A stretch of DNA of 36,269 bases. Source: Nitrospina sp. (GTDB lineage: Bacteria > Nitrospinota > Nitrospinia > Nitrospinales > VA-1). Positions within the stretch are counted from its first letter, which is position 1, and each line of letters begins with the position of its first letter. The notes beneath the pieces were generated by a model, which worked only from the letters and a program-made list of their open reading frames with translations, made no database searches and was not told where the DNA came from. Of this stretch, positions 1 to 36,269 are shown one piece after another. Where the stretch lies: NCBI GenBank assembly GCA_002721515.1, contig PBKP01000005.1, positions 1 to 36,269 on the forward strand, written 5' to 3'. The position numbers and the translations under genes are program-made.

Positions 1-471
1 ATTGGGAAGGGTGCTACACCAAAAAATAATTTGCGTAGTTTTTTCTGGACGCTAGAAGCAAGAATTCGTCCTATTCCAAATTTTATTTTTGGATTTCCAA
101 TCGAAGACTTTAAGTCGATCCGAGAAAACATGAAAGTCTGGAAGGAGCTTGGAATAATGGTCAAACCTCATTTCGCAACTCCTTACCCTGGCTCGGAGTG
201 GTTTACTGTGTATCGAAAACAAATAGAAGCACAGTATAACGGTGATCTGGAGGCATTCATTCTAGACCTTGGGGATGCTAGCAAAATTTCAGCAGTGATT
301 TCACATAATTTTAATGCTGTTGAATTAGTTGGTCTCAGAGAAATGATGGTTGCTCAAAACTATCGTGAAATTGATAATTACGAAAAAATCTGGAGAGAAA
401 ATCATAACCTTTCAGATGATGAACCATCCACGCTATACAAAGACAAAAATTACACTCATCAAAGGGTCTAG
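1..471 (+). CDS. Radical SAM enzyme, C-terminal part (5' end outside window)
   Basis: The reading frame is open from base 1 to the stop at 469-471, so this is the end of a longer gene and the first TTG in it (31) is not a real start. Residues near the beginning (IGKGATPKNN, then PNFIFGFPIED) match the late part of a radical SAM barrel, where a glycine-rich IGKG strand is followed by a G-x-P segment. The CxxxCxxC cluster motif would lie upstream of the window. The rest is a typical helical C-terminal extension of B12-binding radical SAM enzymes. It is followed 46 bases later by a methyltransferase on the same strand, so the two may be co-transcribed. Family assignment is fairly safe; substrate is unknown. 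Confidence 0.6.
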   Translation: MGKGATPKNNLRSFFWTLEARIRPIPNFIFGFPIEDFKSIRENMKVWKELGIMVKPHFATPYPGSEWFTVYRKQIEAQYNGDLEAFILDLGDASKISAVISHNFNAVELVGLREMMVAQNYREIDNYEKIWRENHNLSDDEPSTLYKDKNYTHQRV

Positions 472-517
472 CTAGAAACTCCGACGGATCTCCTGCGCGG
501 AACAATATAAAAAAATC

Positions 518-1471
518 ATGGATAAAACTGAATTAGAAGCAAAGGCCTTTGACGATCAAATTAGGGAGCGCATGAAACACGGGCACATCCCTGATTTAAG
601 AGAAGTCAAACCTTGTGACTACTTTTACAATAATCCATGGAGGCGCCCCGAGTTAGTCCAACTGGATATGGTAGAATCATTTCAACTTATATTAAAAAGC
701 ATTCAAAGCTATTCGAAAAATTCCTCAAAAGACACCAAGGTTTTAGAGGTTGGGTGTGGCCCTGGCTACATGTCCTTGGAGTTGGCTAGACATCAATATC
801 AAGTCACAGGGTTAGATGTATCTTCTGCTTGCATCGAGTTGGCTCGAAATTTGTCAGAAAATGATCCTCATCGGGATAACAAAGATAATCTCAGATATTT
901 TATGGGGAATTTTACCAACCCTGATATTTTTAAAGGTGAGAAGTTTGATGTTATTCTTTTTTTTGGATCTCTTCATCATTTCCCCAAACAAAGTCATGTT
1001 ATGGAGAAAATCAAACATATTCTAAATTCAGAAGGACTGGTGGTTGTTCATGAGCCCGCGAGAGACAGATACAATGAAGGAAATGTTGCCTTATCACACT
1101 TAGTCAGAACTTTGCTATCCGCTACGGACTCGTTTTATAAGGAGTCGGCTGTTCCCTCGGGTAAGGAGCTTAACCAAGAACTGGAAGCCCTTATGGCTGA
1201 ATTAAAATATGAAGATGATAGCGGAGTAAGCGTCCAATCGGAAAACGATAACGAAGCAGGTTTTGATGAAATGTATAGTGCGCTAAACAAAAACTTTACC
1301 GAACTCCATTTTGAAGATCGTTATGCATTTTTTCATGAAATCATCGGTGGTATTCGTTTAGACGATAAGAAGACCTTTCAACTAGCTAGATATCTAAGAG
1401 ATATGGATGCCCTTCTTTGTAAAAAAGGTATTGTTAAGGCTACGGAATTTTTTTACATTGGAAGAAAGTGA
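518..1471 (+). CDS. Class I SAM-dependent methyltransferase
   Basis: A 317-residue protein with a clear Rossmann SAM-binding motif I (VLEVGCGPG, residues 75-83), an acidic end of strand 2 (VTGLDVS) and a motif IV-like strand (FDVILFFGSLHHF) where HH replaces the usual aromatic pair. The C-terminal half (from about residue 190) is a variable helical cap that probably defines the substrate. It follows a radical SAM gene and precedes surface-protein genes, so a role in small-molecule or glycan methylation is inferred, not shown. The ATG start has only a weak purine stretch upstream. A second open frame inside it (816-1025) is a shadow. Confidence 0.85.
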   Translation: MDKTELEAKAFDDQIRERMKHGHIPDLREVKPCDYFYNNPWRRPELVQLDMVESFQLILKSIQSYSKNSSKDTKVLEVGCGPGYMSLELARHQYQVTGLDVSSACIELARNLSENDPHRDNKDNLRYFMGNFTNPDIFKGEKFDVILFFGSLHHFPKQSHVMEKIKHILNSEGLVVVHEPARDRYNEGNVALSHLVRTLLSATDSFYKESAVPSGKELNQELEALMAELKYEDDSGVSVQSENDNEAGFDEMYSALNKNFTELHFEDRYAFFHEIIGGIRLDDKKTFQLARYLRDMDALLCKKGIVKATEFFYIGRK

Positions 1472-1666
1472 TTAATCGCCAACCTCTATTGGCACTTTGA
1501 AAGTAGAGTTTTAAACCTATTATCTTAAAGCTATAATGGGATGACTTGCTTGGCAAATTAAACTTCTAAGTTCAAATTTGCAGTGGTTGTTAGGCTTATC
1601 GAGAAGTTGCAAATTTCTTAACTTATAACGTTATTAGACGGACATACTTTAACCTAGCACTTGTTC
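1472..1666. other. Intergenic gap before the CotH block
   Basis: About 195 AT-rich bases. A TATAAT hexamer at 1532-1537 could be a -10 element for the downstream block, but no good -35 stands 16-18 bases upstream. A short GCCAA/TTGGC inverted repeat at 1478-1493 follows the methyltransferase stop but lacks a T-run, so it is not a convincing terminator. Confidence 0.3.
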
Positions 1667-2737
1667 ATGCCCCTCCCTGAAATAGACCAGAAGAAAACCA
1701 TCAAAGCTTTAAGGTTTTTATTTATTCTTATACTTCCCGTATTTTTTTTGGTTTTTGTTTTATTAACCCAGGGAGACGTGCGGACTTTTTTATTTCGCGG
1801 CTTGACGAAAATACCCAGTACCATAACATATCAGATCATCCGCTTTAAAACCCGAACACGGGAATTTTCATCGGCCAATATTTGGCTTAACCGGCAATTA
1901 AATATTGTTGAGGATTTTTCCGACGGGCCCAACTCCCTTTTACAGGGTCTTATCGATAATGCTGAATTTGTCATGGCGCGAACCCGGTTCCCTGAAGACT
2001 TAGAATCTATAGAGCCCTTCATGCGGCGTTTTACAGAAGCTTATCCTAAATTGTTTCTTCCAAGGTTATGGTACGCAAAATCATTGAGTGTAAGGAATTA
2101 TGAAGAGGCATTTCATCAGTTGGAAATCGCTTCAAAACTATCTTCTGCCGATGAAAGGCCATACCGTATAGCTTTTGAACTAGCTTTAGCCGGGGAGCTT
2201 ACGGATAAGTTGGACCAATGGTGTGATCGTTATCTTGAATCTCAGTTTGGCGGCCCAGAATTTCATTATACTTCAAAATTGTTTTACGCCACGGGATTGA
2301 GAAAATTGTCTTTAGAGGTTACAGGTGATTCTGGCAAGCGTTATCTAGTAGCCAATATGGGGTTACATCTTGGGGGTGAGGCACGTTCCTACGACTTTCC
2401 TTTAAAGGAAACGATTTCCATTAATAAAATTCGCCTACATTTTGGCATATTACCTGGGGTTGCAATCCGGGTTGACCGTTTAAAATTTTATAATCAAGGT
2501 CGCCTGCTATCGGAGTTTGGACAAAACTTGAAATTGATCAGTTGGAATGGGTTTCATCTTAATGATGGCCGAGTGATCACTGTGTCGAGGGATTTTGAAA
2601 CAGTTAACGTCTATGTTCCAGGAAACAAATATGGGAAAGCAGACCGCGTGGAAGTAGATCTTAGTTTCGAACGTTTAGGTTTGGCGAGTCCTTTTCCATG
2701 CGGCTCTAAAAGTAACAGCCATGCCAAAACAAATTAA
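1667..2737 (+). CDS. Membrane-anchored protein with TPR-like region, partner of CotH gene
   Basis: About 356 residues. The frame opens at a TTG at 1661; the ATG at 1667 is preferred, though neither has a clear ribosome-binding site. Residues near 15-37 form one strong hydrophobic segment (signal anchor), followed by a stretch of paired helices around residues 110-185 resembling TPR repeats (YEEAFHQLEIASKL). The last 140 residues look like a beta-sandwich (alternating strands, GLHLGGEARSYDFP). The predicted topology is inner-membrane anchor with a periplasmic body. The 3' end overlaps the CotH gene start by 17 bases, implying translational coupling. I do not recognise the family; the context suggests it works with the CotH/VTC/DUF4956 proteins. 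Confidence 0.7.
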   Translation: MPLPEIDQKKTIKALRFLFILILPVFFLVFVLLTQGDVRTFLFRGLTKIPSTITYQIIRFKTRTREFSSANIWLNRQLNIVEDFSDGPNSLLQGLIDNAEFVMARTRFPEDLESIEPFMRRFTEAYPKLFLPRLWYAKSLSVRNYEEAFHQLEIASKLSSADERPYRIAFELALAGELTDKLDQWCDRYLESQFGGPEFHYTSKLFYATGLRKLSLEVTGDSGKRYLVANMGLHLGGEARSYDFPLKETISINKIRLHFGILPGVAIRVDRLKFYNQGRLLSEFGQNLKLISWNGFHLNDGRVITVSRDFETVNVYVPGNKYGKADRVEVDLSFERLGLASPFPCGSKSNSHAKTN

Positions 2738-5480
2738 TTTTCTGACAATTGCGACTGCTCTAATGGCAGTGAGTATTATTTGGGGCGTTCATCTGCTTTA
2801 TAAGGAATGGCGGTCTCAATTTATCAATATTGACTGGGCCGTTCGACCGTTTGACAATCAACTCAGCTATCAAACTCAGCGGTTCTATGAGTTTGCTCAT
2901 CATTACTTCACCAGAAGTTCTTCCAAGGGCCTGCCCGCTGTCAGGTTGTATATCTCACAAAAAGCAAGAAATAAACTGATGGAGGATCCGCCACAGTCCA
3001 CCAAAAAATGGAAAAAAGCGTTCATGTTGTATCCGGATGGAAAACTCACGAAAATCAAAGTCCGGCACCGGGGAGATGCGGCAAGAAACTGGGCCTATGA
3101 TAAAAAATCCTGGCGGATCAAAGCTTCAAAGAAAAAACTGTTCGATAGGGTTCGGGTTTATGATTACGATGTCCCCAAGCATGAGACGCTGTTGGGAAAC
3201 TACATTGCCTATCATTTGGGTAATAAGGCGGGTGTGCTTTCACCAAAGCCCAGGCTAGTCGAGCTTTTTATCAATGAAGAATCTTATGGAGTGTACATTG
3301 AAGTGGAACACCTCGACGAGAGTTTCCTGCGCAATAACGGAGTGATGCCCGTCAATTTTTATAAGGGCGAACAAGTTTATAATGAACGCTTGGTCACCAT
3401 AGATTTCGATTTGTTCAACAACCCATCTTTATGGCGAAAGATATCTGTTTTCAACAGGGCTCCTGAAGGGGATTATTCTGATCTTGCTTATTTTTTAAAC
3501 CTTGTGCGTGAGGCTGAGACATCAGAGAGTTCTTTTGCCCATTTAAAACAGGTGGCGAGGATTGATGATTGGGCACGGTTTTCAGCGTACCAGACACTGG
3601 TTCATGCTTGGCACAACGATTGGCGGCATAACATGAGGCTTGTCATGGACCCCTGGAAGGGAAGTGTTACACCGACGGTTCACGATTCGATCAGCTTGCT
3701 GACCCAGGTTGATGAATTAAAGCTGAATAAACGGAGCCATGCCTTGTTAACCCTTTATAATAAATCGAGTGAATTCCTGCTGGAGAAGCATAAGAATCTT
3801 TTTAAGTTTGTGGATGAAGGTCTGTTTAAAGAGACCATCCAGCATTTGGGTAAGTTAATTCCAGATCTTGTTAATACCATGTCACGGGATAAATTCCGCC
3901 ATCAGCAATCCCACCTTAAAATATTTTTCCATCCTGTAAATGAAGCTCAGGTCCGGGAAGAATGGAATGAACTTTTTAAAAAAATGCTGAAGCTTCATGA
4001 ATGGCTCCGTGCGCAATTCTATGCACCACCCCATGCGGAGTGGAAGCAGGAGGGAGATGCTGTGGCGCTGGTTATTGGCGGGCCGGTTCCGGTAGACGCA
4101 GTCACCTTATCATTTGCCAAGGGAAAGCCGCTTCCTAGGTTCATCGGATGGGACGCTGATGGCGACGGTATTTTGTCGGAAAGCGATTTAAAAATCCCGT
4201 TTCGTATCGAAGGCACGGACCTCATTCTGGATGCGATATGGTTGGCCAATCAGGTCTCCGCCTTGGAAAGGCCACTAAGTTGGGAACTGATTCAAACGGG
4301 TGACTTTACTATTGTACCCACGTTGTTTCGATTGGTAGGGGAAGGAAGGCTTGAACCGGAAGTGATGAAAGCTTCCAGCCACCTGACTGGAAAACAAGTC
4401 ACCCTTTCTCAAGGTGATCTGGCAGGGGTTACACCGTCCCGCTGGAACCGGCCTGTGGTTGATATCCCTTTGCAGGAAATCGTGTGGTCGGGTGAAAAGA
4501 CAATTGATGAAGTTCGGATCATATCGCGGCCGATAAAAATTTTGCCAGGAACCAGAATATTGATGAAACCGGGAGCCAGTCTGGTTTTTAAAAACCGAGT
4601 CAACATCGCGGGTACGGTTTCGGCTCCAGTGGTGGTGAAATCGGCGGTCCTGGGCCAGAACTGGGGCGTTCTGGCTTTTCATGGGCCCAAAACAACAGGC
4701 TCTAGGGTTTTTAATATCCAAATGGAAGATGGGGGAGAGGGAAAAATAGACAATATTTTTTATAGCGCTATGTTATCGATTCATGAATCGCAAGGAATTC
4801 ATTTTAAAAATTTGACGATGAGAAAAAATACAGCTGTCGACGATATGATGCACGTGATTTACAGTAAGAATATAATTATTGAAGACAGCGTATTTATAGA
4901 TGCATTTGCAGATGCTTTAGATTTAGATATTTCCAATGCGACCGTCAGAAACTGTCAATTTTTGAATTCCGGGAACGATGCGATTGACCTTATGTCATCA
5001 GAAGTTCTAATCACAGATTCGGAACTTTCTAGTTCTGGAGATAAAGGTGTTTCAGTGGGCGAAGATAGTCGCGCCATGATTTACAACACACGAATAAATA
5101 AAAATAGTATTGGTGTGGAGTCTAAAGATGCATCAATTTCCTGCTTAATCAATAGTCTATTTGAAAATAATAAAACTCAAATCAATGCCTCCGTAAAAAA
5201 CTGGCGTTATGGTACTGGAGGATCAGCAATTGCTGACAAATCAATATTTATTTCTTCTAATAACCGATTCTCGGCAGATAAAAATTCTAATATTAGAGTA
5301 ATTGATAGTTCGATTAATCCTATGATAGCTAACCTGAGTCCACAGGTATTGGTAGACCGCGCTAGCGATGATTCCTCTAGTGATCAGGCCCATTTGAACG
5401 GATATGACTTTGCATGTATGAATATGTTAGACAAGTGGAAACTTAAGAGCAAAGGAAGCATACGTGGAATTATTCAATAA
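2721..5480 (+). CDS. CotH-kinase-family protein with C-terminal parallel beta-helix
   Basis: A 919-residue protein. A single N-terminal hydrophobic segment (residues about 8-25) anchors or exports it. Residues about 70-330 match the CotH family, an atypical protein kinase fold: KVRHRGDAARNW, KSWRIK, LVELFINEESYGVYIEVEHLDE, and WHNDWRHN followed by a later HD that would be the metal-binding Asp/Asn positions. Around residues 472-490 lies an EF-hand or dockerin-like calcium loop (DADGDGILSESDL). From about residue 620 repeated strands with asparagine ladders (NIIIEDSVFIDAF, ATVRNCQFLNSG) indicate a right-handed beta-helix. CotH proteins phosphorylate proteins in Bacillus spores; in Gram-negatives their targets are unknown. 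GC content falls abruptly near 4730, so the beta-helix end may have been acquired separately. Confidence 0.85.
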   Translation: MPKQINFLTIATALMAVSIIWGVHLLYKEWRSQFINIDWAVRPFDNQLSYQTQRFYEFAHHYFTRSSSKGLPAVRLYISQKARNKLMEDPPQSTKKWKKAFMLYPDGKLTKIKVRHRGDAARNWAYDKKSWRIKASKKKLFDRVRVYDYDVPKHETLLGNYIAYHLGNKAGVLSPKPRLVELFINEESYGVYIEVEHLDESFLRNNGVMPVNFYKGEQVYNERLVTIDFDLFNNPSLWRKISVFNRAPEGDYSDLAYFLNLVREAETSESSFAHLKQVARIDDWARFSAYQTLVHAWHNDWRHNMRLVMDPWKGSVTPTVHDSISLLTQVDELKLNKRSHALLTLYNKSSEFLLEKHKNLFKFVDEGLFKETIQHLGKLIPDLVNTMSRDKFRHQQSHLKIFFHPVNEAQVREEWNELFKKMLKLHEWLRAQFYAPPHAEWKQEGDAVALVIGGPVPVDAVTLSFAKGKPLPRFIGWDADGDGILSESDLKIPFRIEGTDLILDAIWLANQVSALERPLSWELIQTGDFTIVPTLFRLVGEGRLEPEVMKASSHLTGKQVTLSQGDLAGVTPSRWNRPVVDIPLQEIVWSGEKTIDEVRIISRPIKILPGTRILMKPGASLVFKNRVNIAGTVSAPVVVKSAVLGQNWGVLAFHGPKTTGSRVFNIQMEDGGEGKIDNIFYSAMLSIHESQGIHFKNLTMRKNTAVDDMMHVIYSKNIIIEDSVFIDAFADALDLDISNATVRNCQFLNSGNDAIDLMSSEVLITDSELSSSGDKGVSVGEDSRAMIYNTRINKNSIGVESKDASISCLINSLFENNKTQINASVKNWRYGTGGSAIADKSIFISSNNRFSADKNSNIRVIDSSINPMIANLSPQVLVDRASDDSSSDQAHLNGYDFACMNMLDKWKLKSKGSIRGIIQ

Positions 5481-5566
5481 AATACACCCATCTTAAAAAT
5501 ATTTTTAAAATATTATTAGAGTTTTATGATTTTTTACTTTGAAGCGAATCTTGTTCGAATTTAAAA

Positions 5567-6319
5567 TTGGATTTTCACGTGACACCTCAAACAGAAGATT
5601 TTTACAGATATGAATTTAAATATCTGCTAAATTTAGATCAAAGGGAAGCGATTGAGTCAGAAATTTCGCAGTTCATGAGTTATGACGGTCATGTGCATAA
5701 AGAATTAGGAAATGCATATTACATACGTTCTCTCTATTTTGAAAATGACGCTGCCACAAATTTTTATGAAAAGATAGATGGGTTACAAAAAAGGAATAAG
5801 TTTCGCTTACGTACTTATGGAAAGAAATTTGAGAAAGGTTTGCCAATTTTTCTGGAGGAAAAAAATAGAAACGGGGATCGAATACATAAACATCGAATTA
5901 AAATTGACTACGATCACATGAATTACTTTTGTGACTCCTCATTGCGTTACGATTTATGTAATATTTTTCCTGAAGTAGATCTTGTAGAACAATTTTTTTT
6001 TGAGGCGACTCGAAAAATGTTGAAACCCACCGTGCTTGTTGATTATATTCGTCGGCCCTTTATAAGTCCATACGATATGAATTTTCGTGTCACAATTGAC
6101 AGTAACCTTATGGCATTGAGGGGGGATTCTTTATTTAAGTCGACGGAGGGAAATTGGTTATATTGCTTAGCAGGCTATACCATTATGGAGGTGAAGTTTC
6201 ACAGAAGGGTACCCGCTTGGTTTCATCGGATTTTACAGGCACATAATTTGAGGCGTTTATCAATTTCAAAATTTGTTCAGGGAATGAAAAAGACAGGTCT
6301 CGCAGTGGATTTGTCTTAA
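5567..6319 (+). CDS. VTC-domain (polyphosphate polymerase-like) protein
   Basis: A 250-residue protein matching the VTC domain, the tunnel fold that makes polyphosphate from ATP in yeast Vtc4. Visible landmarks in order are RYEFKYLL, YYIRSLYFEN, RNKFRLRTYG, FLEEKNRNG, VLVDYIRRPF, FRVTIDSN, MEVKFH and SKFVQGM, which supply the basic and acidic residues lining the tunnel. Length fits bacterial stand-alone VTC proteins. An in-frame TGA lies shortly upstream, so the start must be TTG at 5567 or GTG at 5579; neither has a strong ribosome-binding site. It sits between the CotH gene and a DUF4956 gene, an association seen in many bacteria. Polyphosphate synthesis is inferred from the fold only; bacterial members could make another phospho-polymer. 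Confidence 0.88.
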   Translation: MDFHVTPQTEDFYRYEFKYLLNLDQREAIESEISQFMSYDGHVHKELGNAYYIRSLYFENDAATNFYEKIDGLQKRNKFRLRTYGKKFEKGLPIFLEEKNRNGDRIHKHRIKIDYDHMNYFCDSSLRYDLCNIFPEVDLVEQFFFEATRKMLKPTVLVDYIRRPFISPYDMNFRVTIDSNLMALRGDSLFKSTEGNWLYCLAGYTIMEVKFHRRVPAWFHRILQAHNLRRLSISKFVQGMKKTGLAVDLS

Positions 6320-6340
6320 ATCATCAGACGAGGTGCATAT

Positions 6341-7030
6341 ATGGATGATGTTCAGGGTTTTCTAAAATCGGAGGCAATGGCCTTTGTCTATGGTCCAGCG
6401 GATATTCTTATTAATATGCTATTGGCCTTCATTTTAGGGCTTTTTATTAGTTATATATATAAAATAACCCATAAGGGACTAAGTTATTCACAGTCTTTTA
6501 TGCTGACCATTGTGTTTGTGGCGCTAATTGTATCAATGGTGATGATGGTAATTGGTAATAATTTGGCCCGGGCTTTTGCCTTGGTTGGAGCTTTAACAAT
6601 TATTAGGTTTCGCACAGTTATAAAGGATACAAAAGATACGGCTTATGTGTTTTTAGCTTTGGCTTCAGGAATGGCAGCAGGGACGTCAAGCTATTTTCTT
6701 GCAATTTCAGGTACTACTATAGTAGCTATTGCAGCCTTAATCTTACATTTTACTAATTATGGATCTTTGTATAAAAGCGAATTCATTCTATGTTTCAGGA
6801 CTCAAACCGGGGAAGGTCAGCCTAATTATAGCAAGGTGATTAACGAGTTTTCAAAATCCGCAAACCTGCTTCATATAGAACCGTCTGGTGATAATAAAAC
6901 AACCCGGTTGACCTTTGATATTCTAATGCATAAAAAGAAGGATCCAAAGGAATTTACCAAACGTATTGCTGAATTTGAAGGGATATCGGAAATAACCATG
7001 GTAGCGTCAAAACATGATGTGGATTATTAA
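6341..7030 (+). CDS. DUF4956 domain membrane protein
   Basis: A 229-residue protein with an N-terminal membrane region of about four segments (roughly residues 20-40, 55-75, 80-100 and 105-135), including the glycine/alanine-rich ARAFALVGALTIIRFRT motif characteristic of DUF4956, followed by a soluble C-terminal domain of about 85 residues (FILCFRTQTG to the end). A GAGGTG ribosome-binding site lies 7 bases before the ATG, and the gap to the VTC gene is only 21 bases, so they are one operon. DUF4956 proteins regularly accompany VTC and CotH genes; the function is unknown, but a membrane partner for the VTC enzyme is reasonable. Confidence 0.88.
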   Translation: MDDVQGFLKSEAMAFVYGPADILINMLLAFILGLFISYIYKITHKGLSYSQSFMLTIVFVALIVSMVMMVIGNNLARAFALVGALTIIRFRTVIKDTKDTAYVFLALASGMAAGTSSYFLAISGTTIVAIAALILHFTNYGSLYKSEFILCFRTQTGEGQPNYSKVINEFSKSANLLHIEPSGDNKTTRLTFDILMHKKKDPKEFTKRIAEFEGISEITMVASKHDVDY

Positions 7031-7201
7031 AGCCTCACGCTAAAAAAATTGTGGTTTAAATAATTTAAATTTTTAGTTCGTTGTTTTTGTAATGAAGTTA
7101 TTTGAAAATGTGTAAGTCTAGTCAGGTAATCTAAAACCTTCAGTTACTCACCGTTATTTTCTTAATAGTTTCTTGAGCCCCACTTAAAAAATTTACTTTC
7201 A

Positions 7202-9199
7202 ATGGATAAGACTTCAATAGAATTAGTATTTTTTCATGAGTTAAACTTATTAAGTATTTTTTCTGTATTGCAATTACCGAGAAAGTCCGGTGCTGTTAAA
7301 GTCTTTTATTACAGGGAGACTCGATGGGGTTCGAAGATGGCAAAATATTTTACTCTGTTGCGAATTTTTCAGGCCGAACCAGAAAAAATTAGAAACCCTT
7401 TACTTATCGATACTCCGCATTGCAAGGTATTTAGAAACTTTGCCCAGCTCGCAATTGTCAGCAAAAAAAATTCCCATAAGATTAGAAAAGTAATCGAGCC
7501 TCTTTTTAAGGGAAAAACTTCTGATTTTATTGATTTATTGACCCTTAATATTAGGAAGTCATGGGAGTTATCGTTATCCGAATTGATGAATGTTTGTAAT
7601 GTAGCAAGTTTAGAAACAAGCCGGACCGGCCTTTCAATCGAAAGTGTGGCCATTTTTTCTTCCTTCACCAATCTTGCGAAACAATGGAAAATCAATACTG
7701 GGGTTCCATCAAACATACTGCAAAAACCTTTTGAGGCTAAAAACTTCTTACGCCATCTTGGATCCATGTTTCTTGTTTTTCAAGGATTTTTTGAGTGGAT
7801 ATCTGGGATCATACAACCTTCAAAAAGACCTCAAGCTGAAACTGAACAGTTTCGATTTGGTACTGGAGCAGCTTGGGGAGTCCGGGAAAATGATAACGGG
7901 CGTCTGGATGATTTATTTTGGTGGCGGAATACAAATATATCAGGTTCCCGTGTTGTTTATTTATATGACAGAGTTGATGTTCAGCCAAGATTATCAATTG
8001 TAAAGAAAGTAAAATCACTTGGCATTCAGTCTGTGGCTCTAAATCCACGGAGGGTGGGAGATTATCCAGAGCTTTATTGCGGAAGAAGAAAAAGGGAGTT
8101 CTTCCAACTGATTCGGGATTTAAATTTGGTGATATTTCTTGCTATTAAAAATTTTTGGAACAAAGGTTCTCAACGACGGATTTTATCTCAATTAAGCTGG
8201 TATATTACACAATCTACTAATTTGGCTTCAACATACAAACTTCTTAACTTAAAGGGTGTATTTCATCATGATGAAGCGGGGTTAGATATTGTATCCCTGG
8301 CTGCCCATTTTGCCGGAGGAGTTCGAATGGGAACGCATTGGTCTTCATTTAGTGGAATTTGCGAGGTGGGCCGTTCCCATGATGTTTTCTTTATATGGGG
8401 ATTACATGATGCTAAAATTATCCTTGATTCGGGTTCGGTTTCAAAGCATCTATTGATTGTTGGCAGCATGGCCACTGAATCATATAAAAAAACTGCTTTT
8501 AAAAAAGCGGAAGAGGCCGCGATTAGAATGAAAAAAGGTGGAGTTCGTTATATTATCTCTTTATTTGACAGTTCTGTAGAGTCTCCTGAGTTTTTTGGGT
8601 TTTTCTTGCGATGGCTGATAGATGACCCTGCTCTCGGATTGCTAATTAAATGTAAGGAAGGGAACTGGATTGAAAGGGCAGGAGTCGACCAATCTAGACT
8701 TACAGGTAAAGCCATCAAAACGAGCCGGATTTATAGCCTTGATTCAGATGCCTCACCTGCGGACGCAGGAAGAATTTCTGATTTTTCAGTTGGTATTGGA
8801 AATATTTCGTCTGTGTTTGTCGCTGCCTTAAAAGGAGCAAGAGTATTTTATCTTGACTATGAGCGACTGGATGAAAGTAATCAAAAACCTTATTGTACTC
8901 TCCATTCGCTTGGTCCTAAACGGTGCGTCTTTTATAATCCAGAATCCCTAAAACAAGCAGTTTTAGAATATGCAGAAAACTCTGAAACTAACCCTTACCT
9001 GGGAGATGCATCACCAATTCTCGAAAAACTGGACCCTTTCCGTGATGGTAAAGCTAATATTAGAATAGGAAATTATATAAGTTGGTATTTGGAAGGAATC
9101 GATCAGGGATGGGACCGTTTCAAAGCACTTGACATTGCAACTCGAAAGTATGCGGATCAATGGGGTAGAGAATATGTCATCAAAGGAATAGATAATTAA
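7202..9199 (+). CDS. Large GT-B-like surface carbohydrate protein
   Basis: A 665-residue protein without signal peptide or membrane segments. I do not recognise an exact family. The C-terminal half has the rhythm of a GT-B glycosyltransferase or glycerophosphotransferase: GVRMGTHWSS, a DVFFIWG strand, LLIVGSMA, then near the end FSVGIGNISSVFVAALKGARVFYLD, where a glycine/serine loop and a buried helix precede a product-specific strand, as in UDP/CDP-sugar binding domains. Two similarly sized GT-B-like surface proteins occur in the window (LIC12162 and TIGR04326 types), so a role in glycan assembly is likely. It is followed 42 bases later by a methyltransferase. Other short open frames inside it are shadows. 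Confidence 0.65.
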   Translation: MDKTSIELVFFHELNLLSIFSVLQLPRKSGAVKVFYYRETRWGSKMAKYFTLLRIFQAEPEKIRNPLLIDTPHCKVFRNFAQLAIVSKKNSHKIRKVIEPLFKGKTSDFIDLLTLNIRKSWELSLSELMNVCNVASLETSRTGLSIESVAIFSSFTNLAKQWKINTGVPSNILQKPFEAKNFLRHLGSMFLVFQGFFEWISGIIQPSKRPQAETEQFRFGTGAAWGVRENDNGRLDDLFWWRNTNISGSRVVYLYDRVDVQPRLSIVKKVKSLGIQSVALNPRRVGDYPELYCGRRKREFFQLIRDLNLVIFLAIKNFWNKGSQRRILSQLSWYITQSTNLASTYKLLNLKGVFHHDEAGLDIVSLAAHFAGGVRMGTHWSSFSGICEVGRSHDVFFIWGLHDAKIILDSGSVSKHLLIVGSMATESYKKTAFKKAEEAAIRMKKGGVRYIISLFDSSVESPEFFGFFLRWLIDDPALGLLIKCKEGNWIERAGVDQSRLTGKAIKTSRIYSLDSDASPADAGRISDFSVGIGNISSVFVAALKGARVFYLDYERLDESNQKPYCTLHSLGPKRCVFYNPESLKQAVLEYAENSETNPYLGDASPILEKLDPFRDGKANIRIGNYISWYLEGIDQGWDRFKALDIATRKYADQWGREYVIKGIDN

Positions 9200-9241
9200 T
9201 ATTTTTATATATTAAATACATTAAAAGAGAGTTTTAAATTT

Positions 9242-9982
9242 ATGTTTCCTGATGGAAAACGAATTGCTGATGAGGCCGTTTATTTAGACAAAAATAGGTC
9301 GTCATTGGAGCCAAAAGAAGCATTCAAATTGTTAGGCAATTTGATCAGAAAAGCCCAGCACACAAAGTCGGCTTCATTACTGGATGTCGGTTGCGCTACT
9401 GGAGAATTACTTTTGTATTTCAAGAATAATCTTCCGGGATTTAATTATTTTGAAGGAATCGATGTTTTGAATACACTTATTAATCAAGCCCGTAAACAAG
9501 TTCCTGATGTCGAATTCAGAATTGGCTCTGCATTAGATACTAAATACTTTTTACAAAGAAGGTTTGACGTGGTGGTTTGTTGTGGTACTGTTCAAATTTT
9601 TGATGACTTGAGGTTACCTTTGGAAAATTTTCTTTCCTGCGCTCGCAAAAATGCTTCAATTTTAATTTGTTCACCGTTCAATGAAGAGCCGATAGACGTC
9701 ATTACTAGATACCGACGATCAGAAAGTGCGGCCTCCGACTGGGAATTGGGGTGGAATATTTTTTCTTGTAAAACAGTGGATTATATTTTAGAGCAAAGCG
9801 GTTACAATTTATCTTGGTCTTGGCACCCTTTTGATATGCCATTTGCTATTCCAAAACGAAATGACCCGATGAGAACCTGGACAATTAAAACAGAAGAAAA
9901 GCCCTTTCAGACTATCAACGGTGCCTCGCAATTAATTAACATGAAAGTTGTTCACATCAGAGTGAACGGACTCCCAGAATAA
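9242..9982 (+). CDS. Class I SAM-dependent methyltransferase
   Basis: A 246-residue protein with SAM motif I LLDVGCATGE (residues 46-55), an acidic strand-2 end (FEGIDVL), and FDVVVCCGTVQIFDD at the motif IV position. No membrane segment. It lies 42 bases after a GT-B-like gene on the same strand, with AGAGAG about 10 bases before its ATG, so it is probably the last gene of that transcript. It may methylate a sugar or a precursor made by this locus; that is inference. It converges with the LIC12162-type gene downstream. Confidence 0.85.
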   Translation: MFPDGKRIADEAVYLDKNRSSLEPKEAFKLLGNLIRKAQHTKSASLLDVGCATGELLLYFKNNLPGFNYFEGIDVLNTLINQARKQVPDVEFRIGSALDTKYFLQRRFDVVVCCGTVQIFDDLRLPLENFLSCARKNASILICSPFNEEPIDVITRYRRSESAASDWELGWNIFSCKTVDYILEQSGYNLSWSWHPFDMPFAIPKRNDPMRTWTIKTEEKPFQTINGASQLINMKVVHIRVNGLPE

Positions 9983-10042
9983 TCTCGTAAGCCCGTTTTT
10001 CCTGTAACTCTAAAAAGTCCGCTTTAAAATTAATGGTAGATT

Positions 10043-11821
10043 TTAGGAAGACAGGTCTTTACTCCTAGCCATCACCGACCGCAAGGTAACTTCCAATCGG
10101 CCGAGCATATTATCCTCATAGCAATAACGTTCTTTGAAACACTTTAAAACTTTCTGTACTGCTGGGCTTGTCCACCACGCATCTACATCATCCCAGATGG
10201 TGCTCACATGCCGAGCCGCAGATCCAGATGTCTCATGGAATATTCCCACGCGCTTGAGGTCCTCGAAATAGGGAATAGCTGAATCACGCAGCTCCCAGTG
10301 ACTTGGGTTCCAGTAAATGACTGTGGGCACATTCATGGCAAACGCTTCTAAAAAGCTAGTGGCGTTGTAGGTCGAGATGCATAGCCGACTCTTGCGTATC
10401 AGGTCATCGATGTTGGACCTGCCTTTATCCAAGCATGCTTCAGGAAAGTTATCTTGCCAGCGTGCTAACTGATCCCAGCCATAATCGTGTGCGGTTAACC
10501 GAACCGTCAATGCTTTACGAATGTGAACGGGCAAGCTTTCAACAAAAACATATTGATCATCAAGGTAATCCAAGTATTGCCTCGCAATAATCACGCTACG
10601 TATCGGATAACCATACCTACTATGCATGGTAATCACAAGTAGTGCTCCTGCTTGTTCTGCGTGTCGAACTCCCAATGGTCTTTTCCCCTTCAATTGACCC
10701 ACGGGCTTGACTTTAGGTTGATCTGGTTCCGACCAACCCCAGCTTAAATAGCAATCGCTAATAGCCACTTCATGATCCTCAAGAAATGACCAACGACCTA
10801 TGCCGTAATGTCCGCCATGTTGTCCAATAACCAGTGGCGAACCGCATTCTACTTTTTCGGCCGTCCAAGCTTTAAAAACATCATGCGGAATATGCGAATT
10901 ACTCGTCCAGATCAATTTTGGTTGCCTAGGCCAAGGTGAACTCATGACTTGTTCAATAAGTTGGTCATAACCTTCCAGGTAAGCAGTCGGTATCTGCTTA
11001 GGGATCAAGCTACGGGCGAAAACTTCAAAATCAGAACCAGATTTCCCATCAACCACCCATTGTCGCTGGCTTTTATCAACAGAAACTCGAATGGTTGGTA
11101 CTAAACTCCAAATTTGCGGAACCTGGCCAAAACGTTGGCACAACTTTAATTCATCCCATGGTTTTAAATAGGAGGTAAATATGAAAGCATCCTGATCTCC
11201 TGTCAGCATTCTTAAGAACCGCGAATAATAGGAAAATAAGGTTTTCTTGATATTTCTCTTCCAAGTGGTTTTTGGAATCTCTATAGAAACACTCTCTTCA
11301 TCCACACGCAGCACATCTATACAGGGCACTTTAGTATATTTTTGCAGGATAACGCCATAGAGGTGGTGGTTAAACTCGTCGCCTGTAAATAAATGCAGGA
11401 AGTCATCCATATCTTTAGGAATCAGGGATTCGTCTTGGCCAGCAAGTATGACTGTACCCGACAGGTCATAATTACTGTTTGCGAACTGAATAGATGTCCA
11501 TCGATCAAACAAAGTTGGCGTAAAAATCCCCAACCACGGCCCAATCAATATTCGCCAGTATCGCAAACTATGATTTACCCCATGAATCTGGTTGAGTTGG
11601 GCCGACAAATCCCTCAACAATCTTTCATAGAACTCTTGCAAATACTGGTAATCGGCATAAAACTTTTTGCGGTCATCCCAGTGATAGGGCAGTACCTCTG
11701 CATCCATTTTTGACCAACGATCTTTGCGAGAGTACCGTCGGCACCATTCGCCAAGAAACAGGACGGGCTCATCATCACGCCAAGTTTCTTCCAACGCCGT
11801 CGAAACCAGCAACCTTTTCAT
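10043..11821 (-). CDS. LIC12162-family putative transferase
   Basis: A 592-residue protein whose start (KRLLVSTALEETW followed by EPVLFLGEWCR) and end (VGIFHETSGSAA, then a WW motif) match the LIC12162 family (TIGR04331), named from a Leptospira surface-polysaccharide locus. The second half has a GT-B look (GQHGGHYGIGRW, and ISTYNATSFLEAFAMNVPTV near the end, like a nucleotide-sugar-binding domain). An AGGAG site lies 9 bases before the ATG. GC is about 45-55% in sampled rows against 27-38% in the preceding gene, which suggests a different history from its neighbours. It lies downstream of a NeuB-like synthase on the same strand. The biochemical activity of the family is not established. Confidence 0.85.
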   Translation of the reverse strand: MKRLLVSTALEETWRDDEPVLFLGEWCRRYSRKDRWSKMDAEVLPYHWDDRKKFYADYQYLQEFYERLLRDLSAQLNQIHGVNHSLRYWRILIGPWLGIFTPTLFDRWTSIQFANSNYDLSGTVILAGQDESLIPKDMDDFLHLFTGDEFNHHLYGVILQKYTKVPCIDVLRVDEESVSIEIPKTTWKRNIKKTLFSYYSRFLRMLTGDQDAFIFTSYLKPWDELKLCQRFGQVPQIWSLVPTIRVSVDKSQRQWVVDGKSGSDFEVFARSLIPKQIPTAYLEGYDQLIEQVMSSPWPRQPKLIWTSNSHIPHDVFKAWTAEKVECGSPLVIGQHGGHYGIGRWSFLEDHEVAISDCYLSWGWSEPDQPKVKPVGQLKGKRPLGVRHAEQAGALLVITMHSRYGYPIRSVIIARQYLDYLDDQYVFVESLPVHIRKALTVRLTAHDYGWDQLARWQDNFPEACLDKGRSNIDDLIRKSRLCISTYNATSFLEAFAMNVPTVIYWNPSHWELRDSAIPYFEDLKRVGIFHETSGSAARHVSTIWDDVDAWWTSPAVQKVLKCFKERYCYEDNMLGRLEVTLRSVMARSKDLSS

Positions 11822-11940
11822 TAGTTAATACTCCTTTTCCAAACTTTAAAACAAACCAATCTTTTAAACGTTGATTTCCTATAGTAAAAACCTTTTGGTT
11901 TGATTTTAGAAAGACCCATAATTGTAGGAAAGAATAGAGT

Positions 11941-11960
11941 CAGATTATTTCCATAATCTG
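11941..11960 (-). terminator. Perfect hairpin downstream of the NeuB/small-ORF unit
   Basis: An 8-base perfect inverted repeat (CAGATTAT / ATAATCTG) with a 4-base loop, 4 bases beyond the stop of the 35-codon ORF and about 120 bases before the LIC12162-type gene. No strong T-run follows on the minus strand, so it could be a weak terminator, a processing site or an mRNA-stabilising hairpin. Confidence 0.4.
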
Positions 11961-11964
11961 AGTT

Positions 11965-12072
11965 TCAAGGAAAGGAGATGAGTGTAATTTGAGAAATAGC
12001 CAAAATACCCGCAAGGGCACGCCGTGCAACTTTAACATCCTCATTATTAGAGTTGGTAGTTGGGGCTTTCAT
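11965..12072 (-). CDS. Possible 35-residue protein directly after the NeuB-like gene
   Basis: An ATG 4 bases after the NeuB-like stop codon opens a 35-codon frame beginning MKAPTTNSNNEDVKVARRAL and ending in a short hydrophobic stretch (AGILAISQITLISF) before TGA. The tight spacing would allow translational coupling. The sequence is compositionally protein-like (a polar head, an Arg-Arg and an aliphatic tail), but I recognise no family. It could also be the start of a gene truncated by rearrangement, or chance. Confidence 0.3.
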   Translation of the reverse strand: MKAPTTNSNNEDVKVARRALAGILAISQITLISFP

Positions 12073-12076
12073 ATAA

Positions 12077-12949
12077 TTAATATTCAAAATATATCTTTTT
12101 AAGTTTTTTTCGTTGGGCCTCTTCGATTTCCAGAATTTCCTGCTCTTTAAAAGTCAGGGCTCTCTGAACAACCTTTGTATCTCGAGCTACCCTCCTCAAA
12201 CCTTCAGGCTCGAGAGAGGCCGCATGATCCGTTCCCTTCCAAGCTCTGTCAAGAGTGAAGTGGCGCTCAATCCACTGGGCTCCTAACACGTAAGCTGCAA
12301 CATCGATAGCTACTCCAGTATGATGCCCTGAAAAACCTATCCCCTTAACGTATTTTTCATAGGTGTTTTTTAGGCGTGTGATCTCTAACAGACAGACATC
12401 TTCGGGTGGAACTGGGTAGCCCGAAGTGCAGGCATATAAAATCGCGTCTTTATGCCGGTTATTCTTCTTGAGAAAGTCTACAATACTTTCTTCTTCCTGA
12501 CGGTTAGTCATGCCCATGGAAATGTGGATCTCCCCGGGGAAATGGTCACACAAATAACCCAATATCTTCTGGTTAGAGTTACATGCGGATGGAACCTTAA
12601 TCATGGCTGGGTTCAGAGAAATGATGTCTTTAGCTGAAGTTATGTCCCAGACAGAGCAAGAATATCCAATACCAATACTATCGCAAAGTTCTTTTAGCTC
12701 CTGATGCTGATCACGGCTAAACTCAAGAAACTCCCTATGCTCACCATAGCTTTCTCCATATGAATTTTCTTTGGTCGGATGGGGTGCGTTATACTCTTTT
12801 TCAGGCAAACTTTCTTTGGGATTTCTTTTTTGGAACTTAACAAAATCTGCATTACAAAATTGCTTGGCCACCAATATCATCTCTTTAGCAATTTCTAAAT
12901 CACCTTTATGATTACAGCCAATTTCTCCGATGATAATTGGTCTTATCAC
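12077..12949 (-). CDS. NeuB-like nonulosonate synthase without SAF domain
   Basis: A 290-residue TIM-barrel protein of the NeuB/PseI/SpsE family, which condenses phosphoenolpyruvate with a six-carbon amino sugar or sugar phosphate to give a nine-carbon sugar acid. Landmarks: GEIGCNHKGD (residues 8-17), FVKFQKR (36-42), KVPSAC (118-123), ACTSGYP (173-179), GFSGHHTG (205-212) and ERHFTLDR (228-235). It stops where the C-terminal SAF (antifreeze-like) domain of about 60 residues would begin. The strand that reads LHCT in Neisseria NeuB, with a metal-ligand histidine, reads YACT here. It overlaps the upstream HAD phosphatase gene by 4 bases (ATGA), so the two products very likely act together. 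Confidence 0.88.
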   Translation of the reverse strand: MIRPIIIGEIGCNHKGDLEIAKEMILVAKQFCNADFVKFQKRNPKESLPEKEYNAPHPTKENSYGESYGEHREFLEFSRDQHQELKELCDSIGIGYSCSVWDITSAKDIISLNPAMIKVPSACNSNQKILGYLCDHFPGEIHISMGMTNRQEEESIVDFLKKNNRHKDAILYACTSGYPVPPEDVCLLEITRLKNTYEKYVKGIGFSGHHTGVAIDVAAYVLGAQWIERHFTLDRAWKGTDHAASLEPEGLRRVARDTKVVQRALTFKEQEILEIEEAQRKKLKKIYFEY

Positions 12950-13461
12950 TTCGAACTCGAAAATAAAATTTCAATCAAATCTAGTCTCAAAATATCCTCC
13001 AACAATTCCCTGGCGACACCCGCACCACCATTTGTTTTCAAAGTCACCGTTGCTAAATCCTTTATTCGAACATGACTGTCAGCAGGGCACGCCGAATAAC
13101 CACACAAGGCCATAGCATGAAAATCGTTCAAATCGTTGCCCACATAAAGTAGGTTTCCAAATTCATAGCTCTGCTTTCCCACTAAGTCAGTCAATGCGTC
13201 TGCCTTATCCATGACACCCTGAAGAACAGGAACCTTGAGTTTTTTTGCCCTTTGTGAAACGATCAGATTCTTTTCTGTTGATAATATATATACAGGCATG
13301 CCTATCTCCCTTAAAGCTTCAAAAGCTAAGCCATCACCTCTACAGCAACTAACTAACTCTGTCCCATGCTGGTCGACATAAACACGATTATCCGTCAGCA
13401 CCCCATCAAAATCAAAAATTATCGCATCCAGACTCTTCAACTCAATCTTTTTATTACTCAA
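12946..13461 (-). CDS. KdsC-like HAD-superfamily phosphatase
   Basis: A 171-residue capless HAD phosphatase. Motif I is IFDFDGVLTD (nucleophile Asp17, acid/base Asp19), motif II ILST (residues 59-62), motif III Lys86 (GVMDK), and motif IV GNDLND (108-113). Length and order fit KdsC (KDO-8-phosphate phosphatase) and its relatives that dephosphorylate nonulosonate 9-phosphates or are fused to CMP-sialate synthetases. The 4-base overlap with the NeuB-like gene favours a nonulosonate 9-phosphate substrate. No cytidylyltransferase gene is visible in the window to complete activation. The ATG lies 79 bases after the upstream radical SAM stop. Confidence 0.88.
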   Translation of the reverse strand: MSNKKIELKSLDAIIFDFDGVLTDNRVYVDQHGTELVSCCRGDGLAFEALREIGMPVYILSTEKNLIVSQRAKKLKVPVLQGVMDKADALTDLVGKQSYEFGNLLYVGNDLNDFHAMALCGYSACPADSHVRIKDLATVTLKTNGGAGVARELLEDILRLDLIEILFSSSK

Positions 13462-13540
13462 TACACATTACCTGATTTTATACTACTCGAAAATTAAAGC
13501 AAATCTTCTACGATCCAAACTCTTCTTTTTTTCTCAGCTA

Positions 13541-15508
13541 TCAGCGGCCTTTTCGAAAAATAGCCATACTAGGATTGTCACTTTTTATAACTGGGAAAAT
13601 CTTTTTTCTTAAAATTTTTCTTAGGGAAATATATTCTGGAAGGAATTTCTCATTCCCATTCTTAAATAAATCCAATAGCCACCAACTTATATATTCACAA
13701 ATTAATTTCAGGGAAAAAATGACACCATACTTTCTAATGCAGTTGCAAAAAACAAAAACCAAAGTTAAATATTTATACTTCCAGAAAAACTTCGGGTAAA
13801 ATGTAGCCAAAGACCCAATTGATTTTTGCCGAAGCAGAGACCATATGGAGGGGATTTCCCCTTTTTCTATCCTAACCTTTTCCTTATTAACATTAGAAGA
13901 ATCTGCAGAATCACTGCTTGCCTGTGGCTTCGGCAAGCCAGCATTAATAATTGGCGCCTCCTTCTGCCTAGCTGGATCCGCAAAATAACCAGAATCATTA
14001 GTTTGGCTCCCTACAGCAATTTTTTCTAAATCATAATACCTGTGAGAATTTAAAATTACCTTATAGTAATTATCAAAACCCCATTTTTTCACATAAGCTT
14101 GCCTTGCCCTATTTGCAATATCGAAATTCCATTTTTCAAGTAAAAGCCGCGGATAATCCGTGAAATTGAGATAAGTTTCTCCATCTCGCGCATCCCTATC
14201 AGATATTTTGATTAAATACTTTTCTTCATCTTCCAAGGAACTTCCAATATCACCTTTATGACGAGCAATTTCATACAAAGGTGTACCTGGAAGGGCTTGG
14301 GCAAAATTAATGCTTAGAGAATTCGGGTCTGTTTTGGGAGATTGCTCAACAAAAAAAGAAACAAATTGACATGTTTCCTCGATTGTTTCCGGAGTTTCCC
14401 CAGGCATTCCAATTATAAGCTGGACAATAGTGTAAAGGTTGTTTTCCGCCATCCATTTTAAAGCATTATAGTTTTGTTCGACCTTGGTAACTTTTTCCAT
14501 AACGTCGAGAATTTTTTGGCTACCACTTTCCATTCCATAATAGATACTGAAACAACCTGCTTCTTTCATTTTTTTTATTGATTCTGGGTTAATAGTATTA
14601 ACCCGCATTCCAGCAACTCGCCAAAGAATATCGCGCTTTGCAACTTCTTGAATAAATAAATTGAGCCATTTTCTATCAGTACCAAAATTTTCATCAGAAA
14701 AATTAACGACGCCAACATTGTAATTTTTTATAAAGAAGTCTAAGCGTTTCATCAAAATGGGAACCGGAATATATCTTATCCCTTTATCCCAACGATGGCA
14801 AAAGGTGCAACGCGCCACACAACCCTTACTTGCTGCAAGATGAGCAATCCTTTTACCCTGCCTATGAGGCTCAGAAATTCTCCTATCGCGAAGAAAGGAA
14901 CTTGACATTAACGGGGCAACTTCTTTTATAGGAAAAAAGAACTCTTTCTTTTCCCCAGTGCCCATTAAAGACCAGTCAATATCATAGACTTCTTCAGGTT
15001 TTATTGTTTCCTGAAAAGGGGTTACAACCAAATCGTTTGCTTTATCTAAAAAGGCCAATCCATTAACATCCTTAAAACATTCTTTGGATTCAGCTACCAA
15101 CCAACGATTTGCAAAATCGACAACTGCTCTCTCTCCTTCACTAGTACAAATAAAATCAACACCTGTCTTTTTTAATACAATTTCAGCTGATGCTCCTAAA
15201 TTACCTCCCATAAAAATAATTGTTTTAGGAAGTCTCTTTTTTAATTCCAACGTTAGTTTCTTGGTATATTTGTAGGCTGTAGAAACTACTGCACTGACTC
15301 CAATAATATCGGGGTTTTTATTTTCAATATAATCTAAAGCAATGGGGAAAGAAGGGCGTAGAAAATCGATGTCGTAAAATTCAGTTTTATTAAATCCCGC
15401 CTTTTTTAAGGCCGTGATGACAGACAAACTTCCTATAGGCGGAAAATCAGTAGGAATAGGCCTAATTGGTATAGTTATGATTAATATATTTGGGTTGTTT
15501 TGGGTCAC
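13541..15508 (-). CDS. B12-binding-type radical SAM protein
   Basis: A 655-residue protein. Residues 1-150 form a Rossmann-like cobalamin-binding domain (PPIGSLSVITALKKAG, DIIGVSAVVSTAYKY, IIFMGGNLGAS, ICTSEGERAV). The radical SAM core follows with the cluster cysteines at 230, 234 and 237 (CVARCTFC), then VNFSDENFG, YYGMESGSQKIL and IIGMPGETPETI. The last 180 residues form a helical tail ending SDNPSMAIFRKGR. Such enzymes often methylate or rearrange unreactive carbons in natural products, lipids and sugars; the substrate is not predictable. It heads a likely transcript with the HAD and NeuB-like genes. A frameshifted copy of its last 66 or so codons exists at 25578-25795. Confidence 0.88.
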   Translation of the reverse strand: MTQNNPNILIITIPIRPIPTDFPPIGSLSVITALKKAGFNKTEFYDIDFLRPSFPIALDYIENKNPDIIGVSAVVSTAYKYTKKLTLELKKRLPKTIIFMGGNLGASAEIVLKKTGVDFICTSEGERAVVDFANRWLVAESKECFKDVNGLAFLDKANDLVVTPFQETIKPEEVYDIDWSLMGTGEKKEFFFPIKEVAPLMSSSFLRDRRISEPHRQGKRIAHLAASKGCVARCTFCHRWDKGIRYIPVPILMKRLDFFIKNYNVGVVNFSDENFGTDRKWLNLFIQEVAKRDILWRVAGMRVNTINPESIKKMKEAGCFSIYYGMESGSQKILDVMEKVTKVEQNYNALKWMAENNLYTIVQLIIGMPGETPETIEETCQFVSFFVEQSPKTDPNSLSINFAQALPGTPLYEIARHKGDIGSSLEDEEKYLIKISDRDARDGETYLNFTDYPRLLLEKWNFDIANRARQAYVKKWGFDNYYKVILNSHRYYDLEKIAVGSQTNDSGYFADPARQKEAPIINAGLPKPQASSDSADSSNVNKEKVRIEKGEIPSIWSLLRQKSIGSLATFYPKFFWKYKYLTLVFVFCNCIRKYGVIFSLKLICEYISWWLLDLFKNGNEKFLPEYISLRKILRKKIFPVIKSDNPSMAIFRKGR

Positions 15509-15825
15509 GATTTGGTCTGTATTTAAAATGAACTATAAAAATCTATTTTATTAATAAAATTGAATCAAATAAAAATACGCTGTTTCATATTGGGACAGGT
15601 CATCTTTTATGTATTTTAATAATTTTTTTCTTTTTATTTTATAAGCATCTCCTTACCAAAACAAGATCCAAAAATTAAGTATTCCAACATTTTAATGTAT
15701 AACGGTCTGACTTCAATGATATTGTCATTCAACTTGAAAGCTGGAAGCAGAAACTCCTTCCTTTCTGATCTAAAAAAAGCCAGCTATTATTTTCTTAAAA
15801 AAATCTAATCAAATGGCAAACAATC
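15509..15825. other. Gene-poor AT-rich gap
   Basis: About 320 bases between the radical SAM gene and the MBOAT remnant. On the minus strand 15634-15783 is open for 49 codons and reads like protein (ERKEFLLPAFKLNDNII), possibly the tail of a lost gene, but it has no start codon context and no family I recognise. The minus-strand segment next to 15508 should hold the promoter of the radical SAM gene; no clear -35/-10 pair was found. Confidence 0.3.
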
Positions 15826-16128
15826 CTAAAATGGTTCTTTTAGAAAAAGATTTGGAAGCTGGTCTTCAGAAGGAAGAGCTAAATGTAAAAGATTAAAATT
15901 TGAATCAATAGAATGGTTAACGCTGTTAATAAAAAAATCAGCGTATTTAAAATAACCTAAAAGTAATAAATTAAATGTCACACCTGATAATAAAGTTAAC
16001 TTTTTTCTATAACCCGAAACATTTAAGAAGCTGGCCAAATGTGTTCCAGACAAGAAATTAACAATGATCGAACCCAAAAGAATCGGCAGGAAAAATACAA
16101 AAATAAACTCGTATGAATTAAACAACAT
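15826..16128 (-). pseudogene. MBOAT-family O-acyltransferase, N-terminal remnant
   Basis: A 100-codon frame starting MLFNSYEFIFVFFLPILL, the standard opening of AlgI/DltB-like membrane-bound O-acyltransferases, followed by an arginine/lysine and GVTFNLLLLGYFKYADFFINS, another hallmark of the family. Full members have about 450-500 residues with 9-11 membrane segments and a catalytic histidine near residue 320. This copy ends after about 100 residues. The stretch between the first membrane segment and GVTFN is also shorter than usual, which suggests an internal deletion. No continuation was seen downstream on this strand. It is a decayed gene, implying that O-acetylation of a surface glycan was once encoded here. 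Confidence 0.75.
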
Positions 16129-16318
16129 TAACTCATCAACTCACAGCAGAAAATCTAATTGATATATCAATACACATCCAAACCATACTTACTTCCCAAC
16201 ACTAATAATTTTGGCAGCAACATTTCTTAACCTTTAAAAAATTTTTAGGTATAGGAAGCAGATCAATGTTAAAAAAAGAGCCCCCTGCTTAAAACATTTA
16301 TCAAAACGCTGACTGCCT

Positions 16319-16349
16319 AAAAAAAACCTGATTTTAAGGTACAATCAGG
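16319..16349 (-). terminator. Rho-independent terminator of the FkbM gene
   Basis: On the minus strand CCTGATT, a 9-base loop and AATCAGG form a perfect 7-bp stem directly followed by eight T residues. The stem starts inside the last codons and stop of the FkbM gene. Confidence 0.8.
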
Positions 16350-17190
16350 AACGTAAAAAAATATAATTAAATACAGAAGAAAATTCAGAGTTATCAAACA
16401 TTGAAGCATGCTTTTTGGTTTTTAACTTTAATCCAGCTTGTTGGATAGTTGATATTACAGGTTTAGTAATTTCAGGTTGATTATCATCTAATTCTATAAG
16501 AATGGATTTTAAACGCTCATCTGCAAGAGTGTTCCGACCACCCTCTACAACTTTATGTTCTATTCCATCCACATCTATTTTTATATGTGAGGGGAATTGC
16601 GGCTGAAACCTTAAGATAAACTCATCAATCGTGAATCCTATCATCCCCTGTTTAAATTCAGACGAAAAAGACTTTCCCTGCCAATCAGTGGCCTTAGAGA
16701 AACTGTGAAGCGCAGATCCAAATTCTGTACTTCTCATATGGAAATAATCAAGTAGCGTTAAGTTATTGAACGCAATAGCTAGGGCAAATATTTTATTTTC
16801 CATTTGGTTGATTTGGATATTTCGGTTCAACACGTAATAATTAAAAGATGCGGGTTCGAAAGACAGAACCACAACTCCCTTTTTTAATCCCGCGTATAAA
16901 GAGTAAACCCCAACGTTAGCTCCTATATCCCAAAAAACAGAATTTTCCTCAAAACCATCAATCCATTCAATAGTCTCTGGTTCTTTTGTTAATAGAGTTT
17001 TTGCCCGATTTAAAGGTAAACGACCTGGACAAAAAAATTGAAATGTGCCCCTTTTTGTTTTAATAGAAGTAATAGGGTTCAATCCTTCAATCAGGGCGGA
17101 AGATATCTGTAACCCAGTGTTGCCGGCAATTTTCAGGCCTTGCCTTAATAGATGGATGGAAAAATTAAACGCGTTCCGCTTAAAAGACAC
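16345..17190 (-). CDS. FkbM-family methyltransferase
   Basis: A 281-residue protein with SAM motif I FWDIGANVGVYSLYA (residues 87-101), LSFEPASFNYYVLNRNI at strand 2, and the family signature SHIKIDVDGIEHKVVEGG in the last third. FkbM enzymes O-methylate sugars and other metabolites, and are frequent in surface-glycan loci. The start is a GTG at 17188-17190. A strong terminator overlaps the stop codon. The gene stands alone between two gene remnants (MBOAT and LIC12162), so it may have entered by the same rearrangements. Substrate unknown. Confidence 0.88.
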   Translation of the reverse strand: MSFKRNAFNFSIHLLRQGLKIAGNTGLQISSALIEGLNPITSIKTKRGTFQFFCPGRLPLNRAKTLLTKEPETIEWIDGFEENSVFWDIGANVGVYSLYAGLKKGVVVLSFEPASFNYYVLNRNIQINQMENKIFALAIAFNNLTLLDYFHMRSTEFGSALHSFSKATDWQGKSFSSEFKQGMIGFTIDEFILRFQPQFPSHIKIDVDGIEHKVVEGGRNTLADERLKSILIELDDNQPEITKPVISTIQQAGLKLKTKKHASMFDNSEFSSVFNYIFLRS

Positions 17191-17413
17191 TAGTTAGAGT
17201 GGGTGATTTTAAAATTAATAACAGTTTAAGGTGTACTGTCTGGGTAAACTAATTTAGCCAAAATAATAACGTACCAATTTCATAATGAGACCTTGGGAAA
17301 CAAAAATTTTGAGTCAATAAATTCTTTATCTAGTCATTAATAATTCTTTATACAACCTTATTATCTTATTGTATCAGAAAAAAATTTAAATTCCTTAAAT
17401 GTTTCTTAGTTGA

Positions 17414-17641
17414 AAACTTTACGATTTTTATGAATTACGCCAGGTTGGAATTCTTCACGATACCCCAGAATCCGCCGCCTCTAAATTGGATAATATAATT
17501 AACAATTCCATGGAGTAGTGGCTTGATCCAGCAAGGCAGCAAGTCGTCAAAAAATTTAATGAAGGGTTTTGCCTTACCAGAGAGGATTGGCTGTTGAAAT
17601 GGAAAAATGAACTAATCGATGTTTCAAAAGTTACCTTTTAA
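17414..17641 (+). pseudogene. LIC12162-family gene, C-terminal remnant with in-frame stop
   Basis: Read on the plus strand this stretch gives YELRQVGILHDTPESAA, then DNIINNSME, a TAG at 17516-17518, and WLDPARQQVVKKFNEGFC to the TAA at 17639-17641. It aligns with the C-terminus of the intact LIC12162 protein at 10043-11821 (DLKRVGIFHETSGSAA, then AWWTSPAVQKVLKCFKERYC). The premature stop falls at the first tryptophan of the conserved WW pair, consistent with TGG to TAG. Only the last 75 or so codons remain; upstream sequence is AT-rich without further homology that I could see. A dead fragment of a second family member. Confidence 0.75.
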
Positions 17642-17673
17642 CAAATTAAAAGAAAGCTCCTAAAAAATATTAA

Positions 17674-18750
17674 TCAAGCATTCATACAACGTTCATATTG
17701 TTGTGGGCATCTTACTGAGGCTCCAAGGTTTTTGGCCGCCTCAAACACCCAACGCGGATTTCTTACAATTTCTTTACCCAAAGCAACAAGGTCCGCTGAC
17801 CCTGAATCTATTATTTCTGTAGCTTGTTCGGTAGTGGTAATCATCCCAGCTGTCCTGGTAATCATTCCTGTCCTTTGTTTAATCTCTCGAGCAAGATGGA
17901 CTTGATAGCCGGGCTTGAATTCAAGGTTAGTTATTGGAAGAATCCCACCACTTGAGACACAAACATAGTCAAAACCGATACATTTCAATTCCTCAACAAG
18001 AAAAACACAATCTTCTATCGACCATCCTCCTTCTAACCAATCTTTTCCAGTTACCCTCGCCCCAAGTATTTTATCTTTAGGCCAAACATCCCGCATCTCC
18101 TTTCCAATTTCTAAAGGGAGCCGACACCTGTTCTGCAAGCCCCCCCCATAAGCATCGGTGCGATGATTCGATATTGGAGAAATAAATTGATGAAGTAGGT
18201 AGCCATGCGCCATATGTAATTCTATACAATCAAAATTTAGGCGCCGAGCCCTTATAGTGGTATTCTTAAAGTCATTCCTTAATTCTTCTATTTGATTAAC
18301 TGTAAGCTGTTTTGGCTCTGGCCATCCATCTGTTCTAGAAATAGCAGACGGACTTACTGTCTGCCATCCACCATCAGAAATATTAAGAGAAATATTTGGC
18401 CCAACCCATGGAAGTTTTGCTGACCCTTTACGACCCGAATGGGAAATTTGAATACCGATAGGAATGTCGCTATATTTTCTTAGAGATGTAAGGACTTTAT
18501 TCAATGACCTTTCATTGTCATCTGTGTATAGAGATAAATCGTTATGAGTAATTTTCCCTATAGAGTTTACAGCGGTTGCTTCTAACATCAGCAATCCGGC
18601 TCCAGAAATAGCGAGCTGAAGCAAGTGCCCAAGATGCCAGTCAGTAGCATTTCCTTCCAACGCAGAATACTGACACATAGGCGCAACAACCACCCGATTG
18701 GCTAACGTTAGCTCATTTATCTTCAAAGGATTGAATAATACGGGTGACAT
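17674..18750 (-). CDS. Old yellow enzyme (NADH:flavin oxidoreductase, YqjM-like)
   Basis: A 358-residue FMN-dependent ene-reductase of the OYE family, thermophilic-like (YqjM) class. Evidence: PMCQYSA placing a cysteine at residue 26 as in Bacillus YqjM, the substrate-binding HMAHGYLLHQF with His179, His182 and Tyr184, IGIQISHSGRKGS, and TRTAGMITT near the phosphate site. The open frame extends to a TTG at 18765, but the ATG at 18750 has a GAGAG site 9 bases upstream and gives the cysteine its usual number, so I chose it. It reduces activated C=C bonds with NAD(P)H; the physiological substrate is unknown. The preceding gene ends 34 bases upstream. Confidence 0.92.
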   Translation of the reverse strand: MSPVLFNPLKINELTLANRVVVAPMCQYSALEGNATDWHLGHLLQLAISGAGLLMLEATAVNSIGKITHNDLSLYTDDNERSLNKVLTSLRKYSDIPIGIQISHSGRKGSAKLPWVGPNISLNISDGGWQTVSPSAISRTDGWPEPKQLTVNQIEELRNDFKNTTIRARRLNFDCIELHMAHGYLLHQFISPISNHRTDAYGGGLQNRCRLPLEIGKEMRDVWPKDKILGARVTGKDWLEGGWSIEDCVFLVEELKCIGFDYVCVSSGGILPITNLEFKPGYQVHLAREIKQRTGMITRTAGMITTTEQATEIIDSGSADLVALGKEIVRNPRWVFEAAKNLGASVRCPQQYERCMNA

Positions 18751-18784
18751 AAATTTTTCTCTCAAATAAAAACGAAGTTTTAAA

Positions 18785-19285
18785 TTATGGCTTTACAATA
18801 ACGAATTCATTATGAGGATAGAAAATAATATCTGGGTTGGCCCAGTATGTTTCTACAAAAAATGCTCCCAAGGCTTTTCCTAATTTTGGAAGATGCGCCA
18901 CATCGTCACTATCAATCATAGAACCCATTGGAACAGCAATTCTTAACCATTCTCCTGTTGGCTGTTCATCGTAAAAAAATCTGGATACCAAAGCAACATC
19001 CGGTGGAACACAAGAAAAACCCAATTGCATAAAAGAATTATATATTTGTTGGAGTTTTGCCGGCTCCGAATACCCGAGAGCCTCAACCTTCACCCTTGAC
19101 AATTTGACTGGCCAACTGTATTGACCGATTTGAAAGGAGGGACGGTCAACGATATCTATAATCCAATCGCTCATTCGATAGCCCTTGGAGCCTAGGTCAT
19201 CCAATAACTCTTTTCCTGTTTCGTATTGGTATTTGTCAATTAATTTCCATGTTTCCGTATTTTCAATTGTAATATCCTGATTCAT
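18785..19285 (-). CDS. Uncharacterised protein upstream of old yellow enzyme
   Basis: About 166 residues from the ATG at 19285 (other starts: ATG at 19306, TTG at 19372; none has a clear ribosome-binding site). No signal peptide or membrane segment. It looks like a compact alpha/beta protein: KLIDKYQYETGKELLDDLGSKGYRMSDWI, then PVKLSRVKVEALGYSEPAKLQQIYNSF, FSCVPPDVALVSRFFYDEQP and a conserved-looking WLRIAVPMGSMID segment. I do not recognise the family. It shares a transcript with the ene-reductase gene 34 bases downstream and could be its partner or unrelated. Confidence 0.6.
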   Translation of the reverse strand: MNQDITIENTETWKLIDKYQYETGKELLDDLGSKGYRMSDWIIDIVDRPSFQIGQYSWPVKLSRVKVEALGYSEPAKLQQIYNSFMQLGFSCVPPDVALVSRFFYDEQPTGEWLRIAVPMGSMIDSDDVAHLPKLGKALGAFFVETYWANPDIIFYPHNEFVIVKP

Positions 19286-19660
19286 GGTCTGCTTTTTTTC
19301 TTGCATTTTTTCATCAAAGAAATGTCCCAATTTATTAAGTGCCTGGCTAATGGCCAATTTATATGCCAACAAACATCAATATGACTATCTTATTGGTAGA
19401 TATAACAACTATTTGGAATATTGAAACTCTCATGTTAAAACAAAGTGTTAATTTTTTTCGAGGACACTTTAACATAAATTCGAGACCTGACGATGGGGTT
19501 TATCTCCCTATTTTTTATTTTTTCTTCCCGGAGACCGTTTATACTTTTTGAGATAGCTGACGAACAACTAATAAGCGTCCAAAACCAATAATAATTAGGG
19601 TTCTACTCAGAAACTCTTTATCTGCATATTTTTTTACTCAAAGAACTCGGCACTATTTTC

Positions 19661-21559
19661 ATGAACGATTCGGAAGATAAAATAACAACTTCCTCATCAA
19701 TGCTGGTTGTACTTGAAGGAAATTCCCATTGGAATACTGACTCAAAAATTACTGTCAACTGGGATAAAATCACAGTACCCTCCGACCAGATATCTCTGCC
19801 TACCCAAGCCGATGATCAAGTGCTTGAGATAAAGAAGAAATTTTTAGCTTGGGCCTATGAGGTTAGCCAAATCCAAATCGATGGCAAAACCGTTACAGAA
19901 CATCTGAAGATTTTTGAAGGCCTTTCTTTCTGGTGGATGACTTTGATGGGTGAAAAATCGCCTTACAAATGCCCGGCCATATACGCAGTATTCAAGCTAC
20001 ATACCTTAGAAAAACTCTACCAACATTATGACTGTCGAGGAATTATTTTTAATGGAAACGATTCGGCTCTAGGTCAAGTATTAAACCAATGGTGTGCTGA
20101 AATGGGGCATCCATACAAAAAAGTCCCGTCCTCTTCAAAGAAAACCTTTCACTTCAGCTTAAATTATCTATTTTCAAAATTGCCTTATTTAATTCAAGCA
20201 TGTGTTTGGTTTATTCATAGAGCGTGGACACGTTTTCGGCATGTTTCAAGTGTACACATAACACCAGAAAAAGAAATGACCGAAATAACTATGGTCACCT
20301 ATTTTCCCAACATTAATAGAGAAAAAACTGAGCAAGGACGATTTTTTTCCCGGTATTGGGGGGATTTGCATTCCCTGTTGGACAAACTCCCATTTCGAAT
20401 TCGTTGGGTGTGGTTTTACTTTAAACAAAATGAGATTGACTTCCAAGAGACTGTAAGGCTCCGCGATGTGTGCAATGAAACCCAACCAGAAAAATATAAA
20501 CACCATTTGCTGGAAGAGTTTCTGAGTCCCAAATCTTTGTTGCTCGCAATTCGGCTATATTCGAAGGTTTACAAAAAAGGAAAACAACTGAAAAAACTAC
20601 AAAAAAACTTCGTTTTACCCGGTTCTCAATTAAACTTTTTTCCCTTTTTCAAAACCGACTGGGATACTTCCTTTTTCGGATCCTTGGCTCGAGATGAAGC
20701 CTTGCGGATCGCTTTGTTCGATTCCATGGTTTTGACTTTGCCTTCAGGCACCTTTGGAATGTTCCCCAGTGAAAATCAAGGCTGGGAACTAGGCCTAATT
20801 TCCGCATGGAGGAGACATCAAAAAAAAATGACCATATTAAGTTTTATTCATTCTTCTTTCCGTCCTCTGGATCTGTGCATACTATCTGATTCAAGAACCC
20901 ATGAAAATGCCGATTCGCTTTCCCTTCCCTGCCCAGATCTTTGGGCGATAGGAATCTCTTCCTGTTTGAATTTGTTTAAGGAATCAGGCTACCCTCAAGA
21001 AAAGCTATTGCCGGTTGAAGCGCTGCGATACTTACATTTGATGGGACGTTTTGGAAGTGAAAAAAAAGATTTGCCACAGACAGGACGTATTTTGCTAGTC
21101 GCCTCGGGCATGACAAACCAAGAAACTCCGGCACATTTTGAAATGCTGGTTGAGGCGGCACAGAAAAGTGGGTTAGATAAATACGCCAAGGTCATTATTA
21201 AACCTCATCCTGCGTTTCCTCTAAATGATTTTTTGAAGAATTATGATCTGCCCTTTTCCTATACCCTTTCCAACGAAAGCCTGGATTCCCTCTGGCCCAG
21301 TGTAGATGTCGTGTATTGCCCTAACCCTTCTAGTATTTGTGTGGAAGCGGCATGGTTGGGAGTACCCGTAATTATTCCAAGTTCTGTGAACGCTTTGAAC
21401 CTGAATCCACTATACGGCCTGCCCCGTCTAAAAGAAGTTAAAAACAGTGCCATGTTGGTCGAAAAACTCAGCAACCCTTCTCTAGTAAGCATACCCAAAG
21501 ACTATTTTTTCTTTGACCAAGACCTAACACGGTGGAAGAAATTTTTGAAGAATAGATAA
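19661..21559 (+). CDS. TIGR04326-type surface carbohydrate biosynthesis protein
   Basis: A 632-residue protein. The N-terminal region (FWWMTLMGEKSPYKCPAIY, residues about 90-110) resembles the TIGR04326 surface carbohydrate family known from Leptospira and other O-antigen loci. The C-terminal half has GT-B features: ILLVASGMTNQETPAHFEML, AKVIIKPHPAFP, and YCPNPSSICVEAAWLGVPVIIPS, which looks like the nucleotide-sugar-binding face. About residues 320-400 form a central linker region. A hydrophobic stretch near residues 170-190 may be an amphipathic membrane-contact helix. It lies alone on the plus strand between minus-strand operons. Family assignment is from memory of sequence pattern; the reaction is unknown. 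Confidence 0.7.
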   Translation: MNDSEDKITTSSSMLVVLEGNSHWNTDSKITVNWDKITVPSDQISLPTQADDQVLEIKKKFLAWAYEVSQIQIDGKTVTEHLKIFEGLSFWWMTLMGEKSPYKCPAIYAVFKLHTLEKLYQHYDCRGIIFNGNDSALGQVLNQWCAEMGHPYKKVPSSSKKTFHFSLNYLFSKLPYLIQACVWFIHRAWTRFRHVSSVHITPEKEMTEITMVTYFPNINREKTEQGRFFSRYWGDLHSLLDKLPFRIRWVWFYFKQNEIDFQETVRLRDVCNETQPEKYKHHLLEEFLSPKSLLLAIRLYSKVYKKGKQLKKLQKNFVLPGSQLNFFPFFKTDWDTSFFGSLARDEALRIALFDSMVLTLPSGTFGMFPSENQGWELGLISAWRRHQKKMTILSFIHSSFRPLDLCILSDSRTHENADSLSLPCPDLWAIGISSCLNLFKESGYPQEKLLPVEALRYLHLMGRFGSEKKDLPQTGRILLVASGMTNQETPAHFEMLVEAAQKSGLDKYAKVIIKPHPAFPLNDFLKNYDLPFSYTLSNESLDSLWPSVDVVYCPNPSSICVEAAWLGVPVIIPSSVNALNLNPLYGLPRLKEVKNSAMLVEKLSNPSLVSIPKDYFFFDQDLTRWKKFLKNR

Positions 21560-21581
21560 TCTCTGTCATACACTGAATATT

Positions 21582-22415
21582 TTAACTATGAAAAATGTCA
21601 AAATGTGTTTCGTAGTACTTCAGCAAAAAAGGGCGCAACATGTACGCACAGCTTTCATTCTCCACTCGATAAATGGTACGATCCTTGTTATCCAAGGAAA
21701 AGTATTTAACGCCTCTAGGAGGTATCACTTCTGATTCTTCTCGTATCACTTGTAAGGTGTTATCAAACAAACGAACTTTTACAGCTAAATCAGAATTATT
21801 CGGGTTAATATAAATTAGGTCGAAGCCATCACAATCAGAGAATGAAAGTTGAGGTTGATAAAGAATTTTCCTATCAAGATTCCTGCGGGTAGTTTGAACT
21901 TCTTCATGGTCAGGTGGTTTAGCAAGTACATAGGCTGCTCCGTGAACATAACTCCATAGAGGAATCTCATCTGTTACCCTTCGATACGCAGTAAAGCCAC
22001 GTTCCACAATGCAGGTTTGGGAGGGAGCAGACATAGAGCTCTTAGATGCCTCATGAAAACACGCCATGCTGCCAAACCCTGAGTTGCCTTCAAGAATATC
22101 TTCAATCCGAATAGCTTTGGTCTGAAAAGGGGGAATAGTGATTTGTTTCCGGAGAAACTCATGTCCTTGTTGGTCATAAAAAACCAAGGTTACTCTATCA
22201 GAAATATTTTTATTAGGATAAAGAATTGATGGCAAATTGAGTAAATCGAAACGCGTTCTCCAAATTTCATCAGACCTCCAGAAAAACAAATCACTTACAG
22301 AATAATCCAGAGGGGGTTCGTTGTAATATTTAGGCAAAATCCCAAATAAATTACGAAATTTAATGCTTGGGCGTAAATTAGCAAGATACTGAATAAATCT
22401 TTTAAGAGGATACAT
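21582..22415 (-). CDS. Uncharacterised beta-rich protein A in glycan locus
   Basis: The frame opens at 22523, but that would overlap the upstream gene by 122 bases; the ATG at 22415 (MYPLKRFIQYLANL) overlaps it by 14 bases and is the likelier start, giving 277 residues. No signal peptide. Two Ig-like beta-sandwich segments can be seen: VTLVFYDQQGHEFLRKQITIPPF and, later, DLIYINPNNSDLAVKVRLFD followed by EVIPPRGVKYFSLDN, each a strand-turn-strand pattern ending in a proline-rich turn. I do not recognise the family. It is the last gene of a four-gene minus-strand set with protein B, a zinc-ribbon methyltransferase and a radical SAM/SPASM enzyme. Confidence 0.65.
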   Translation of the reverse strand: MYPLKRFIQYLANLRPSIKFRNLFGILPKYYNEPPLDYSVSDLFFWRSDEIWRTRFDLLNLPSILYPNKNISDRVTLVFYDQQGHEFLRKQITIPPFQTKAIRIEDILEGNSGFGSMACFHEASKSSMSAPSQTCIVERGFTAYRRVTDEIPLWSYVHGAAYVLAKPPDHEEVQTTRRNLDRKILYQPQLSFSDCDGFDLIYINPNNSDLAVKVRLFDNTLQVIREESEVIPPRGVKYFSLDNKDRTIYRVENESCAYMLRPFLLKYYETHFDIFHS

Positions 22416-23214
22416 TTTTTGCAAAGCTATTAACCCAGTGAGTTTTAACTTCTTTAATGAAACCGTGTCGCTTGGCATTGTCGCCAAAAACCGTGAATTC
22501 ATGCGGGGGGTAAGAGTGTTCAAGACTCATTAAACGATAAGAAGGATCATGGCTGAAAAATATTGGTATTCCAGCCATATCAGGAGAGTATAGACAGAGG
22601 GGATCCTTAGGATCGTTTTTCAAACCCGATAAATCGATTAGATTACAAATGTTGGTTTCTATTTCGAATTTTTTTTCTATTTTCCCTGAAATTTGACATA
22701 TAACAAACAATCGACCAACCTTTATTTCTGCAGCCCGAACAAGGTTCGCTACTATTAGTTTAGTAATGACTCCAGGAAAGCTTTGAATTAATGGGTTGAA
22801 GACAAGTATCGTCCCTCCGGAAATATTTAACATAAACCCTGGATATTCCCCTTGATAACTCACGGAAGTTGTCTTAGAACTCAACTGAATATTGCCACGC
22901 CAGTTAGGGTCGGATTCCATGAAATGGTCAATGGGAAGCAAGTCCAAACGCTCCGGCAAACGTTTAGGATACATAAAAAAGAATACGGCACTATCTTTAG
23001 TCGGTCGCTCCGGCAAATCCTCCACACAGAGGGAAACTGTACTTCCTGAAGTAAGTTCTAAAATGAAAAAAACTTTCCAGTCTGCTCCGGTCGAAAACGT
23101 AGCGTGAACATAAACAGATTCAGATTTCCATGAAGAACTTGTGGTGGGTGGGAAGTTTGCCAAGGTAACAGTTGATTGGAGATAAGGTATTTGCGGGAGA
23201 AAATAATAGTTCAT
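22402..23214 (-). CDS. Uncharacterised beta-rich protein B in glycan locus
   Basis: A 270-residue protein beginning MNYYFLPQIPYLQSTVTLAN, without signal peptide or membrane segment. Predicted mainly beta. A distinctive C-terminal segment reads PIFFSHDPSYRLMSLEHS, then PPHEFTVFGD, with several His, Asp and Tyr residues that could form a binding or active site. It lies 4 bases after the methyltransferase gene and overlaps protein A's gene by 14 bases, so all three are translated from one message. I do not recognise the family. Protein A also has a tract of similar character (PLWSYVHGAAYV), but I cannot show homology by eye. Confidence 0.7.
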   Translation of the reverse strand: MNYYFLPQIPYLQSTVTLANFPPTTSSSWKSESVYVHATFSTGADWKVFFILELTSGSTVSLCVEDLPERPTKDSAVFFFMYPKRLPERLDLLPIDHFMESDPNWRGNIQLSSKTTSVSYQGEYPGFMLNISGGTILVFNPLIQSFPGVITKLIVANLVRAAEIKVGRLFVICQISGKIEKKFEIETNICNLIDLSGLKNDPKDPLCLYSPDMAGIPIFFSHDPSYRLMSLEHSYPPHEFTVFGDNAKRHGFIKEVKTHWVNSFAKNVSS

Positions 23215-23218
23215 AAGC

Positions 23219-24205
23219 TTACATTTTCCTGGCGACCACGACGATATTTCCAGCTTTCTTTTTATTCATCAGATATTCTTCCAGAACCCGTTCGAAATCC
23301 GGGTCAAAAACTTCCTGCCACAGAAAATTTCCGATGGCGCTACGATCCACCTCATTTTTCTCAATAATTTTTTTAACATAAGATATATCCAAGGAGGAAT
23401 TGAGAGTGAAGGCCTCGGCAATTCTGAAAGAATTATTTCGCAAAAGAATATCAATACACTTGTAGTTCATGAGATTGACATGGCCTGGAGGTAAAATTTG
23501 CACATGCTTTTCTCTTGCGCAAATCCATTCAAAACTGTCGGTGTTGGGGGTGGAAAAAACAAAAATGCCATCGTCTTTCAAGAGGTGGTGTGTTTTTTGT
23601 AACATGGCTTTTGAATCGACGATATGTTCGATTGTATCCCATAATGTGATCACGTCGAATTGGCTATCGACATCCATATCCAGGTAATCCTGGTTGAGGA
23701 TTTTAACATCAGGGTATCTTTCTCCCAGTTCTCTGCAGGCTTCTTCGCTCATATCGCAACAAGCCAGATCGAATGAGCAACTGGCTCTGTGTAAAGCCTC
23801 GATGAAAATTCCAATGGCCGAACCCACATCCAAAAGCTTCCCGTGAGACTTGTATTTTTGGATCAGTTCAATCCTTGGAAGAAAAATATTAATTCGCTTT
23901 TCAAAGGAGTCTCTAAAGAATTCATTTTCAAAAGATTTCATTTCACTATTGTAATAGGCGTTAATTTGCTCCTTTGTGGGGTAGGGATTGCAAAACAAGA
24001 GTCCGCAATCAAGGCAACTGGAAATATCAAACTGGTAAGCATTGACAAAAAATTCGATTTTTGTGGAAGGGCAAATAGGACAGGAGTCTAAAACAGGATT
24101 GTCATTTTTCAATTCAGCCAGCCGAGAAACAGTTTTTATCATCATCTCTCGAAGTTTTTTTTGTTTTTTTTGAGTGTGTATGTCGTTAAATTCCAGCTTT
24201 TTCAT
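23219..24205 (-). CDS. SAM methyltransferase with N-terminal zinc ribbon
   Basis: A 328-residue protein. Cysteines 42, 45, 64 and 67 (CPIC and CLDC) form a four-cysteine zinc ribbon typical of the Methyltransf_13/23-type sugar C-methyltransferase relatives, followed by the usual FCNPYPTKEQINAYY segment. SAM motif I is LLDVGSAIGIF (about residue 124), with FDVITLWDTIEHI at motif IV and IFVFSTPNTDS at motif V. These enzymes often methylate activated sugars or lipid-linked precursors. It starts an overlapping group with two beta-rich unknowns (next gene 4 bases on). Confidence 0.88.
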   Translation of the reverse strand: MKKLEFNDIHTQKKQKKLREMMIKTVSRLAELKNDNPVLDSCPICPSTKIEFFVNAYQFDISSCLDCGLLFCNPYPTKEQINAYYNSEMKSFENEFFRDSFEKRINIFLPRIELIQKYKSHGKLLDVGSAIGIFIEALHRASCSFDLACCDMSEEACRELGERYPDVKILNQDYLDMDVDSQFDVITLWDTIEHIVDSKAMLQKTHHLLKDDGIFVFSTPNTDSFEWICAREKHVQILPPGHVNLMNYKCIDILLRNNSFRIAEAFTLNSSLDISYVKKIIEKNEVDRSAIGNFLWQEVFDPDFERVLEEYLMNKKKAGNIVVVARKM

Positions 24206-24342
24206 AATTCTATATTATATGTTCCACTTAAATTTTTGATCGAGTTTCACATAGGATGACTAAGAATAAGTTACAACGAGTTTCAGGCAGAACAAAGGAA
24301 GGCAACTATTGGATACTAAAGATCAGGAGTGCTTGACGGATT

Positions 24343-25245
24343 TTAGTTTTTTGCATTTTTATAATGATTCAGCCAACCTTCTCGATGTTCCTTTCCGTGA
24401 AGTGTGCCATTAGTATTACAATTCTTACAAGGCATCAGCGCTCTCTTTCCATTACCAAGAACCTTGCGATATTTATTGAAATTGGGGGAAGTCCAGACTT
24501 CTATTAAAGATTGATGGTTTAAGTTACCCATCTTGATTTTTTTATTCCAGTCTTGAACGCAGAGGAGAACATCACCATTCCAATCGATGGACATCGAATA
24601 ATGAGTATAAAAACAGGGCCTGTTTTCTTCCACATCGGTCTGGTTACCTTCTATAACAGTGCCAGCGCGGTTGGTTAGCTTGACACCGTAATCATTATCC
24701 ATGGTATACCAGCGGTCCCGTAGGAAATAATGGGACTCTGGAACCTTGGCTTCGGAAAAAATTTGGCGGAAATGGTCCAGTTGATGCGGACCGTCATAAA
24801 GGCTGACCAAGATTTGAGAGATACCTGCATTATAAAGGTCTGCCACAGATTGTGGAGTTAAAAAATCCCCACTGGTGATCAATTCAGTACGAATATCTTT
24901 CCCAAAAATTTTTGCCATCGCAATAAAATCGGGGTGAAGCGTGGGTTCTCCATAGCCAGAAAGAGCTACACCGCCAGTGTAATGCAAACTCCTGAGTTCA
25001 TCCGCTATTTTGGAGCAAAGATCCAGGGAAATATGCAAATTCTGGTTTGGGTAAAGTTCAGTTTCGGCCCGTGGGCAAAACACACATCTGCGGTTGCAAA
25101 GTTCCGTTGGATTGATATCGAGCCAACTAAACAAAGGAACATTGTTGACAAATTCTACTTTGTCAACAAAAACAGATTTCCTTTTGATGTTCTTTTTTAT
25201 TGTTTGTTCAAAAATTTCATTTTTTAATTGTTGGTCTTGCGGCAT
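24343..25245 (-). CDS. Radical SAM/SPASM domain enzyme
   Basis: A 300-residue protein from the ATG at 25245, which has GGAG 6 bases upstream; the ATG at 25257 (adding MEIY) lacks one. The radical SAM motif CNRRCVFC is at residues 50-57 in this numbering, within LDINPTELC, followed by ALSGYGEPTLHPDF. The C-terminus carries SPASM-type cysteines (CFYTHYSMSIDWNGDVLLC, and CKNCN near the end) that bind an auxiliary iron-sulfur cluster. SPASM enzymes mature peptides or modify carbohydrates and nucleosides. The neighbouring methyltransferase and surface genes make a glycan role plausible, but this is inference. 137 bases separate it from the methyltransferase gene. Confidence 0.88.
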   Translation of the reverse strand: MPQDQQLKNEIFEQTIKKNIKRKSVFVDKVEFVNNVPLFSWLDINPTELCNRRCVFCPRAETELYPNQNLHISLDLCSKIADELRSLHYTGGVALSGYGEPTLHPDFIAMAKIFGKDIRTELITSGDFLTPQSVADLYNAGISQILVSLYDGPHQLDHFRQIFSEAKVPESHYFLRDRWYTMDNDYGVKLTNRAGTVIEGNQTDVEENRPCFYTHYSMSIDWNGDVLLCVQDWNKKIKMGNLNHQSLIEVWTSPNFNKYRKVLGNGKRALMPCKNCNTNGTLHGKEHREGWLNHYKNAKN

Positions 25246-25257
25246 ATAAATCTCCAT

Positions 25258-25577
25258 GTGACCAGAAGAAAAACTGGAAAATTGAAAAAGAACTCAGGGA
25301 GCGCTAGATCAATTAAGCAACTGACACACCATTCCTTATTCCCTAATAGCCTAGCAAGTTAGCACATGTTTCTTTCCGTTAGCAATCTTAATTTCAAGTT
25401 ACAAATAATTAAAACCTTATAATCTCTTGCGCAGAATCGCGATTTTAGAGGAGGCTGGAACCTTATCCATTTTACCAAATCAGGTTGCAAGTTGGTCGGT
25501 TATGATTAAGGTACTAGTTTAATTCAGGTCCAAAGAAACTACAGTTTGGATTTAGAGGTTTGATGTATGTTGTTCTC
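25258..25577. other. Gene-free stretch upstream of the radical SAM/SPASM gene
   Basis: About 320 AT-rich bases between the start of the SPASM gene and the radical SAM remnant. I see no gene, tRNA-like fold or convincing promoter hexamer pair in it. It must contain the promoter of the minus-strand SPASM operon and probably the end of the aminomutase transcript. Confidence 0.3.
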
Positions 25578-25795
25578 TTAGCTGTCAACGACCTTTTTAA
25601 AAATAGCCATACTCGGGTTGTCACTTGTTATTTCTGGAAATTTCTTTATTTCGTAATAATTTTTCTCAGAGAAATATATTCTGATAGAAAAGGTTTAGAT
25701 TTATTTTTAAAAATATTTTTCAAACACCCAATTAAGTATTCAAAAAGTAAAGTCAATGAAAACATAAAACCATATTTCCGAATGCAATTACTAAA
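25578..25795 (-). pseudogene. Frameshifted remnant of a B12 radical SAM gene 3' end
   Basis: On the minus strand this reads CIRKYGFMFSLTLLFEYL and, further on, SEYISLRKI in one frame; near 25650 the match continues in the next frame as EIKKFPEITSDNPSMAIF before TAA at 25578-25580. The intact protein at 13541-15508 has CIRKYGVIFSLKLICEYI, PEYISLRKI, and RKKIFPVIKSDNPSMAIF at its end. The alignment covers the last 65 or so codons with one single-base frame change. Homology begins at the stop codon of the lysine 2,3-aminomutase gene (25791-25793), so a deletion or recombination joined the two. Confidence 0.8.
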
Positions 25796-26912
25796 CAGGT
25801 AATCGGCAAATATCCTTTAGGGATTCTTGAGAGCTTCCCTTTAAGGACCCGTTTCCCCTATCCGATTGACTGTAACGAAATACTTTGCCTTCATAATTGG
25901 TGATTATCACTTCATCATTCGTATGCTCGACAACATTGTTAGGTAACAGTCGGACTTTACCTCCACCACCAGGAGCATCAATCACATAGTATGGAACCGC
26001 CATGCCTGATGTATATCCCATCAAGTCTTTCATTATTTCGAGGCCTTTTTGTACCGATGTGCGCAAATGGTCAGTACCTTCTGTCATATCTGCCTGATAA
26101 ATATAGTAAGGCTTAATGCGATTTTTTAATAATTTTTGCATCAATTCCTTCATCGTTTCTGAGTCATCGTTGACACCTTTAAGTAATACAGTTTGACTGC
26201 CTAACGGGATCCCAATATCAGCAAGCTTGGAGCAGGCTTTTTCCACTTCGGGCGTTAACTCTGCAGGATGATTAAAATGAATATTGAAATATAATGGGTG
26301 ATATTTTTTCAATATGTTGCAAAGATTTTCAGTAATCCTTGCTGGTAGGGTACCGGGAACGCGAGTACCGATGCGTATGATTTCCAAATGCGGAATGGAT
26401 CGCAATTCACTTAGAATCCTATCTAGCTCTTTATCAGGAACCAGAAGTGGATCGCCTCCTGACATAATAACATCCCTGATTTCCGAATGATCGCGAATAT
26501 ATTGTATTCCTTGCCTTAAAGTTTCTCGGGTGACTATTCCTGGAAATCCAATTTTACGTTTGCGCGTACAAAAACGGCAAACAATGGGGCATTGGTTATT
26601 AATCATCAATAAAACACGATCTGGATATCGATGAACAAGTTCTGGAACAGGCATATCAACTTCTTCGTTAAGCGGATCGGTTATCAGTTCCTCGCTATCA
26701 AAATCGTCTAACTCTGCAAGGGTAGGAACAACTTGTTTCCACAAAGGATCATCTGGGCTTTTTATCTGTTCAAGAAAATAGGAATTAATTCGAATGGGAT
26801 AATTTTCTCTGACCTCTTCCAGTTTATTCCTGTATTCTTCGGAATCAGGAATAAAAGGAAGGTCTTTGACCTTAACCACACTTTGGCTAAGTTGTTTTTG
26901 CCATAATTCCAT
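25791..26912 (-). CDS. kamA: Lysine 2,3-aminomutase (KamA family)
   Basis: A 373-residue PLP-dependent radical SAM enzyme that would convert L-alpha-lysine to L-beta-lysine. Cluster cysteines are 108, 112 and 115 (CPIVCRFC) followed by TRKR; SGGDPLL (151-157) binds SAM; PLP-binding Lys319 lies in APGGGGK; Asp275 (QADM) and Asp312 (VIDAPGG) correspond to the two aspartates that bind the lysine side-chain amine in the clostridial enzyme, which favours lysine as the substrate. It lacks the cysteine-rich zinc tail of the 416-residue clostridial form. It is the last gene of an operon, 23 bases after a glutaredoxin-like gene; its stop codon abuts a radical SAM remnant. Confidence 0.92.
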   Translation of the reverse strand: MELWQKQLSQSVVKVKDLPFIPDSEEYRNKLEEVRENYPIRINSYFLEQIKSPDDPLWKQVVPTLAELDDFDSEELITDPLNEEVDMPVPELVHRYPDRVLLMINNQCPIVCRFCTRKRKIGFPGIVTRETLRQGIQYIRDHSEIRDVIMSGGDPLLVPDKELDRILSELRSIPHLEIIRIGTRVPGTLPARITENLCNILKKYHPLYFNIHFNHPAELTPEVEKACSKLADIGIPLGSQTVLLKGVNDDSETMKELMQKLLKNRIKPYYIYQADMTEGTDHLRTSVQKGLEIMKDLMGYTSGMAVPYYVIDAPGGGGKVRLLPNNVVEHTNDEVIITNYEGKVFRYSQSDRGNGSLKGSSQESLKDICRLPV

Positions 26913-26935
26913 ATTTTACCTTTATTTTTTAGAAA

Positions 26936-27172
26936 TCAAGAGTTTACTGGATAGTTTCTCTTTAAATAATCAATGATTGCGTATTCATCCGATAAAATGG
27001 TATCACCATCAACTAACACAGGCACGGTAGTTTGCCCTGAAACCTCATAGACTTCTCTCCGCTCAGAGTGCGACCAAGGTACATCTATCTTTTCATAATC
27101 AATACCCATTTGCTCAAGCACATTTCTTACCATTGAACAATATCCACATCCATCAATATTAAATAGCTTCAT
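26936..27172 (-). CDS. Glutaredoxin-like / GST N-terminal domain protein
   Basis: A 78-residue single-domain thioredoxin-fold protein: LFNIDGCGYCSMVRNVLEQM with the CGYC active site at residues 9-12, the cis-proline motif TTVPVLVDGD and DEYAIIDYLKRNY as the last helix. It is like the first domain of glutathione S-transferases or a short glutaredoxin. The start overlaps the stop of the ATP-grasp-like gene by 4 bases (ATGA), and the aminomutase gene follows 23 bases later. It could keep thiols reduced or carry a thiol substrate; the tight coupling suggests a specific partnership. Confidence 0.88.
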   Translation of the reverse strand: MKLFNIDGCGYCSMVRNVLEQMGIDYEKIDVPWSHSERREVYEVSGQTTVPVLVDGDTILSDEYAIIDYLKRNYPVNS

Positions 27173-28554
27173 TTTGCCTTATTTTTTGTAACACAAGGGA
27201 CCATAATCGCATCCACCATACCATGAATCTTTTTTTTGTCATGAGGGCAAAGTGTTGCCAAAATACCGCCAAGTTTGGTCATATTGTTCACAACAAAATA
27301 GTAAGGGGTTAATCTTACTCGGCTCATCATGGTTTCCATTTTACCAGTAGCCAAATTCAAAAACTTGCCCTCAACCTTTTTTCCTTTATAAAACTTTTGT
27401 AAAATCGATGGTCTATTGGGAAACTGCTTCAAACTTTCAATTAAGGTTTCTTGCCAAATTTCATTAGAAACATCGTGACCTACTACAACTCCCCGGCTTC
27501 CCCATGATTCAGGAGAAAAACCCGATGGTTTGATTACCATTTCCCTTTCTTTTTTCGTCAACGAAAATAATTCTTTCCAATCTCTAACCGAAACTCCCTT
27601 TATTTCTAAGCCTGGTATGATTCCATGAGGTGGCAATGGTCTTGAATCTAAAACCCATGTAGCAGGAATTAGATGATTTAAAGTTGTAAAAGTTTCATTA
27701 CCCAGAGCTTTTTTCCAAATTAATTTTAAAAAAGGATGGTGAAAAAGTGCGAAACCAAGCTTTTCCTCTAGCCAGGGCTTGTAGGGAGGAGTAGTAAAAA
27801 CTTTTCCTTTTTTACATGAATATAGAAGTAACTCTGATTTAGGAATATTTTTTAAGTCAAATAGTTCAAAAAAACGATATAAAACTTCTATTCGGACCCA
27901 TTTTTCTTCTTGTTTTAGAAAAAGACCCTCCTCCTTAAAAGTAATTTCTTTGGGATGAACTACATAGACACCTTTTTGTTTTAATATTTTTACAAGGTAT
28001 TGCATCTCACTGAGATAAGCTTTGGACTCATCGGATACAACAATAGCTACAGTTGGAGAGGTTTGACTGGATATAGATTCTGTCATTTTATAAAACAGAG
28101 AAGGAATCCCTTCTCCTACCATATCCCATGAAGGATCTTCATAAAGAGACATAAGTGATGCAGTCAACCCAAAACCACCTGGAACCGAATCAAGTTCTGT
28201 TATAGCAAAACCATCTTCTGTCACAATCACATCGGGTCTTATGATTCCAGGCAATGACTGACGCATTCTTTTCATACGTCCAAATTGTAAAAGTTCTTGT
28301 GGTTTCCCAGCATCTAAATATTCAGAAACCCAAGGATTAAGTGTGCCCTTGGTACTATCTAGATAAAATTGGTTTAGGGTAGAATAAAATTCGAGGAGTT
28401 TGGGTCCTAAGTCATGAAAAAAATTGATTTCCTTTTGAGAAAGGAAATAAGGCTCTGGGGAGATTCTCCAAGTATTGCCAGAATCAGAAAACAACCCCGC
28501 CTGCACTAGGGACGCCCGTATATTAAGACACGTTTTTTCAGGTTGGACAATCAT
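27169..28554 (-). CDS. ATP-grasp-like protein coupled to Grx and KamA
   Basis: A 461-residue cytosolic protein. The pattern IRPDVIVTEDGFAITELDS followed by VPGGFGLTASL near residues 103-130, and MVIKPSGFSPESWGSRGVVVG with ILQKFYKGKKVEGKF near 345-400, resembles the ATP-binding and acceptor parts of ATP-grasp ligases, particularly the permuted glutathionylspermidine-synthase-like type. I do not recognise an exact family. It is the first gene of an operon (4-base overlap with Grx, then KamA). An obvious hypothesis is that it ligates an amino acid, perhaps beta-lysine, to an acceptor; nothing in the sequence proves this. Confidence 0.65.
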   Translation of the reverse strand: MIVQPEKTCLNIRASLVQAGLFSDSGNTWRISPEPYFLSQKEINFFHDLGPKLLEFYSTLNQFYLDSTKGTLNPWVSEYLDAGKPQELLQFGRMKRMRQSLPGIIRPDVIVTEDGFAITELDSVPGGFGLTASLMSLYEDPSWDMVGEGIPSLFYKMTESISSQTSPTVAIVVSDESKAYLSEMQYLVKILKQKGVYVVHPKEITFKEEGLFLKQEEKWVRIEVLYRFFELFDLKNIPKSELLLYSCKKGKVFTTPPYKPWLEEKLGFALFHHPFLKLIWKKALGNETFTTLNHLIPATWVLDSRPLPPHGIIPGLEIKGVSVRDWKELFSLTKKEREMVIKPSGFSPESWGSRGVVVGHDVSNEIWQETLIESLKQFPNRPSILQKFYKGKKVEGKFLNLATGKMETMMSRVRLTPYYFVVNNMTKLGGILATLCPHDKKKIHGMVDAIMVPCVTKNKAK

Positions 28555-28672
28555 GAATCTAAAGACTAAAAAATAATATGTTAATTGTCAAATTTTCAAC
28601 TTTAGAGTGAAAAATTAAAATATCAGATGATACAATGCTATTTTTAATTTAAACATACTTAATTAAAGAAAA

Positions 28673-29353
28673 ATGGATCAACAACTGCAAACTGGAATGA
28701 CAATACCTATTTTTCCTCTCCCAACTACGGTTTTTTATCCAGGAACACCTTTACCCCTCCGTATCTTCGAACCACGTTACCGACAGATGACCACCGATGC
28801 ATTAGAAACAAAGCGATTAATAGGAATGATTTTACTAAAGCCGAATTGGCAAGAAAATTATTTTGGAAAACCACAACTATATTCTATTGGTTGTGTCGGA
28901 AATATCGAAAAAGAGGTGAAACACCCCGATGGAAAGTATAATTTTACATTAATTGGCCTTCGACGTTTCCGTATTTGCCACGAAAAAGAAGGAAAACTTT
29001 ATCGCCAAGCTAAAATTGACTTGCTGGAAGAAAAAAGTGATCAAATAATTATGGAAGGCAATCCCAACAAATGCCGAGAAGAACTAATAGAAAGTTTCCG
29101 CCAGTTTATAAGCTTTATACCTGAGGGGAATCCACGAAAAAAAGAACCTAATTGGAACTTAGGTAACAAGTTAAGCGAGTTTGTCGATAGGTTCGCCTAC
29201 CAACTTGATCTATCCCTAGAACAAAAACAAAATTTTTTGGAAGAACAGGATGTACTTAAACGAGCAAAATTTCTCCACTCTTTTTTAAAAATGAAAATGG
29301 ATTTGATCCATCTTTCTAAAACGCGCTCCGCTAATAACCCTCGCTGGAACTAG
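28673..29353 (+). CDS. Lon substrate-binding (LAN) domain protein
   Basis: A 226-residue stand-alone version of the N-terminal domain of Lon protease: IPIFPLPTTVFYPGTPLPLRI at residues 12-32, then FEPRYRQM, GMILLKPN, GCVGNIEKEVKHPDGKYNFT and LIGLRRFRI, followed by a helical C-terminal part. No ATPase or protease domain is present, as is usual for these short proteins, whose role (possibly protein-quality control or cereblon-like binding) is not established. Transcribed divergently from the ATP-grasp operon across 118 AT-rich bases. Confidence 0.9.
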   Translation: MDQQLQTGMTIPIFPLPTTVFYPGTPLPLRIFEPRYRQMTTDALETKRLIGMILLKPNWQENYFGKPQLYSIGCVGNIEKEVKHPDGKYNFTLIGLRRFRICHEKEGKLYRQAKIDLLEEKSDQIIMEGNPNKCREELIESFRQFISFIPEGNPRKKEPNWNLGNKLSEFVDRFAYQLDLSLEQKQNFLEEQDVLKRAKFLHSFLKMKMDLIHLSKTRSANNPRWN

Positions 29354-29469
29354 CCCTTTAAGCAAAACAATAATTCTATGTAGTTTGATTAGAGTTTTTA
29401 CTACCGATGAGAAAATATACATACAAGGAACTCACCATATAATCATCGAGAATAAATTTCCCATTAAGC

Positions 29470-30225
29470 TTATTCATTCAAAAAAACACTTAAGCAGGTA
29501 ATACCACCATCGGCTTTTTCAAATTCACTCATATTCAACTCAATTGTTTTAAAACCATGTTTGGAAATTTTTTTTCGAACGCTTGAAAACCCTGAAGGAA
29601 TTAAGATCTGATTCCCAATAACTAGACAATTCGCAGCATAAGAATTGTTTTCTTCTACCTCAATCCATTGAAAATTTTTAAATGCGCTGCTGTCTACTCT
29701 ATTCGGGTTTAGAAGTAAAATATTTTTATCTAAATAACTAACAGCACTTTTTAAGTGCAACCCTTTTAAAACTGGAACTGACACAACCCTTTTTTGGATT
29801 TGCTTGGCTAAACTTTCAATCGCCTTAGGATCTGTTCTCGTTGAAAGCCCTATAAAAATAGTATCAGGGGTGTCCAGAATATCTCCTCCATCCAAATAGA
29901 AGTCTAGGGGCACTGTTTTATAATAGTGCTTAAGAGTTTTTTCTATCGATTCCACCTCATTTCTTCGGGTTTCTTCTTTTGAGGAACATAAAAAAGCTTT
30001 ATCACCAAAAATAAAAACAGCATCCTCCACAAAAGTGGAATCAGGCAGGGAGTTTTCTGGCGGCATTGCAAGAATTTTAGCTCCTGCCTTTTTAAGAGCT
30101 TCCACATAATTCCTATGCTGGTCTTTTGCCTTGGAAAAGCTAATTTCTGATTTTAACGGATGATTAGAAATTGCCTTGGGAAAGCTAATACCAGGTGGCC
30201 TCACCAATGCCGTGAAGGATTGCAT
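29470..30225 (-). CDS. DDAH-like amidinohydrolase
   Basis: A 251-residue guanidino-group-modifying enzyme of the dimethylarginine dimethylaminohydrolase/arginine deiminase superfamily. PDSTFVEDAVF (residues 61-71) and YLDGGDIL are the substrate-binding Asp/Glu motifs, His157 in GLHLKS is the catalytic histidine, and Cys244 in DGGITCLS is the nucleophile. Length matches bacterial DDAH. It would hydrolyse methylated arginine or a related guanidine to citrulline plus an amine. It follows a gamma-glutamylcyclotransferase-like gene by 16 bases in the same transcript. Confidence 0.92.
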   Translation of the reverse strand: MQSFTALVRPPGISFPKAISNHPLKSEISFSKAKDQHRNYVEALKKAGAKILAMPPENSLPDSTFVEDAVFIFGDKAFLCSSKEETRRNEVESIEKTLKHYYKTVPLDFYLDGGDILDTPDTIFIGLSTRTDPKAIESLAKQIQKRVVSVPVLKGLHLKSAVSYLDKNILLLNPNRVDSSAFKNFQWIEVEENNSYAANCLVIGNQILIPSGFSSVRKKISKHGFKTIELNMSEFEKADGGITCLSVFLNE

Positions 30226-30241
30226 AAATAGATTATTAGGA

Positions 30242-30766
30242 TCAATCGATAGTCGGAGTCCCCATCAACCTTGAAAAATAAAGCATGGGAAATAACTTTT
30301 TAGACTTTCTATAAACTTTCATCATAGCTTTATTCGGTTTAAGTCCTTTCTTCGTTTTTTCAAGCTTTGCTATATAAGTAAACCCATTGATCATCAAAAA
30401 ATCGTGTCGATTAAATCGCATGACCTTTCGTTGATATTCATCCGGATGACCGTAAATTTCATCTAGTTTCGACACAAATTTTTCATCCATTTCATAAAGT
30501 TCGCCATGCATCATTCCCAATGTGTCATTAGTGGGCTCAATATTAGCGTGTCCTAGACCCTCCTGTCCTTCGTTATCTTTTGGGATTTTGTTAAATACTC
30601 TTCGCCAACCCGACAAACTGACCGAGGATTTAGAAATATACTCAAGACCGTGCTCTTTAAAAACCTCTTCATTAACCAATGCATCGTAAGCAAAAAATTG
30701 TACAGCATCTACCATGGATTTAGCACTCCAATACTTTTTTATTTTGAATAATTTAAATGTGCCCAT
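30242..30766 (-). CDS. Gamma-glutamylcyclotransferase-like (AIG2/GGCT) protein
   Basis: A 174-residue protein of the GGCT-like beta-barrel family: VQFFAYDALVNEEVF at the start (the usual YGSN loop is changed to YDAL), SLSGWRRVFNKI, LGMMHGELYEMDEKFVSKLDEIYGHPDEYQRKVM in the middle with an acidic residue that could be the general base, and a lysine-rich C-terminus. Family members act on gamma-glutamyl amines or are structural relatives of unknown activity. The ATG at 30766 is used; an ATG 17 codons on (MVDAVQFF) is the alternative. It lies 16 bases before the DDAH-like gene. Confidence 0.8.
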   Translation of the reverse strand: MGTFKLFKIKKYWSAKSMVDAVQFFAYDALVNEEVFKEHGLEYISKSSVSLSGWRRVFNKIPKDNEGQEGLGHANIEPTNDTLGMMHGELYEMDEKFVSKLDEIYGHPDEYQRKVMRFNRHDFLMINGFTYIAKLEKTKKGLKPNKAMMKVYRKSKKLFPMLYFSRLMGTPTID

Positions 30767-30784
30767 CGCCCAAAGGTTAAAATC

Positions 30785-30813
30785 TTGCCGGCGTTCGGGA
30801 GTTATGATAATAT
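30785..30813 (+). promoter_or_regulatory. Candidate promoter for thioredoxin gene
   Basis: TTGCCG (30785-30790) and TAATAT (30808-30813) with a 17-base spacer, about 140 bases before the thioredoxin ATG. Both hexamers are close to the sigma-70 consensus. Confidence 0.4.
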
Positions 30814-30949
30814 CAAAAAAGTTCCCTATTTGGCATTTTGTTAGATTTTTTTTGTAGGGGATAACAATTCTTGTGCCCCATTTATCAAATAATCAAATAA
30901 AAGTCCCCAAGAAAATATTAATAGTTTTTTTATATTTAAGGAGTTACCT

Positions 30950-31282
30950 ATGTCAGGCGGTAAAGTAGTAGTTGTTTCTGATAACGAATTTGAGCAAACG
31001 GTTCTTAAGTCTGAGATACCTGTTATGGTTGATTTCTGGGCCGAATGGTGCCAGCCCTGCAAAATGCTTGCTCCTACTATTGATGAACTTGCCGGAGAAT
31101 TTGACGGTCAGATTTTGGTTGGCAAACTGAATGTGGATGATAATCCTAATACAGCCACCAACTATGGAATTCGTGGCATTCCCACACTTTTATTTATTAA
31201 AGATGGTCAAGTGGTACAGCAAATAGTGGGCGTAAAGTCCAAGGCTGAGATAAAAAAAGTAATAGAAGAAAACCTAGGATAA
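30950..31282 (+). CDS. trxA: Thioredoxin with WCQPC active site
   Basis: A 110-residue thioredoxin, the cytosolic dithiol reductant. Visible are VMVDFWAEWCQPCKMLAP with active-site Cys34 and Cys37, VDDNPNTATNYGIRGIPTLL containing the cis-proline, and the C-terminal helix. The glycine of the usual WCGPC motif is glutamine here. A strong AAGGAG site (30938-30943) precedes the ATG by 6 bases. The gene is followed by a strong terminator. Although the variant motif occurs elsewhere, the intervening dipeptide influences redox potential. Confidence 0.93.
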   Translation: MSGGKVVVVSDNEFEQTVLKSEIPVMVDFWAEWCQPCKMLAPTIDELAGEFDGQILVGKLNVDDNPNTATNYGIRGIPTLLFIKDGQVVQQIVGVKSKAEIKKVIEENLG

Positions 31283-31300
31283 GCAACACAAATAATATCT

Positions 31301-31338
31301 AAAAAGCCCTTTCCCAGACAGGGAATGGGCTTTTTTTA
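31301..31338 (+). terminator. Rho-independent terminator after thioredoxin
   Basis: AAAAAGCCC pairs with GGGCTTTTT, continued by CCC/GGG and two T-A pairs, with a 5-base loop, then a T-run. A-rich on the other side, so it can also end transcripts from the convergent yidC operon. Confidence 0.9.
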
Positions 31339-31399
31339 TATTATCCCCCTTATTTTTCTACATAAAAAACCTTCATCATATAACCTTAAGAATATACCT

Positions 31400-33037
31400 T
31401 TAGTCTTTAAGGACTTTATAAATGTAGTATTGCTGGGATATGGTCAACATATTGTTGACCGTCCAATAGATAACCAGACCTGCAGGGAACGAGATAAACA
31501 AAAAAGTGAATAAAATAGGAAGAAACATCATAATTTTTTGCTGCATAGGATCACCAACGGAAGGAGTCATTTTTTGCTGTAAAAACATGGTGATGCCCAT
31601 TAGAACCGGTGTTACATAATACGGATCTTGAACCGAAAGATCGGTGATCCAACCAATGAATGGAGCACCACGTAGTTCAATTGAAAAAAACAATGCATGA
31701 TATAAGGCAATAAAAACTGGTATTTGCAATAGCATCGGTAAGCATCCGCCGACAGGGTTCACCTTATGTTTTTTATAAAGCTCTAATAATTCTTCATTCA
31801 TCTTCTGCCGATCATCTTTGTTCCTCTCCTGAATAATTTTCACATAGGGCTGGATTTTTTGCATGCCTTTCATGGATTTAAAACTTTTGTGTGTCAATGG
31901 AAAGAACAATAACTTAATTATTAAAGTCAGAAATATAATCGCCCAACCATAGTTTTGAGTTAACCCATAAAAATAGGCCAATACTTTTAAAAGCGGTTTG
32001 ACTAAAAAAGCAAATTTATTGCCAAACCACCCGTAGTCAATCATTCGAACTAGATGATTTCCCTTCTCTTCTAAAATTTCTAGTTCTTTTGTTCCAGCAT
32101 AAAAAAGGTGTGAACCAGTGGCAGCTGATTGAACAGATTCATATTCCAGACCGACAAAAACTTGGTCTTTTTCTTTAAATACTATTCCAGCTTTACTACC
32201 CTGGAGCGGAACCAGTGCGGAACCAAAATATTTATTCTGGAATGCTACCCATTTCAAATCTCCACGATGGTATGCCGTCGCATTCAAATCTTCAGATGGG
32301 TGCTCAATGCGTTCATTGTTGTTAAAAACGGTTGCACCAGAAAATACGATGTAATCGGTTTGCGATGCAATATTTCCGCCTATTCCAGGACCTAATAATA
32401 TTTCATATTGCAGATTTTTATTAGCTAATGGAGGAGCAGTAATACGTGTTTTTATTTCCACCATGTATTCATTAAATCTAAATTTAAACTCCCTAAAGAC
32501 TTCTAACCCTGAATTGTGTTTGAGGGTAAATGTTAAAATTCCGTCGGGATTTGATTCGCTTAAGACAATTGAAGTTGTAGAAGGTTCATAATAAGAGTTT
32601 TGCAAAATAGAAGTAATTTCAGGGTCATCTGACCTAAGAGATAGCGCTGCAGTTAAGTTATCCGGGTTTTTGATCAGGTTAATAACATCTCCTTTATCAT
32701 TTTTAAAACGTGGGAGAAGAAGTTGTTTTAATACGCCACCTTTATTACTAAAGGTATAATGAATTTCTCCTGATTCAATCTGGACTTCTTTTTCATCGCC
32801 CGGATAAGGATTACGCACTTCTGACAAAGCAGTTACTGTCTCTTGTGATCCAGCTTGTGAGTTTAAAGTTACTGATGTGCTGGGGGTTTTATCTGAAGAG
32901 GAAACTAGAGGCTTCTCCAAGTTTTTAGCGGTATTCAATTTTTTTACAGGTTGGGGTTGAAATTGTGCCATAAAAGCACCCCATCCAATAAAAACCGCCA
33001 ATGATAAAACAAAGGCGAGTAACAATCTTTTTTCCAA
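31400..33037 (-). CDS. yidC: Membrane protein insertase YidC
   Basis: A 545-residue Gram-negative-type YidC. An N-terminal membrane segment (LLLAFVLSLAVFIGWGAFM) is followed by a large periplasmic beta-supersandwich domain (about residues 60-340) and the conserved five-segment insertase core (NYGWAIIFLTLIIKLLFFPLT, KMNEELLELYKKHKVNPVGG, CLPMLLQIPVFIALYHAL), including the groove arginine region. It inserts and folds inner-membrane proteins with or without SecYEG. The start is TTG at 33035-33037, supported by a GGAG site 7 bases upstream. It is the last gene of the rpmH operon; it converges with thioredoxin. Confidence 0.97.
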   Translation of the reverse strand: MEKRLLLAFVLSLAVFIGWGAFMAQFQPQPVKKLNTAKNLEKPLVSSSDKTPSTSVTLNSQAGSQETVTALSEVRNPYPGDEKEVQIESGEIHYTFSNKGGVLKQLLLPRFKNDKGDVINLIKNPDNLTAALSLRSDDPEITSILQNSYYEPSTTSIVLSESNPDGILTFTLKHNSGLEVFREFKFRFNEYMVEIKTRITAPPLANKNLQYEILLGPGIGGNIASQTDYIVFSGATVFNNNERIEHPSEDLNATAYHRGDLKWVAFQNKYFGSALVPLQGSKAGIVFKEKDQVFVGLEYESVQSAATGSHLFYAGTKELEILEEKGNHLVRMIDYGWFGNKFAFLVKPLLKVLAYFYGLTQNYGWAIIFLTLIIKLLFFPLTHKSFKSMKGMQKIQPYVKIIQERNKDDRQKMNEELLELYKKHKVNPVGGCLPMLLQIPVFIALYHALFFSIELRGAPFIGWITDLSVQDPYYVTPVLMGITMFLQQKMTPSVGDPMQQKIMMFLPILFTFLFISFPAGLVIYWTVNNMLTISQQYYIYKVLKD

Positions 33038-33064
33038 ATCGAATCTCCGCTTAACTAATAAAAA

Positions 33065-33277
33065 TTATTTCAACGGGTCTGCTCCACCCTCATGGTAGGG
33101 ATTGCATTTAAAAATACGAACAACTATCAAAGCAACTGCTTTAGCTAATGAATAACGCTGAAGAGCCTGTGCCGCATATTCGGAACAACTCGGATAAAAA
33201 CGACAAGCAGGAAAAAAAATAGGTGAAACCCATCTTTGATATCCACGAACCATTTTAAGAAAAAACCAATTCAACAT
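33065..33277 (-). CDS. yidD: Membrane protein insertion efficiency factor YidD
   Basis: A 70-residue protein with the complete family pattern: YQRWVSP, CRFYPSCSEYA with three of the conserved cysteines, and RIFKCNPYHEGGADP at the C-terminus. It has an amphipathic N-terminal helix (LNWFFLKMVRGYQRW) that attaches it to the inner face of the membrane. It assists YidC-dependent insertion. It sits 41 bases after rnpA and 27 before yidC. Confidence 0.97.
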   Translation of the reverse strand: MLNWFFLKMVRGYQRWVSPIFFPACRFYPSCSEYAAQALQRYSLAKAVALIVVRIFKCNPYHEGGADPLK

Positions 33278-33318
33278 GAAGGACCTGTTTCGGGCTGGGA
33301 ATAATTAAAATTGAGGGG

Positions 33319-33663
33319 TCATTTGATAGCCCTAAGCGCATCTGAGAGCTTTTCATCAATAACCTTGTGGGATTGTGCAACCATTTCTTTTCCAGAAATC
33401 ACAACTATGTCTGTTGCCGGAACCATTTTATTTTTCACATGCCGAAATATCTCGCGAATGGCTCTTTTAACCCGGTTTCTTGCTACTGCTTTTCCTACTT
33501 TTTTAGATGCAATAATACCTAGCCTTTTTCTATCCAAGCCATTGGGTAACGAAAAAATAGTACAAAGTTTTCCTATACGTTTCTTTTTACCCTCGGCAAG
33601 AACTTTTTCAAACTCGTGCCTTTTGGTAAGTCGCTCTAACTTACAAAACGAATTTTCACCCAT
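33319..33663 (-). CDS. rnpA: Ribonuclease P protein component
   Basis: A 114-residue basic protein. The first 20 residues contain KLERLTKRHEFEKVL, and the RNR signature is visible as GKAVARNRVKRAIREIFR (residues about 74-91), which binds the RNase P RNA and pre-tRNA leader. It cooperates with the catalytic RNA (not in the window) in tRNA 5' maturation. Its ATG is 3 bases after the rpmH stop codon, the usual tight arrangement. Confidence 0.97.
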   Translation of the reverse strand: MGENSFCKLERLTKRHEFEKVLAEGKKKRIGKLCTIFSLPNGLDRKRLGIIASKKVGKAVARNRVKRAIREIFRHVKNKMVPATDIVVISGKEMVAQSHKVIDEKLSDALRAIK

Positions 33664-33666
33664 TTA

Positions 33667-33801
33667 TCAAGCAGATAGACGTTTTCTACCCTTCCTCCTT
33701 CGATTAGCCAAAATCCGCCTTCCACCAACTGTCGCGCTTCTTTGTCGAAACCCGTGAACACGTTTTCTTTTTATGTTACTGGGTTGAAATGTTCTTTTCA
33801 T
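33667..33801 (-). CDS. rpmH: Large ribosomal subunit protein bL34
   Basis: A 44-codon gene read from the sequence: it begins [18 protein letters not shown] and ends KGRKRLSA, an almost complete match to the universal bL34 sequence, rich in Arg and Lys. It is a structural protein of the 50S subunit. It is the first gene of the rpmH-rnpA-yidD-yidC operon; a GGA-containing site lies upstream of the ATG. Confidence 0.98.
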
Positions 33802-33899
33802 AAAGCTTTCCTTCTTTCAAATACGAAAAACCCGCCTTGCCTCAAAAATTCAGATAGTTACCATCCTTCAAATGAGGTAAATGCGGGAAGGTGAATTGA

Positions 33900-33928
33900 A
33901 TTATTCCATCGGTCGCCCCACTTGTCAA
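33900..33928 (-). promoter_or_regulatory. Sigma-70-type promoter of the rpmH operon
   Basis: On the minus strand a perfect TTGACA (33923-33928) and AATAAT (33900-33905) are separated by exactly 17 bases, about 100 bases before the rpmH start. Confidence 0.75.
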
Positions 33929-34108
33929 GAACTAAGCCAGTAATACTAGGCTTGTATTAAACTATCCAAATATCTATTAAGCTTATTTTGACCTGTTTTT
34001 TCCAATCGCATTAGTTTAGTAGACCCTTTATTTCTAAATTATAAACGCCTTTTATCGCATTCAAGCAATCACTTTCTTAATTACGCTATTTTTTCAAAGT
34101 ATAGCCTT

Positions 34109-34148
34109 GTTACTTTCCCCATAAGAGGGAAAATGGTATTATTGTAAC
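34109..34148 (+). promoter_or_regulatory. Nested inverted repeats before radical SAM start
   Basis: TTTCCC (34114-34119) and GGGAAA (34127-34132) with a 7-base loop lie inside a wider GTTAC (34109-34113) / GTAAC (34144-34148) pair, immediately before the ATG at 34152. It could be an operator or a leader hairpin masking the start; there is no separate ribosome-binding site. Confidence 0.35.
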
Positions 34149-34151
34149 ATC

Positions 34152-35954
34152 ATGAAAACATTATTGATTTTTCCGGCTCAGTGGTATCCAACTCAGCCTT
34201 ATCTGAGCACCCCTTACCTAACTGCCTATTTGCAAGATAAGGGATGGCAGGTATCACAACGAGATTTTAACATTGAATCTTACGATCATTTCTTATCTGC
34301 GCCCTTATTACGTCAAGCAGAGGAAATGATGAGGCAACATCAGCATTCTTTAAAAAACCAAAACTCCCTGTCAATCAAGGAAAAATCGCATCTCGATGTT
34401 CTAACAATGGGGCTAAAGTTTTCGGATAGAATTATTGAAGGGGTTGAAGAAGCCAAATTAGTAATGCGAACACCTGAACGTTTCTTTGATTTTAACGCAT
34501 ATCAACAAGCAGATATGGTTATAAAATCAGCTTTAAAACTTGTTTCTGATGCCTATGCACCCTCTATATTCAATCTTTCTACCTTTGAAAGCGGTACACG
34601 AGCAGAAGAATCTACGCAAAAAGCTCATAAAACGACCCGTGATACAACTACTAACCCGTTCATCAACTTATATGAAAATTTTTTACTGCACACAGAAAAC
34701 TGGCAGAAATGTGACGTAGTGGGAATATCTATAATCGGAATATCGCAAATCATTCCAGGGCTCACTCTTGCGAGAATGCTGAAAGAAAAATATCCACACC
34801 TGCATATAACTTTAGGAGGCCCAATTTTCAGTGTCAACGCAGGCCAGTTAATCAATCATCCTGAGTTTTTTGAGGATTTTTGCCACAGCGTAATCACATT
34901 CGAAGGAGAAGAGCCAATGCACCGCCTACTATCTGCATTGAAAGCAGGCGATTCTCTCCATAGCGTTCCCAACCTCTTACACGTGGATGCCGGAAAAGTA
35001 TTACAAAATCAAGAAAGAGTGGAACTCAGATTTGAGGAATTGCCAAACCCAGTTTTTGACGAACTCCCGATGGACAAATATCTATCACCCTATCCAATAA
35101 TACCTGTGCTGCAAAGCCGTGGTTGCTATTGGGGCAAATGCACATTTTGCACGCATAGCTTTGTTTATGGTCATCGTTACGGAAAACAAAAAACTCAAGC
35201 AATGGTCGATGAACTAGAAAACTTAATGGAAAAATATAACACTAAATATTTTACTTTTTCTGACGAAGCAGTATCTCCGCATTCGTTAAATGACGTATCT
35301 GAAGAAATGATCGAGCGCGGAGTCGAAATATGCTCTCTAGCCTTATTAAAATTTGAAAAGGTAATGGACGAAGATTTATTTTTGAAAATGAAAAAAGCCG
35401 GATTCATGTTTCTTATGTTTGGGCTTGAAAGTGCGAATGATAGAGTGTTAGCCCTTATTGAAAAAGGAACTACTAAAGAAGTAGAACGCGACGTATTGAT
35501 GAAAAGTCATAATGCTGGAATTTGGAATCATTCGTTTTTATTTTTCGGATTTCCAACAGAAACCCGCGAAGAAGCCCAGGAAACCATCGATTTTCTTCGA
35601 AACAATTTACAATCAATTCATTCCTTCGGACCCGGCGTATTTTTATTAAATCGCGATTCGAGTTGCTACCAATTTCCAGAAAAGTTTTCTATTGAAAAAA
35701 TAATTGAAGACCCCAACCGCAATATTGCAATGAATCTCGATTTTATTGCAAAAGAAGGTATGACGCGGGAGGAGGCAGTAGAAATGAACGACACATGCAT
35801 ACGTATGGCAGAAGAACATTTTGAATCACTCAAAATTTGGGGAACACTGCCACGCGAACATTTTTTACTCTATATTGATAAATTTGGGAAAGACGCATTA
35901 AACGGTAAGCAACCTCCTACCGCAGAAGAGGAAAAGGTTCTTTGCCGAGTATAG
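34152..35954 (+). CDS. B12-binding-type radical SAM protein with CX4CX2C motif
   Basis: A 600-residue protein. The first 170 residues include an N-terminal strand (LLIFPAQWYPTQPYLSTPYL) and a helical insertion; residues about 185-265 are the cobalamin-binding-like Rossmann part (DVVGISIIGISQIIP, ITLGGPIF, EGEEPMHRL). The radical SAM core has its cluster cysteines at 325, 330 and 333 (SRGCYWGKCTFC), a CX4CX2C spacing shared by a subgroup of these enzymes rather than CX3CX2C, followed by FTFSDEAVS, FMLFGLESANDRVL and FFGFPTETREEA. Substrate unknown. A paralogue follows 25 bases later, so they are probably an operon. Confidence 0.88.
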   Translation: MKTLLIFPAQWYPTQPYLSTPYLTAYLQDKGWQVSQRDFNIESYDHFLSAPLLRQAEEMMRQHQHSLKNQNSLSIKEKSHLDVLTMGLKFSDRIIEGVEEAKLVMRTPERFFDFNAYQQADMVIKSALKLVSDAYAPSIFNLSTFESGTRAEESTQKAHKTTRDTTTNPFINLYENFLLHTENWQKCDVVGISIIGISQIIPGLTLARMLKEKYPHLHITLGGPIFSVNAGQLINHPEFFEDFCHSVITFEGEEPMHRLLSALKAGDSLHSVPNLLHVDAGKVLQNQERVELRFEELPNPVFDELPMDKYLSPYPIIPVLQSRGCYWGKCTFCTHSFVYGHRYGKQKTQAMVDELENLMEKYNTKYFTFSDEAVSPHSLNDVSEEMIERGVEICSLALLKFEKVMDEDLFLKMKKAGFMFLMFGLESANDRVLALIEKGTTKEVERDVLMKSHNAGIWNHSFLFFGFPTETREEAQETIDFLRNNLQSIHSFGPGVFLLNRDSSCYQFPEKFSIEKIIEDPNRNIAMNLDFIAKEGMTREEAVEMNDTCIRMAEEHFESLKIWGTLPREHFLLYIDKFGKDALNGKQPPTAEEEKVLCRV

Positions 35955-35979
35955 TTGTAATAACATTTGGAAACAAAAT

Positions 35980-36269
35980 ATGAAAAATTTACTTATATTT
36001 CCACCTGACTGGTTACCTTCAGAACCTTATTTGAGCTTGCCCTCTCTAACCTCAGTATTGCGCCCAGCCGGGCACGAGGTCGTTCAAATGGATATTAATG
36101 TTGAAATGTACGATTTATTTTTTAGTAAACAATTTATCGATCACGTAGCCCAACGTATCTCTCACGAAAAACGGCATCTTTTGGAAGTTCAGGAAAAACG
36201 TGAGTTGGACCAAGAAGAACAGGAGTTACTTGACAGACTATTGACTTGCGGACCAGAGCTTTTTGAAAA
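35980..36269 (+). CDS. Second B12-binding-type radical SAM protein, N-terminal part (cut by window end)
   Basis: Open from an ATG at 35980 to the window end (96 codons). It begins MKNLLIFPPDWLPSEPYLSL and continues with a LTSVLRPAGHEVVQMDINVEMYDLFF segment in two steps, paralleling the preceding protein (LLIFPAQWYPTQPYLSTPYL, then GWQVSQRDFNIESYDHF). This is a tandem duplicate. The radical SAM motif is expected beyond the window. Its start has no strong ribosome-binding site; it may be read by coupling with the gene 25 bases upstream. Confidence 0.75.
   Translation, partial: MKNLLIFPPDWLPSEPYLSLPSLTSVLRPAGHEVVQMDINVEMYDLFFSKQFIDHVAQRISHEKRHLLEVQEKRELDQEEQELLDRLLTCGPELFE

Follow-up and report, generated by a model that had tools for sequence, protein, structure and literature searches.

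What do two unfamiliar, beta-rich proteins do downstream of a radical SAM/SPASM enzyme and a methyltransferase, and do the four products belong together? The initial annotation of this DNA treated them as one set that could build an unusual modified sugar or peptide. We find that the two downstream genes, encoding the proteins here called A and B, form a pair that recurs with the same overlapping arrangement in all four intact loci, mostly close to genes for surface-glycan synthesis, and that the two enzymes accompany them in one lineage.

Organization of the locus

The window is the whole stretch of 36,269 nucleotides of the Nitrospina sp. contig that was analysed. The four genes are as follows, L009 being one of three other loci described below.

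24343..25257, minus strand: radical SAM/SPASM protein, 304 aa (Pfam PF04055 and PF13186 above cut-off; cysteines; 81% relative in L009)
23219..24205, minus strand: class I SAM-dependent methyltransferase with an N-terminal Cys-pair (zinc-ribbon-like) segment, 328 aa (PF13489, E 4.7e-17; 74% relative in L009)
22402..23214, minus strand: protein B, 270 aa, no family (family searches, alignment, AlphaFold model)
21582..22415, minus strand: protein A, 277 aa, no family, two Ig-like repeats (family searches, alignment, hhalign)

The four open reading frames of the initial annotation are all present, and they are transcribed from the radical SAM/SPASM gene (25257-24343) through the methyltransferase gene (24205-23219) and B (23214-22402) to A (22415-21582). 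The first two genes are 137 bp apart; the tight coupling claimed earlier is seen in the 4 bp gap between the methyltransferase gene and B, and in the 14 bp overlap of B and A that follows from a start of A at 22415. We place this start at ATG 22415, instead of the mechanically listed TTG 22523, because the relatives of A start at the same place; likewise, the radical SAM gene more likely starts at 25257 than at 25245, since 25257 is aligned with the start of the L009 relative. The relatives of A and B are 61, 47-49 and 31-36% identical, and the third-codon positions are the most diverged; judging from these alignments, A and B are real genes.

A lysine 2,3-aminomutase-like gene (25791-26912), present in 28 of the 31 relatives searched, scores below the lysine equivalog cut-off; a 461 aa open reading frame (27169-28554) is matched by neither Pfam nor NCBIfam with an E limit of 0.1; and two B12-binding radical SAM proteins (13541-15508 and 34152-35954) both remain below every named equivalog cut-off. 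Elsewhere, the gene for a CotH kinase-like protein that includes a beta-helix region stands ahead of VTC-domain and DUF4956 genes (2721-7030), a possible phosphate- or polyphosphate-related group, and the segment 15001-16500 is AT-rich, with a GC content of 0.303 compared with about 0.38 for the window.

Families, motifs and predicted structure of A and B

The statement that A and B have no recognizable family held in every search, and no well-described family emerged for either protein. With an E limit of 0.1, neither has a match in Pfam or NCBIfam; with the limit raised to 10, A matches only the Ig family Big_15 (E 0.14) and B nothing. Their profiles found nothing convincing among PDB sequences, and searches of phage, plasmid and viral-contig sequences were negative, with only a chance-level plasmid match for B (E 0.3). 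A wider Ig-repeat search with the first domain of A returned, besides the known match, a single chance-level match.

A consists of two internally repeated Ig-like halves, which resemble each other with an hhalign score that none of 180 shuffles reached, the shuffles being a weak null. An internal repeat in B is not supported against the null, and homology between A and B, suggested by a common SD..WR motif, does not rise above the shuffle null. Hydropathy indicates no obvious signal peptide or membrane segment in either protein. The AlphaFold models, built on four-sequence alignments, are of low quality, with a pLDDT of 46 for A and of 58 for B; they are too weak for firm fold matches, and the matches obtained are thus weak evidence. 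The model of B is mostly beta-strand and more confident in its C-terminal half. Its top structure matches are antibody Fabs, but the TM-scores are near 0.1, which amounts to no more than a generic Ig signal.

Alignment of the four sequences gives 71 invariant columns in A and 52 in B. In A, these include SDLFFW..D..WRTRFDLxN and, near the C-terminus, HFD[IV]FH; in B, they include WRxN...SxTTxxSxQGEYPxxML and EHSxPxxE. In the His/Asp/Tyr-rich segment of B that had been proposed earlier as a possible active site, the part HDPSYRL is not invariant, in contrast to the two motifs of B just given.

Distribution of the pair and of the two enzymes

Peptide patterns were scanned against the genome contigs of 84,980 species, one genome per species, a scan that distant relatives lacking the patterns could escape, and profile (HMM) searches covered 77 genomes of the window's phylum for A and 60 relatives for B. 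Together, the scan and the phylum searches yielded three intact A-B pairs outside the window, L009, L010 and L011, plus one decayed B. By profile search, A occurs in 2 of the 77 phylum genomes, both of the window's genus, and B occurs in the same two genomes among the 60 relatives; a third member of that genus has a B remnant that is frameshifted and truncated.

The order is B, then A, in every one of the four intact loci, the two genes overlap by 8-14 bp, and the proteins are 31-62% identical. Of these loci, the window and L009 alone have the radical SAM enzyme and the methyltransferase upstream of B and A; in these two the order is identical, the genes are in near-contact and all four are kept at 61-81% identity. 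L009 carries a Nitrosomonadaceae label, which would place it in a different phylum; we reject this assignment and regard the contig as probably misbinned, since its kamA is 91% identical to that of the window and 87% identical to those of other members of the same genus as the window. L010, a 9.8 kb contig of genome G008 labelled Nitrospinaceae, carries the pair together with a distinct Cys-pair methyltransferase, which is encoded on the opposite strand and is 20% identical over 198 residues. L011 is labelled Euryarchaeota, and an HpaC-like flavin reductase gene lies directly upstream of the pair, overlapping the start of B by 4 bp; this gene is absent from the other A-B loci (window, L009 and L010). 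Close relatives of the window radical SAM enzyme and methyltransferase are found in neither L010 nor L011.

Considering that B and A overlap in all four intact loci and that the two enzymes join them in just two of these, the comparison of these loci argues that the A-B pair is the conserved unit and that the radical SAM enzyme and the methyltransferase are its partners in one lineage. The proposal of one four-gene set is therefore not supported: the complete set was seen in a single other locus, of the same genus. Rare adjacency of the four genes elsewhere, which the initial annotation named as a refuting outcome, thus largely applies to the set but does not apply to the pair.

The decayed B gene, with its frameshift and 3' truncation, lies at L003:1462-1734 and in L007 near 7719-8083, directly beside pilP in genome G003 and about 6 kb from kamA. 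The presence of pilMNOP-type genes both near this remnant and flanking the intact pair of L010 suggests a variable locus.

Surface-glycan setting

A carbohydrate-synthesis setting for the window is supported by the following genes.

10043..11821, minus strand: TIGR04331 (LIC12162) family transferase (NCBIfam 516.6 bits, cut-off 225)
12077..12949, minus strand: NeuB-family nonulosonate synthase (PF03102, E 1.3e-65; TIGR03569 below the equivalog cut-off)
12946..13461, minus strand: HAD phosphatase related to KDN-9-phosphate phosphatase/KdsC (NF058599, E 7e-30, below cut-off)
19661..21559, plus strand: TIGR04326 (LIC13510) family surface carbohydrate biosynthesis protein, convergent with A (NCBIfam 456 bits, cut-off 250)

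LIC12162-family genes occur in three of the four intact loci, namely the window, L009 (about 4 kb from A) and L011 (directly beside A). The 9.8 kb contig of L010 has no such gene, and its genome carries LIC12162 genes on other contigs. The TIGR04326 gene is convergent with A in L009 as well as in the window. Across the phylum, TIGR04331 is found in 9 and TIGR04326 in 6 of 77 genomes, and both A-bearing genomes carry both; the chance of this co-occurrence is about 0.012 for TIGR04331 and 0.005 for TIGR04326 if genomes are taken as independent, which these two, being of one genus, are not. A and B are neighbours or co-residents of the LIC12162 and LIC13510 families but not members of them, and they are extra genes in a minority of the genomes that have such families. 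A full-text search of one collection of papers found a single passing mention of LIC12162-type surface-glycan synthesis.

The radical SAM/SPASM enzyme and the methyltransferase

The radical SAM enzyme has the CxxxCxxC motif at residues 54-61 and SPASM cysteines at 215, 233, 277 and 280; with its Pfam matches above cut-off, it belongs to the radical SAM/SPASM proteins. It shares the radical SAM core and the SPASM domain with its expected cysteines with TIGR04317, TIGR04321 and others; however, it reaches no named NCBIfam equivalog cut-off and falls far under each (best TIGR04317, 76.5 bits against 380), is shorter at 304 aa than the matched models and lies in glycan clusters. The methyltransferase, with Cys pairs at 42/45 and 64/67, an AdoMet motif I (LLDVGSAIG) and a Methyltransf_23 domain, is a class I SAM enzyme built like other zinc-ribbon class I methyltransferases, but its closest relative elsewhere in the phylum, in genome G037, is only about 30% identical.

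In two genomes, G031 and G033, a protein 35% identical to the radical SAM enzyme is encoded at a distance of about 10 kb from a LIC12162 gene, and these loci contain no A, B or such methyltransferase. In G033, the one locus in which the neighbours were assigned by family search, a CMP-Kdo-type cytidylyltransferase gene lies beside the radical SAM relative; by eye, further neighbours look like an oxidoreductase and an aldolase-like protein, and the layout of open reading frames is identical in G031. Literature searches for radical SAM/SPASM proteins with O-antigen or sugar epimerase returned nothing relevant.

Comparison of A with the ASRT superfamily

Members of the ASRT superfamily are eight-stranded beta-sandwich proteins in which strand 2 ends in a conserved Asn with a tight turn and strand 1 begins with a Trp; ASRT-like domains occur as dyads or tetrads and have been proposed to bind sugars inside cells (De Souza, Iyer and Aravind 2009, PMC2739507). 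An intracellular beta-sandwich family (ASRT/ASRAH, PF07100) that often forms dyads and is encoded near carbohydrate genes invites comparison with A and B. None of 180 shuffles reached the score of A against the ASRT profile, a weak null, and the absolute hhalign probability is only 3-8%. Foldseek matched A to the ASRT structure 2ii7 with a probability of 1.00 and a TM-score of 0.46 by target length, from a query model of pLDDT only 46. N204 of A is invariant and, in the weak hhalign alignment, falls on the conserved ASRT Asn; N60 is similarly placed in the first repeat by eye only. W46 and W52 precede N60 at a spacing shorter than that of the ASRT strand 1 Trp, and the second repeat has no Trp at its start.

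The similarity is confined to a strand-turn-strand segment, neither A nor B matches PF07100 even at E up to 10, the SHEshChhN signature of the ASRT-like family proper is absent from both, and no PF07100 protein was found in the 60 relatives. For B, the similarity to ASRT is not above the null and the strand 2 Asn region is not alignable, so B is unrelated by these tests. That A works like an ASRT is thus a lead; we do not claim that A is an ASRT, as it does not pass the sequence tests of that family.

Discussion

A and B are probably an obligate, uncharacterized two-protein module of rare surface-glycan clusters. Our preferred reading of this module, held tentatively, is a cytoplasmic two-subunit complex that binds sugar or serves as a scaffold in a rare surface-glycan pathway. 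In this model, the overlapping genes would be translationally coupled, and B and A would be obligate subunits made largely of Ig-like beta-sandwich domains. The host pathway would be the patchily distributed surface-glycan synthesis marked by LIC12162 (TIGR04331) and TIGR04326 genes, in which the pair would most likely bind a sugar intermediate, such as a nonulosonate-type sugar or short glycan, and keep it in place until it is modified or transferred, in the manner suggested for ASRT. In the window lineage, the radical SAM/SPASM enzyme and the methyltransferase encoded directly upstream may carry out oxidation or epimerization and methylation; in other lineages, different enzymes would take their place. 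Against a purely binding role, numerous H, D, E, C, R and W residues of A and B are invariant, a pattern compatible with an enzyme as well.

The main rival, somewhat less likely in our judgment, is that A and B form a heteromeric enzyme of glycan synthesis, with an active site, possibly holding a metal, made from two motifs close to the C-termini, EHSxPxxE of B and HFD[IV]FH of A. The flavin reductase of L011 and the window's radical SAM enzyme would then be redox partners or alternatives. The invariance of both motifs at only 31-36% identity and the overlap of the flavin reductase gene with B speak for it; however, neither protein resembles any enzyme family in Pfam, NCBIfam or the PDB sequences, four sequences are too few to part functional from merely shared residues, and the reductase is missing from the other loci. 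The bolder form of this proposal, a new kind of two-subunit Ig-like beta-sandwich enzyme whose two motifs share an active or metal site and which acts on a sugar in LIC12162-type synthesis, seems improbable to us.

We consider it unlikely that the four genes are one dedicated pathway for one unusual sugar or peptide. Their identical order, near-contact and conservation in the window and L009 fit such a pathway, but both loci belong to one genus and thus represent one inherited arrangement; moreover, the pair lives without close enzyme relatives in L010 and L011, and radical SAM relatives without A or B in G031 and G033. In a last reading, A and B would serve the cell surface or pilus in an accessory or structural capacity and be housed in glycan islands with no direct enzymatic or sugar role. 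This would agree with the Ig-like pattern and weak Big_15 match of A and with the pilMNOP-type genes adjoining the pair in G008 and the decayed B in G003, but it is doubtful, as neither protein has a signal peptide or membrane segment by hydropathy and a search of the window, L008 and L009 revealed no relatives of these pil genes.

A and B thus present a clean orphan pair: overlapping genes that are always together, with strongly conserved motifs and no family, known from a handful of assemblies of uncultured organisms. If the A-B complex we favour, or an enzyme in its place, binds or modifies a sugar, the pair would be a new component of LIC12162-type surface-glycan synthesis.
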